Positions 1 through 64,000 of a DNA stretch of 64,000 nucleotides are shown piece after piece. Under the pieces are notes generated by a model. That model was not told the DNA's origin. It saw nothing but the letters and a program-made list of their open reading frames with translations, and ran no database searches. The position numbers were made by a program, and so were the translations under genes. This DNA is from Sphaerolaimus hirsutus (lineage: Eukaryota; Nematoda; Chromadorea; Monhysterida; Sphaerolaimidae), in assembly GCA_964036195.1 (NCBI GenBank), contig OZ038454.1, positions 2,976,001-3,040,000 on the forward strand, read 5' to 3'. Every line of letters starts with the position of its first letter. Positions within the stretch are counted from its first letter, which is position 1.

Positions 1-1340
1 TATGAAGAAAAGAAGTCGTTTCAACACTCACAAAAAGTACCCACATTTACGCGTACGTACGAGTAAAAAAAGTATTTTACGTTTTCTATACTTTGTGGTG
101 AGTAAAAAAGAAATACTTTACGTTTACATATACTTTTTAAAAAGTTCAGTAATTCTAACAACTCTGATGTTATGCCTTAGTGCCCAAATGAAATACTTGA
201 AGCTGACTTACTGCAGCAGCACGTCTTTGAATAGCATACACCTTCGAGGTAACGATTATGTATACAGGAAATATTACATCGATGACGCATTCGCGGGTCT
301 TGTTTCGCATTTTTGCAAACAGCTGTTTCCCATCCGCAACTGTATGATGAAACCATAGCTTTGAAAATTAGTGAGTGGCTCAGTGCACCAGAGTTGTTAA
401 AATACCGGTATTTTTGGAAAGTGTAAGTGTAAGTGTAAATACACTTTCCAAATTGTGAGTATGGATACCGAAACTGTAAGGTATTTTAGAAATACCTAGG
501 AAAGTGTAAAAAAAGTGTAAGTGTAAAAAATTTTTTTTAGAAAGAGCTCTCACCTTTGAGCATTAGAAAACACCACCGTTTTCACCTTTAGATCAATTTA
601 TTTGTCATTTTCATGCATTATTTCACATTTCACTGCCTTTTATGAAATATTTCAGACCGTAACAGACTGTAGTGGTATGGAGTTCCCTAATAATGGCACT
701 TTTTCAGTGTTGATGTTTTACTGATTAAGCAATGCGATACACACTGATTAAATGCAAGAATGGACATGCAGCAAATGTCAATGCAAAAGTTGACTTTGTG
801 TCCAGCTGGTGAATTTCCATTGATCTTGTCCTTTTTACAAAAGTATGATGAAACTGTAGAGTACCATGAGTATTGATCAAAGGTTGGAGATCAAAGGCTA
901 GTTTGTACATTTGTCATATTTTCTACATTCAATGCATAACTGCATGTGTGCACTGTGCAGTTATTTTTTGTACATAACCCTATTTTATGCTTTCTCAAAA
1001 GCAAAAAACAGGGCCATCTGAAAGATAAAAAATACACTTTCTGTACCCGGGTATTTTGTTCAGGAAAGTGTAAAAAAGTATAGGTATTTTATGAAAGTGT
1101 AAGTGTAAGTGTAAATATAAATACCCATTTACCCGGGTATTTCGGGTAAGTGTAAATACACTTTCGCAACTCTGTAGTGCACCCACTGTTTGTCGCGTGG
1201 TAAAAAAACGTAATTTTGTAAGAAAGTTGCCACATTTTTTATGAGTTTATTTTCCATTTTTCACAAATATCTTCCAAGTTTTCACCAATCCCAGAATCAG
1301 TGTGCCTCCTCGATAACTCCCCTAATTCCGTAAAGTGTAT
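1..1340. other. Non-genic AT-rich stretch with GTGTAAGTG repeats
   Basis: No supported gene. Two related repeat blocks are seen near 400-540 and 1020-1170, each with runs of a GTGTAA(GTGTAA) motif and its complement around an ACCGGTA or CCCGGGTA core, so they look like small fold-back elements. An open frame covers 2-358, but it lacks family resemblance and half of it is low-complexity Lys/Tyr/Phe, so I do not call it a gene. Confidence 0.4.
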
Positions 1341-1373
1341 TTTGAGATATTCAGTGTAGAATGCTAAAACTAC

Positions 1374-1784
1374 GTACCCCCCCCTCTCAAGACCACTATG
1401 AAACAATCACCCCCCCCCCCCCGAAATATCCGCCCCAAATTGAGTGTAAAGAGAACGTACATGACAAATACTGCAGTTTGTGTTCTGCGTAGTGCAGAAC
1501 ACACGTTAAAACAATGTCGGAATCACGTTAGAACAGTGTTTATACCATCTACGTACTAATATTAGTCTACAGGAGTCTTTACATGTCAGTTATTGATGCA
1601 TTTTTCTACCCCAGCGCACATCACAAACAACGATTTTGTACTAGGATTTCAAAAAAGTTCTTGTGAAATAATAACCCCCCCCCCCCTCGAAATACCCCCA
1701 CCCCCTCGTTTGACCCCCCCCCCCTCTCGGGAGCACTATGAAACAATCACCCCCCGGGGGGTATTTCGAGGAAATACGGTAGGT
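1374..1784. mobile_element. C-rich terminal-inverted-repeat element (damaged copy)
   Basis: Same family as the element at 3439-3896: blocks of CCCCCCTCGAAATACC, a shared CTCGAGACCACTATGAAAC segment, and a right end reading GAGGAAATACGG. The left terminus is not recognisable, so this copy is truncated or rearranged. No coding capacity. Confidence 0.55.
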
Positions 1785-1815
1785 AGGTAGGTATTTATTA
1801 TATATTTTCACTAAC

Positions 1816-1955
1816 ATTTCAGTGGGACATGGCCCAAGCTCACATACAAGTGCATCTCTCAGCCCATGAGCACCACACGGGGGCGTCAACGACCCGGCGC
1901 AGGGCACAGCCCAGATCACTATCACCCCGATTAGACATGCCTTTACCACACTCAT
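1816..1955 (-). CDS. First exon (signal peptide) of a further tethered defensin-like gene copy
   Basis: The ATG at 1955 opens a frame with a typical signal peptide: a short N-terminus with one Lys, then a hydrophobic core CLIGVIVIWAVPCAG. It is closely related to the first exon of copy A (6644-6514), sharing VKACLIGVIV and WAVPCA. About 25 further residues contain three Cys and end in CPTEM. The exon closes at a GTTAGT donor in phase 2, the same phase as the homologous exon. The rest of this gene would lie left of the window on the minus strand. Function is inferred from copy A. Confidence 0.6.
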
Positions 1956-2388
1956 TTTGAGTGCCTTTGTGGGGTGCAAGGGAAATGTAACGTGTTCACT
2001 TTTTCTGGTGCGGATTGGTGGCTTCGTTGTTTATTTAAACTTTAGCTGGGGATGTGTTAGATAACTTGTGTCTGCGCATAATTTGGAAACTGCAAGTTGA
2101 CACGTGGATATTTATAATACAGCGCATTTATTTCAGCAGCAGTCAATTGGGGTGTGGAATGTGGATGCTGAAACTTCCTGAACTTTCACCAGGGGACAGG
2201 GTGACAATTGACACTTTGCATGAGATTTTACATGACATTTAACACTTTAATTTACACTTTACAGTGTTTGGATTGACACGAGGCATGCTAGTACTCCCAC
2301 ACACATCACGACAATTTGTGTGAAGACACTTAATTTTAATTTAATATTTAAATATGGTGCTGAACATATGGTATAGGTATGTCAATGT

Positions 2389-2646
2389 GTGTGCAAGCAC
2401 CAGCATCACGAAGTGTCTTCCATAGTTTTAGATGTGTGTGAAGCAGACAAAAAGCTAGCTGGGGCCTGTGGGAGATACGTCACCAGAAAGTTTGTAATGC
2501 TGCCGGAAACGTGTGGAAACGTGTGGAAGCACGCCGCTTCGCAGGCAACCACCCTGCTTCCAGACGCATCACTCACGTTGACACAACAGACACTGCACAT
2601 CTGCAAAATAACACTTCACGGTACACCCATTTTTACTGTGTCTTAA
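2389..2646. other. Open stretch with possible exon on the minus strand
   Basis: Both strands are open here. The minus strand has an acceptor (TTTTGCAG) at about 2604 followed by a Cys-containing frame (MCSVCC...). This could be a cytoplasmic exon of tethered gene copy A, which needs one downstream of its transmembrane exon. The phase cannot be fixed, so this stays a suggestion. Confidence 0.25.
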
Positions 2647-3002
2647 CCACTTGAGTTGATTCGCCCAACCTGTTTATGTGGAAACAAACTAACTGAACTT
2701 TTTTGGCTCTGTGCCAACATTGCATTACATACTTGAAGTGGCGCGTGTGTGCTTCATTGTACAGAATTGCAGGACAAAAGATCTTCTGTATAGGTACCGA
2801 AAATTATACCACTGCTGACTGGTGGATATTGTGCAAATGGGATCAACTTCTCAGGAATCACGATTTGGAAAAATTCCAAAATCTTTATGATCATGATTGG
2901 AAAATTTTGTCAAAGTGAGCAGAATTTTCATTTTATCTAGCTCTCAACAATATAATCACACAGGCTGTATCAGAATAAGGCAACTGTTCAGTAAGCGATC
3001 AC

Positions 3003-6000
3003 CCTATAATTTGCCACTGGTCTTTGCTGGAGAAGTTTGGCAGTGTCCCAGATGATGGCAAATGCCACAGCCACCAGCGCCAGCATGCCCAGCAGGCCTC
3101 CTGCCATTGCTGTAATGTGGCACCACTTTTATGGCTAAATAAATATTCGGTAGTGAGAACGTTTGAAATTTCTAACTGCTAAGTGAATAAAAGACCCTGT
3201 GCCATTATGCATGTAAACCCATTACGCATCTAGAACCAGAACACATTAAACTATACCAGGCATGCTGAAAATATGCAATAAAACACATGACCTAGTGATT
3301 TAAAACGTGAAAATCTATTTTTTTGAAGTATGAAAATTAGGGACTTTGGTGAAAATTACGGCTACCATTCTATTTTTTTCAGCATTTTCACATATTTTGA
3401 ATTTGAATATAGTTTTATTTTTAATGAAATGTGAGTTACCGTATTTCCTCGAAATACCCCCCCCCTCGAAATACCCCCCTCGTTTGACCCCCCCCCCCCC
3501 TCTCGAGACCACTATGAAACAATCACCCCCCCTCGAACTACCCCCCTCCTAAATTGAGTGTAAAGAGAAGGTACATGACAAATACTGCAGTTTGTGTTCT
3601 GCGTAGTGCAGAACACACATTAAAACAATGTCGTAATCACGTTAGAACAGTGTTGATACCATCTACGTACTTATTTACTATTAGTCTACAGGAGTCTATA
3701 CATGTCAGTTATTGATGCATTTTTCTACCCCAGTGTACATCACAAACAACTATTTTGTACTAGGATTTGAAAAAAATTCTGGCGAAATAATAACCCCCCC
3801 TCGAAATACCCCCCCCCCCCTCGTTTAACCCCCCCCCCCCCTCTCGGGACCACTATGAAACAATCACCCCCCGGGGGGTATTTCGGGGAAATACGGTACA
3901 TTATAATATCAGAGCAGAATTTTAATATCAATATTTAACTGTCCTCACCATCTATTTTTTTATATTTTTGCGTTTTGTCATTTTTTCCCTACTAACCAGG
4001 GTGTAAATTTTTTAGTCATATATAGATGCACCTGTACGCATGTTTGCCTGTTTACTTCTGATTGTGGAAGCATTGGAATATGGGCACACAAGCAGAAATT
4101 GCAATTTTATATACATTTCCTGAAGTCTAATGACAGATGCACATACATGCCAGGATGACGGTCAATCCATCGCTGCCCTCATCGGGCTGGCTCTTTGTGC
4201 TCACGATGTTCTGCGCAGCTGCAGTTGTGGTCACACTCGTACTGGTGGTGGTGGCTGCGGTAGCTGCAATTTGGGTTGTCACTGTCAGCACGCATGTGCT
4301 CTTGGCAAAGGCATATTTAAGTTTAAACAAAATACTCAGGTATTTGGGCATTTATACCATATTTACTCAAATAATCCCCTCATTGAAAAATAGCCCTCCT
4401 TGAATAATTCCCCCTGTTACACAAGTGAGGAAAAAATATCCCTTCTTGAATAATCCCCCCCCCCCTAAATATTTTTTAATGATTGGATCGTCCAAGAAGT
4501 ATAATGCACAGATCTTGTAAAAAACGATTTATCATATCAAAAGAGGCACAAAGGCTGTGCCTGGTTTGATTCACCGAATGCAAATGCAGCACATCCGGTG
4601 TGCAAAGATGCAACGGATAATTTTTTTACTTTTACACTGCGTAAAAGGTGACTAGGTGAGTGAGTAACCTACAAGCCAGTACTTTTACAACGGGTTTTGG
4701 ATGTGGAAATATGTATGTGGTGGCACCTGCTGTGGATGTGGATGTGGATGATGTGGATGTGGTGGCACCTGCTGTGGATGCGGATGTGGATGATGTGGAG
4801 CTGCGGCTTGTGGCGCTGGTCGAAGTGTTGCTTGCTTGGCTGCTCGATTTCGCGGTCGACGTTCTCCGTGTTGGACAATCGGAGGGTGGAGGATATGGTT
4901 CTGCAGTTGAATATAAATGAGGAGTTTGGTTCCGTAACCCGTTAAGTGCAAAAGTGAAAAAAATTGAGTTAAGTGCGGATCTGACGTATATATATATATA
5001 TATATATATATATTTCTTCATGATAGAAGAAAAATTTTCTCAATATCTCATACCGTTCCCGAGATACAGAGATAGCGTTTTTTGAAAAAAATGCAATTTT
5101 GCATCCGAAACCCGTTATCTGCAGCCCAAAATAGGCGAGTTTGCACTTGAAACCCGTTATCTACAAAAAAAACTATCATTTTTTGCACCCGAAACTCGTT
5201 ATCTGCAGAGAAAAAAGTTTGCATCCGAAACTCGTTAAGGATTTAGTATGGAGGTGTCAAAATCACCATACAAAAATGGAGTTTGCATCCGAAACTCGTA
5301 AAGGAAATCTGTACTGGTTTTTATGAATTTGCATCCAAAACTCGTTATCTGCAGGTGCGTTTGCACCCGAACCTGGTCATTTTCATGAGGCTAGTGGCAC
5401 TCAGGTGAAAGTTTGCGCCCGAAACTCGTTATCTGCATGCATTTATGCTGATGTGACGTCAAACAAATCACCATAACTCTAGGTATATACCACGGCCAGA
5501 GGGTTGTAATTATGGAAAATGTAGAGAAATTCATGAACTTTTCAAAAAGTTTCGGGCAAGCGTTGTCACTTAAAGCATGCCCGCATGGGCCAATGTCAAA
5601 GTTTCAAATGCGATTTTCAAAAAACCCAAAAACCTGCAGATAACGGGTTTCGGAATCAAACTCCTCAAATACCGTACCTATTTCCTCAAAATAACTCCTC
5701 CACCCTCGAAATGAACTGACTCCCCTGTTTGAGTCTCCCCTAAGTAAATATTATCCATGCTGACAAGGACACTTATGGTAACTGTCATTAGAATGGTGTC
5801 TGGCAAAGCGCCAGCCCACACCTAATGCTGTGGCTAGGAATGAGTCAATCAATTTGTCCCGGTGACTCACCGCAGCAGCATACTCCCCCCTGGCATCTGC
5901 CCCCCTTGTAGAGCATCGTTTCGCAGACATCTCCACATTTATCAGGCTCATAAAACTTATTACTCTGCCAACACAGAAGCGAGTGCCAGCCACAACTGCA

Positions 6001-6644
6001 AAATTATGGTTTGTTTTTAAACAAGCGAACAGATTTGTGGTCAGTTTACCACGCGCAGTCTACATTTTAAAGCGAAAGTGCCCACACAAAAATTTCTATA
6101 CTCGGCAGACACGATACTCTACAAACACAGGAGTTACGTACTTTTTTTATCAAACTCAAATATCTATGTCAAACTGAAAACTTTAAGCACCGATTTTTCA
6201 CAAAAGAATTAGGAAAATAATAGATTTGCCTATTTTCACGTAAATTTGTCGCGTTTCCGGAGCCAGAAATAGGGTGGGAAAAGGGGGCCCAAAAGACATT
6301 GTTGCTTTTTAGTTTACATTCGATGGCTCGCAATTTGGACGATGATAACCCCCCCCCCCCTGCCCTCCGATACACTTTGTGTGTAAAACCTTTGTTATGA
6401 TGATGTATGATTTACTCTAATTCAGTGGTTGGCGTTTATTTTGCGCAATGCGACTTTACTCATTAAAATATGGTATATACATATTTAGCATTCTGTACGG
6501 TCTGTAAACTTACTCTTTAGAAGGACATGGTTCTGAATCCACATAGCAAAATGACGAATTTTTGCCAATGGCATGACAGCCCCTGGCACAGGGCACAGCC
6601 CAGGCCACGATAACTCCGATTAGACATGCCTTCACCCCACGCAT
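3003..6644 (-). CDS. Membrane-tethered, cysteine-rich defensin-like protein, copy A
   Basis: Five exons join in frame by phase: 6644-6514 (ATG and signal peptide), 5995-5871 (Cys-rich), 4900-4669 and 4298-4147 (Ser/Thr/Ala-rich stalk), 3109-3003 (transmembrane). All have AG acceptors; donors are GTAAGT, GTGAGT, GTTACT, GTATGT and GTGATC, and phases run 2-1-2-1. The Cys-rich exon has eight Cys spaced C-x6-C-x11-C-x3-C-x9-C-x4-CCC, including YKGGRCQGGVCCC; C-x3-C-x9-C-x4/5-C-x-C is the pattern of invertebrate CS-alpha-beta defensins. The stalk is mucin-like and probably O-glycosylated. The last exon encodes a helix rich in Leu/Ala/Val ending IIWDTAKLL, so the Cys-rich domain should face outside. 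A cytoplasmic exon may follow near 2600-2400 but I could not fix it. The defensin assignment rests on spacing only; another disulfide-rich fold is possible. Confidence 0.6.
3439..3896. mobile_element. C-rich TIR element with TA target duplication
   Basis: Termini read CCGTATTTCCTCGAAATACC and GGTATTTCGGGGAAATACGG, and TA flanks both ends. The interior has runs of C and a conserved block with GAGTGTAAAGAGAA. TA duplications suggest mobilisation by a Tc1/mariner-like or related transposase. Non-coding. Relatives lie at 10653-11095, 36090-37034 and 37175-39649. Confidence 0.75.
4919..5666. mobile_element. GAGG-terminated element with internal CCGAAACTCGTTATCTGCA repeats
   Basis: The ends are inverted repeats of GAGGAGTTTG(G/A)TTCCG(T/A)AACCCGTTA. 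Internally a CCGAAACTCGTTATCTGCA unit recurs about eight times between 5105 and 5440. Comparison with the uninterrupted relatives at 11981-12050 and 40200 shows where it inserted: AAAT is present once there and on both sides here, so the target duplication is probably 4 bp. It lies in an intron of copy A. A relative with TIR GAGGCATCTAGTTCCG is at 12091-14345. Non-coding. Confidence 0.65.
4985..5013. repeat. (TA)n microsatellite
   Basis: A run of alternating T and A follows GACG within the GAGG-terminated element. Simple repeat with no further content. Confidence 0.9.
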
Positions 6645-6649
6645 TTTAT

Positions 6650-8760
6650 GCGTTTTGTGGGGGGGATTTCGAGGGAAATTTTTTTGGGTTCACTTTTTTT
6701 CTGGTGCGGATTGTGGATTTTGTTGTTTTTAAAACTGCTGCAGGGGATGGGTCAGATTAGTGTGCTTTTCTGCACAATTTCGGAATTTTGTATGTGTATT
6801 TTACATAAATATCATAGGTATATATTGATTGACACGCGAGCAAAGTGACATTCACATAGCCTAAAATAACTGTCTCTTGTGCACGAGGAAACATTACTAC
6901 CTAGTTCAAAACTTAATGTGAAAAAGGATGTGACTGTGCCACAGAAAACTGCATGCGGCACGTTTTGTTTTCTTAGGTATATGTGACCTGAGGGGAACAC
7001 CCCAAAAAGTCTGTGGATTCTGATAGAGGACTCTCTCAGCTTCCCAACAGTCTGTGTCTACTGCCTTGTGCCAGACACAGTTAAGGCGTGAATTGAGACG
7101 CAATCAGCCGGAATCAGCTCTGCCAGCATATTTTGGTTTCTTAGGTAAGTTGGTTTCAGCAAATCCCTGAAAAGTATGTGGATTCTGAAAGAGCACATTC
7201 TCTGTGATGAAGCCATCAAAGTCAGCGTCTTCTACCACCGAATCCGGCAACTCCAAGACCGTAGTGAGAAACGGCCTTTTGAGTAGTTGATTTCCCGTTG
7301 TAGCCGAACGTCCACTTGTCGACAGCCAAGTTGAGTTTATTTCGTAGTTGCGTGTTGAAAAGGGGTTTCAAGATTGTTTCAGGTACTTTATTCGATCAGA
7401 TACAGCTTGATACAAAAGCGCAAAGCCTAGCGAGCTTCCTAGTCGAAGTTTCTATCGCTAGCTTATTTTCTGGGTCGGGACTGGGTCATAAGGCTGAAGT
7501 AAAAACTTCCAAAGGAGCTAAGACACGGAAATTATGTATAAAACACAGCTACAGTAATTTCCTAAATTCAAATGCACAAATAAGACATAAATACAATAGT
7601 AAGACTCATTTAGCCAAAACAGTTGGCTTATTTTATGCGTGCAAACATTCAAATACTCATGGTAAAGAATTACCAGGTACAAATTGGGCTAATGGAAAAA
7701 CTATTAATTTTGAGAGGCGCAAAGTCGGCAAACTCGGCCGATTTACTAATTTGCTTCAATTTGTCAGAAAACATTGACGCACATTGGAACTAATATAATA
7801 GGGTTTGGAAATTGTAATTAGTAGTGCAAATGTTCCTAATAACGTAAATAGAGCAGGGTATATTTGACATGATAACAAGAATCACTTCCTGGAAACGTAT
7901 ATTAAATAACTAATAAATTGGGACTTATTCGAGGTAAATGGGTGTATAAATTGAGCAGGGTTTGTAATATATTTAGCTTGAGCAGGGTATTATTATAAAT
8001 GTCAAAGTAAATATAAATATAAATAGTGAGCAGGTTGATAATAATTATGCCTATGCGAAGGGCTTTGTTAAACACGTACAGTAAATGCTAGTTGCACGCA
8101 GGGCACTATTTCTCTATTAGGACACTGGCCAAAGTAAATACGTAGCACATAAATATTTTACAAGATTTGACTTTCTCAAATTACAAGTAAACCATGTAAA
8201 TGTATATATAATAATGATTAGAAAATTACGGCGAGTTGAATAAGCCTAATTTCGTATTCATAAACCTAATAACAACTTATTTGACCTTTTAACCTAAATA
8301 TTCCACATAAATATTTCAACAATTTATAGAACACTTTCTTAATTGAATATTCTCCATGGATAAATAATATAGTGCAGGAAATATAGTTTGCGTAGTAAAT
8401 TAATATAGTGCATGAAATGTAAAATAGTGCAAATAAGCAAATGGACAAATATGAGCCTAATTATCAATTCTCTGTATTTCTTGATCCATCCATTTTGCTA
8501 TGGTCAGCACATTCTCAGCTTTGCAACAATATAAAATATGGCCATTATATTTTTATAGGCAAGTGCCCAACAGCGAATAATGTCAGAAATGCCCAATTTT
8601 GGAAATATTCACTTTCGATTATATGCAATATATAGGAATGAAAATGTTACATGTATTTCACAATTCACTGGACCCATTGGAGTACCTTAAGACCATTTTT
8701 GCAGTTTTCATTTTTTATCAGTGTCCAGTGTTTGTTCCGGGAGTGGCTATTGACTTGTGG
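6650..8760. other. Intergenic, AT-rich; one unexplained open frame
   Basis: Upstream flank of tethered gene copy A, so its promoter should lie near 6650-6800, but I see no clear TATA signal. A 153-codon frame at 7316-7777 (plus strand, Lys/Ser-rich) has no recognisable domain and no convincing splice partners. From 7850 to 8050 the motif GAGCAGG(G) recurs four times in AT-rich DNA. I see nothing else. Confidence 0.35.
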
Positions 8761-8766
8761 ACTGAC

Positions 8767-9196
8767 CAGGGACATATCCAGGATTTTTGAGCGGGGGGAT
8801 GCTTCTTTACAGAGGCCGGCGAGGGGGGGTGCTCAGCCCCCCCCCTAAAATTTTAGCTACATAGTGGCGGAATGGCACCATGGCGCTGGCGCCATTGGTA
8901 GGCGCCACGCCATGGCGCCATTGGCATTGGCGCCAGTGCCATGGAACGCTGTATATGTATGTAAATATACATACAAAATGGCAAAAAGCACAACATTGAG
9001 TGTATTAATAACGATTTGCGGCCACATGGAGCAAATTTCATGATAATACCATATGTCTGGTGAAGAATGCGCGCTTGCGCGCAAAATTTTTTACGCTGAT
9101 GTTGTAAAAGTCGCATTTTCCGGTCACTTTCTGGTCTCGCCCCGGGAAGGGGGGGGCTGCAGCCCCCCCCCGCCCCCCCCCCTGGATACGGCCCTG
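8767..9196. mobile_element. hAT-like non-autonomous element with 8-bp target duplication
   Basis: Begins CAGGGACATATCCAGG and ends CCTGGATACGGCCCTG, flanked on both sides by GGACTGAC (8759-8766 and 9197-9204). CAGGG termini with an 8-bp duplication are the hallmark of the hAT superfamily. The interior is a string of GGCGCCA(T) units plus G and C runs, with no transposase. A relative is at 30256-30681. Confidence 0.85.
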
Positions 9197-9199
9197 GGA

Positions 9200-9720
9200 C
9201 TGACTCACATACATGTAAGAAACTGACAAATACAGCTGTTTTGGTGCCAATGCCAACGACAGTGGTGCAATGGCGTCGCGCCTAATAATGGCGCCAGCGC
9301 CGTGGCGCCATTCCCTTACTACAGCGGCAAAATTATAGGGGGCGGGGGGGGGGACGCCGCCCCCAACCAATCAGCATGCAGCGATCCATGACCAAAGGCT
9401 GTGGGCCCAGTCCCACACATTAGTTGACATTTTAAATCCGTGTCCACTGAATGTCAACTAAATAAATGCCTCGTACCACATATTTTTGTAAATAGGAAGG
9501 AGGACGTAAATTATATAGTTCACGTTGGCGCCAATGCCAACGCCAGTCCGACAATGGCGGCGCCCACAAATGGCGCCAGCGGCATGGCTCCATTTCACTA
9601 TTACACGGGCCACGTTTTAGGGGGGGGGGCGTTTATTGCCCACACACGAAAATCACTGATACCTAATCAATATGAGGAATTTTTTTCATTAGTCAGCTAG
9701 TGTGCATATTGCACATTCAT
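9200..9720. repeat. GGCGCCA-rich repeat fragments
   Basis: Two further blocks of GGCGCCANTGGCGCC units (about 9240-9370 and 9520-9630), each followed by a G run, look like decayed relatives of the neighbouring hAT-like element. Plus-strand and minus-strand frames through them are repeat translations, not genes. Confidence 0.55.
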
Positions 9721-10157
9721 CACGGGCGTCTGTCAGAGAATTGGGAAAAAAACTCAAAAATACCATTTTCACGAAATCGTATTTTTTTGTCCTTATCGAC
9801 AATTAGTAGAGGTTCGAATATCGTATTCTATCAAAGACAGGCAAGTAGGTAATCGGCAGCGGAAATCACATCGGATTCACTTCGGCCAATTGTCTGAAAA
9901 ATAGAAGGTATTTGGATTTTAAATCGCTTACTTTGAAACCTTCATTTTTTAATGAAAATAGTGTGAAAATATTTTTCGTGAACTTTGGGAGGGGATAATC
10001 AGCTGGAAATTAGAAGAAAGTTCGAAGCTAAATTATTTTAAATTTGATTAATTTGCATTTTTACCAAAAAAATCTTCTTTTTAAAATTTTCTAGGTAAAT
10101 GAAATACAAAAACTTGAAAATGTTTTCAAAATGCTCAATTTCACTTATCCACCTTAC

Positions 10158-13100
10158 CTCGTTTCCATCTCCCTTTTCTTGAGCAGTGTGACAATCTTCC
10201 AGGTGATTGCAAGTGCTACGAGCAGAAGCACAATTATGACCAGTAAGCCAGCTGCTATCACTGCGATTTGACATCCATTCAGTTTTGAGGTGGTGTAAAA
10301 CTACCACGCACACGCACACGCACACGCACACGCACACGCACACGCACACGCACACGCACACGCACACGCACACGCACACGCACACGCACACGCACACGCA
10401 CACGCACACGCACACGCACACTAGTTTTCAACTGAAATTTTGAAAACTCATAAATTTGCTTTTTACTCATTTCAGTTTGCTAGAATACTGATTTATAATC
10501 TCCATCTGTATTGTAAATAGTTAATGGACTCCTCACATTAAGCACACAACAAAGTTTGCAACCCTTTCTTGATTTCATTTTGGACACAATATCTCTGGCT
10601 ATGGGGGCTGGCTGGGTGGGTGGTATAAAAATGATACTTTGGTGGGTATATACCGTATTACCTCGAATTATTCCCCCCCTTGAAGTAACCCCCCTCGAAT
10701 TAACCCCCCCTCAAAATGGGCTGGGGAAATAATAAACCCCCCCTCGAAATACCCCCCCCCTTCGGAATGATGTACGTCATGTACATAATAAATACGTCAT
10801 GTATGCAATGTACATGATGTATATTACTGTTAATTTGCATTGCAGCTACACATAGACTAGTTTGTGTAGCTATCTACGTTTTTATGTCCAAATATATCCT
10901 GTTTGGACACATTTATTACCTGTTTTGGGTATGCAAATGCCTACTATTTACTATGATCCTTACAAAAATTTCTGACGAAATAATAACCCCCCCCCCCCTC
11001 GAATAAACCCCCCCTCGAATTAACCCCCCCCCCCCCCCCTCAAATTTTGTTGGCAAAAAAATAAACCCCCATGTGGGTATTTCGAGGTAATACGGTAGTC
11101 ATAACTTGGGGTGAATTTTAGGATGTCTAAATCAGGGTTTGTTTGAGTAAAATGCTTTTGTTAAAATTGTTTTTTATTTTAATTTTATTCATGTTTCATT
11201 TTATTTAATTTTATTCTCCAATTTTCCATTTTATTTTTTTCTGAGACTTTGCCAACCCTGGTCATAATGATATCTTTGTGCTTGTGGGAACAAAGATTGA
11301 CAAAATTTACACTTTAATTCTTTTTTTACATAACTTGAAAACTTGAATCATTCACTGCAAATCATTGTAAACCAGCAGATGTTGATTTATGAGTTTTTGA
11401 GACTCCAGTAGAAAACGGCACCAGAGAAACATCAGAGGTTTGCCTGTTCTGCGAAAGACGCGCGTACCTGCGAGCATGATGGACGTGGCACCCTGAGCTC
11501 GTTCCACCTGGGTCTCTGTGCTGGTGATTGGCTCAGTTGCACCTTTGCTTGTGGTGGCCACAACTGGGATTGGCAATGTCGGCGCTGCTGTGGGCTTCCC
11601 TGTGGCTGTGGTTGCAGCTGATGTGGATGATGTGGCACCTGGTGCCAGTTCCGCAAATTGAGAAGTGAAGTAAAATGGCAAATAAGAAGTGAATTGAGAA
11701 GAAAAATGGCAAGTAAATTGGCAAAAGAGAAGTAAAAAATAAAAAGTAATTTCCCTTCGCTTTTTCCAATTTCCATCACAATTCACTTCTCATTTCACTT
11801 CACATTTGCCATTTCACCTTTCACTTGTCAATTTGCGGAACTGGCCCCTGATGTTGATGTGGATGATGTGGAGCTGCGGCTTGTGGCGCTGGTTGAAGTG
11901 TTGCTTGCTTGGCTGCTCGATTTCCCAGTCGACGTTCTCCATGTTGGACAAGATCGTGGAGGATATGGTTCTGCAGTTGAATATAAATACCGCATTTCCT
12001 CAAAATAACTCCCCCACCCTCGAAATGAACTGACTCCCCTGTTTGAGTCTCCCCTAAGTTAATATGATCCATGCTGACAAGGACACTAATGAGGCATCTA
12101 GTTCCGAATGTCGTTAAGTCCATCATTTTGGGTTTTTTCAAAATTGCATTTGAAATTTCAAAGTTGGCCCGAGCAGGCAACTTTAAAGTGACACGTCTCG
12201 CCCAAAACTTTTTGAAAAGCTTATGAATTTGTCTACATTTTCCATATTTTAAACCCTCTGGCCGGAATATATACTCATAGTTATGATGAGTTTTTTGACA
12301 TCACCTCAGCAGATTCAGTGGAGATAACGAGTTTCGGGTGAAATTTCACTCGAATGTCGGTATATCCACTTCCTATTTATTACCTGTTCCACCTCATCAT
12401 ACCGTATCTATAAGGTGTTAAAATTCATATATTGATGCTGGCATACTACACAAAGGACTTGCTATGTATAGCATTAATGGTGGGGAAATTATGCCTTTTT
12501 CATGTAGTGGCTCCAAACGGCGCCATTTTTATGGAGTGGCGCCATGGACTCCAAAATGGCGCCATTTTTATGGAGTGGCGCCATGGACTCGGAAACAGCG
12601 CCATTTTTATGGAGTGGCGCCATGGACTCGGAAATAGCGCCATTTTTATGGAGTGGCGCCATTAGGGTGTCAACTTTCCGTTTTCCATTTTTCGTTTCCA
12701 CTTTCCGCAGGCAAATTTTTTTCCGTTTCCGTTTTCCGGCTGCAAATTTTTGTTCCTGTTTCCGTTTCCGTTTTTCCGGCTCATTTTCCGTTTTCCAGCA
12801 ATTTTTTTCAGTTATTCCGCCTTTTTCCGTTTTCCGGTTCAATTGTCTGTTTTTTTAATTTTTTTCCACTTTCCAGCTCAATTTTCCGTTTTCTGTGTCA
12901 GCCAAACTAATAAAAATGCATGCAGGTTCTCAATGAAGTGAATTTTTCCTATTTCTAGTGAGATTTCTGCAATTTTTTTTAATTCAGGATAAATTTCTGC
13001 AAATTTTTTTCCGTTTCCGGCAAAATTTCAGAAAATTTTTTCCGTTTCCGGCATAATTTCAGGAAATTTTCCTGTTTCCGTTTCCGTTTTCCGGCCTTCC

Positions 13101-14573
13101 ATTTTTACGTTTTCCGTTTTCCGGCAAGTGCAAATTTTTTTCCGTTTCCATTTCCGTTTTCCGGCATGTGCAAAAAATTTTCCGTTTCCGTTTCTGTTTT
13201 CCGCCAAAAAGTTTTTGTTGACACCCTAGTGGAGATACAGAGTTTCAAGTGAAATAAATGTTGGCTTTCTTGGGACATACCGACATTCGAGTGAAATTTC
13301 ATCAATTTCAGGGTGGACATACCAACATTCAAGTGATTTTTTTTGTTTTTTTTCAAAAATTGGTGTCTCTGTAACTCGAGAACAGAGTGAGATATTGAGA
13401 AAATTTTTGTTTTATAATGAAGAAATATTTATGCGTATATCAGATCTGCACCTAACTCATTTTTTTGTCATTTTGGTCTTTACCGACCATGGTTGGTTTT
13501 AGTAAAATTCTTTTTACTAAAATTGTATTTTATTTTTATTAAAATTGTATTTTATTTTTATTTTATTCATGTTTCAGTTTATTTTTTTATTTTTTATTCT
13601 GAAATGTCATTAATAAAATAAAATGAAACCATTTTACAAAAATTTTACAAATATTTTACAAAAATTTTACAAAAAATTGGAAATCTTGGATGCAAGGACA
13701 TAAAACAATGTGCACGCTAGAAGCATGCGGATGAATACAAAAAAAATTTTTTGTAAACTTTTGACACGGGTTGCGAGGTAGGTATTTTGTATTTTGACCC
13801 TCAGGGGGAGCTAATTGCTCCTCCCAAGGGAAGATAGCTAATCGTGGGTTGTTGTTTTTTGGGGGGAGGGCTTGTGGGATTCAATATATTTATAGGCTTT
13901 TTCAAGGTATGGAACGAAGAAAATAAGAAAAAAATCACAAATTAGTGATTTTTAAGGTGAAAATATTATAAAAAATGTGAAAATTGGCAATTTTGAGCAA
14001 CAATATTTCTCAATCACAACAATGAAACATACAACAAGGCACTAGTTCTGCAAATTGGCAGCAAGAAACTTAAGCAACATGATAGAAAACTTTCTTTAGA
14101 ATTGAACAGACACTCGAGCTTTTGTAAAATTTTACTAAAATTGTACAAAAATTTGAATTATTGTACAATTTTACTAAAATTTTACAAAAATTCAAATTTT
14201 AGTAAAATCGTATTTTTATTTTATTAATTTTCCATTTTATTTTATTTTATTTTATTCTCCAATTTTCCATTTTATTTTTATTTTATTTTTATTTTTTTCT
14301 GAGATTTTGCCAACCCTGTTACCGACATACGGAACTAGATGCCTCACTTATGGTAACTGTCATTAAAATGGTGTCTGGCAAAGCGCCAGCCCACACCTAA
14401 TGCTGTGGCTAGGAATGAGTCAATCAATTTGTCCCATTGACTCACCGCAGCAGCATGCTCCCCCCTGGCATCTGCCCCCCTTGTAGAGCATCGTTTCGCA
14501 GACATCTCGACATTTATCAGGGTCATAAAAGTCATAACTCGGCCAACACAGCCACTGCGACTGCCAGCCACAC
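10158..14573 (-). CDS. Membrane-tethered, cysteine-rich defensin-like protein, copy B (first exon not found)
   Basis: Exons recognised by homology to copy A and by phase: 14573-14446 (Cys-rich, C-x6-C-x11-C-x3-C-x9-C-x4-CCC, with YKGGRCQGGACCC), 11970-11848 and 11638-11468 (Ser/Thr-rich stalk), 10260-10158 (helix AAGLLVIIVLLLVALAITW followed by basic KIVTLLKKRE, so type I topology). Donors are GTGAGT, GTACGC and GTAAGG. The two stalk exons are one exon in copy A; here they are split by a 206-bp inverted-repeat element (11642-11847) inserted with a CAG duplication. The intron between Cys-rich and stalk exons has grown to 2.5 kb by nested transposons. I could not find the signal-peptide exon upstream, so copy B may be incomplete. 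Confidence 0.55.
10303..10420. repeat. (ACGCAC)n hexanucleotide array
   Basis: About 19 uninterrupted copies of a six-base unit, CACGCA on the plus strand. It lies in the intron immediately upstream (minus strand) of the transmembrane exon of copy B. The long Val/Cys and Val/Arg frames through it are repeat artefacts. Confidence 0.95.
10653..11095. mobile_element. C-rich TIR element with TA target duplication
   Basis: Ends CCGTATTACCTCGAATTA and TTCGAGGTAATACGG, flanked by TA on both sides. Same family as 36090-37034 (shared CATTTATTACCTGTTTTGGG block) but without the palindrome found there. It lies in an intron of tethered gene copy B. Confidence 0.75.
11133..11260. mobile_element. Short hAT-like element, CAGGGTT...CCAACCCTG
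   Basis: Begins CAGGGTTTG and ends TTTGCCAACCCTG with an imperfect 8-bp flank (GTCTAAAT / GTCATAAT). AT-rich interior of TTTTATTTTA units. Same family as 13488-14318 and 33714-34745. Confidence 0.6.
11642..11847. mobile_element. Introner-like inverted-repeat element splitting the stalk exon of copy B
   Basis: Plus-strand ends GTGCCAGTTCCGC and GCGGAACTGGCCC with CTG on both sides (11639-11641, 11848-11850). The interior is GAGAAGTGAAATG-type sequence. In copy A the coding sequence is continuous here; removing the element plus one CTG copy restores the frame in copy B. Relative to the gene it lies in reverse: it offers an AG acceptor (GGCACCAG) but begins GG rather than GT, so splicing would need another donor or a non-canonical one. 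The same insertion is in copy C (from 40354), so it predates the inverted duplication. Confidence 0.7.
12663..13228. mobile_element. TTTTCCGTTTCCGG repeat element with TAGGGTGTCAA ends
   Basis: Starts TAGGGTGTCAAC and ends TTGACACCCTA, with an interior of degenerate TTTCCGTTTTCCGGCA units. The termini equal those of 37391-39399, which has a clean 8-bp duplication; here the flanks do not match, so the site has been rearranged. Confidence 0.65.
13488..14318. mobile_element. hAT-like AT-rich element with 8-bp target duplication
   Basis: Ends CATGGTTGG (a variant of CAGGGTTGG) and GCCAACCCTG, flanked by TTACCGAC at 13480-13487 and 14319-14326. The interior is rich in TTTTATTTTA and TTTTACAAAAATTTTAC. 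Non-coding. Confidence 0.8.
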
Positions 14574-15760
14574 CTGCACAATTATGGTCTGTTTTTAAAC
14601 AAGCAAAAAGATTTGTGGTCAGTTCACCACGCGCAGTCTACATTTTAAAGCGAAAGTGCCCACACAAAAATTTCTATCAAAAGTTAAGAATCTCGTAAAT
14701 CAGCTTTGAACACGTTTGAATTTAATTATTTTATATCTCTATCAACTGTAGATGACAGACACCCCATTCTGAACGACTGAAATGCATTGAAATTTTACTG
14801 TGTGAGTTTTCTTAATTTTTATAAATTTCGGTGGAAAACTGGTCTGAAGTGCCCCTTGTGATCACACTTTGAAGCCAGATCACGCCTGATCACCGATGGA
14901 ATGCACTTCACCGAGACTTCACGCATTTTATTATTACCGTAAATTGTTTACAGGAAAAAATCTAAATTTGTGAAGTGTGTTGAAGTGTCTGCGAGCGTTT
15001 GCGTGAAGACACTTCACCACAGATCACCAGCACTGTTTTTGCTGTGCCTGTGTGCCTGATTCAATTTGGCGCCAGAACTCACTCCTTTCTAGGACAAGTC
15101 GCATTTGGAGCTAGGCAAGATTCTTGCCCTGACTTAACCAGATCACAGCTTTTTGAAGTAGCCGCCCAGCTCACAACGACACAGAAAAGACACGCCCTCA
15201 AAAAACACATTTTGTGTATTGTTCACCGCCGCCAAAATTTTCTGGACAAATATTTTATCTGGTGTTGACGTGTGGTCGAGTGGCTGATTAAAATATTGGT
15301 GTGTGGATGAATTGTGATTTCACACTATGCGGAAATTGAAAAATTGATATGTAACTGTGGGTTCGCACACCCACTAGTGATGGAATGAAGCCATTTGCGC
15401 TTGGCGCTTTTTTTTGGCGGAAGCCTTGGCGCCTTTGTGCTTTTTTCCTCGGGGCAATTTGGGTCATTAAAATGTGTTTCATCGTAGTGAGCATTTATTT
15501 ACCTCACACACTAGTTTTCACCGTGACTTCGTGTGAAAACTGAAATTTTTTCAAACGTAAATAAATGAACACGGTTGAACGATTTTATTTTAATAAAATT
15601 TGAATTGAAATTAATGAAAGTTAAACTTTGAAAATTTGAAAACTAAAGCACATATAGCATACAATGAGGGTAGGCTGAATGTCGCCATGTCGCCATTTCA
15701 GTTTTCACATCGGTCACAATGAAAACTAGTGTGTGTAGGGCCATTATATCCATACACCAG

Positions 15761-15952
15761 GTGCCAGTGCCACGCCGTGTAAACTGTAAAGTCAAATAGT
15801 CAAATGTAATGCAAATGTATCATACAAATTTGTCAATTGTCATGCAAATTGACAAAAGTTCAGTAAAAATATTATCCTTGTCAAATAAAATTATAAAATT
15901 GACATTTTACATGACATTTGACACTTGACTTTACAGGGTGCGTGACTGCCCC
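15761..15952 (+). mobile_element. Introner-like element with CAG duplication
   Basis: Begins GTGCCAGTGCCACG and ends GTGCGTGACTGCCCC, flanked by CAG on both sides. Internal TIR-like GTAAAGTC / GACTTTACAG and a TCATGCAAATTGAC core are typical of this family. On the plus strand it would form a GT...CAG intron. A partner copy is in the right arm at about 35345-35540. The flanking sequence is short and I cannot show that it is coding. Confidence 0.5.
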
Positions 15953-16007
15953 CAGGTGCCTAGAACTATTCATGGGCAACTAATTCTATAACCCCCCTCG
16001 CAGTGGA

Positions 16008-17287
16008 ATGGGGCAGCGTGTCCAGACGCAGTGCAGAGTCTCAACTGGCCTGGTGCCACTCCCGGACCCTGTAAAATGTCCTGCACAATGTAAAATGCCA
16101 TGCAAAGCGCGAAAAGTCGTGTGAATGTGATGGAAATGTCTGATTTTATTTTTTACTTTTTTACATTTTGCAGGGCATCTTACATGACTTTTGACACTGC
16201 ATGACATTTGACATTTTTCAGGGCACTTTACAGGGTGCGGGAGTGGCTCAGGACCAAAGCGGTCATGTTCATAATCGATCGCATGCGCCAGGGCTACATC
16301 TCCGAGAGAAAACGGAGACTCTCCGCCGCCAGCTCGTCTAGTCACGGTTTGATTTGGATATTTTTGGAGGTTTTTTGGGGATTTTCAGTTGTTGTTGTTG
16401 TTGTTTTTGGGCGGGCGGAGACTTGCGAATGCAATGGAGTAGCCACAACTTTTACGACGTGATGAGTTTCTGGCATGCTGCCAGCTGTGTCTCTTATTGT
16501 TGGGAAGCTACCGTAAATGCTCTATTAGTACGGCCCCCCTCCAATAAACCGGCCCCTCCAATAGTGCGACCCCCTTGGGCACGTTGTGTTAAGTATAATG
16601 CGACTCTCTCCAATAATGCGACCCACCCCCCAATAATGCGACCCCCAAAGAAAAACAAAAACCGTACCGTTTACCGCAAAATAGAAGATTTATCGTACCG
16701 CACCATTTACCGCAAAATAGAAAATGTACCGTACTGCCCGGTTTACCGCATGGCCGTACCGTCTGCCACCCTAGTTCCACCCCTAAGCTCCGCCCACAAG
16801 CTCACCCCCGCAGACCCGGCCAGCTCGCTGCCGTCCACGTCGGCCAACTCGAACTCGTCCATGGCCAGCTCCTCCTCCCAGGGCGCCGGCCAATCAGCGT
16901 GCGCCTTGGCGCCGGTCGTGTTCCAGGGCAGGAGCGTCTCCCAGCAGCGCGCAGCCACCAAAGTGCACAAAGTGGAGAAACGAGTGAAAACTAGGGCACT
17001 TTCCGTCGAGAGGGCTGCTGGTGCCGACCCCTGACCCTGTGAAATGCCCTGTCAAATGTCAAATGTCATGGCAACTGAGTTGCCATTTTGCAGGGTATTT
17101 TACATGACTTTTGACACTTTGCATGACTTTTGACACTTTGCATGACTTTTGACATTTTACAGGGCATTTTACAGGGTGTGGGACTGCCCCCTTGTACGAG
17201 GAAAAATAGATCTGGTAGTGTGGATGATAAAACGTGTGATAAAGGTGGTGATCGACCAAATATTGTTATTGGCAGTGTTGATGATTC
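16008..17287 (+). CDS. Unrecognised gene in left arm, partial (about four exons seen)
   Basis: Exons by splice signals and frame: 16008-16052, 16252 to about 16346, 16814-17020, 17201-17287. The second encodes a basic helical stretch (TKAVMFIIDRMRQGYISERK), the third a Ser/Ala-rich then basic region (ATKVHKVEKRVKTRALSVER), the fourth an Asp/Gly-rich end closing at a GTGAGT donor. Introns 1 and 3 are GTGCC-type introner-like elements. I do not recognise a domain; the start and end of the gene are not seen. It converges on the end of KANSL3. A second copy in reverse lies at 32856-35291. Confidence 0.45.
16053..16250 (+). mobile_element. Introner-like element forming intron 1 of the left-arm gene
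   Basis: Begins GTGCCACTCCCGGACCCTG directly after exon ...CTGGCCTG and ends CAGGGTGCGGGAGTGGCTC, followed by AG and exon GACCAAAG. Reading continues in frame across it in phase 2. The right-arm copy is flanked CTG / CAG. Confidence 0.65.
17021..17190 (+). mobile_element. Introner-like element forming intron 3 of the left-arm gene
   Basis: Begins GTGCCGACCCCTGACCC immediately after GCTGCTG and ends GTGTGGGACTGCCCC. The nearest AG is ten bases further (17200), followed by GAAAAATAGATC, and the frame continues. In the right arm the same element (33134-32953) has a clean CCG / CCG flank. Confidence 0.7.
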
Positions 17288-17299
17288 GTGAGTGACATT

Positions 17300-18920
17300 T
17301 CGAAAACTTTTGGGGAATTTTTTATATTTTTTGAATACAAGGAAAAAATTACATGCATTTATATTTTCTCCAAATGTTCCAGGGACATTTAATAGGTTTT
17401 TTCTCTCTTTTTGAAGGGATATTCTGAAATTATAAATATGTAATCGTATTTTCTGAACATCACCTGATTTTGGAATGCTATTCATGAGCTTTGGGAAATT
17501 GGTGTGTGCTGTTTACTGAAAATCCGTTTTGTTTGTAAAATTCTAAATTTCTATTCCATTCCAATCGCTGTTATTCTTCAGGTATACATACACGTGTTTT
17601 ATACTGTCATTTTCCCCTAGTGTTTGTTGTTTTCGAGTAGTGTGTTGTAAAGGGTAAATTATATTTGGCAATAATTTGCAGTTTTTACTGTATATTTTTT
17701 ACTTTTTAATTATATACTGTATTTCTTCTAATAGAAGGGCACCATTCTATTTTTTTTCAACTTTTGCCCGCCGTTATATTGGAGGTACCGTTTTATTGAA
17801 GGATGCCATTCCATTTTTAACTACCGTATTTACTCGAATACCTAATTAATTACCCCGGCGAATTATTTTATCGTCAGACATTTTTGAGGGGGGAACTATT
17901 CAAGTGGGGGGGATTATTCAAGTGGGGGAATTATTATTTCCTCACTCGCTTAGCAGGGGGGAATTATTCGAGGGGGGAATTATTCAAGTGGGGGGAATTA
18001 TTCGAGTAAATACGGTACCTAATCTTTTTCACGCATTTTCATTTGAGCATAGTATTTTATAATTGTAGTAGTTGATTGAACACTAAACAAGTTCACTAGT
18101 TCACTAGTTCAATCAACTAAACTCGACGGACATTATAGAAGTCAATGGTCTAAGGAATTTTTGTACAACTGCGTATATTCGTAGTTGGCACACGTCCAAG
18201 TTACCGTTTGCGAGAATGTTACCAAGTATGAAAGACGCAGGATTTCCGTCAGCGTCAACAAAAATGGCTGCGGAATGCGATTAAGCGACCGCAATTGGTC
18301 GCTAATGGCAGCCCACACACCAGTTGACACTTGTGTTGACTTAATTGCATTCTGCGGTCATTATCGTTGACGTGAACGGAAATCATGCGTCTTTTACTTC
18401 GTTCGTATAAAACGCAACAGTAACTTGGACGCAGCGGTAAGTTCATACGTAATTTTTTGAATGAATTTGTTGGGACTGCGACGATAAGATCTTACCAAAG
18501 ACCTAACAATCCGACTTTCTATAACGATTTGTCTATCAAATTCACATCGTTCTCGCATAAAAAGTAGGATTGAATCAAATTTATCGTGAACCGAATGGAA
18601 TCCGTCCATTCAAGTTCGAATTTAAAAAAATTCGTCATTGGTAACGAAGGGCCGAATCGCTGATTGGTTTCATGTCCGCCGAGTTTACTACATAATGTAA
18701 GACGGACAAAATTGTTTATTGGAGGTACCATACTATTGGAGGTTGCCGTCCTATTTTTTCATGGAAGTATGTGCTAAAACCAGCCACTCTACTGGAGGTA
18801 CCCTTCTATTGGAAGTATGCCATTCTATCAGAAATAGGGTACCTATCCATTGACCCTTGACTTGGTTGTAAATATGTTAACCATTGTGTCTTTATAATTT
18901 CACATGTCAGTAATTCTGTG
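17300..18920. other. Non-genic stretch with several small inverted-repeat elements
   Basis: Contains an ACCGTATTTACTCGAATA element (17824-18015) and pieces of a CTTCTAATAGAAGGGCACC family (around 17715-17815 and 18720-18840). Between 18140 and 18680 is a unique-looking stretch with open frames on both strands but no splice-supported exon. Confidence 0.4.
17824..18015. mobile_element. ACCGTATTTACTCGAATA inverted-repeat element, TA duplication
   Basis: Ends CCGTATTTACTCGAATA and TTCGAGTAAATACGG, TA on both sides; the interior has GGGGGAATTATTCAAGTG units. The right-arm counterpart is 32134-32315. Same terminal motif as the C-rich TA elements. Confidence 0.75.
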
Positions 18921-18924
18921 CTAT

Positions 18925-19513
18925 TTAGTTATTGCTCTGTTTCTGAACATTGTGCACATAACGCGGGGTGTTTTTTATAGTCACAGTGGCATCAACTAGC
19001 GATGGAAATAAAACTTTTTGTTTATACGCTGTTTCAAACGTTTCTTCAAATCCTTTTGAAATATCCTGGAAAATTACAGTCATCACACAAACAATATAAA
19101 CTAACATTTACTAACGTGCATCACAAATTTAAACTTTGAGAAGGAAACGTGAACTCATAACGTCGAAACGATTCGATTTGACTTCACCCAAATTTTTTGC
19201 AGACTGTCTGTGACTAGAACTAGAGTTTCTCTCATTATGTGCTAGTCTAGTAAATGGGTGGAAACTAGCACGGCTCTGAAATTATCATTCGAATGTTTGA
19301 TTTGAAAAAGCCCAATCCACCTTTTGTTGTATCTCGCAATTTTTTGCATCTAAACGTATCGTGGTATCCAAAAATTATTTCTACAACAAAAAGGAAGGGC
19401 TGATGCCGCCAATATTTGCCGCTGCATCAATTTCCCTTTCGCATATCCGTTTTCTGGTCGCGTAAACGTTGTATCATGAACACAACGCTTACTTCCTCCA
19501 AGCCGGTGAGTTC
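18925..19513 (-). CDS. Probable last two exons of the minus-strand gene entering from KANSL3
   Basis: Exon 19513-19493 (21 nt, ELTGLEE) has an AG acceptor and GTAAGC donor. Exon 19065-18925 has a TTTTCCAG acceptor, continues in phase 0 and ends at a stop after VHNVQKQSNN. Both are conserved, with substitutions only, in the right arm (31061-31081 and 31526-31666). They lie downstream of KANSL3 in the right orientation, but the gap prevents a phase check with 20153-20092, so the link to KANSL3 is inference. Confidence 0.45.
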
Positions 19514-19557
19514 CTAGAACTTTATCTGCATATTGCGGTGATGGTACAAATATGACG

Positions 19558-19757
19558 NNNNNNNNNNNNNNNNNNNNNNNNNNNNNNNNNNNNNNNNNNN
19601 NNNNNNNNNNNNNNNNNNNNNNNNNNNNNNNNNNNNNNNNNNNNNNNNNNNNNNNNNNNNNNNNNNNNNNNNNNNNNNNNNNNNNNNNNNNNNNNNNNNN
19701 NNNNNNNNNNNNNNNNNNNNNNNNNNNNNNNNNNNNNNNNNNNNNNNNNNNNNNNNN
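19558..19757. other. Assembly gap (200 N)
   Basis: A run of exactly 200 N, the usual size for a gap of unknown length. It coincides with the inner end of the left arm of the inverted duplication, so the true distance and junction there are unknown. Confidence 0.99.
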
Positions 19758-20091
19758 CAAAAACCACTCCAGATAGATAGATAGCTGAGCGATTTGGGGG
19801 GGTCTTTGGGGGTAGTAGCCAAAAAATGTGCCTCGGGATAGATAGATAGCTGATCGGCCTCCGGGATAGATAGATAGCTGGCGGATTTGGGGGGGACCCC
19901 CCCCCCCCCCCCAGCTCCCCCTAGGAGACCCCTGGCGCAATTTCAAAAGATGATAGAGAAGAGTGGATAAACGCTTCGATATTTCTCCCAAGTACAAATT
20001 TCACCAAAAAGCCTTTACACTAGACTTTCTATAAAATAAAACGACAGTTATGCAAACTATTCGAACGTAAAATCAAAGTAAATCTACGCAC

Positions 20092-23000
20092 CCAATATCG
20101 GCTGCCGTCGCACTACCGCCCGACTGCTCGTTGTGATCCTGTGTCAACTGCGCCTTCCTCAACATAACGGCCAGGGGCAGTCCCACATACTGTAAAATGC
20201 CCTGTAAAATGTCCAAAGTCATGCAAAGTGTCTAAAGTCATGTAAAATTCCCTGCCAAATGGGAACCGAGTCGTCATTTTGCAGGGCATTTTCCACGACT
20301 TTTGACACTTTGCATGACATTTGACATTTGACGGAGCATTTTCCAGGGTGCGGGACTGGCACCAGCATCTGCTGCACATTCTGCTGCGGCGGGTCGTGCC
20401 GCTGCGCCGCCGCGGTCGAACTCGACGCCACATTTGACTCTTTCTTCGCCGCGGCGGCAGGTCGCTTCGCAGTGGCGACCGTGGGCGCGGCACATTGCGG
20501 GGAATGGGTGATCACCCCCCTGGGTTTGGTCGACGCCGGGCGGGAGGGGTTGGAGGGCCTGCCGCTGTAAGCCATGTGCCGCGCGCAACCGTGCTGCGAG
20601 TGCGGCTGCGACCCCGGCGGCTGGTGGAATGGCCCCAACGTCTGCGAGGAGAAAAGACGCTAGGCATGCTGGGTGTCAACTGGTTTCAAATCAAAGTCAA
20701 CTCAGATTTTAGTTGACGGGTCGCAGTAAGGTGTCAATTTTTTTAATGGAAAACTGAAAAAAATTGGACATGCCGGAAAACTGAAATGAAGGAAAACGGA
20801 AAGCAGAATTTGCATGGAAACAGAACAATGCCAAAAAATTGTGATCTCACAGTGGGAGCGGGTCCGGACCAGGCAAATTTTCCGCCGTGGCCGGGGGTTG
20901 ACGTCGATTTTCCAGACTGGCTGGTGCTCGACTGTCGAGATCGACTGGCGCCTGACAAGTTTTCATGATTAAAACAGGGGCCTTAAACGTTAACTTAAAG
21001 GGGTTTTGTGTGATGACCGTGTTTGTTATTAACACCCGTCAGATAATAAAATAAAAAACAGTGTTTTAAATCAGTTATAGTCAGTGGGGAAGTTGTTCAC
21101 CATATAAGTGTCTAGAGACTGTACTTACAAAAGTTTCTGAAATACAATAAAAAATAATGCGCAAGTCTGTTTAAAAACAGGGGAGGAGGTAACAGGGGTT
21201 CAGTGAATTTGGAAAACTTTGGCTGATGATTTTAAAAAACGGTTTCGACGCCTGTGCGTTCTAAACATGTTTTTTAAAACAAAAAAACCGTTGAAAAACA
21301 CCAACCATCCCTAATACGAACCCACCTGGCAAGACGGGCGCGGCGGGACTTTGGGCAGGCAGAAGTCCCTGGCCCGTGGTTTCGGTGGCCGTGGCGATCA
21401 CCTGGTCGATGGAGTGGGCGATCGCGGACTCGCTGGTGCTGTCGGCGCGCGGCGCAACGCCCGTTTTGCTGGGCCACTTCCCGCTGCTCGACTGTCGACG
21501 CTGCACAGTGTATGCACTGGTTTGGCTACAATCCCGTAAGTTAAGAAGTAAATTACAAAACCCCCGGGTGTATCGATGGGTAAAGCCTATTACGCATGCA
21601 AGCCCGAAAGGCATATGGAGCCATTATGGACACATTTTATCCGCAAGGGTAAGGGTAACCCCACCCCAAACTGCCCAGCTATCGATCTATCACAGAGGCA
21701 AATTTTTTCGGCTACTTTCCCCTGAACACCCCCCCCCCATATATAGCCTAACTAAATATGTACCTAACCGGTACGCTTTTGAGCAATTTTACCCTACCTA
21801 CCAATCAAAATCGCTAATTTTCATACTTTTTATAGATTTTCACCTTCAAAATAACTATTGTTCATTTTCAGCATGCCCGGTAAAATAAAATGCGTCCCGG
21901 GTCAATATGCGTGATGGGTTTATGCGCAATACATGCGTAATGGCACAGGGCTGTATCGATAGACGCGAACCTTGGTGGGACCGGCTGGATTCATCCTAAC
22001 TGCAGCGTCGGGTTTCAGTCTCAAATCCGCCGTGACCGAGTGAATCCGATCGCTGGGTATGAACTGGTCGTTTTGCTCGCGCGGCGGCGCGAACGGCAGG
22101 AAAACGGAGCGGCGGGAATCGGTCACGCAGCGCAGAATGAAATCGACCACGTGGCTCTGAAAGTAAAATAAAATAAAATTGATAGCAAGGTTATGAAAGC
22201 GACGACAGCCATGGGAATCGATTGTATGTATATTTCAAATTCAAAACAAAATGATTTTTTTAAACAAATTGAGCTACTTCAATTGATCATTATTTTACAA
22301 TGACATTTCACTTGCAGTCAACAACTTACAACCACCCCAAAAAACTCTCAGCCCCAACCCCCCCCCCAACGCACCACGACCATCCTATCAACCCCCTTCT
22401 GAGTAATTTCCCTCTCTACCAATCGATGCGTGGCAACCCTCAACTGGGCGTCGGCTCCGCCCACCACGATCAATCCGCTGTCGGCTGGCAATCTGTCGCG
22501 GGTGTCCTGCAACTCGTCCACGTCGGTGGTGTTAGAGTGCTCGCCGATCACGAACACGGTGGGCGTGTTGGACTGGGACAGGCGGTCGTCGCACAGCTGG
22601 GAGAGGGGCGAGATAGGATTTTGACCTTTTTCAAAGTGTATAAATTTATAAAAAAAATTTTATGTGAAATTAGGTTTATAAATTTTGATTTCTTTTCTAA
22701 ATCATTTTAGAATCTGTCTATTTTTCCAAATAAACATTCGGTAGCCTTAATGTTATGCGAGGTCGAAGACATGTTCGCCCATTTTCGTTTATTTAGACAT
22801 GAAAAAATGCATGTGAATTTGAACTCAACGCCATTGGTGGAACTGACCCCGCGCGCGCCCTGCATGCACAGGTTCGAATGTGCGAATGAAATGCAGCCAG
22901 ACACGTGCACCTCGGCCGCCACCTGCATGCAAATCAGTTCTTTCCATCAATTAGGCGTACAATTATAAAAGACCACGGATAAGTGCATATTGGCCATAAA

Positions 23001-26000
23001 GCAACTTTATCGGGCCGAGAACTAAAGTTTCGCCGCGAAGTGATAAGTGAACACGTTTAGAGACTTCTCCTTTTACAGGTTTGCATTTTTGTTTTTGTCC
23101 AAATGCATTGTGTGGAAACGCCACTGTTCCCATGTATTTATGTTGAGATCATAGAAAATTTGACATTCAATAATCACTTTAGAATTCCAAAAGTGTAAGC
23201 GAGCGCGCCAATTGCACACGCATCACCAGCGGATAATTTGAAATGAAACCTAAAATGCCATTTTCTCGATATCGATTTTTTGGACTTATCAACTTCTATC
23301 ACCCAGGATCAAGTTCTTTTGGACTTAATTGGAATTTTTAGACACATCAGATAGATAAGGCAAATATTAGAAATACAATCGTAAAACCAACCATCATGTT
23401 GCAAAGTGCACTCACATCCCAGCCAACCAGGAAAATTTTCCGATCAGACACCTCTTTCTTCACCTGAAAAAAGTTTGAGCAAAAACATTTGAAATAGGAC
23501 ATGAAATTTCGCCCCCCCCCCTTCTCGGGTGAGACATGAAACAAGTTAGAAAAGTTAATTTTCCACATTAATTTGTAAATTTGTTTCTTCAAAAATTCAA
23601 TTAAACGAGCTTCGAACATAACGATTCTACGGTATTAGCACAGTAGCCGACGGGCAGCTCAGGTACCAATCCTAGACCCTGTCAAATTCCCTGTAAAATG
23701 TAAAATGGGATGTAAAGTGTCAAGAGTCATGTAAAGTGTCAAGAGTCATGTAAACGAGTTTGCCATTTTACAGGGCATTTCACATAAATATTTACACTTG
23801 CATGACATTTCACACTTTACAGGGCTGGGGACTAGCACCAGGAAAAGTCCCTTCCCCCACACAATTTGAGCGTACACTTTCACCCACCTGCACAACAAAC
23901 TCCTTGATGCCGAGCAGAAACGCAACGGTGATTTCTCTGATCGTGGAGCGATTGTGTATGGTCGCGTTGGTCAGACGGAATTCCTTGCATTCCGCCAGTT
24001 CAGATAGCAGACTGGAAATGTTGACAAATCGAGTAAAAAGTTACAATTCAACACTGGCGGATAATCGGGGTCAATTCTGCAAGTGGAGAAAAAAAACAAT
24101 CTTAGAAGGGAGAAGTGAAATGAGAAGAGAGAGGTGAAATGAGCAGAAAAAGGTTACTTCGCTTTTGACTTTTTACATATCATTTCACATTTCACTTCTC
24201 GTTTTACTTATGGTTTCACATTCCACTTCTCACTTCACTTTCCATTTTTTTACTTCTCTACTTGCGGAATTGGCACCAGATGAAGACACCTGTAGATGTA
24301 GTCGTGACATCGGAAAGAATTTTGATAGCCGGCCAGCATTGGAAGTGGCGGCACCAGAAGAAACAATATGGAACGCGGCAACTGCGAATGAAGTTCTTCC
24401 GTCCAATAACGGTCGTCCACACAATAGTTTACTACCGAAATTTAAAGAAGACTAAAAAACTAATAAATCAGAGCTGAGTAATGAGTCTACGAGATTGTTT
24501 AAAATTTGCTAGTGAACTAGTAAAATGTCAAATGACCGGTAAAAAATAAACTAAAATGTGACATTTTACAGGGCATTTTACATGATTTTTGACACTTTAC
24601 ATTTGTATAACATTTGACATTTTACAGGGTCTGGTGGCGACGCCTGATCATTTTGTTATGCTTGAATTGTTTTTTCCTACCTACACACACTAGTTCACTA
24701 GCAAGTGCCAAAAGTCATGTAAAATGCCCTGTAAAATTTCACATTTTATTTTTTACCAGTCAGTTGACATTTTACAGGGCCTGGGATTGACCCCAATTAG
24801 GTACGTACCTTCTTCTCTACGCTCATGGCTCCCTGCACGGCGGCGGGGTCCAGCGGCTTCCTGGCCAAGTAGCTGCCCAACTCGATCCTGACCTCTCTGG
24901 CCATCGCCTGGGCAAGAGAACCATTTGAGAAGTGACAAGTGAAATGAGAAGTAAAAGGAAAAGTGAAATGAAAAGTAAAAGGAGAAGTGAAATGAAAAGT
25001 AAAAGGAGAAGTAAAACGAGAAGTTTTAAATGTAAGCCATTTTAGAAATGAGAAGTTAAATAAAGGTCAAAAGTTTACTTCGCTTTTCACTTTTTTACTT
25101 TTCATTTCACTTCCCAATGCTCATCTTCTCACTTCTCACTTTTAATTTTACATTTCTTTCTACTTCTCCACTGGCGTAATTGGCACCTGGGGCTCCTTCC
25201 TGGGCACCAAGCAGTCGACCAGCGTGGCGCCATGGTTCACGTTCACGTTGGCGGCAGTGGCGCCAGCGCCAGCGGCATTGGCGCCCGTGGCGTTGGCGCC
25301 GATGGTGTCGCGCTCGTGGCGGCAGCTGAGCGCCCGCAACTGCTCCAGGTAGGTGGCCAGGCTGGCGATGGGCAGCTGCCGCAGCAGCGCCACGTGCAGC
25401 TTCTCCCCCGCTATGTAGTTCTGCGTTTTTGGAAGGATTGAGGATCTGTGTTTTGATAGTCTCTGGTTTGGAAGGATGCCAATTTTTGATGAAGATATTT
25501 AAAGTTTTTATTTTACTTTTGATAGTGATATTCTATATTTAATGTGCAAAAATTCACGATAAATTGAGATTTTCGTGTCCATTCGATTTGACGCGATATA
25601 AAACATACAAATTTCAAAATCGCACACACATTTCTTCACCAAATAGGATAAAAATGTATTTAAAAACGCACAAATGCTATAGGCGACAGGGCCACGCGAA
25701 TGCACTCAGCGTGTTCCATCAGAAGGTTGTAGTATAGGATGGCGTTCCTGGGGTGCTGCGGGGCAAATGTTTAATGCACACGTGCACGGTAAACATCAAA
25801 TTCGATTGTCAATTAATGGCACGGTGGAAATATTGCTGGATTGGGGCGTTCGTCAACTACAGTTGACGAGATTTAAAAAAAAATCATTCCAGTAAACTCA
25901 AATGCGTTCAAGGCTGATCTATGAGATTACTCAATGTTCAAAATTTCATTAATAAACCAGTATGTGTTGCGATTATGTAAAAAAATCTGTGAAAAAATTA

Positions 26001-29000
26001 CGTTTTCTACAGTCGCAAATGCCATCCTGGCGTTTTTTATGCTCGCCAGCACAGCGACCGCCAGCGACGCGACGATACTCGCCAATTTTGCGTCATCACT
26101 TTTCGCCACGTCTCGCGCCAAGCTGAAAACACTCAGCGCAATAAGATTGACGCAAAACAAGTGACGCAAAATTAAGTGACGCACTCGTGCACGAAATCCA
26201 GTTCGTTCCAGGAATCTTCGGAGCTATCAGACGGGATTTCCGGTTCGTTCAGCACCGAACTGTTACTTTTTCGCGCCATAAAAGAGCGCACCCTCTGCGC
26301 CATATTCAAAGCGGATTTCCAGCAGCCGCCATAACTGCGATGTTGCGTTATCACGAATTACAGAGTGTTACATAAAAAATTGTTTTAAACAAATACAGGG
26401 TTGTGGTTAGGGTTCAAACGGGATTGACTTTTCGGGATCGGGATTCACTTTTTGAGATTTCGGGTTCGGGATCGGAATCGGGATTGGGGTTTCGGGATCG
26501 GGATCGGGATTGGTATTTTGAGATTTCGGGATCGGGATCGGGATTGGCCGGGATTGCGGTCACGGGATCGGGACGGGATTGGCATTTTTTCGGGCGGGAT
26601 CGGGATTGGCATTTTTTCGGGATCGGGATTGGGGTCTAGGGATATAGATTTTAGTCACTGTTCTGGCATTCACAGTTGTTCATAAAGGTCTCAAAACACT
26701 GTTGGATGCCAGAAAAGTGACATAAAATGGACGCTGGGGGTTTGCGTTCACATTTTTGCATGCAAAAATGTCATCTTTTCACTTTTTGTTATTTTCACTA
26801 TTTTTTCCGGGATCGGGATCCCGGACTTGGGAGATTCTCGGGATCGGGATCGGGATTTGAAAGTTTTCGGGATCGGGATCGGTATTTTTGGATTTCGGGA
26901 TCGGGATCGGGATTGGGGTTTCGGGATCGGGACTGCTAAATCCCGGAATTTCACGGGATCCGGGATCGGGATCGGGATCCCGTTTGAACCCTAGTTGTGG
27001 TTGTCCCCCAATGTCCACCCAAATCGTTGATTTCTTTATTTATTTACCCATTTCACCTTCGAAATTGCTAATTCTAATGATGTATCGCCTATTTTTGGTT
27101 TTCTGGCATTTGCATGACTATTTTCAGCTGCTTTTCACGTTATTATTGCGTTTCATCCTTTTTCCATTCTATACATAGAAAAGGCCTATATTCAAACCAC
27201 CACAACGCCCCAAAAATTTTTCGCCCTCAAAGAAATTGTAAAAGTTTATACTTGAACCCTTTAAACCCGGCAGAAACATTTCCAGCTATCTATCCGGGGG
27301 AGGAGCGATTTACCACCAATCTGAACCCCCGCAGGGGTCTAAATCTACAACACCCCCGATACAACCCCTCAAACAGACTTACCGATGCGACCCAGAAACC
27401 ACATTCGATCGACTATTGGGCGCTTTTCTTTGTTGAGCATTATCATTCTCATGGTCGACCACATCAATTGAATCGCTGTCATCCGGATTTTCATCGCTCA
27501 GAGTTCGATTGAGGGATATTTTTTGCGCGCCGCCACCGGGTTGAAATGGCCGCAGGCTCGTGTAGCTGCAGTTGATGAATGGGGATGGGGTCAAAACGAT
27601 GTTTATGTCGAGAAGGGGTTCGGTATCTCTCCACGGGGCCGCTCAGATATTCCTTCTATCTATCTGTCCACAGGCAAGTTTTTTGGCTACTATCCTTCGA
27701 TCCCCCCCTAGGGTTCAAACGGGATTGACTTTTCGAGGTCAGGATCGGGATCGGGATTGGCCGGGATTGGGGTCACGGCATCGGGATTGGCATTTTTTCG
27801 GGATCGGGATTGGGGTCTTGGGATAGAGATTTTGGCCAATGTTTTGGCATCCACAGTTGTTCATTAAGGTCTAAAAACACTGTTGGATGCCAGAAACGTG
27901 GCATAAACTGAACGCTGGGGGTTTGCGTTCACATGCATGCAAAAACGTCGTTTTTTCACTTTTGATAATTTCCACTAATTTTTCCGGGATCGGGATCCCG
28001 GACTTTGGAGTTTCTCGGGATCGGGATTTGAAAAGTTTCGGGATCGGGACTGCTAAATCACGGAATATCACGGGATCCGGGATCCCGTTTGAACCCTACC
28101 CCCCCCCCCCCACAAAAAACAACAACAACAACAACACACACACCAGTTAGTTATCTATCTATCTATCTGCAGCGATTTTTGGGAAACTCTGTCTCAATTT
28201 TTGCTCAATATCGCTAATTTTCATCCCATTTATAATTTTTCACCCTCAAAAATGTTATCGTGATTTTACAGAGTTCAAAATCATTCTCCTTCGTTTGAAT
28301 TATTGCCTATTTTCAATATTTGGCCCACATTAGAAGAGAAGTCTGCACCTGGTGTTCATAGATTCTCAACATAAACATCGCCGTAACATCAAAATTGTGA
28401 ATGACGCCCAACGATTTGATTCATTTTTCAAAATAAAATTCGAAATAACCAACTTGGAAACGAAAATTTCACGATAGAACTGATCGGTTTCCACGGGCCA
28501 AGTGCAATCATCATATAAATTGGGATTCAAAGGTGTCAGCGTGTATTTCGGGCAAGATGCCAATCTTTGTTTAGCTCGTTGCACCACTTTTTTCTGTAAA
28601 TGAAAGTTGAAATTGGACGGCAGAAAAGCATAAAAAAATACATAAAGGACAAAAAAAAATGAGGAAACAATGCCGCACGGCACACTGGAAAGTAGCAATA
28701 TGAATTTGAACGCTTTTTTTAATGCATGTGCGTAACTTTTGGATAAAAAACCGTAATGGTTTCCGTAATCTAGATTTCTCACCTCCGAATTTTAGTCGCA
28801 CGTCCAAAAACCGTTCATACACAAAACACAAAAAGTATGTATGGTGCGCCAATTCCATCACACTTTAACCCCCCCCCCCCAAAAAAAAAAACAACGAAAA
28901 CAAACACCGACCGCCCGTTTCTCTTTGCCCCCATTGGACTTTCTATTTTCCTCCACTCTCCTTTTGATGGCTTTCTTCAGGCCGCCCGACGGCACCAGGT

Positions 29001-29122
29001 CCCGGGCCGCACCAATTGGCACTGTGCCAATTTGCGGCGGCGGCGCGGCGGCGGGTGCAGCGGCGCCGCTGACTGCGGATAAAGTACTCGCGCTGCTCGC
29101 GTTGCTGTGTCCGCTCGTGGAG
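20092..29122 (-). CDS. KANSL3: KAT8 regulatory NSL complex subunit 3 (KANSL3/NSL3)
   Basis: Product: scaffold-like subunit of the NSL histone acetyltransferase complex (MOF/KAT8, H4 acetylation, nucleus). Exons from splice sites, frame and resemblance to vertebrate KANSL3: 29122-28957, 28593-28454, 27565-27392, 26334-26181, about 26125-26005, 25747-25700, 25420-25187, 24907-24809, about 24450-24289, about 24005-23889, 23463-23392, 22922-22848, 22596-22381, 22156-21971, about 21500-21327, about 20640-20363, about 20153-20092. Diagnostic parts: SDRKIFLVGWDVSALC, then FVIGEHSN and LIVVGGAD, then VVDFILRCVTD, the alpha/beta-hydrolase-like core in family order; PLDPAAVQG matches the conserved PWDPAVG region. 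The C-terminus is low-complexity Ser/Ala/Pro, as in the family. Phases agree between most neighbours; 26125-26005, 25747-25700 and the exon near 24005 do not yet fit. The initiator exon is uncertain. Confidence 0.85.
20175..20362 (-). mobile_element. Introner-like element at a KANSL3 intron border
   Basis: On the minus strand the exon ends CAGATGCTG and the element begins GTGCCAGTCCCGCACCC; it ends GTGGGACTGCCC followed by CTG, so CTG flanks both ends. Because CTG gives no AG, the acceptor must lie downstream, for example at GAGGAAG before exon base 20153. Interior: repeated GTAAAATGTC / TCATGCAAAGTGTC motifs. Confidence 0.65.
20713..21260. other. KANSL3 intron with a small GGAAAACGGAAA repeat
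   Basis: From 20730 to 20820 lies a short reversed TTTTCCG-type block. The rest is AT-rich and featureless. I see no additional exon. Confidence 0.4.
23663..23838 (-). mobile_element. Introner-like element inside a KANSL3 intron
   Basis: Minus-strand ends GTGCTAGTCCCCAGCCC and GGGTCTAGGATTGGTAC with CTG on both sides. It lies between the exon near 24005-23889 (own donor GTGGGTG) and exon 23463-23392, so here it sits within an intron instead of defining one. Confidence 0.6.
24068..24276 (-). mobile_element. GAGAAGTGAAATG-type inverted-repeat element in KANSL3
   Basis: Minus-strand ends GTGCCAATTCCGCAAG and CTTGCAGAATTGACCC; the interior is AGTGAAATGAGAAG repeats and their complement. It follows a CTG. 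A normal donor (CAG|GTGTCT) precedes it by 13 bases, so it may simply lie in the intron. Confidence 0.55.
24911..25186 (-). mobile_element. Introner-like element that is an exact intron of KANSL3
   Basis: The upstream exon ends GAGCCCCAG; the element begins GTGCCAATTACGCC. Its far end reads TTCTCTTGCC, then CAG, then the next exon GCGATGGCC. CAG is therefore duplicated (25187-25189, 24908-24910), and element plus one CAG is a 279-nt GT...CAG intron in phase 0. The two exons are consecutive in the KANSL3 family, which supports the splice. The interior is GAGAAGTGAAATG repeats forming a long inverted repeat. Confidence 0.8.
26408..26993. mobile_element. hAT-like CGGGATCGGGATTGG element, 8-bp duplication
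   Basis: Begins TAGGGTTCAAACGGGAT and ends ATCCCGTTTGAACCCTA, flanked by GTTGTGGT at 26400-26407 and 26994-27001. Most of the interior is tandem CGGGAT-type sequence around a unique core containing ATGCAAAAATGTCATC. It lies in a KANSL3 intron. Confidence 0.85.
27709..28098. mobile_element. hAT-like CGGGATCGGGATTGG element, second copy
   Basis: Same ends as 26408-26993 (TAGGGTTCAAACGGGAT, ATCCCGTTTGAACCCTA). Flanks are TCCCCCCC and CCCCCCCC (seven of eight). Shares the unique core containing GTTGGATGCCAGAAA. KANSL3 intron. Confidence 0.75.
28149..28170. repeat. (ATCT)n microsatellite
   Basis: About five copies of a four-base unit directly after an ACACACACCAG stretch. The related reversed unit GATAGATAGATAG occurs three times near 19775-19880. 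Confidence 0.8.
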
Positions 29123-29176
29123 GGGGGCTGGGGGTGATCGGGGGGTAAGTTGGGGGGTGATGGGATGGGTTCGAAT

Positions 29177-30021
29177 TAAGGTTCAAACGGGACCGCGGTC
29201 CCGGTACATGGTTCGGCAAAAAGTCGGGACTGGGGCGGTCCCGGTCCCGACACCCCAGTCCCGGTCCCGGTCCCGACAATTAAAAAAAGCCAGTCCCGGT
29301 CCCGACCACCCAGTCCCGGTCCCGGTCCCGACCACCCAGTCCCGGTCCCGGATAGTTATAGCGGTCCCGACAAGCGATTATTTTTCAATGACCTTTTCAA
29401 ATTTTTTTGCCAGACATGGCACTTCTAAAGATTATGTAGGCACATATAAAATGTTTTTGCGCGCGAGCGCGCAAATACCCACATAATGATTATTATGAAT
29501 TTTTCTGTAATGTAACAGCAGCGTTAGAAAGGTCCCCAACATGATTCTAGTAGGAAATATAGGTATACAAGGATACCTAGATAGTAATCGTTGGCGCCTA
29601 CAAATGGCGCCAGCGCCATTGCTCTATTTCTTAAATATACAGCCAAATTAGGGGGGGGGGGCGCCGCAGTCGCCCTGTTCACCGGGCTCCGTATAAATCG
29701 AGTGAAGATGGCAATGAAATAGTGATTGAATAATGTTATAAGAAAATGCTAATACATTGAGCATGGTTCTTCACACAGTGGAGGTGTGTGGAACAAGATT
29801 GGCCGGATATTACGTACCAATAAGGTTCAGACAAGACCGCGGTGCCGGTACATGGTTCAGCAAATCCCAGTCCCGGCCCCGACCCCCCAGTCCCGGTCCC
29901 GGTCCCGACAATTGAAAAAAGCCAGTCCCGGTCCCGGTCCCGTACCCCCAGTCCCGGTCCTGACATTAGAAAATTTCTGGTCCCGGTCCCGGTCCGAAAA
30001 ACTGGTCCCGTTTGAACCCTA
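29177..30021. mobile_element. hAT-like GTCCCGGTCCC element, 8-bp duplication, nested relative
   Basis: Begins TAAGGTTCAAACGGGACC and ends GGTCCCGTTTGAACCCTA, flanked by GTTCGAAT at 29169-29176 and 30022-30029. A second TAAGGTTCAGACAAGACC start at 29820 shows a partly nested or duplicated copy. The interior also carries GGCGCCA repeats near 29600. Confidence 0.8.
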
Positions 30022-30045
30022 GTTCGAATGGTGGTTTTACGCTTG

Positions 30046-30706
30046 GTGCCATTCCCAGAACTTGTAAAATGTCAAATTTGTCGAGAAAAGTGCTAAAACA
30101 CATGTGATGAAAAATGACAACTGTTCAGTAACAAACGATTAAAATGAATTTGTCATTTTCCAAAGCATGTTACATTACTTTTGTCAACAGCACGATACTT
30201 TTGCAGCACAGCCATTTTGCAGGGCAATTTACATGACATTTCACATTATCCAGGGCAGGGACGTATCCAGGATTTTGGAGCGGGGGGGGGGGGCTGCTTG
30301 TTTACGGGGGCCGGCGAACGGGGGGGGCTCAGCCCCCCCCCCTAAAATTTTTCCCTGTATAGGGACGGAAACGCGTTTTGGCGCTAGCGCCATACAAAGG
30401 CGCCACGCCATGGCGCTATTGGCGTTGGCGCCAGCGCCAGGAACCGCTTTATATGTATGTAAATAGGCATACATATACACGAAATTCGCAAAAAATGTGT
30501 TCATTTCCAAGGATTTTGGTTTAAAGGGGCTGATCCGCTGAAAATACAATGCATGGGGAAGAAATTGCGCGCTTGCGCGCAAAATTTTTAGGAAACATCG
30601 AAAATATTTAGGAAAATTTGCATTTTCCGGGACTAATCTCACCCCGGGAAGGGGCTGCCCCCCCCCCTGGATACGTCCTTGATCCAGGGTTTTGGAGTGG
30701 CACCAG
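30046..30706. mobile_element. GTGCC-type element interrupted by a hAT-like insertion
   Basis: Outer ends GTGCCATTCCCAGAACTTG (30049 on) and TTTTGGAGTGGCAC (to about 30703) belong to the introner-like family. The 430-bp element 30256-30681 has inserted inside it with an 8-bp duplication, giving an order of insertion. No adjacent exon recognised. Confidence 0.6.
30256..30681. mobile_element. hAT-like GGCGCCA element, 8-bp duplication
   Basis: Begins CAGGGACGTATCCAGG and ends CCTGGATACGTCCTTG, flanked by ATCCAGGG at 30248-30255 and 30682-30689. Close relative of 8767-9196, with the same GGCGCCA units and G/C runs. Confidence 0.85.
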
Positions 30707-31060
30707 GGGTCATTTCACGGGCGATATGATGACCGCCGCTCACGCGCTGCAAACAGACGCGCGGCATCACTTAATAGCCTAGCCTACACTGTCTAGTATA
30801 GTAGTATAGTAGTATAGCTACGTATAGTGCTGACGCTGAGTAAAAAGTATCGAAATTTTCGAATCGGAGTATCGAAAAATAAAAATGTCAATACCGGTCT
30901 CGACTTCGGTCAATCGAAGTATCAAAATTATCCGGTCGCGGTCTCGTATAATTTGAAACCCACGCAAATTTGACTAGGTTCGCGCAAGTATCAAACTTGG
31001 CACAGTTCCAATGAAGCGTTATATTTGTACCATCACTGCAAAATGCAGATAAAGTTCCAG

Positions 31061-31666
31061 GAACTCACCGGCTTGGAGGAAGTAAGCGTTGTGTTCATGA
31101 TACAACGTTTACGCGACCAGAAAACGGATATGCGAAAGGGAAATTGATGCAGCGGCAAATATTGGCGGCTGTTTTTTTTGTACAATTTTTTTTGTAGAAA
31201 TAATTTTTGGATACCACCATAACTTTACATGCAAAAAAATTGCGAGATACAACAAAAGGTGGATTGTTTTTTTCTTCTTCAAATCAAACATGGAATAATA
31301 ATTTCAGAGCCGTGCTAGTTTCGACCCGTTTTACTAGACTATCACATAATGACCTGGGTAGAGAAATCTAGTTCTAGTCACAGAGAGCCTCCAAAATTTT
31401 TGGGTGAAATCAAATCGAATCGTTTCGACGTTATGAGTTCACGTTTTCTTCTCAAATTTTTAATTTGTGATGGACGTTAGTAAATGTTTGTTTATATTGT
31501 TTGTGTGATGACTGTAATTTTCCAGGATATTTCAGAAGGATTTGAAGAAGCGTTTGAAACAGCGTATAAACAAAATGTTTTATTTCCATCGCTAGTTGAT
31601 GCCACTGTCACTATAAAAAACACCCCGCGTTATGTGCACAATGTTCAGAAACAGAGCAATAACTAA
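31061..31666 (+). pseudogene. Duplicated last two exons of the KANSL3-side gene (right arm)
   Basis: Exons 31061-31081 (ELTGLEE) and 31526-31666 (ending VHNVQKQSNN then stop) match the left-arm exons at 19513-19493 and 19065-18925 with a few substitutions. Frame and splice sites are intact, but there is no upstream gene in this orientation, so they are probably stranded gene fragments. Confidence 0.5.
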
Positions 31667-32133
31667 ATAGCACAGAATTACTGACATGTGAAATTATAAA
31701 GACACAATGGGTTAACATATTTACAACCAAGGCAAGGTTCAATGAATAGGTACCCTATTTCTGATAGAATGGCATACTTCCAATAGAAGGGTACCTCCAG
31801 TAGAGTGGCAGGTTTTAGCACATTTCTTCTACCATGAAAAAATAGGACAGCAATCTCCAATAGTATGACACCTCCAATAAAACGGCAGATATATAGGAAG
31901 AGTGCCAAAAACAATATTTGAAAAATGGGTGGCGAGAATATCCAAGGTGCTCAGAACTGATTCAGGGGTTCTTTTTTACATTTAGTGTTGTTTGAATTTA
32001 TGCTCTGATATTTTTTAAAAATTTTGTCAGTGTTACATTATGTAGTAGTTGATTGAACTTAAAGTGTTCAATCAACTATACTACAATTATAAAATACTAT
32101 GCTCAAATGAAAACGCGTGAAAAAGATTAGGTA

Positions 32134-32315
32134 CCGTATTTACTCGAATAATTCCCCCCACTTGAATAATTCCCCCCGACGAATAATTCCCCCTTGCTAA
32201 GCGAGTGAGGAAATAATAATTACCCCACTTGAATAATCCCCCCCTTGAATAGTTCCCCTCTCAAAAATGTCTGACGAAAAAATAATTTCCGGGGGACTTA
32301 TTCGAGTAAATACGG
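32134..32315. mobile_element. ACCGTATTTACTCGAATA element, right-arm copy
   Basis: Counterpart of 17824-18015 in the inverted arm, with the same TA-flanked termini CCGTATTTACTCGAATA and TTCGAGTAAATACGG. Confidence 0.75.
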
Positions 32316-32855
32316 TAGTTAAAAATGGAATGGCATCCTTCAATAAAACGGTACCTCCAACATAACGGCGGGAAAAAGTTGACAAAAAATAGAATGGTGC
32401 CCTTCTATTAGAAGAAATACAGTAAATAAGTAAAAAGTAAAAAACATACAGTAAAAACTGCAAATTATTGCCAAATATAATTTACCATTTACAACACACT
32501 ACTCGAAAACAACAAACACTAGGGGAAAATGACAGTATAAAACACGTATATATAAATATGTACCTGAAGAATAACAGCGATTGGAATGGAAAAGAACTTT
32601 GAATTTTACAAACAAAACGGATTTTCAGTAAACAGCACACACCAATTCCCAAAGCTCATGAATAGCATTCCAAAATCAGGTGATATTCAGAAAATACGAT
32701 TACATATTTATAATCTCAGAATATCCCTTCAAAAAGAGAGAAAAAAACCTATTAAATCTCCCTGGAACGTCTGGAGAAAATATAAATAAACGTAATTTTT
32801 TCTTGTATTTAAAAAGTAAAAATAATTCCCCGAAAGTTTTCGAAATGCTACTCAC

Positions 32856-35291
32856 GCATCATCAACACTACCAATAACAATATTTGGTCGATCACCACCT
32901 TTATCAGACGTTTTATCATCCACACTATCAAATCTATTTTTCCTGATACCGGGGGGCAGTCCCACACCCTGTAAAATGCCCTGTAAAATGTCAAAAGTCA
33001 TGCAAAGTGTCAAAAGTCATGTCAAATGTCATGCAAAGTGTCAAAAGTCATGTAAAACACCCTGCAAAATGGCAACTCAGTTGCCATGACATTTGACATT
33101 TGACAGGGCATTTCACAGGGTCAGGGGTCGGCACCGGCAGCCCTCTCAACGGAAAGTGCCCTAGTTTTCACTCGTTTGTCCACTTTGTGCACTTTGGTGG
33201 CTGCGCGCTGCTGGGAGACGCTCCTGCCCTGGAACACGACCGGCGCCAAGGCGCACGCTGATTGGCCGGCGCCCTGGGAGGAGGAGCTGGCCATGGACGA
33301 GTTCGAGTTGGCCGACGTGGACGGCAGCGAGCTGGCCGGCTCTGCGGGGGGGAACTTGTGGGCGGAGCTTAGGGGTGGAACTAGGGTGGCAGACGGTACG
33401 GCCTTACGGTAAACCGTACGGTACGGTAAATTTGCTATTTTGCGGTTAATGGTGCGGTACGATAAATCTTCTATTTTGCGGTAAATGGTACGGTACGGTA
33501 AATTTTTAAAAGTGCGGTAAACGGTACGGTATGGTAAATTTTTCAAAAATGCGGTACGGTTTGGTACGGTAAATTCTGCCACCTTAGTTGGAACTTGTGA
33601 ACAATGTGTGGCGTCGGCGTGGCGCGCGCCCGTTTCTCTGATGTGCCGTATTTCCTCCAATAGTAGGCTAAAAAAGATTTTTTTATCTAAGTTTTAGCTT
33701 TCTTGAACGTGATCAGGGTTGGTTTTATAAAAATTCATTTTAGTAAAATTGTATAAAAATTGTAAAAAAATTTTATTTTATTTTAATTTTATTCTTGTTT
33801 CATTTTATTTTATTTTATTCCCAAAAGTCATTAATAAAATAAAATGACACATTTTACAAAATTTTTACAAAAATTGTACAAAAATTTTACAAAAAATCAG
33901 AATCATGCATGCAAGGCCAGAAAAATGTTATAATTAGACCTATACATGAAAAACCTGTGACAAATTTTTCCCTTACTTTTCAAAAGTTGCATGCAGTATG
34001 TATTGTTAGCTAGCTGCAAGTGTAAAGTTACAATTATTGATAAGAATGGTTTGCATTTTCAGTAGAAGGACTAGTGGAGTGTGCTGGGCACATTTATAAA
34101 ATGTGATGCAATTTGTCAATTGTCATGACAAATGTAAAGTAAAGTGTCTATTGTCATGCAAAATGTCAAGTGTCATGTCAAATGTCATGCAAAGTGTAAA
34201 TTGTGTATACAAATCTTGTGTTTTTGTATCCATAGTATGTATTGTATCCAAATCTTATGTTTTTGTATCCAAATGTTCACATAAGATTTGGATTCAACAA
34301 CAACATAATTTGGATACAAAACATAAGATTTAGATATCAAACATAAGATTTGGACACAATTTGCTTGACAACTGATACTTTATTTTTTACATGTCATGAC
34401 AATTTACACTTTACCTTACATTTGTCATGACAATTGACACTTTGCATGACATTTTACATGACATTTGACACTTTACACTTGGGACTGCTCCTATAACCAT
34501 GAATAAACAGGTAGAAACTCAAGCAACGAGATAACATTTTACAAAAAAAAATGAATTTTTATACAATTTTACAAAAATACGAATTTTTATAAAATTTTAC
34601 AAAAATTTTACAAAAATTCGAATTTTTATACAATTTTTATTTTTATTCTCAAATTTTCCATTTTATTTTATTTTATTTTATTCTTGAATATTCCATTTTA
34701 TTTTTATTTTATTTTTATTTTTTTCCTGAGATTTTGCCAACCCTGAACGCGATGAATTTAATAAGTAATAAGCTTCCCAACAACAAGAGGCACAGCTGGC
34801 AGCATGCCAGAACCTCATAGCGTTGTAGAAGTTGTGGCTACTCCATTCCACTCGCAAGTCTCCGCCCGCCCAAAACCAGCAACAACAACAACCACAAAAA
34901 CAACTCAAAATTCCCCCAAAAAACCTCCAAAACTTTCCAAATCAAACCGTGACTAGACGAGCTGGCTGCGGAGAGTCTCCGTTTTCTCTCGGAGATGTAG
35001 CCCTGGCGCATGCGGTCGATTATGAACATGACCGCTTTGGTCCTGGGCCACTCCCGCACCCTGTAAAATGCCCTGAAAATTGTCAAATGTCATGCACTGT
35101 CGAAAGTCCTGTAAAATGCCCTGCAAAATGTAAAAATGGTTAAAAGTGAAATTTGACATTCCCATCCCATTCACACGACTTTTCGCGCTTTGCATGACAT
35201 TTGACATTGTACAGGACATTTTACAGGGTCCGGGAGTGGCACCAGGCCAGTTGAGACTCTGCACTGCGTCTGGACACGCTGCCCCATTCCA
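32856..35291 (-). CDS. Second copy of the unrecognised left-arm gene, partial
   Basis: Mirror of 16008-17287: exons 35291-35243, about 35042-34950, about 33345-33135 and 32942-32856. The Ser/Ala-rich and basic regions are conserved (HKVDKRVKTRALSVER). Introns contain the same GTGCC-type elements, here with cleaner flanks (CCG / CCG around 32953-33134). Two hAT-like insertions (33382-33586 and 33714-34745) separate the exons. Function unknown. Confidence 0.45.
33382..33586. mobile_element. hAT-like GGTACGGTAAA element, near-8-bp duplication
   Basis: Begins TAGGGTGGCAGACGG and ends TTCTGCCACCTTA. Flanks GGTGGAAC and GTTGGAAC match at seven of eight positions. The interior is GGTACGGTAAATTT units. 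The left-arm counterpart (about 16650-16775) is altered by another insertion. Confidence 0.75.
33714..34745. mobile_element. hAT-like AT-rich element, near-8-bp duplication
   Basis: Begins CAGGGTTGG and ends TTGCCAACCCTG; flanks AACGTGAT and AACGCGAT. The interior holds TTTTATTTTA blocks at both ends and, near 34100-34480, a GTGTCAAATGTCATG / TTGACACTTTGCATG palindrome with an AAATCTTATGTTTTTG core. Present only in the right arm. Confidence 0.75.
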
Positions 35292-36089
35292 CTGCGAGGG
35301 GGGTTATAGAATTAGTTGCCCATGAATAGTTCTAGGCACCTGGGTGGGGGCAGTCACGCACCCTGTAAAGTCAAGTGTCAAATGTCATGTAAAATGTCAA
35401 TTATATAATTTTATTTTACAAGGAAAATATTGTTACTGAACTTTTGTCAATTTGCATGACAATTGACAAATTTGTATCATACATTTGCATTACATTGGAC
35501 TATTTGACATTACAGTTTACACGGTGTGGCACTGGCACCTGGTGTATGGATATATTGAGGTAAATAAACGCTCACTACGATGAAACACATTATGACCCAA
35601 ATTGCCGCGAGGAAAAAAAGCACAAAGGCGCCAAGGCTTTCGCCAAAAAAAGCGCCAAGCGCAACTGGCGCCATTCCATCACTAGTGGGTGTGCTAACCC
35701 ACAGTTACATATCAATTTTTCAATTTCCGCATAGTGTGAAATCACAATTCATCCACACACCAATATTTTAATCAGCCACTCGACCACAAGTCAACACCAG
35801 ATAAAATACTTGTCCAGAAAATTTTGGCGGCGGTGAACAATGCACAAAATGTGTTTTTTGAGGGCGTGTCTTTTCTGTGTCGTTGTGAGCTGGGCGGCCG
35901 ACGCGAAAGTCTGTAATAACGTTGTTCCAAGGGATTGGTGCGCAGATGGGAATTGTCCTAGAACAGAGTGAGTTCTGGCGCCAAATTGAATCAGGCACAC
36001 AGGCACAGCAAAAACAGTGCTGGTGATCTGCGGTGAAGTGTCTTCACGCAGACGTTCGCAGACACTTCAACACACTTCACAAATTTCTA

Positions 36090-37034
36090 CCGTATTACCT
36101 TGAATTAACCCCCCTCGAATTACCCCCCCCCCCCCCATCGAAATGAGCTGGGGAAATAATCACCCCCCACCTCGAAATACCCCCTCTCCGAAATGATGCA
36201 CGTCATGTACGTAAAGCGGGAATTAGAGCTCAGCGTCGATTCGACGTGAAATGATGACGTGAAATGACGTCTTGAAATTAATTACACGAGTGTGGATCAT
36301 GCTACGGGTCTACAATTTTCTAAGGATAATATATGAATAAATACCTTAATCGTGTCCAATACTGAGTGTTATCAGCCACAACTAGAGCGAATTGAAAAAT
36401 TCAATTTTTATCATTTCACGTCATCATCATTTCACGTCAGTGTCAGGGAACAACTTGACATTTCACGTCAGACTGCTGCTTGCAATAGTCTGACGTGAAA
36501 TGTCAAGTTGTTCCCTGACACTGTGACGTGAAATGATGATGACGTGAAATGATAAAAATTGAATTTTTCAATTCGCTCTAGTTGTGGCTGATAACACTCA
36601 GTATTGGACACGATTTAGGTATTTATTCATATATTATCCTTAGAAAATTGTAGACCCGTAGCATGATCCACACTCGTGTAATTAATTTCAAGACGTCATT
36701 TCACGTCATCATTTCACGTCGAATCGACGCTGAGCTCTAATTCCGGCCTAATAAATACGTCATGTATGCAATGTACATACATGATGTATTTATTACTGCT
36801 AATTTGCATTGCAGATACACATAGACTACTTTGTGTAGCTATCTACGCTTTTATGTCCAAATATATCCTGTTTGGACACATTTATTACCTGTTTTGGGTA
36901 CGCACATGCCTACTATTTACTACCATCCTTACGAAAATTTCTGACAAAATCATAACCCCCCATCGAATTAACCCCCCCTCAAATTTTGCTGGCGAAAAAA
37001 TTAACCCCCATGGAGGTATTTCGAGGTGATACGG
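36090..37034. mobile_element. TA-flanked C-rich element carrying a long palindrome
   Basis: Ends CCGTATTACCTTGAATTA and TTCGAGGTGATACGG, TA on both sides. It splits the right arm between GTGAAGTGTGTTG-type and GTAAATTG-type sequences that are contiguous in the left arm (14930-14960). Related to 10653-11095 in its outer parts; the palindrome at 36219-36744 is an extra nested insertion. Confidence 0.8.
36219..36744. repeat. Near-perfect 254-bp palindrome (fold-back element)
   Basis: Arms 36219-36472 and 36489-36744 are reverse complements with only a few mismatches, around a 16-base loop ACTGCTGCTTGCAATA. The motif TGACGTGAAATGA recurs several times in each arm. Near-identity of the arms suggests recent origin or gene conversion. 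Non-coding. Confidence 0.9.
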
Positions 37035-37390
37035 TATTTTTTCGCCTGCAAACAATTTACGGTAGTAATAAAATGCGTGAAGTGTCGGTGAAGTGCATTC
37101 CATCGGTGATCAGGCTCTGAAGTGTGATCACAAAGGGACTTCAGACCACTTCAGTGCACTTCACGAGCACTTTACCGTATTTCCTCGAAATACCCCCCCC
37201 CCCCTTGAAATACCCCCCCCCCCCCTCGTTTGACCCCCCCCCCTCTCGAGACCACTATGAAACAATCACCCCCCCTCGAAATACCCCCCCCCCAATTGAG
37301 TGTAAAGAGAACGTACATGACAAATACGGCAGTTTATGTTCTGCGTAGTGCAGAACACACGTTAAAACAATGTCGGAATCACGTTAGAAC

Positions 37391-39399
37391 TAGGGTGTCA
37401 AATTTCCGTTTCCGTTTCCGTTTCCGCCTTTCCGCAGGAAAATTTTTTACCTTTCCGTTTTCCCGTTTTCCGGCAGCCGAAAATTTTTTACCTTTCCGTT
37501 TTCCCGTTTTCCGGCAGCCGAAAAATTTTTACCTTTCCGTTTTCCGATTTCCGGCAGCTGAAAATTTTTTACCTTTCCGTTTCCGTTTTTCCGGCCCATT
37601 TTTCCGTTTTCCAGCTGAAAAATTTTTACCTTTCCGTTTCCGTTTTACCAGGCCATTTTTCCATTTTCTAGCTCGATTTTCAGTTTTCTGGCTTTTTTCC
37701 ATTGTTTTTCCAATCTGTATTGATCTTCAATTGGCTCATCCCATTGTGTTGTTTTTGTCTCTTGGAGCAGCATTGACAACTGGGATTTCAGGGTCAGTGA
37801 AACAGGTGCTGTGAACCCAATTGGGTCATATGCTGACACCAATAATTTATTCAAGTTTTGTCTGGTTGGTGTTGTGATGCTGTCAATTTGCAATTTTGGT
37901 GTTGATATTGCCAGCATGTCAGTTTGGTGATTTTATTTCATGCCCATTACTGCGACAATTTTATTCACCTTTGGACTCCTGTCGTTTTCTGCTATTTCAT
38001 TCATGACTGATCTGGAGTTTGACAGCCAATCCTGTCATGTTCAAAGAACATTGGTTAAATAAAGCTTTGACTTTGTAATATAGTTTTTAAGCTTCAACTT
38101 CATTTGTGACACTCATGATGAAGTTATCGACGTAAATGTTGTTTATTATCATCGCCAACTGGTTTCGTTCCCCTTCATTTTCTTCATATTCATTCATGTT
38201 GTTTATTGTCACATTCAAATGGTATTTTATGACTGCTCCCAAAATTGCTGGGCTGCAGACAAGTCCAAACAGTACATGTTTAAAACGAAGTACTATTAAG
38301 TTATTTTCAGTTACTGGTTTTGAAGCATCTTTCAGCCAGAAAAATCATGTGTAGTCTCTAGCTTGGTCATGCAATCCTATTTGCAAAAATGCCTTTTCAA
38401 TATCGGCAATTAATGCTAGATTGCCTGCCCTGAACCTCAGGAGTAGGCCCAGTGCTAATGGTGTTGTAATTGGTCCTCTAAAAAAGCACTCGTTGAAACT
38501 GGGCTTACCTGCCGACTCATCGTACATGATTCTGCATGATTTCAATTTGCCCGGCATGATTACTGGCTGGTGTGGCAGGTAATGAATCCCCTTGTTGTCT
38601 GTTTTGTCATCACAGATCTCAATTATTCCCTTTTCTAGTTGTCCAAAACTTTCCGGTATTGTTCGAATAAGTTTGGATCTTTGTTGAATCTTCTTAACAG
38701 TGATTTAAACTGCACCAAGGCTTCTGCTTTTCCTGTGGGCAGGTCACTGATACTCTCTTTAAATGGCCAGTCAATATAGTATTGTTTGTTGCTGTCGTTG
38801 AATTTTATGCTATTTATTATCATCTCCTCTGCAATGTTGTCATCAATTGCATAGTTCTAGTTGTCATCAATTGCATGCATGATTCCCACTGCTTCTAGAC
38901 TGTGAAATTGTCATAGTGTTTCATTTCCTATGGCCACTATGGCTACTTTTTGATGATTTTTTGTAAGTTTTGTTTGTTTTTGGTTTTGTGGTTCAGTTAA
39001 GCTTGAACTACAAGTGAAGTTACAGGCATGATCCATAGTTGCAGAATGTACAGCTACCACAATCAAAGCCAAACAGGCAAACCTGCATGCAGGTTTTCCT
39101 TCTGCAAATTTGTCTATTACCGTGCTAATTTCACTTTATTTTTTTCCGTTTCCGTGAAAATTTTGCTTTCCGTTTTCCGTTTTCCGGCATTTCATTTTTC
39201 CGTTTTCCGTTTTCCGACCGACAATTTTTTTTTACCTTTCCGTTTTCCGTTTTCCGCTGAGTGAAATTTTTTTACCTTTCCGTTTTCCGTTTTCCGGCAG
39301 AAATTTTTTTTTACCTTTCCGTTTTCCGTTTTCCGTAAAGTGAAAAAATTTTACCTTTCCGTTTTCCGTTTTCCGTAAAAAAATTTTTTTGACACCCTA
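37391..39399. mobile_element. hAT-like TTTTCCG-repeat element carrying a BEL/Pao fragment
   Basis: Begins TAGGGTGTCAAATTTCCG and ends TTGACACCCTA with an exact 8-bp duplication GTTAGAAC (37383-37390, 39400-39407); the empty site is seen at 1521-1545. Both ends are TTTCCGTTTTCCGG arrays (about 37400-37680 and 39140-39390). Between them lies a decayed BEL/Pao pol fragment. Confidence 0.85.
37645..38823 (-). pseudogene. BEL/Pao retrotransposon polymerase fragment
   Basis: Three frames in order on the minus strand: 38823-38635 (protease-RT linker type, KEYRKVL-like end), 38557-38345 with CRIMYDESAGKPSFNECF and ALIADIEKAFLQIGL, and 37917-37645 with SAYDPIGFTAPVSLTLK. ADIEKAFLQI and the YDP-G-xx-P motif are characteristic of BEL/Pao reverse transcriptases. 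The catalytic YxDD region is absent and frames are interrupted, so it is a dead fragment. Confidence 0.8.
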
Positions 39400-39897
39400 G
39401 TTAGAACAGTGTTTATACCATCTACGTACTAATATTAGTCTACAGAACCTTATAAATGGCAGTTTTTGTTGCATTTTTCGACGTCTGCGTACGTTTCAGA
39501 CGACAATTTCGTACTTGGTTTTCAAAAATTTTCTTGTGAAATAATAACCCCCCCCCCCTCGAAATACCCCCCCCCTCGTTTAACCCCCCCCCCCTCTCGG
39601 GACCACTATGAAACAATCACCCCCCGGGGGGTATTTCGAGGAAATACGGTATTTGCTGTGAGGGTTTTCCTGCAGCCAGATAAATTGCGCGGTGCTTGTT
39701 GTTCCAATTTTTTGCTGCACACATTAGTTAACCAACAGAAGTAAATTCAAATTGACTGCTAATAAGTTAGCTTTGAACGTGTTTGAGTTTACCACAATGA
39801 GTTGTTTTAAACCGCTGTTAACTATAGTTCAAGGTAATTCAGGTAACCAGGTTAATTCAAGGTTTTTTCATGTTTAAACGAAACTGTAATTTTTCAG

Positions 39898-40353
39898 GTG
39901 TGGCTGGGATATAGGCTTGTTGTGTAAAGGGAATGATAAAAGGACATGTGAAGCTTATTGTGTAGCGCTGCACTACAAGGGGAGCAGATGCTCAAATAAT
40001 ATATGCTGCTGCGGTAAGTCAGTGTGAGAGGTTGATCTACTCATCCCTAGCCACAGCATTAGGTGTGGGCTGGCGCTTTGCCAGACACCATTTTAATGAC
40101 AGTTACCATACGTGTCCTTGTCAGCATGGATAATATCAACTTAGGGGAGACTCAAACCGGGGAGTAAGATCATTTCGATGGTGGGGGAGTTGTTTTGAGG
40201 GAATACGGTATTTATATTCAACTGCAGAACCATATCCTCCACACTCCAATTGTCCAACATGGAGAACGTCGACTGCGAAATCGAGCAGCCAAGCAAGCAA
40301 CACTTCAACCAGCGCCACAAGCAGCGGCTCCACATCATCCACATCAACATCAG
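39898..40353 (+). pseudogene. Tethered defensin-like gene, copy C, truncated
   Basis: Exon 39898-40013 encodes a Cys-rich segment with the family spacing C-x3-C-x9-C-x4-CCC (TCEAYC, YKGSRCSNNICCC) but many substitutions against A and B; it has a TTTTTCAG acceptor and GTAAGT donor. Exon 40228-40353 is the Ser/Thr-rich stalk. The shared introner-like insertion follows and breaks off at about 40485, the outer edge of the inverted duplication, so no transmembrane exon remains. Divergence of the Cys-rich exon with conserved Cys hints at selection before truncation. Confidence 0.55.
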
Positions 40354-40489
40354 GGGCCAGTTCCGCAAGGTGAGAAGTGAAATGGCAAACGTGAAGTGAA
40401 ATGAGAAGTGAATTGTGATGGAAATTGGAAAAAGCGAAGGGAAATTATTTTTATATTTTACTTCTCTTTTGCCAATTTACTTGCAGTAG

Positions 40490-41000
40490 TAGGAGGCTAA
40501 GATAAACGACCATTTTTCGCGTTTTTTTCAAAAACGAGGTACCACCGATTTTTTTCAATTCAATTTTTAATTAATATTTCCCGTTTTGCTAGTATCTGGG
40601 ATCAGCTGGGATCTGGGTAGCTGAGCTTTTGTCTGGGCACACTAAGTGTATCTATTTTGATTGAATAAGCTAGGCCACAATGAAATCACGTGTGTTTCAG
40701 CTTACTTCAACAGTTGCCTCTAAAATGACTGAATTTTGGTCGAAAAGCAGAGATGAACCCGCAAAAGTGTTATTTCACTCTGTTCCACTTTATGAGGCTA
40801 AAATAGCCTCTGGTATACAGTGGTGTATCTACCCGGAGAAAGACAAGGACTCGGCCTAAAGTCCACATCTAATCTTTGAAAGTTAGAGTTTTAACTCTAA
40901 CGAAATTGAATCATTTACTTGTATAGGTAGTAAGCCAAATTTTCAACTGAAAATGTATTTATTTCACAAATTTCAATCACTCAACACCGAATGAACTCGA
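40490..41000. other. No gene seen
   Basis: Unique-looking AT-rich sequence between the edge of the inverted duplication and the end of the next gene. I see no exon, repeat array or RNA gene. Confidence 0.4.
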
Positions 41001-41017
41001 AAAAATCACACAGAAAA

Positions 41018-44000
41018 TCACTCCTCAGCCATCACTTCATCATCTGAACTGTCTGTCAAGTTAATGTCGCTAACATCATTGCCTTCGCAAATTGAACATT
41101 TGAACCACCCAATCACTACTAGTTTTTTGTGCTCATCAATTTCATTTGTCGTTTCTCTCTCAACTACAAAAGATTTTCAAAAGTTTTTTGAATATTAAAG
41201 TTTCAAATATTTAAATAGTAGGCTAACTCTTATTCAAAGTTTCACATTGTCTCCCCCTAATTGTCCCCGCGTTTGTTGTGCATTGATGGCAAATTATCGT
41301 GCCATTTTCAACCTCCCTTTTGTGATCCTTTTTCCCTTTTTTACATTTTGCCAAAATGTATTTTATCGGTTCACACTCAGCTGAGTGACCTTCTGGGGAC
41401 AATCCCAAATCATGTAAAGTGTCCAGTAAAATGTCAAATGTCATGCAAAGTGTCAAAAGTCATGTAAAATGCATTGCAAATGGTAGATATGTAAAATGTC
41501 TATGAGACAGAAAAGTTTTTTATTTTACACTTGACATTTTACTGGACATTCTACAGGGTTTGGGAGTGGTACCAGAGTCCATTGAATCCTCATCAATGTC
41601 ACCCACCAACCGCCAAATGGGAAATTTGGAATTGTGCACAGTTTCACCCCCGTTTTTCAAAACAACTTTCACTTTCACCAATGTCCCGATGTTTTCATTA
41701 AAAAATTCGATTCTTTGTTGTAATTCTTGTAGTCTATCTTTTGACCACTTTTCCAGATTTTTGTGCTGAAATGTGAAAATATTTTTTGTCGTGAAATTTA
41801 CAAATATAAAAAAATCTACAACCTCAACCATCAAATGGTTTCTAACAGCCTCCATATCACACAACCTTTCCCCAGTGTACACTATCCCCATTATATCCTG
41901 CATGCTGATATCTTTGAGTTGGTTGATACTTTCAACCATTTTGGCTCGACATTTTTCAATCATGTCCGCTTTTAGATCGATGGCCAAGTACTCACCGCGA
42001 CAGAGTTGAATCGCAGTGAGGTCCTGAAATGTTAGGTTTCATTTCGGGGGCTTTAAAAAAGCCCCCTTTTAAAAATATGATACCAATTTATGGTATTTAT
42101 GTGTTCACCTTTGAGTATTTTTTGCGGTGCAACGCTGAGGTAGTTACTTTGAGTATTTTTTGAGTATTTACCTCGAAACACTTGGGGAAAAACAGCTATT
42201 TCAACTAATGACCTAATTTCTTGAAACACCAATTTTGCGGGTTCAAAGTTTACAACTATTTAAAGAAAATCGAACCTTTTTCCCAGCTTTTAAATTGTCC
42301 AATAGCATTCCAAAATTGCCGTATATTTTATTCAGGATTTTGAAAGAACTTCTCATTCGAGATTTCATGTTGTCAACTGGGCCACATTCACTAATGTCAC
42401 TTTCAGCCTCACTTTCTGTCTCATTTTCACTTTCCACATCAATATAATCTTCATCCCCCCTATCTGATTCTATTGCTCCACTTATCCAACTATTCATACT
42501 GACATCACTGTCTGTGTCACTTGAACTACTATCTGGTGAAGCTCCACCTGCCATTGTGTAATATAAATCACCTGAACCATCAGAGTAGAATATGAACGGC
42601 CCACCGTTGTAGGCTACAGAGCCAGTGTAAAATCTTTTTTCCCCTTTCTCAACATCTTCAGACATATTCGATTGAATTTTGTCAATTCTGAAATTTTCAC
42701 ACTTTTAAAAATGTAAAATTTCAAATGTATTGTTAAAAAACATACTCATTTGTCAAGCGTACTGTAGGCAGCACAAAAGCAGGTGGTGGGCTTTGAGAAG
42801 GTGAACTAGGCGCAACAAAACTCGACACCAGATCACTGAGTTATATATATATACTATAGCATATTCTTATCACAAATTTCAAAAAAATTCGCCAACACAC
42901 CAATTTTTTTCATTCCTTCCAGGAACCGGGGATTCTGGCACCGCAGCAGCCGAAAAATTTGTCGTGGCGGTTACTGAGCACTCTGGCACCACAACTGAAC
43001 ATTCTGACAGCACACCTGGGGGCGGTTCCAAATCCTGCAAAGTGTAAAGTGTCAAATACAAAGTTGAGTGTCATGTAAAATGTAAATCAAAACAAAAAAG
43101 AAAATATTTTATCACTGATATTCGCATGACAATTGACACTTTATTCTGCACTTGACACTTGACACTCTAAGGACTTGGGAGCGCAACCTGAACACTTTAC
43201 CACCTCACCGACCACACATTCCGGTGCCCCATACGCAGTAGCCACTTTTTTTGGAGTAGCACCAGCCTGACATTCAGCATCTGAACCCGCCAAACGTTTT
43301 GGCGCCCTCGCAGCAGTTGTCAATGTGATTGGAGGTGATGGCGGCGGTGTCAAAACGGATGTACCATCGTCACTGAGATGTTTATGTCATTATTTTATCT
43401 TTAGACAATTTTGTGATTATCAAACCCATATATATCATGTTTCATAAAATTTTGGCATTGGTAAATTGATCTTTGACTCTTTATACTCAGAAGTATTATA
43501 ATACTCAAAAATAATTATCTCAGTGGAAATGGATAGCTACCGGACCGGTAGCCAATTTTTGGAAAGGTGTTTTATAAAAAACACCTCAAAAAAACTTTGC
43601 ACATGTGAAATGTAAACAAAGATCTACATACTCCATTGCGTTGTCGCCATCTGCTGGACATAAGTTGTCGCCCCCATCCGCATGTGAATTGTCGCCATCA
43701 ACCGCATGTGAATTGTCGCCATCAGCTGCATGTGAATTGTCGTCATCAGCCGCATGTGAATTGTCGCCATCAGCCGCATGTGAATTGTCGCCAGAAGCCG
43801 CATGTGAATTGTCGCCGGAAGCTGCATGTGAATTGTCGCTAGAAGTCGCATGTGAATTGTCGCCAGGAGCCGCTAGTGAATTGTCGCCAGGAGCTGCATG
43901 TGAATTGTCGCACAGAGGCGGAGACGCCGCCGAATATCTGCATTGTATTTTTATGTACAAATTTGAAAAGCCTAAAGTTTTCCATTTTAAATTTATATAT

Positions 44001-44293
44001 ACACCCCCAGACCCTGTAAAATGTCAAATGTCATGCAAAAAGTCATCTAGAATTATTTGAAATTTATTAAACTCACTGAAAGCTGAATGGTGAAGACACT
44101 TGGTGTGATTTTGGAGAACTTGGAGACGTCGGGATGTACCTGAGCAAATGGGTTGAATTTCAGTTGGGGTAAAATAACATTTTCCAAAACATTTACTTAA
44201 ACTTTTTCGATTTTTTTCTAAAAAAACTGACTCTTGATCTGATTCATAATCAAAAATGTTGTCATCGGGTGAAAAAGTGGTGAATGAAGACAT
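41018..44293 (-). CDS. Unrecognised multi-exon gene, acidic protein with Cys pairs (about 668 aa)
   Basis: Ten exons join in one frame: 44293-44100 (ATG), 43937-43632, 43372-43188, 43015-42901, 42835-42746, 42687-42276, 42023-41823, 41765-41573, 41392-41228, 41163-41018 (stop). The first donor is uncertain (a stronger GTGAGT at 44076 would shift the frame). Exon 2 holds about ten tandem eight-residue DNSHAA(D/P)G repeats; exons 3-5 are Pro/Ser/Ala-rich; exon 6 is strongly acidic (ESENETESEAESDISE) near a Tyr/Gly patch; exons 7-8 are helical and charged; exons 9-10 have CHQC and CSIC pairs 50 residues apart that could bind one zinc ion, followed by an acidic tail. Two introns are exact introner-like elements. 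No family recognised; an intracellular, perhaps nuclear, protein is a guess. Confidence 0.6.
41396..41572 (-). mobile_element. Introner-like element that is an exact intron
   Basis: Exon 8 ends GGACTCTG; the element begins GTACCACTCCCAAACCC and ends GATTTGGGATTGTCCC, followed by CAG and exon 9 AAGGTCAC. Element plus CAG is a 180-nt GT...AG intron in phase 1 and the frame continues. Flanks CTG / CAG suggest a CTG duplication in which one copy has changed to give the AG. Confidence 0.8.
43019..43187 (-). mobile_element. Introner-like element that is an exact intron with CAG duplication
   Basis: Exon 3 ends TGTTCAG; the element begins GTTGCGCTCCCAAGTCC and ends GATTTGGAACCGCCCC, then CAG and exon 4 GTGTGCTG. 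CAG is present on both sides, so element plus one CAG forms a 172-nt intron with GT from the element and AG from the duplication. The frame is kept in phase 1. Confidence 0.8.
43640..43915. repeat. 24-bp coding minisatellite
   Basis: About eleven units of GCATGTGAATTGTCGCCA-type sequence, 24 bases each, with substitutions in almost every unit. It is in frame within exon 2 of the minus-strand gene and encodes DNSHAA(D/P)G repeats. Open on several frames because 24 is a multiple of three. Confidence 0.9.
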
Positions 44294-44299
44294 TTTTGT

Positions 44300-45100
44300 G
44301 CTGAAATATTCAGATTGTGCTGTTTGAGAGAAACCGCAGCATTTAAATACTCAGCTGAGGCGATCAAATTTCTAATGTCCTAATAAATTTTCCCCCCGGA
44401 CATCAAATGTTTATGGGCCATTATGCACCCCAGTGATTGAAGCTTGAAAGACTTTTTTCTCAAGCATAGATCAACAGTGAAATAATCGGTCTACACTCGC
44501 TAGTTGACATCGCAAATTTGTGTCAACTCAATGTCAACTAAAAAACTAAAAAAATTATTAAAAGCATCAAACTTGACAGTTGAAATTACACAATTCACCA
44601 AAATTGAGTTGACACAAGTTCAGTTGACATCCAGCGTGCGTGGCCCCAACCCCACATCAGTTTTTATTTAAAATAAATGACCACAAACCCATATTACCCA
44701 TAAAATTTATTCACATGACTATACCCACTCACCGCTTAGCTTAATCCAGTAATAGTGACCTGGAAGCATAGAATAAAATTTTTGATCCAAAATAAATTTC
44801 CCTGAAGCATCACCCCGATGTTACCTATAAAATTTATAACCAGTAAACGCACCTAGCTATATCTGACCGACCAAAAAGTGTAAATTCAACCCATGTAATA
44901 AAACATTATGGCAAATAAAATGTGATTTCACGATTTTACCCCCACTATCCATATAGTCAAAGTATTTTAGAAATCAGTCTAGCTCAGGCATGATATTTTC
45001 CCAAGAAAAAAACTGAACAAAAGTAGAAATAAATGCAATGAAAAACCCCTGGCGTTTGTTGGCTTTACAGTGGTTTTTTATTACAGCATGTCACTGTGGA
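44300..45100. other. Intergenic region between divergent genes
   Basis: Separates the minus-strand start at 44293 from the plus-strand gene whose first clear exon is 45160. Contains a TGTCAACT inverted pair (about 44500-44640: TAGTTGACATC ... AGTTGACATCCAGC). A short possible exon at 45070-45107 precedes a GTATTT donor. No promoter motif stands out. Confidence 0.35.
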
Positions 45101-45159
45101 ATAAGGTATTTCCACACAAATTCAATTTTTACAAAATTATATTTGTCCAATTATTTTAG

Positions 45160-47586
45160 ACCTGATGGGGATGGAAATCAGCACACACCTGAGAAAGAAT
45201 TGGATAATCTGGATGATTTTTTGCAATCGTTAAACACAGGTGTGCTGATTATTTACTAAATTAAATACCGTATTTTTTCTAATAGAATGACACCATTTTT
45301 TGAATGTCACTTAAAATAGAATTACAGATAAAAAAATTGACTAAAAATCAAATGGAGTCTTTCTAATAGAAGGAATACGGTATTTTCATCCCAAACTTTG
45401 GAGAAACACATCAGATCTGATTGAGCAAATAATAGAAGATGACGCAAATGCCCCATCTACATCAAATGGTGTGGGCCAAGGTCGCAGCACATTTCAACCA
45501 AATAACCCACCTACAGGTAGGGCAGTAAATGAGGGGATTCTGTGGTAAACAGTACGGTATGGTGGTCTATGCTACTGTAAAATTTTCAGGTAAAAATTTA
45601 CATTTTTTGCATAAGTACATTATGAAATGTAAAATTTTGAGGTAAATATTTACATTTTATTTTGCATTAGTATATTATAAAATTTGTGAAATGCTGTAAT
45701 CGGACACCGGTATGGTACACCAAACTTTACCACCCTATCAGTAAGTGACAGACACTTTTCACAAGCATATATTGGAGTGGTGGGTGATGCAGTACATGGG
45801 AATGTAAATCACACTCGGTCTGTTGTAGTTGGTGGGACACCTTGTACGGAGCAGAACCAAAACCGACCCCAAAATCAGGTAATATAAAATTATTTAGTTG
45901 TAGAATTCTCATGTAGCTCTTGATATTTTCAGGCACCAAATCAAATGCTAAGAATGTCATCCACACTACATACACCTGTGAATGGTCGTGATGAACAGGT
46001 CATTTTAAATATATTTTGAAAAATGAAACAAAAAAAACAGAACAAATTTTTACAGAATACAAGAACCAGCTTTCAACAAAATAATCTACCTGTGGAAAAT
46101 TACATAGGGCAACAAATTGGCACACAATTACCCCCCATATCCTCGTTCACATCTGAAATAACCCCCCGCACACACATACCAAATATGCCTGCATGCACTT
46201 TGAGGTTTCAAAATGTTATAAATGTCCCACAAACAAGACAAATTGAACAGTATGTTATATAAACATTTTCATTTTTACTCTAAATAAATGGTAAAATTTG
46301 TGCCCCATAAAAGGCAAATGACAGGGAGACCCCAAATGAACCCCAATGCAGCCCCGTTTCAATATCAGCCATGTCAACAACCACAACAGAATGCAAATTT
46401 ACCCATTCCCATGTGTGTACATGTAAATATTATTACATATATATATTTCTGAGTATCTTTTGCATCAAAAAGTATTTACTAACAGGTCTCAAAATATGCC
46501 ATATAGAAGGACAAATTGTTTTCAAAGTATTTATCAAATGATGACACCACCTGTGGATGCAAACAACATTGTGAATGTGGAAATTCATCCATATTTGACT
46601 GGGATGGATATGAGGCAGCTAAATATTTTTAACCAATTTAGGTATTTTTGTAAAAAAATAATATGTAAAAATTAATGAGATAGAATGACATTGCTCGCAG
46701 GACCCTTGGCCAATTAGTTAGAGCAGGTGTGATCGCAAGGTTTACAGTCTGGAACCAAAATCTTTCTAATACTTTGATTATCGACGACGCAGCCACTTTG
46801 GCAATCTTTGTAAGTATACTCTGCAGATATCACACTTAGTATGGAAACCTACCATTTTACATTAGAATAATGAAAGTATTTACATTTTCATCATAGTTTC
46901 AAAACTTGTCAAAAGATTTTATTCATAAAGTTATGGTAGGATCCCACGCATACTACACTTATTCACCTAGTTTAATACACCCCTTTTTTCAGATGGCCAT
47001 CAGCAATATGGGGGCAGTCCCAAACCCTGTAAAGTGTAAAGTAAAGTGTCAAATGTAAAGTAAACTGCCAATCAAAACAAAAGAGAAAATATTTTTATAC
47101 TGAATTTTGCATGACAATTGACACTTTACTTTACATTTGACACTTTACTTTACACTTTACAGGGTTTGGGACTGCCACATGGTTGCAATGTTCTTATCTA
47201 TGGTTGGAGTTGGCAAAATGTTGGCCATAAATGGAAATGTGCAGTCTGTGATAAATCAAAGTTATATATATGATGTAATTCACAATTTTAATACAAGTAG
47301 AGCCTTGAGGGAAATGATTTTCAATAATATGTGGGCCATAGAAGGCTATATCCCCTCATTTGTGAAGATTATGCTCGATATATTCATTCGGGAAAATTCA
47401 CCAATCCTATATAAATACGCGTCAACAAATTTTACTGGCCGAAATAGTGCAGCGCATGGTGTAATGCGCCTACGGAATATAATGCACACTATATTCTTTC
47501 AAAACACTTCCGGAGAACATGGCCTATTTTTATTGTTCCTAATTACATGGATGAATTTTTATACAAACCAAGCTAGATCGGGGTGA
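45160..47586 (+). CDS. Unrecognised Gln/Asn-rich multi-exon gene (5' end missing)
   Basis: Exons 45160-45239, 45415-45516, 45742-45878, 45933-45998, 46056-46249, 46314-46412, 46486-46641, 46701-46809, 46897-46935, then 46993-47010 and 47179-47586 (stop). Every junction agrees in phase. The N-terminal half is rich in Gln, Asn, Pro and Thr (low complexity); the C-terminal 190 residues are hydrophobic and helical with VRAGVIARFTVWNQNLSN and MVAMFLSMVGVGKMLAING, then FVKIMLDIFIRE and GLFLLFLITWMNFY. The last coding exon is interrupted by an inverted-repeat element at 47011-47178. I recognise no family. A virus-derived or structural protein cannot be excluded. Confidence 0.6.
45258..45385. mobile_element. 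TA-flanked CCGTATTTTTTCTAATAGAA element
   Basis: Ends CCGTATTTTTTCTAATAGAA and TTCTAATAGAAGGAATACGG. It sits wholly inside an intron of the Gln/Asn-rich gene. Relatives lie at about 32340-32425 and 49552-49648. Confidence 0.65.
47011..47178. mobile_element. GTGCC-family element in reverse, interrupting an exon
   Basis: Ends GGGGCAGTCCCAAACCC and GGGTTTGGGACTGCCAC, flanked by ATG on both sides (47008-47010, 47179-47181). Removing it with one ATG restores an open frame (MAISNM|VAMFLS). The exact borders lack GT and AG, but the terminal repeats contain CCCT|GTAAAG and TTTACAG|GG, which could serve as splice sites; donor GTAAA|GTGTAA with that acceptor keeps the frame. Confidence 0.65.
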
Positions 47587-47599
47587 AAAATGAAAGACT

Positions 47600-48340
47600 A
47601 AAAAAACCGTGTAAATGGCACTTTGATGTAAAGAAACAGAAAATCAGTTTATCGTACAAAAGCATTCAATGCAGAAGTGAGAATTTGCAAACCAGAGTCT
47701 GTGCAGCGTGTTAAAAATCAATAGAAAACGTTCTTTCACCCAATTCACTCGATGCCTGAATTCCAAGGCCATTTCATTCCAAGGCCTGAATTCCAGGCAC
47801 GGTTCAACATTTTTTGGCATTCGCCCAATTTTAGTTATTTGCAAAATTCGCAACATTGTGAACTCTGAAAATTAACCCTAATTGTCCTACGATACACAAA
47901 ATTATTTGGAACACTCTCAATATTACAAAAAAATCAAACACATCCTCACTCGTTTGTCATTTTTTCGAGAAACGAATGTATCCATTGGTTACAACCAAAA
48001 AATCCTAATTTAGTACAAATGTGTACTACATCTCATTTGAAATGTCAAATTTCCTTATCTACCTACCCAACACCCACATCCGCCACTTATTTTTTAGCTA
48101 GCTTTATATTTTTCTAGTGCAAAATGTTCACTTATTTCGCTTTTTTATGTTTTCACCCATCTCCGTGTTGTTGGCACATTCCCAAAAAAACTTTATTTAA
48201 CCACAGGTCGCTTTTTACATCGCTTGGATGATTTGCACATTTTTATCAAATTTCTATCAAACTCAGGAAGCGGCCGCCATCCCAGTGCAAAAAGTTTGTG
48301 AGTTTTTGGTGCTTTTTTATTTGATTGCACGGGGTCACGG
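47600..48340. other. Intergenic, no gene seen
   Basis: AT-rich, non-repetitive sequence between two plus-strand genes. A few short frames on the minus strand have no splice support. Confidence 0.4.
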
Positions 48341-48346
48341 CCCCCC

Positions 48347-48567
48347 CACACACATACGCTAATTGACATTGACACCGAATGTCAACTGGTGTCGATCCGG
48401 CACCAAATGTCAACTGGTGTCGATCCCAATAAAAAGTTTGCTGATGAGTGAACGGACGACGTTCAAACACAATCTTTGGATCGGGGTCGATACCAGTTGA
48501 CATTTGGTGTCGGATCGACACCAGTTGACATTCGGTGTCAATGTCAATTAGCGTATGTGTGTGTGGG
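48347..48567. repeat. Near-perfect palindrome with GTCAACTGGTGTCGAT units
   Basis: Arms CACACATACGCTAATTGACA... and ...TGTCAATTAGCGTATGTGTG run inward about 80 bases each around a spacer containing TTTGCTGATGAGTGAACGG. TGTCAACT at its core recurs in elements near 9425, 44500, 52440-52560 and 53190-53680, so it is a repeat family. Confidence 0.8.
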
Positions 48568-48706
48568 ACCGTTGAAAACACGTTGTTGTATTTTAGGGGC
48601 ACATTTTTTGATTCAAAAAACTACTTTTCTAATGGGTGTATGTCGTTCTATAAGGAGAAATACGGCTATCAATTCAACATGGTCAAATTAAAGTCTAAAT
48701 TTGCAG

Positions 48707-51700
48707 ACCCCCCGCTACCAGAAGAACACCGAGCTGCGTATGAAGATGTGGGCGTGGTACCTGGCGCTCGTTTGCATCGCGACCACGCAGCTGTGCCACG
48801 CCAACTCCCCTTGCGACAATCGCCTATGTGATTGTGTTGGGGACAAAGCAATCTGCTCAGTTTTGCCCCACCAAGATTTAACATCGTTAGTTTTTTTTTA
48901 CCGACAGATTTTAGACACACTTCCCCAGACCCAAAACCCAGTCTCAACCCATTCAAAACCTTCAAACACCCAGTTAGGGTTCAAACGGGATCCCGATCCC
49001 GATCCCGGATCCCAACCCCGAAATCCCAATCCCGACCCCGATCCCGAAACCCCAATCCCGATCCCGATCCCGATACCGAAACCCCAATCCCGATCCCGAT
49101 ACCGAAACCCCAATCCCGATCCCAAAACCCCAATCCCGATCCCGACCCCAAAATCCAAAAATACCAATCCCAACCCCGAGAACTTTCAAATCCCGATCCC
49201 GATCCCGAAAAGTCAATCCCGTTTAAACCTACACCCAGTTCCGACCCCAATCCACCCAACCCAAACAACCATGTCCGATTCCAAAACCCTCCAACACCCT
49301 GTCTCAGTCCCAAACACCCCCATCTATTACGCAGCTACGGCATCGAGTCCGACATCAGGAGCCTTGTTGTCAAGGCCCCGGCCCGCTCGCTCTGCGACGC
49401 TGTGCGCGCCAAGTTTCCCTACGCTGGTGGTAATTTTGAGTGTGAAAATACGGTGGGCATTTTTTCCATTTTTTGTGGGCATTTTCTTGTAAATAAAAAT
49501 ATACTCTACCTATTTTTTCACCTGGAAACGTGCCAACAATAATTAAAGTACCGTATTTCTTCTAATAAAAGGGCACCCTTGTATTTTTTGTCAACTTTTA
49601 CACATTCCCTCCTATTAGAGACCCACCCTTCAATTAGAAATACGGTATACCGTCTAAAATTCACGGTAGCATTTTTGTAGACTTTTTCTTTAAATAAAAA
49701 AATCCATCTAAAATTCAAGGCAACATTTTTTGTGGACATTTTCTTGTAAATAAAAATTGTTGCCTAAAATTCAGGCCGGCCGCGCGAAGACCAGCGGCGC
49801 CAACAGCGCCAGCGGCATTGGCAGCACCAACAGGCACAACAACGCACCCGCGGCTTTTCGCGCAGCCGCGACGACCCTCAATTTGCACGACTATGCGGAA
49901 ATGCTCACTGAAAAGGTTGGATTTTTGGTGGTTCTGGACTTTTTTTGGGGGTAAAAGTTTAATAGTGAAAAAAAAGCGCATGGTTTTGGGATAGGTTCCA
50001 TTGTGTTGGGATCAACTTTTCGGGATCAGGACCAGGGTCGTTTTTTGGAAGTTTTTTTGGAGTTTTCCATCTTGTGTAAATTGACTTCAAATATCGCAGC
50101 CACCAGTCCTGATTGGTGAGTCTACCACCTTGGCTAATACACCCCCTCCTACCACTGACAAATTGACTACCACTGACAAACTCACTACCACTGACAAACT
50201 CACTACCACTGACAAACCGTCCACTAATTCTATGACTGATGCATTGACTTTGTCAGTAACTGACTCACCCACTGAATTGACAACACAGACCAACTCACAC
50301 CCACGGAGAATGGTGTACAAATCCAAAAGTGGTGAATTAAAGTACTGTGAAGTCACATCTTTTAAATGTGATTGCGATACATGCGCCAGGAAATGTCCAT
50401 GCTCCACCCCCACCCCTTGCGCAACCACAGAGAAGTGCGTCCCGCGTATCATATGGGTGTGTTTTGTTTGTTTTCAAGTGGAATGTAAAATTATGAAAAA
50501 ATTTACTCAATTTAGCTATTTTTTAGATCACCCCATCACCACCAAACGCGACAACTACGCTTTCGACAACCCCCCCTCTAACCCCCCTGACAAACCCCCT
50601 TCTCACAACCACACCCACGTCGACCACCACCCCACCAACTACCCCCCTTTTGACAAACCCCCCGTGCACCCCACCCCAACCAAAGTGTGAATTCAAGGAA
50701 GCTGTGCGCATGGTTATGCAAGATGGTAAATATTTGGACCGTTTGTGTGACTACCATGAATCATCCAAGAAAAAGTGAGTTGATCTGTGTTGCAATTCAA
50801 TTTTTTCTAAAATTTTTGAAAATTTGGTCACAAGTCTGGTGTGTCATTTTAGAGATGGCGCACCTGCTACAACTGTCACACCTGCTACAACTGTCACACC
50901 TGTCACAACTGTCACACCTGTCACAACTACTAAACCATCAGTGGTGGAATTAATGGCTCCATCCACTACAGCTGACACAATCGCACCCTCTGCCACCAAT
51001 GATACCCCTGAAATGGCATTTTTGGTAGACAGAAATGGTGCAAAACCAACAGACATTTCTGATGGATTTGAATCCGACAAAATTCTGGTGGACCCGGCTT
51101 TGATTGAAAAGGTACAAATTGAAACTGTTATGCGTAGAATAGTTTTCAGTTACCATATTTCTCCTAATAGAACGGCCCCACTCTATTTTTGTCAACTTTT
51201 TTACCTGCCATTCTATTGGAGACTGCCGTTCTATTCTTTTCGTGGGTGTGAGGTGCCGTTCTATTGGGACTATTTGGATAGATTTGATTGGTGGTGTAAT
51301 CCCCAGTATAATAACCTAAATGTCAAACTTATAGGTAGACCGCATTGAGAAAATAGTCAAGCGCATCCTGGACATCGTCGAGCGCATCCTGGACATAGTC
51401 GAACGCATCCTGGACATTCTCGAGGTCATCCTAAAATATGTGGAAGACTGGTTCTACAAAGCGTACGACAACGCTTTCCAAGGGGGCACTAATTTGGCGA
51501 TTTTTATGGTTGCTTATGGTGTTCAGCTGGTGATTCAGGTGAGATCTTTGTGACGGTTCAAATAAGTTTCAGGATCGGGACCATTTTTTAAAGTTTTTGA
51601 GATTGATCAGTGTACTTACCCCACTCACTTTACCAACCCCCCTGATTGAATTTTTCCACCCCGCAGTGGTTGGCGGGCAAAATTGGGTGCCCCCCTTGGG

Positions 51701-52910
51701 TCACCTCGTGCATTTCCCCCCGAAATGTGGGCGGCGCCCGCGGCCCCGGCAGCGCCATGGCCGGTAGCATGGCCGACACTTTGCGCAGTCAGGCGAACAA
51801 CCTGGTATCAGTTTCAAACCCCGTCAAGCGTAAAGTTAAAGTGTTAAATGTCACGCAAATGTTTACTGAAATTTCAACACTTTGAATGGTAAATAATTGC
51901 GTGACATTTAACACTTTAACTTTACGCTTGACGGGGTTTGAAACTGCCCCCTGATGGCCGGCGGCGCCCGCATTGCCACAAATGAGATAGTGTTCGCTAG
52001 GCCCCCGACCGTCCCACCGAACGCAGCCATTCACCAGGACCTGGTGATAGATTCGCACCCAGCAAAGTGTCAAGTAAAATGTCAAATGTCATGCAAAGTG
52101 TCATGCAAAAGTCACGTAAAATGTCAGTACACATTCAATCCGAATTTTGAAAATACGGTGTGAAGTGGTAAATGTGTACTGACATTTTACGTGACTTTTG
52201 CATGACACTTTGCATGACATTTGACATTTTACTTGACACTTTGCTGGGGTCGGGACTGTCCTCCCGATGGATTTGAGGGCACGGATGGATCAGTTGGCAG
52301 AGGTGCAGAGGTCCGCGACGGCGCGGCAGTTTCAAGGTTGGGTTTTATGAAATATATCGTATCGAATATCGAATATTTAGGGAAGATTTTGACATATCGA
52401 ATATCGAATATTTAGGAAAGTTTTTGAATGTCAACTGATTCAAGCAACCAAACGCAGTCAACTAGAATTTTAGTTGACAGTTACTCACCTTGTGACAATA
52501 TAACATGATTGATGATATGGACCGTCAACTAAAATTCTAATTGACTGCGAGGTTGGCTAACATTATCAATTTAAATCAAATCACACGCAGCGAATGCGGC
52601 GGTCAACGTGAGCGCAGGCAGCCAACGCTCAGCCCCCCCACCCGTCCCCATCCGCAACCCCTACCAAGAATACTCCTCCAACAACCCCTTTGTGGAAGAC
52701 CTGTACGCCAACCGCTCTCTGCGCTCGTTCACCGGCACCAATGACAGGGTCTACCTGCACCGTTCGGCGTCCGGGCGCCAACAGTTCACGGGCGCTCAGT
52801 TCCACCGCGGCGGCGGCGCTGGAGGTGAATTTTTGACATTTTACAACCCCTCCAAACACATTTACAAACACCCCCCTCCCCTGACGCAGCGTCTTTGCGC
52901 GTGTGAGGCG
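48707..52910 (+). CDS. Mucin-like single-pass membrane protein, multi-exon, unrecognised
   Basis: Exons 48707-48885, 49335-49452, 49775-49915, 50100-50456, 50527-50774, 50853-51111, 51335-51538, 51667-51804, one ending 52043, one ending 52336, 52591-52824 and a last short exon from 52890; phases agree through 51804. The first exon seen has MWAWYLALVCIATTQLCHA (signal peptide or anchor) then CDNRLCDC and AICS, faintly like an LRR N-cap. Exons at 50100-51111 encode long Thr/Pro-rich mucin-type repeats (TTDKL, ATTVTP). Exon 51335 has three RILDIVE heptad-like repeats, then a hydrophobic segment LAIFMVAYGVQLVIQWLAG. The tail contains NPFVEDLY. Introns near 51805 and 52044 are introner-like. The 5' end is probably incomplete. 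Confidence 0.6.
48975..49231. mobile_element. hAT-like GATCCCGATCCCG element, 8-bp duplication
   Basis: Begins TAGGGTTCAAACGGGATC and ends GTCAATCCCGTTTAAACCTA, flanked by CACCCAGT at 48967-48974 and 49232-49239. It is in the first recognised intron of the mucin-like gene and accounts for the long Pro/Asp/Ser open frames there. Confidence 0.85.
51805..51950 (+). mobile_element. Introner-like element with CTG duplication
   Basis: Begins GTATCAGTTTCAAACCCC straight after exon ...AACAACCTG and ends GGGGTTTGAAACTGCCCC, then CTG and ATGGCCGGC. Removing element plus CTG gives an uninterrupted frame of codons with high G/C at third positions, but the intron would end TG. A canonical alternative ends at AATGAG (51980) and keeps the frame while skipping nine residues. 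Confidence 0.7.
52044..52264 (+). mobile_element. Introner-like element after CTG
   Basis: Begins GTGATAGATTCGCACCC after exon ...CAGGACCTG and ends GGGTCGGGACTGTCCTCC. The interior is the TCAAATGTCATGCAAAGTGTC palindrome of the family. Downstream ATGGATTTGAGGGCACGG is in frame with the exon, and a canonical AG is available at GATCAG further on. Confidence 0.65.
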
Positions 52911-52969
52911 ACAGCAGCGGCCGCGGCGTCAGCAGTTGGCGTGCAGCGTGTGCAGTTTTTGTGAGCAGT

Positions 52970-54260
52970 TTTTTTTTTGGCCCCAGATTCAGTCGGTTTT
53001 TTTGTTATTCGAGTTATTTTGATGAGGAGCATTCACGCATCGCTCCATCTAGCTTTAATGCAAAAAAAATCACTTTGATGCTTTTCACCGCAAAAAAATC
53101 ACTTTGACGCTTTTTTATCGAATTTTATTGAATTTTTCATTGCGCGATGCGTGAATGCATTTTACTATGATGGTGCCACACAAGCTGGATGTCAACTGAA
53201 TTTGTGTCAACTAAATTTTTCATAACTTTTGACATCCGTGTGAGCACATGGGTATATTTACTTAGTAGGACAGTGGCGCTTTTTTGGTTTATTTGTGTGC
53301 GTTGTATTTTAGTAGGACAGTCGCGCAATTTTTTAAATCTGCTATATTTTAGTATGATGGTGCCACACACGCCTGATGTCAACTGAATTCATGTCAACTA
53401 AATTTTTCATAACTGTTGACATTCGTGTGAGCACGTAGGTAGATATACTTAGTAGGACAGTGGTACTTTTTTAGTTTAGTTGTGTGCGTTGTATTTTAGT
53501 AGGACAGTTGCGCAATTTTTTAAATCTACCATATTATAGCATGATAGTTTCACACGCTAGATGTCAACTGAATTCATGTCAACTAAATTTTTTGTAACTT
53601 TTGATAGATGTCAACTGAATTCGTGTCAACTGAATTTTTCGTAACTTTTGAAACTGAATTCGCGATGTCAACTAGCGTGTGAGTTTATTGTTTTTTTGCG
53701 TAGGTAGACATTGTCCCCGCGCACATTCCCAAGTTTCACTTATTTTCGATTGCCATTCCCACACTTTACAGTGAAACCTACCATATCCTACAGATTTCTT
53801 CAGATTTCCACCCACTCGCCCAGATAATCACCCCCCACTGAATTAAACCCCCTCCCCACCCAAGTTGTCCATGTTGAGAGTGAGTTTTGTGGAAATTTTG
53901 ACGAAATAATACCCCTCGAATAGACCACCCCTCAAAAAAACCCATGAAAATTATTCATGCAAATAGGTCGATATCTGTGCGAGTGCGTGTGTACATTATT
54001 TGAGATTTTTTCATTTTGCATGCTTTGCACTGGAATCACTTTTTGACAATTTTTGAGCAAGAATTTTATGCTGTGCAAAGCATGCCTGGCCAGTCTATGC
54101 ATCATCGAATCTCCCGCGTGCATTATACAACTTTAAATGTGCTTTAGTTTTGATAAACAGGGTTGCAATATTTTTTGTGTTATTTTTTATTTTACCATCC
54201 ACCGTTTTTAGTAAAAATGAAAGTTTGAAAATGTTTTGAATGCCCAGTAAATATGCATGC
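52970..54260. repeat. TGTCAACTGAATT repeat region
   Basis: A unit of about 170 bases containing GATGTCAACTGAATTCGTGTCAACT, then TTAGTAGGACAGTGGCGC, is repeated at about 53160, 53350 and 53550. After that a CACTGAATTAAACCCC stretch resembles the C-rich elements. I see no exon. Confidence 0.5.
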
Positions 54261-54261
54261 A

Positions 54262-54428
54262 CTGTTTTTTCACTTGAAATTAGAGGGAATCGTGGTGATC
54301 ACCTGTAAAGTGGCCGCAAAAAATCAGTCTGTTTCAGCTTATACAGAGATACCGGCCATGAAACTTTATTGCGGTCACTTTACACGTGATCACCACGATT
54401 CCCTCTAATTTCAAGTGGGAAACAGTGT
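54262..54428. repeat. Fold-back element with about 60-bp arms
   Basis: Left arm from ACTGTTTTTTCACTTGAAATT and right arm to AATTTCAAGTGGGAAACAG are reverse complements through GAGGGAATCGTGGTGATCAC and GTGATCACCACGATTCCC. The spacer includes CAGTCTGTTTCAGCTTAT. Non-coding. Confidence 0.8.
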
Positions 54429-54429
54429 T

Positions 54430-54990
54430 GGAAACCCTAAAAACAACATCCTAAACACAAACAGATCACATGTAGGTGCATTTCACATCCATAGGTCCAC
54501 AAATCACATGTATCACATCCATAGGTGCATTTCACATCTGTAGGTGCATTTCACATCCTATTTAGGTACATTTTGCGCGCGTGCTATAATCTATGTGGCG
54601 AGTAGCCACACAGTAAGTACGTTAGTACGAACTTTCAAAAGTATACTAATCTAGTACCAAAGAAAAGAGCACAAAAAATCACAATCATGGAAGCGTGGCG
54701 GCCAGAAAAACCAATTAGCTAAGCGCGGCCCGCGCGAGCAGATGCGCTGGTTGCTCCATGACGCGTAGCGGTCGCGGAGACACGTCGGCGCGGCCCACTG
54801 CATTTTGGTTGGTTTTTGGGTAGTTTTTTTTGTAAAAAATTAGGTTTTTTTAGGAAAAATTAGGTTTTTTAGGAAAAATTAGGTTTTTTAGGAATTTTTT
54901 AGGAAAGTAAAAAATAGGTAAAAAATAGGAAAGTAAAAAATAGGAAAGTAAAAAATAGGAAAATGGGGTGCCTATTTTTTACAAAAACAG
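54430..54990. other. Left flank of the Polinton-like region
   Basis: Contains GTGCATTTCACATC repeats (54480-54560), a GC-rich stretch (54690-54800) and TTAGGTTTTTTAGGAAAAA repeats (54830-54965). The element's left terminal repeat may lie here, but I could not identify it without the other end. Confidence 0.4.
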
Positions 54991-54996
54991 AAAAAA

Positions 54997-55617
54997 TTAC
55001 AAAAAATTACTGGCTCTATGCCAAAGGCAATTTCCGTCGCAGGCTGCGGCAATTTTCTCGTCTTCATCCTTGAGATGGCAATGCGGTAGGGACATATCGA
55101 ATAGGGGGTGGCAGGCGTAGCCCACCAATTGCCAGGCCTTGACTATGGCCCTTCTACCATCGCAGGGGCCAATGTCACCGTTGCGGGGCCAGTCGTGATA
55201 GAGACCGTTTTCCAGATCATTAGCTCCAAGTAGCAAGTATTTTTCGTGCACGTGCAAGGCTGCCATGTGCTTGTTCTGTTCACACCCGGGCCACACATTG
55301 ATGATAGAATTCAGTTCTTGAGGTGAAGTAGCACCCATCAGGAAGGCATTTTGAAAAGGTCTCATGGCGTATTGCAGATGGAGGAACCGCTGCGCGAGCA
55401 GAAAACCCGCACGCCCCGCGTAAGGAGAGCGCTTGTGTCGCAATGCTTGAAAACATTCTATGTGAGTTGCCATGTTCATATCCCACAAATTTTTGAGACT
55501 CATGTTGAGAATATCTAGTTGTTCATTCACGACGATGTGTATTAGGTGCCTGACGCAGTCTAATTGACCGGGTTTGGTATCAGCTCGAAGATAAAAATCT
55601 CGGGGGTTGTTCAGCAT
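54997..55617 (-). CDS. Unrecognised Polinton-region protein (206 aa or longer)
   Basis: Open from ATG at 55617; the frame is also open upstream to an AG at about 55663 (CCATGCAG), so it may be the second exon of a spliced gene. Mixed alpha-helical composition with His and Cys near the C-terminus (CHLKDEDEK, CDGNCLWH). Ends 390 bases from the low-complexity left flank. No family recognised. Confidence 0.55.
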   Translation of the reverse strand: MLNNPRDFYLRADTKPGQLDCVRHLIHIVVNEQLDILNMSLKNLWDMNMATHIECFQALRHKRSPYAGRAGFLLAQRFLHLQYAMRPFQNAFLMGATSPQELNSIINVWPGCEQNKHMAALHVHEKYLLLGANDLENGLYHDWPRNGDIGPCDGRRAIVKAWQLVGYACHPLFDMSLPHCHLKDEDEKIAAACDGNCLWHRASNFL

Positions 55618-55751
55618 ATAAATTCTGCCTTTTCTATTGAACCAGAACTTTGGGAAAGTTCCTGCATGGCGGGGGAAAAATCACTTGTTGACTACTATTT
55701 TTGCTACTGTTATGTACTGTTATCACCCATCACCATGGTAGGGAGGGAAAA

Positions 55752-56291
55752 TCACTTGTAGTTGTTTATGTTGACTACTATATTGCCGTAGCGTCCGCTG
55801 GCGGCAGCATGTTTATCACTATTTCCACTGCCTTGCTGGGGGCAGCGTGGTTCTATGATACAAGTGTGATCACAAAATCCTTCTTCATCGTTACTATTAC
55901 CGGTGATATCACTCCAACGATAAATAATTCCCCATGGTTGCAGAATGTTGGTGGGTGTCGGTGACTCACTATTAATATTTTTCTTGACATTACACCCCAC
56001 GAGGTCTTCTCGGTCTTCGACCTCCATACCCTCTTGTTGATCATCCTCCGGCCCCTTGTTAACTAGCTTGAGATTTTCTGCTTGGTTCATTTTTTTGACT
56101 TTTTCCAAAAGTTTATCAATCACTGGTCCCTTAGTAAAACTGTCTTTTGTATTTTGGTGCTGGGGGTTGTTCGCCTGCGGCGGGGTCAGGGTATCTGGGT
56201 GGCGCACGCCCGTCATCGAAGCAGCCGTCTGTCGTTGTTGCTGAGTTGTTGCCTTCGGCTGTTCCTGTGGTCGGTCTGTGACGAATTGCAT
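55752..56291 (-). CDS. Unrecognised Gln/Asp-rich protein overlapping the upstream gene
   Basis: 179 codons from ATG at 56291. The N-terminal third is Gln/Thr/Pro-rich; the middle has a charged helical stretch (IDKLLEKVKKMNQAENLKL). It overlaps 161 bases of the 56131-56787 gene in another frame, and both frames look coding there. Splicing or frameshifting may join them; I cannot decide. Confidence 0.45.
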   Translation of the reverse strand: MQFVTDRPQEQPKATTQQQRQTAASMTGVRHPDTLTPPQANNPQHQNTKDSFTKGPVIDKLLEKVKKMNQAENLKLVNKGPEDDQQEGMEVEDREDLVGCNVKKNINSESPTPTNILQPWGIIYRWSDITGNSNDEEGFCDHTCIIEPRCPQQGSGNSDKHAAASGRYGNIVVNINNYK

Positions 56292-56787
56292 CGATCATTT
56301 TTTCATGTCTTATTCTGCACCCACGACATAATTTGACTTGCACTTCCACACTGTCGTCGCTATAAAGCTTTGACGGTAAATATTTGGTGCGTGTCTCGCA
56401 CATCCTACAAAGTGCAAACTGTAGGAACTTGTAAGAGAACATTGTGCAGAGGGGAAAGTTCATTTTTCTCCGCTTGTAGACAATTTCTCGGCGTTCGCGC
56501 CCATAAATTCCACCAAAACCACCGTCATTTTGCTTTTGTTTATCAATTAGCAAGTTTTGTTTTTCATCTAATCCATCACCTTGAGACGGGTCTTCTGGTA
56601 CCAGTAGTGGTGGTGGGTGTTGACTGTCCTGGTTGTCCTCCATAGCTCGCTCGATAGCGGCCTCGGCGGCTTTGTGGGTTGCTGAAGCCACTTTGGTGGC
56701 CAAGTGTGCTGCCATCGTGTTGTGTAAAAGTTGGTTGGTCGGTCGGAGAGTAGTTGCTTCGGGTTGCTTCGGGAGCTGGAATCGCAT
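56131..56787 (-). CDS. Unrecognised protein with a CxxC...CxxC motif (218 aa)
   Basis: ATG at 56787; TATAAAAAGG lies about 30 bases upstream on the minus strand. The N-terminal half is polar with a helical Ala-rich stretch (VASATHKAAEAAIERAME). Residues around 125-170 carry CRMC and CRGC 30 residues apart in a basic context, a plausible zinc ribbon. The C-terminus is Pro-rich. Divergent to the spliced dUTPase-like gene, sharing a 210-bp intergenic region. Confidence 0.55.
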   Translation of the reverse strand: MRFQLPKQPEATTLRPTNQLLHNTMAAHLATKVASATHKAAEAAIERAMEDNQDSQHPPPLLVPEDPSQGDGLDEKQNLLIDKQKQNDGGFGGIYGRERREIVYKRRKMNFPLCTMFSYKFLQFALCRMCETRTKYLPSKLYSDDSVEVQVKLCRGCRIRHEKMIDAIRHRPTTGTAEGNNSATTTDGCFDDGRAPPRYPDPAAGEQPPAPKYKRQFY

Positions 56788-56814
56788 ATGAAAGAGAATG
56801 GGAAAATTTTCTGC

Positions 56815-56826
56815 CTTTTTATACCG
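56815..56826 (-). promoter_or_regulatory. TATA box for the 56131-56787 gene
   Basis: Minus-strand TATAAAAAGG about 30-35 bases upstream of the ATG. Spacing is short but consistent with a compact viral-type promoter. Confidence 0.5.
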
Positions 56827-56946
56827 ATATCCTACCCAACATAAGAATTTTTTATGGGAATTTTTTTATTAGTCATTACCTTTTATGGAAAACTGTAAAA
56901 TTTATTAGTCATAAAGTATTATGACTAGTCATGAAATTGCCGGTGG

Positions 56947-56956
56947 GTATATTTAA
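56947..56956 (+). promoter_or_regulatory. TATA box for the spliced dUTPase-like gene
   Basis: GTATATTTAA about 45-50 bases upstream of the ATG at 57000, the only TATA-like site in the plus-strand leader. Confidence 0.5.
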
Positions 56957-56999
56957 TGGTGGTTAGTTGAGCCTAAAAATTTCATTTTGGAGCATCATC

Positions 57000-57964
57000 A
57001 TGGAAGGCAACAACCAAAAGCCACCAACCACCCACCCAGCCATATTTTTTGGTGAAAGACCCATGCAAATTGCATTTCAAAAAATCACGAGCAATGCCTT
57101 CTCCCCCAATTATCGGTATGATGATGTCGGGTTCAAGGTGTACTCAGCTTACGAGTACCACATACCACCAGGAGGGCGATGCTACATCATGTTGGACTTG
57201 CGCTTTCGAAACCCTTGGGGGGTGTATTTGAGGGTATCTAACCAGATGTGCTTGGCTTTGTTCTATGGTGTAATGGCCATTAATGGTGAGTTCACTAGTG
57301 ATAAGTTGAGTAGGTTGACGAGAGGTTGACTGAAACACCACTCATTGGGCAGATTTAATCGACACCGGTGGAAATTGCGGCATTTTATTGCTCAATACAT
57401 CGACGAGACCTTTCTTTGTATTTCGAGGAATGCACATAGCCAACATAGTGCTCGAGAAATACATGGTACCGAAAATGGTGGAATTACCTCCCGACGCCCC
57501 CCTCAAATCCAGCTTCTGCATGAACGGGGAGCGGGAATTTCATGATTTCCTCACGCGGATGGATTTTGCGAGTGGAAAAAACCCCATCCCCTCAACTAAT
57601 GGTAAGTAAGTCTGTAGGACATGAAAAAACATTACCCATCTCAACTTTTTACTATTACTACGATATAGTGAATGACGACACTGAGATCTTGGAAGATGAA
57701 GATTACCGATACAAAGAAATATGGGGCAGTTCCTGGTACACACCTAAATGCCCCTCGACATTCTGTGATATGAAATCATTCAAGAAATGGCCTGCATACC
57801 AACAGTTTTGCCTTCCACTGGAGCCCACGTTGGAGAATTGCGAAAGCGACCCGGATATCAACAGGATGAAACGTCAAGCCAAACGAAACATTTACTTGTC
57901 CTGGGACAAGCCGTTCATGACGAGTGATGAGAAGAGTTTATCCGAATGGAAACGAATTGATTAA
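57000..57964 (+). CDS. Spliced gene with dUTPase-like domain (276 aa, three exons)
   Basis: Exons 57000-57285, 57353-57601 and 57669-57964 join in one frame (831 nt with stop). Both introns are 67 nt, phase 1, with GTGAGT...GCAG and GTAAGT...ATAG. The start is ATG at 57000 in a good context (CATCATGGA). Residues about 40-150 follow the trimeric dUTPase fold: DDVGFKVYSAYEYHIPPG (motif 1), then NPWGVYLRVSN...LAL where motif 2 (PRSGLA) belongs, then LIDTGGNCGILLLN (motif 3) and FRGMHIANIVLEKY (motif 4). The Ser of motif 2 and the YRG of motif 3 are not conserved and the Gly-rich motif 5 is missing. A 110-residue acidic, Trp-containing tail has no known match. Catalysis is therefore doubtful; a structural or regulatory use of the fold is possible. 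Confidence 0.7.
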
Positions 57965-57968
57965 TTGA

Positions 57969-58493
57969 TCATTTTTTTATTACATTTTTTGCGGCGCTTG
58001 ACAATTGACCCATAATTGTCGTCAAAGTAGTTGCGAATAACGTGAAAAATAAATATCTCACATCGTGTTTGCAAATCAGTGATATAATTCGCAAAACAAC
58101 ATTTTTATTTTTAATCGGCTTACACAAAAACATCAATTTTAGAAAAATGAGTGCAAATAAGCCACAAGTGTCTGAGGCTTTCTTTTGTATCACAACGGTG
58201 TTGAAACTAAAAGTACAATCCTTGGCAAATTGTAATTTAATATCATTGATCACCCTGCGTGACAAATTCTGCCGACCTAATGAATCAAAAATGAACATAT
58301 GATCACGAGATATTCTATATATGGTTATAAAATGACCCCAAGTCAAATCTGGATATTGTAGAAAGCATACGACGCCTCGCCCCACCAAAATAACTTTGTT
58401 CAAGTCTACATCGCCTAAAATCACGCATTTGGCACCATTTTGGTCTAAGACCGTATCACCACTAATTATGGTTTTGATGTCTCCCACCTCCAT
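57969..58493 (-). CDS. Adenain-like cysteine protease (maturation protease)
   Basis: 174 codons, ATG at 58493. LTWGHFITIY gives the catalytic His, FIFDSLGRQN the acidic residue region, and KASDTCGLFALIF the nucleophile Cys, in the order and spacing of adenovirus/Polinton (Ulp1-like) proteases. Expected to process capsid proteins during assembly. It ends four bases from the convergent end of the plus-strand dUTPase-like gene and starts 41 bases after the capsid gene. Confidence 0.85.
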   Translation of the reverse strand: MEVGDIKTIISGDTVLDQNGAKCVILGDVDLNKVILVGRGVVCFLQYPDLTWGHFITIYRISRDHMFIFDSLGRQNLSRRVINDIKLQFAKDCTFSFNTVVIQKKASDTCGLFALIFLKLMFLCKPIKNKNVVLRIISLICKHDVRYLFFTLFATTLTTIMGQLSSAAKNVIKK

Positions 58494-58534
58494 ATCTCTC
58501 CCCTTTCACAAATACCACGCCTGCTCACCACTGA

Positions 58535-59977
58535 TTAATAATGAGCGTTAGACAAAATAGTACGGTCTGGGTGCAAATGAAGTGAGGCAATGTTGAAACA
58601 ATAAACTAAAATGACCAGACCGGATGCTGGTGTTACCTCGTGGAATGAAAAGTCGATGCCTAGTGAACCGATCGACAATAGATCAGTTTTCTGCGCACTC
58701 ACTGGGCAAACTACGGGGTCGAAACTTAGGGCGAACATATTGTGTTTAAATTCATCGAAAGATAAACAGTTTTTCACATCAAAATTTTTCTTCAGAGATC
58801 TGTACAATTCAGAAAAAGCCAAAGCGTAACCCAAATCCGTCGTGTTGAGGTCTGCTTTGTCGAAATAAAAAGGTACCATTGGGTGGCGGGTTGCACCGAA
58901 CAGCATCGCCGCCCTTTCTATTTTGAATGGTTTGAAACAAAATTTTGCTTTTCTCACATCTTGAGTCAAGTACCGATCTCCTTCTATCATTTGAACTATA
59001 CAAAAGTTTGGTAACCTCCCAGAGTAAATAGCCTGTTGGGATGTTTGTTTAAGGTTCCCGGGCACGTTTACCCGTATAACTCGAGTATTTAGAAAATGTA
59101 TTTTTAATGGTCTTCTTCCCACTGCTCTTTCCACAGCTATGGCGCATTCTGAACTGGGTTGCAAATGCAATGCAAACAGTTGTATTCTGGACACTTTTAT
59201 TTTGTATTTTTTAGCAGAATCAGCTACTATCGGGTTGAAACATTCTATACAAAATTGATCATTGTGTCTTACCAACTCTATAGTGAGTGGGTATCCCGCT
59301 GGCCATCGGGGTTTAGTGGCAAAAAGGTCTAAAGCTAATTTCGAATATGTAATGCATGTTTTACCCCCCGCTATTAGAGACGCTCTTTGTTTGAAACTCT
59401 CAGAAGAGTCCATTTCTATATCCGTTGTGTAATTTTCATTAAAAAATCCAGCTATTTCTTTCTCCTTATACACGTCATCCATGTTAAGCAATAGTTTGTG
59501 TCTCATATTAGCCATATACCCGTAGGTGTCGGAAATGTCCATAATTAAAGCATCCTTGCTAAACAGTTTCACACTGCGCCAGCACGTGCTACCAAAACCC
59601 GGTATCAGGGCTACTTTGTCTAAAGTGGAAGTTGTTACTGCATCGTCCCCCGTCCCCGTCGTTATGGATGCTGGTATGTCTGTACCATCTTCGTTTACGA
59701 CATTAAACTTCATGCGCACATAAATATTCGCTAAATCGATGTAATACTGGGAGGAATCAATTGTCCATGTCCAACTGGTATTGTAATCATTGTGTTGTAT
59801 TGTTAGAGGAACTTCGAAGAGTTGTGATTGAATAAATGTAGAATCTATAGCTGGTGCTGAATAATAATTTACTTCATCGGCTGTGATGAATGTAGATGAC
59901 GGGTCGACTTTTTGCTTGAGTACAGTTTCCGGCATAAAAACTTGGGCGCCGGAGTTGTTAGATGTGGAAGCTGCCAT
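58535..59977 (-). CDS. Major capsid protein, double-jelly-roll type (F54H12.2-like)
   Basis: 480 codons, ATG at 59977. The N-terminal part (QYYIDLANIYVRMKFNVVN) and the region around VALIPGFGSTCWRSVKLF match the widespread invertebrate F54H12.2-like proteins, which are Polinton-type major capsid proteins. Length is usual for the family and the frame is intact. TATATATATAAAGG lies about 45 bases upstream. It stands between the core-like and protease genes, the usual structural block. Confidence 0.85.
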   Translation of the reverse strand: MAASTSNNSGAQVFMPETVLKQKVDPSSTFITADEVNYYSAPAIDSTFIQSQLFEVPLTIQHNDYNTSWTWTIDSSQYYIDLANIYVRMKFNVVNEDGTDIPASITTGTGDDAVTTSTLDKVALIPGFGSTCWRSVKLFSKDALIMDISDTYGYMANMRHKLLLNMDDVYKEKEIAGFFNENYTTDIEMDSSESFKQRASLIAGGKTCITYSKLALDLFATKPRWPAGYPLTIELVRHNDQFCIECFNPIVADSAKKYKIKVSRIQLFALHLQPSSECAIAVERAVGRRPLKIHFLNTRVIRVNVPGNLKQTSQQAIYSGRLPNFCIVQMIEGDRYLTQDVRKAKFCFKPFKIERAAMLFGATRHPMVPFYFDKADLNTTDLGYALAFSELYRSLKKNFDVKNCLSFDEFKHNMFALSFDPVVCPVSAQKTDLLSIGSLGIDFSFHEVTPASGLVILVYCFNIASLHLHPDRTILSNAHY

Positions 59978-60021
59978 TTTGAGAAATTATTCAATCTGAA
60001 TTGAATACCTTCTTTGGTTAC

Positions 60022-60037
60022 CTTTATATATATATAG
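60022..60037 (-). promoter_or_regulatory. TATA box for the major capsid gene
   Basis: Minus-strand TATATATATAAAGG, about 45-60 bases upstream of the capsid ATG at 59977 and just downstream of the core-like gene's stop, so it would act as an internal promoter of the structural block. Confidence 0.5.
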
Positions 60038-60054
60038 GGTGAAGGGTTCACCAA

Positions 60055-60504
60055 TTAACGTGGAAATACCGGGATAGAAACTGGAAACTTCTTCTTTTTA
60101 CTGCGCCTTTTGCGACCTTTACCAGTCCTCTTTTTACCTTTACCAAAATTATTTTTCCACAACCCAGACAATCGTTTTCTTCCACGCTTCCTACCCCTAC
60201 GTCTTCTGCCCTTGCCCTTGGTAGTCGTTTTCTTCCCTTTACCGATTTGTTTAACCTGTTTCTTTTTTCTTTTCTTTTTTTCACTCCCAGTTGACCTTAC
60301 GGCATTTCTACTTTCACTAGTGACCATGGGTTCTGCTAGAGATCTCGTAGTGACAACGTCCGATGGACCTAATCCTACCAGACCTGTAAAATTGGCATTT
60401 CTCTCTATATTTTTCTCATAAAAGGATGAATCTGGGGGTTTGAAAACTCCTCCACTACTAAATTTGTGTATTCGTTCACAATCTTTTTCTGAATCTGGGT
60501 CCAT
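60055..60504 (-). CDS. Very basic core-like protein (149 aa)
   Basis: ATG at 60504. The first 70 residues are mixed; residues about 75-140 are mainly Lys, Arg and Gly (KGKGRRRRGRKRGRKR and similar) and end PVSIPVFPR. Composition and position next to the capsid genes fit a genome-condensing core protein, like adenovirus pVII or the basic proteins of related elements. Homology cannot be shown from composition alone. Confidence 0.6.
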   Translation of the reverse strand: MDPDSEKDCERIHKFSSGGVFKPPDSSFYEKNIERNANFTGLVGLGPSDVVTTRSLAEPMVTSESRNAVRSTGSEKKKRKKKQVKQIGKGKKTTTKGKGRRRRGRKRGRKRLSGLWKNNFGKGKKRTGKGRKRRSKKKKFPVSIPVFPR

Positions 60505-60507
60505 AAT

Positions 60508-61551
60508 TTATTGCAGCATTGGGCGTTTTCTTATCATTAAAGACATAAAAATCCTGGTGTGTGGTGCTATTCTCACGTATGAGCCGTTTTCGTGATACAG
60601 GGAAAATTGTAATCTATTGGTATACACAGAATCAAATGGGTGAAATTTTTGTTGAATAGGTTGATAATCAACGTCTTGGATAACCTGGTTTTTATCCAAG
60701 AAAATATTTCCTAATGCAACTTTGTTGCAACCGAAAAGTGTTTTTTGAAGAGTGGAAACTTCGGCTATATATACTATTTGGCTGCCGCGAAAAAAACCTG
60801 AGCTAGGGAATACTAAATCTCCATTCTCCAGTAAATGATTTTTTAGTGATAACAAATTTCTAAGTTCTTCAGATACTATCAACATGGGAATGTTTGTTTT
60901 CACTGTAAAAATTTTATCTCCGTGTTCTTGAAATTCCAATATAGGATGTATTTTTTTTCCCACCACAGACGAAATGGGTGATAAGTTTCCATCTTTCAAC
61001 AAATGCATGGAATTTTCAACATTGACTAATCCCTCCTCATTACGTTTCAAATCTTCAAATGGGACATGTCTCCGCTTTCTACTCCCCGTTAAAGGTGGCG
61101 TATAAAATTTTGTTTCAGGTCGTTGATATGCTTCTATTGAATCAAAAAGGTGATGCCAATGGGGTTTATTCTTCTCTTTCAAGTCTTGTAAATTATCACA
61201 CTGTTCTGCATTTTTGAATGAGTCTGTCACGCACTTGAGCAATTCGTGACTGCTGGGTATTCTGAGAAATTTATCTTTTATCATGAGATTAGAAAAATCT
61301 AACTCACTATAGTGGAACTTTGAATTAAAATCATATACCAGATGGTATTTATCGTGTCTACGATGTTCTATAACAGCTTCAGAGCGGTCTACATGTGAAA
61401 AAGATATCGAAGTCATGCATATTTCCCAACTTTGAGACAGGTTGAACTGAATATTACTGGGGAAATCATAAACCATATCAGAGGCGGTATAATCTTCATT
61501 ATTGGGTTCCAAAACGATATCTATGTGGTATTCATTAGATTTTGGTTCCAT
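60508..61551 (-). CDS. Candidate minor capsid (penton-like) protein (347 aa)
   Basis: ATG at 61551 (the open frame extends to a TTG at 61578, which I reject). Begins MEPKSNEYHIDIVLEPNN and is rich in beta-forming segments; FNLSQSWEICMTSISFSH and PMLIVSEELRNLL are of the type seen in Polinton minor capsid proteins. It overlaps the end of the small membrane protein gene by 17 nt and is followed after three bases by the core-like gene. The assignment rests mainly on position and size. Confidence 0.55.
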   Translation of the reverse strand: MEPKSNEYHIDIVLEPNNEDYTASDMVYDFPSNIQFNLSQSWEICMTSISFSHVDRSEAVIEHRRHDKYHLVYDFNSKFHYSELDFSNLMIKDKFLRIPSSHELLKCVTDSFKNAEQCDNLQDLKEKNKPHWHHLFDSIEAYQRPETKFYTPPLTGSRKRRHVPFEDLKRNEEGLVNVENSMHLLKDGNLSPISSVVGKKIHPILEFQEHGDKIFTVKTNIPMLIVSEELRNLLSLKNHLLENGDLVFPSSGFFRGSQIVYIAEVSTLQKTLFGCNKVALGNIFLDKNQVIQDVDYQPIQQKFHPFDSVYTNRLQFSLYHENGSYVRIAPHTRIFMSLMIRKRPMLQ

Positions 61552-61894
61552 AATTAGTGTGATTCCTGTGATTAGCAAAAATTAAATCGTAAATATGTTC
61601 CTGAGCTGAATTTTTATCTAGAACTCTCAAAAATGCCCTTAATATATCGGGGGATTTTTCATATATAATGTTTGGTGGTAATCTGGTGGAAATATATATC
61701 AGTATGATTATCACAGTAAGCAGTTGAACACACGTCACTCCGACTTGAACAACTAGCTTTTTACTCAAATTACACGTAAACGATGACCTCTTTTGAGACA
61801 CGGGTGGAGACATTACTAGAGGTTCTGTGGTGTGATTATAAGCTTCTACATTAGTATTATTCATCTTGGTTGTTGAGCGAGTTCTCCTCGACAT
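61535..61894 (-). CDS. Small single-pass membrane protein (119 aa)
   Basis: ATG at 61894, inside the end of the integrase gene (38-nt overlap). One clear transmembrane segment, VGVTCVQLLTVIIILIYIS, around residues 50-70, preceded by a polar Asn/Thr/Ser-rich N-terminus. Small membrane proteins are common in this gene block; role unknown. Confidence 0.6.
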   Translation of the reverse strand: MSRRTRSTTKMNNTNVEAYNHTTEPLVMSPPVSQKRSSFTCNLSKKLVVQVGVTCVQLLTVIIILIYISTRLPPNIIYEKSPDILRAFLRVLDKNSAQEHIYDLIFANHRNHTNYGTKI

Positions 61895-62912
61895 TTACAA
61901 AGTCTTGAGCGTAATAAACTTTTGGGAGTAATTCAGATTCGGAAGCGTTTTTCACTTTTGCTATTCGATATGTGTATGGTATGAACGTATCTTTTATTTT
62001 TGCTATGTAATAAATGTTTGAGGAAAACTTTTGATCAGTTGACTTTGCAAAAGTTTTGTGAATTCGAACTCTAACCGGGTCATTAATATCAAATTTGCGC
62101 TTGGGTCTCTTCTCGATAGGTATATTCTTCAAGGATCCTTTTTCTAGTTTTGGCTGAAATCTCAATTTAAATATATCACGATCATTTAAGATATTCAACT
62201 GAATAGGTGCTTTATACCCCAAATACTTTCGGGGGGTCCTATTTATAGCATCCACTATGTATTTCAAAGCAAAGTAATATCTCCTGTGCTTAGTAGTGGC
62301 GTAAAATCTAGCTAATCTCAAACGTATTGTAGAAATTATTCGCTCAACTGGTGAGTTTTTTTGGTAGCTGGCTAATGGGGTCAAAGTAATCTTTTCTTTG
62401 GACAAAAATTCTGTAAATTCTTTGCTTAAAAATTCTGCTGCATAATCACAAAATACCGTCTCCACGCTACCGCCTCTTGTTTCTACTTCACGCAAAATTT
62501 CTTCAAATTTCTTCTTAATGTGTGTGGCCGACTTGGACTTGCATATTCTAAAATGGATCATATCCGAAAATGTGTCTACGGCTAATAGTACAGCTGTATT
62601 ACCATAATTAGTTTTGGGTGGTCCTAAAAAGGCCAAATCTATACTTAAACAATCATACAAACCTGTACTAATTACGGGACGCGTACGTCTTTTTAATGTC
62701 TTTGTCTGCTTGGTAAACACGTATCCTCTCTGTTTTTTCAACCATTCTAAAACTTGATCACGTTTTATGTTTTTGTCGTACTTGCGTGCTTCGTCGAAAA
62801 GCACCTGGGTTCTGGCGAACAAACCCTGAGTTATTTTTTTTGCAGTTATTCTTCCTTTTCTATATTTTCCGTACCACAAATATTTCAATAATGCATCTGT
62901 TTTTTTATTCAT
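61857..62912 (-). CDS. Retroviral-type integrase (Polinton/F54H12.3-like), 351 aa
   Basis: ATG at 62912; an upstream GTG at 62930 is open but not needed. Catalytic triad: Asp in LSIDLAFLGP, Asp in VFCDYAAEFLSKEF, Glu in NSPVERIISTIRLRL, in correct order and spacing. The N-terminal region (LLKYLWYGKYRKGR) and the C-terminal FDINDPVRVRIHK small-barrel region match the Polinton integrases annotated as F54H12.3-like. It should insert the element into host DNA. The triad is complete and the frame intact. Confidence 0.88.
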   Translation of the reverse strand: MNKKTDALLKYLWYGKYRKGRITAKKITQGLFARTQVLFDEARKYDKNIKRDQVLEWLKKQRGYVFTKQTKTLKRRTRPVISTGLYDCLSIDLAFLGPPKTNYGNTAVLLAVDTFSDMIHFRICKSKSATHIKKKFEEILREVETRGGSVETVFCDYAAEFLSKEFTEFLSKEKITLTPLASYQKNSPVERIISTIRLRLARFYATTKHRRYYFALKYIVDAINRTPRKYLGYKAPIQLNILNDRDIFKLRFQPKLEKGSLKNIPIEKRPKRKFDINDPVRVRIHKTFAKSTDQKFSSNIYYIAKIKDTFIPYTYRIAKVKNASESELLPKVYYAQDFVNVEENSLNNQDE

Positions 62913-62940
62913 TTTAGCAGTTCCCCACACCCGGTATTAA

Positions 62941-63930
62941 TTACCAAGTATTCTGAAGCCAATAAAATTGTTGTTGTCGTTGCTGACGATTTCGGCTGCG
63001 ATTCTTTTTTTTACCCTTACCTAAAATATCTAGTAATTGTCGTTTGTGTGATGCTCGTGTGTGTTGGCGTAATTTGTTCATGTGATCCCAAAACTCGTCG
63101 AATCCTAATGGAGGTGTTAAGTTGGGGTAAAGTTTGGAACCTAGAGCTTTTAACGTAAATTTGGCAATATATCGAATGATATCTGAATAATTTGATTTTT
63201 CCACGGCCTTTCCTGCAGTTACGACTTGGTTTTGTTTGTCTACCCACACTCTACCCGTATATCTTCGGTGCAATTCTTTCATTTTATCCACCAACTCATC
63301 CGGATCATTATTTTTAAATTGAATAGTTGGGGTACCTTTCAGGGCTGGTGGTTTTTTCTCTTGTTGTGTTGATGAGGAAGGAAGAGGTTCGTCATTTTCT
63401 CCTGATGAGTCTTTGTCACCAAAATTCAACAGTCGTCTAGCTTGAGTCGGTTCTTCTACTTTCACTTGATGACGACGAGCGCTTTTTCGAGAGGATTTTT
63501 CAGCTGATGGTTGGGGTTCACTTTGTTGATAAAGTGGAAAAAAAGAAGGTGTCGAGTGTTTACCAGGTGATTCAGCTTGGAACTGGGGTGATTCGGGGGT
63601 ACCGTATACTGCTGGTGAGGGGGGTTGTGGCGGGGGGGATTGGCGTGGATGCGGATCATCATTATAGCCGCTCAGATTGATAGTTTGAGGTATTTTGGTT
63701 GGTGAGTTGTTTGCATTCGTTTCTTTAACACTATTCAATACTAAAGATAATTTATTTCTCGCTGCTAGTAGTAGATGATATTTTTGAGCGTCTGTTAATT
63801 TTTTGCTTTTGAGTATTTCTTCTATGAGTTTTTGAAATTGTTCTTTGCCTACTTGCTCATCCACAAACTTTTTTAATACATATTTAAAGTCATTCACATT
63901 TATGCTACTACCTCTATGTTGATTAGCCAT
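62941..63930 (-). CDS. Unrecognised Polinton protein with basic C-terminus (329 aa)
   Basis: ATG at 63930. Residues 1-70 are helical and charged (EEILKSKKLTDAQKYHLLLA), residues 90-210 are Pro/Ser/Gln-rich and disordered, residues 220-300 form a folded region (YTGRVWVDKQN, LTPPLGFDEFWDHM), and the end is KGKKKNRSRNRQQRQQQ. Immediately upstream of the integrase. It may be a virion or DNA-binding protein; no family recognised. Confidence 0.55.
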   Translation of the reverse strand: MANQHRGSSINVNDFKYVLKKFVDEQVGKEQFQKLIEEILKSKKLTDAQKYHLLLAARNKLSLVLNSVKETNANNSPTKIPQTINLSGYNDDPHPRQSPPPQPPSPAVYGTPESPQFQAESPGKHSTPSFFPLYQQSEPQPSAEKSSRKSARRHQVKVEEPTQARRLLNFGDKDSSGENDEPLPSSSTQQEKKPPALKGTPTIQFKNNDPDELVDKMKELHRRYTGRVWVDKQNQVVTAGKAVEKSNYSDIIRYIAKFTLKALGSKLYPNLTPPLGFDEFWDHMNKLRQHTRASHKRQLLDILGKGKKKNRSRNRQQRQQQFYWLQNTW

Positions 63931-63931
63931 A

Positions 63932-64000
63932 CTACCTTGAAGAAAACAACTTGGAGGCTACTGACTTGGTTAATAACTTTATCAATGCGATGGATGCGTG
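63932..64000 (-). CDS. End of a further Polinton gene (partial)
   Basis: The minus strand is open from the window edge to a TAG at 63932-63934, two bases before the next ATG. The 22 residues seen are helical with Lys/Ser/Ala (IKLLTKSVASKL). Tight spacing matches the other genes in the block. Identity cannot be judged. Confidence 0.35.
   Translation of the reverse strand, partial: HASIALIKLLTKSVASKLFSSR

Follow-up and report, generated by a model that had tools for sequence, protein, structure and literature searches.

How does a coding gene come to carry an intron whose edges coincide with those of a transposon-like repeat? This question is raised by a gene on the minus strand of the window, i.e., the whole 64,000-nt stretch of the Sphaerolaimus hirsutus genome analyzed here, in which a short element lies between two exons of a putative KANSL3. 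The first-pass annotation had described this locus as CCCCAG, GTGCC...TTGCC, CAG, and GCGATGG in succession, and this string was found as described, on the minus strand and with flanks that are in-frame neighboring exons. Very probably, the intron is an insertion of a non-autonomous MITE-like element of the type herein referred to as F1, and hence an introner.

Layout of the KANSL3 Intron

On the minus strand, the upstream exon ends in CCCCAG (at 25187) and is followed by GTGCCAATTACGCCAGTGGAGAAG at the left end of the element, by TTCTCTTGCC at its right end (ending at 24911), by a second CAG (24910-24908), and by GCGATGG from 24907. The putative intron spans 25186-24908 (279 nt, phase 0, PRKEPQ|AMAREV); in the unspliced frame, a stop is reached after VPITPVEK. 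The features of this part of the gene are as follows:

25187..25420, minus strand: upstream KANSL3 exon, NYIAGEKLH...PRKEPQ, with the end ...CCCCAG (open frame)
25187..25189, minus strand: first CAG, last codon of the exon, putative copy 1 of the target duplication (layout and CWG rule)
24911..25186, minus strand: F1 element, 276 bp, with first bases GTGCC (putative 5' splice site) and last bases ...TTGCC
25163..25186, minus strand: left terminal inverted repeat (window pattern search and genome-wide termini)
24937..25024, no strand: 12/24-bp tandem array of the interior; inverted copies lie at, e.g., 25093-25123
24911..24934, minus strand: right end, which retains the inner repeat (CACTTCTCAAATGGTTC) but has lost about 22 nt of the outer one, with a pyrimidine-rich tract before CAG
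24908..24910, minus strand: second CAG, putative 3' splice site, read as the target duplication (layout; intact-ended parallels at L006/L008 and L058)
24809..24907, minus strand: KANSL3 exon downstream, AMAREV...SVEKK, followed by the donor GTACGT
24068..24276, minus strand: second F1 copy, away from the exon edge, lying 13 bp within a different intron of KANSL3 whose likely donor is CAG|GTGTCT

The interior of the element is a GAGAAGTGAAATG-type 12/24-bp array with inverted copies, in agreement with the inverted-repeat interior noted earlier. By folding prediction, the element as RNA forms one long hairpin (z -7.2), with an equally good fold in 0 of 200 shuffles. The right end aligns to the inner repeat of the family (scores of 29 and 33 against the ends of L006, with shuffle maxima of 16.5 and 17), and this alignment stops 3 nt before the CAG, the outer repeat being short by about 22 nt. 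Thus, similarity to the family reaches the splice boundary on the left only. The left junction fits the earlier claim that the intron is exactly a transposon plus its CAG duplication, but "exactly" is too strong because the right outer repeat is missing. Since the intron is also common to all five gene copies, an exact transposon-plus-duplication structure can only be inferred for the KANSL3 copy; the right-hand CAG is consistent with a target duplication and probably represents one.

Alternatively, the element may have inserted at the 5' splice site of an intron already present in KANSL3, the rest of that intron being lost later, so that the pyrimidine-rich AAATGGTTCTCTTGCCCAG would be the end of the old intron. 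The incomplete right end agrees with such a course, as do the presence of the intron in all five KANSL3 copies found and the position of the second F1 copy, 13 bp inside an ordinary intron. We nevertheless consider it unlikely: the exon directly abuts the first base of the element in the family context CAG|GTGCC, the right end still aligns to the inner family repeat up to 3 nt before the CAG, and flush copies with intact ends are found in other genes. The second F1 copy was also considered as a flush intron and rejected; the phases need the donor CAG|GTGTCT (hand reading).

Identity of the Gene and Its Copies

The assignment of the gene to KANSL3 is suggested by several partial lines of sequence evidence. 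The Pfam profile KANSL3_1st matched the gene below the cut-off (19.4 bits against a cut-off of 23, E 0.00094). With the human KANSL3 protein as the query, positions 22590-22378 were found at E 7e-9 and the exon before the intron only at E 2.7. Exons joined by hand into a model were aligned to the same protein with a score of 261 (shuffle maximum 94); with the two exons beside the intron alone, only the upstream exon was aligned (70; maximum of 61 in 1000 shuffles). Consequently, the description of the exons as consecutive parts of a conserved protein is supported by the whole model and the frame, but of the two flanking exons themselves only the upstream one could be aligned. No homologues of the hand-joined protein were found at E 0.001 among 7992 scored, and no match to solved structures was found at E 1.

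In total, five copies of the KANSL3 region were found in the 348-Mb assembly (the window, L002, L003, L004, and L005). The intron is common to all of them, and no empty site was found among the five. Over the 333 nt of the two flanking exons, the window differs from each of the other four by at most 9 positions, and no pair of copies is separated by more than 7 synonymous and 4 nonsynonymous changes. The element measures 276, 277, 315, 315, and 413 bp in the five copies, and the joined frame across the intron is open in all of them (5/5).

Additionally, the KANSL3 paralogues L032 (C6:3067001-3077000; near window position 24409) and L031 (near window position 22947) differ by whole insertions: one is rich in GGGATC, measures about 450 bp, and lies beside repeated CTAGTGTGGAGT; the other is a 400-bp stretch with inverted ends. 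Other mobile families therefore seem to have moved after the gene duplication.

A Family of Elements with Common Ends and Target

The terminus GTGCCANTYCCGC has 3577 exact matches genome-wide (1804 + 1773), against 61 (30 + 31) for the reversed-pattern control. The three nucleotides before it are CAG in 1294 cases (control 2) and CTG in 1377 cases (control 0), together 75% vs. about 3% expected. Among 47 pairs of ends preselected for identical flanking 3-mers, some of them from overlapping or paralogous loci, 44 are flanked by CAG/CTG and 3 by ATG/CAT. A recount of 43 distinct strict-end pairs made without this preselection gave identical flanking 3-mers in 23 (21 CAG/CTG and 2 ATG/CAT); 37/43 combine a GT end with a GG end. 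In the window, a 23-nt pattern derived from two left ends has 5 matches at up to 3 mismatches, the two source ends included, vs. 0 expected. A genome search with the KANSL3 element gave 113 matches, many of them to the repetitive interior only.

Two interior types share these ends: F1 (interior as in KANSL3) and F2 (CCCTGTAAAATG and TGTCAAAAGTCATG). Besides the KANSL3 copies listed above, the window contains the following elements:

11642..11847, plus strand: F1 element, with both ends and the CTG duplication intact
20175..20362, minus strand: F2 element, with ends as in F1, in a second putative KANSL3 coding exon after CTG, with the join QQNVQQML^AVMLRKAQ (paralogue L031)
41396..41572, minus strand: F2 element in a multi-copy gene (...EDSMDS^EGHSAECEP...), flanked by CTG (left) and CAG (right); empty sites in paralogues

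The elements are short, with inverted ends, a target duplication, many copies, and, as judged by length, no coding capacity. By sequence, the set is therefore MITE-like, with a 3-bp CWG target duplication. Worn and fresh copies lie side by side among the thousands of element ends, which have one terminus and one target rule in common. The element pattern has 0 matches in viral contigs.

A transposase is presumed to mobilize the elements. Matches to DDE_Tnp_4 (Harbinger-type) were found at 163 places in the genome; most of the matches listed have in-frame TGA codons inside, as though interrupted by an intron. On C1, 1 of the 15 matches listed lies within 5 kb of a listed terminus, which is not above chance (counted by eye, with two of the three lists of termini reaching to 28.45 Mb and 10.04 Mb). 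No transposase with these ends was found among the DDE_Tnp_4 matches listed. A PIF/Harbinger origin, suggested by the 3-bp duplication, is only a lead.

A spread through RNA, i.e., reverse splicing of the spliced intron, a route suggested for introner-like elements of fungi, would account for the coincidence of elements with introns. Nevertheless, it is scarcely credible here, given the 3-bp target duplications and inverted ends, the nearly equal frequency of CAG and CTG targets, and the finding of copies with these ends in AT-rich surroundings.

Flush Copies in Other Genes

Similarity reaching both putative splice boundaries, from CAG|GTGCC to the CAG acceptor, was found at L006/L008, L034/L035, L058, L083, and L094, with the introns predicted from the reading frame. 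At L006/L008, two paralogues are interrupted within FFPSEP^GAGQNG by an F1 copy with intact ends (408 and 403 bp, CAG...CAG). Three more CAG-flanked elements beginning with GTGCC lie further downstream in this gene (L034/L035), giving four in all. Once these three are taken out, 252 codons are open in both paralogues. The search used at L034/L035 required CAG, so the exclusively CAG flanks are partly due to selection; without this requirement, two further copies were found nearby (L034 2271 and L006 2310), with CTG or CAT on that strand and outside the frame.

The paralogues differ by 6 synonymous and 3 nonsynonymous substitutions in the 252 codons and by 3 and 1, respectively, at the first site (L006/L008). 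Pooled, 9/13 substitutions are synonymous (P of about 0.001 against 25%). These counts bear on the possibility that the insertions lie unspliced in pseudogenes or dead alleles. Several of the genes are indeed multi-copy, and the open-frame test described below is uninformative on this point; on the other hand, the exons on both sides are still conserved after insertion, in KANSL3 as well as in L034/L035, and the joined frame is open in 5/5 KANSL3 copies, which makes this explanation very improbable.

Domain contexts were recognized at L058 and L083. The L058 copy (C1:3154286-3154562; 277 bp, F1, both ends intact, CAG...CAG) interrupts a granulin domain, and the unspliced frame stops; the joined sequence matches granulin PF00396 at E 1.2e-11, with 38 residues aligned to 38 profile positions and the junction spanned. 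The 189-bp L083 copy (C1:11049485-11049673), the right end of which has 2 mismatches, lies in a gene for a FANCJ-like helicase. Residues 2-63 of its join align without gaps to residues 653-714 of human FANCJ (E 9.7e-6), with the junction at residue 22/23; the match to Pfam Helicase_C_2 is just below the cut-off and covers the 3' side only.

Further copies lie in open frames with no recognized domain (L009, L015, L052, L062, L087, and L094), and as introner cases they have weaker evidence. No Pfam match above the cut-off was found for the joined peptides of L009, L015, L034, L036, L006, L052, L094, L087, L081, L074, L054, L062, L061, L049, and L072 or for that of the window copy at 51805; the L062 peptide also had no match among solved structures. 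L050, with a WH2 motif just below the cut-off, was not counted because, read by hand, the element is apparently preceded immediately by an ordinary donor.

Empty Sites and Copies That Fit Poorly

A genome search with 14 joined junctions, judged from coordinates and equal query and subject lengths, gave uninterrupted matches for 2/14, both of the F2 type. No empty site was found for the other 12/14, every F1 junction and that of KANSL3 included. The gene at window position 41572 appears empty in five places (71-74% identity over 118 or 115 bases, the same in query and subject), C13:23756977-23757094 among them, and is split by 153-220 bp in seven others, the window included. The second empty site, that of L015, lies at C4:4849051-4849146 (96/96 bases, 82%); in that paralogue, a separate interruption of about 330 bp follows after some 30 nt, so it is no plain intronless copy. 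Loss of an intron in the empty-site paralogues, instead of gain in the others, is still conceivable.

The C1 sample comprised 49 distinct CAG sites (50, with 1 duplicate dropped), and 20/49 have a CAG-flanked partner within 720 bp. At least 25 codons are open on both sides in 7/20 true joins, compared with 7/20 and 8/20 frame-shifted joins and 10/20 joins on the opposite strand. Open-frame length was therefore dropped as a population test, the true joins being no better than the controls. Domain-level support was found for 2/49 sites (L058 and L083).

Several copies lie in open frames without the GT...AG layout, both elsewhere (L036 9101, L028 1431, L022 1448, and L015 833) and in the window (11642, 47011, and 51805). 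The copy at 41572 has mismatched flanks, CTG on the left vs. CAG on the right. A further reading, which we regard as rather doubtful, is that F2 elements carry nested splice sites, i.e., the outer GTGCC/CAG and an inner inverted-repeat pair (CCCT|GTAAAA and TTTTACAG|GG). If so, introns could be made even from a CTG target or with the GG end upstream. By hand, two copies were fitted to this scheme: window 20362, by the outer donor and inner acceptor with the frame kept, and L036 9101, by an inner donor 18 nt in and the outer acceptor. No in-frame fit was found for the KANSL3 paralogue L031 or for window 47011.

Proposed Origin of the Intron

Under the introner reading, an F1 element would have inserted into a CAG in the KANSL3 coding sequence and copied this 3-bp target of the CWG class. 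The GTGCC at the start of the element would serve as the 5' splice site and the downstream copy of CAG as the 3' splice site, so that splicing would leave one CAG and no scar. Splicing of the elements in general is likewise predicted from the junctions and frames. As most pairs combine a GT end with a GG end, an insertion should be scarless only if the coding strand has the CAG and the element lies with its GT end upstream. The insertion would be older than the local duplication of KANSL3; later, the right outer repeat may have been lost and a pyrimidine-rich acceptor tract have taken its place, while the exons were conserved. The introner interpretation proposed by the first-pass annotation is supported by the family as a whole (CWG duplications, exact in-frame interruptions, and 2/14 empty sites), but the right end of the KANSL3 copy is incomplete. 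The granulin intron (L058) has the look of a fresh stage, and the KANSL3 intron that of an older one.

Relation to Known Introners

Introner elements of the algae Micromonas and Aureococcus, reported by Huff et al. in 2016, are said to be MITE-like DNA elements, one of whose splice sites comes from the target duplication; by description, these algal elements resemble the present ones. The mechanism is already published for other introners. According to the main text of Gozashti et al. (2022; PMC9860276), introners are short non-autonomous elements that turn into introns, and many of them have TIRs and/or TSDs; 548 families are catalogued there, and among animals introners are reported in only two groups, with copepods named. 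The present elements are like them in being short and non-autonomous, with inverted ends and target duplications. The example in Figure 2C of that paper has 4-bp TSDs and no TIRs, in contrast to the 3-bp duplication and inverted ends found here, and its main text makes no mention of the GTGCCANTYCCG end or the CWG target. In the passages of PMC12595863 concerned with them, Tourist-like MITEs of PIF/Harbinger are short, with inverted ends and a 3-letter target; the present elements share these traits, but the target is CWG rather than TWA. No published name for the element was recognized in the open-access literature searched. Set by description beside the families in the main text of PMC9860276, it looks like a new introner in an animal. 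A comparison of paralogues that carry the insertion with those that lack it would allow intron birth to be followed stepwise in an animal, together with the later erosion of transposon ends to ordinary splice sites.

Other Features of the Window

A run of long open frames was found at 54997-63957 (minus strand), which we take to look like a Maverick/Polinton-type element. One of the frames matches the integrase core PF00665 below the cut-off (E 4e-5), and no such match was found in four further frames. An assembly gap or a withheld stretch is marked at about 19556-19776 by a run of N, of which the window has 200. The segments at about 15761-17034 and 33121-35538 are inverted near-duplicates, with two F2-type ends and a similar long frame ending in ERAAGADP. 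Finally, two related repeats of GGGATCGGGAT-like units, bounded by GGGTTCAAACGGGAT, were found at 26400-28100.
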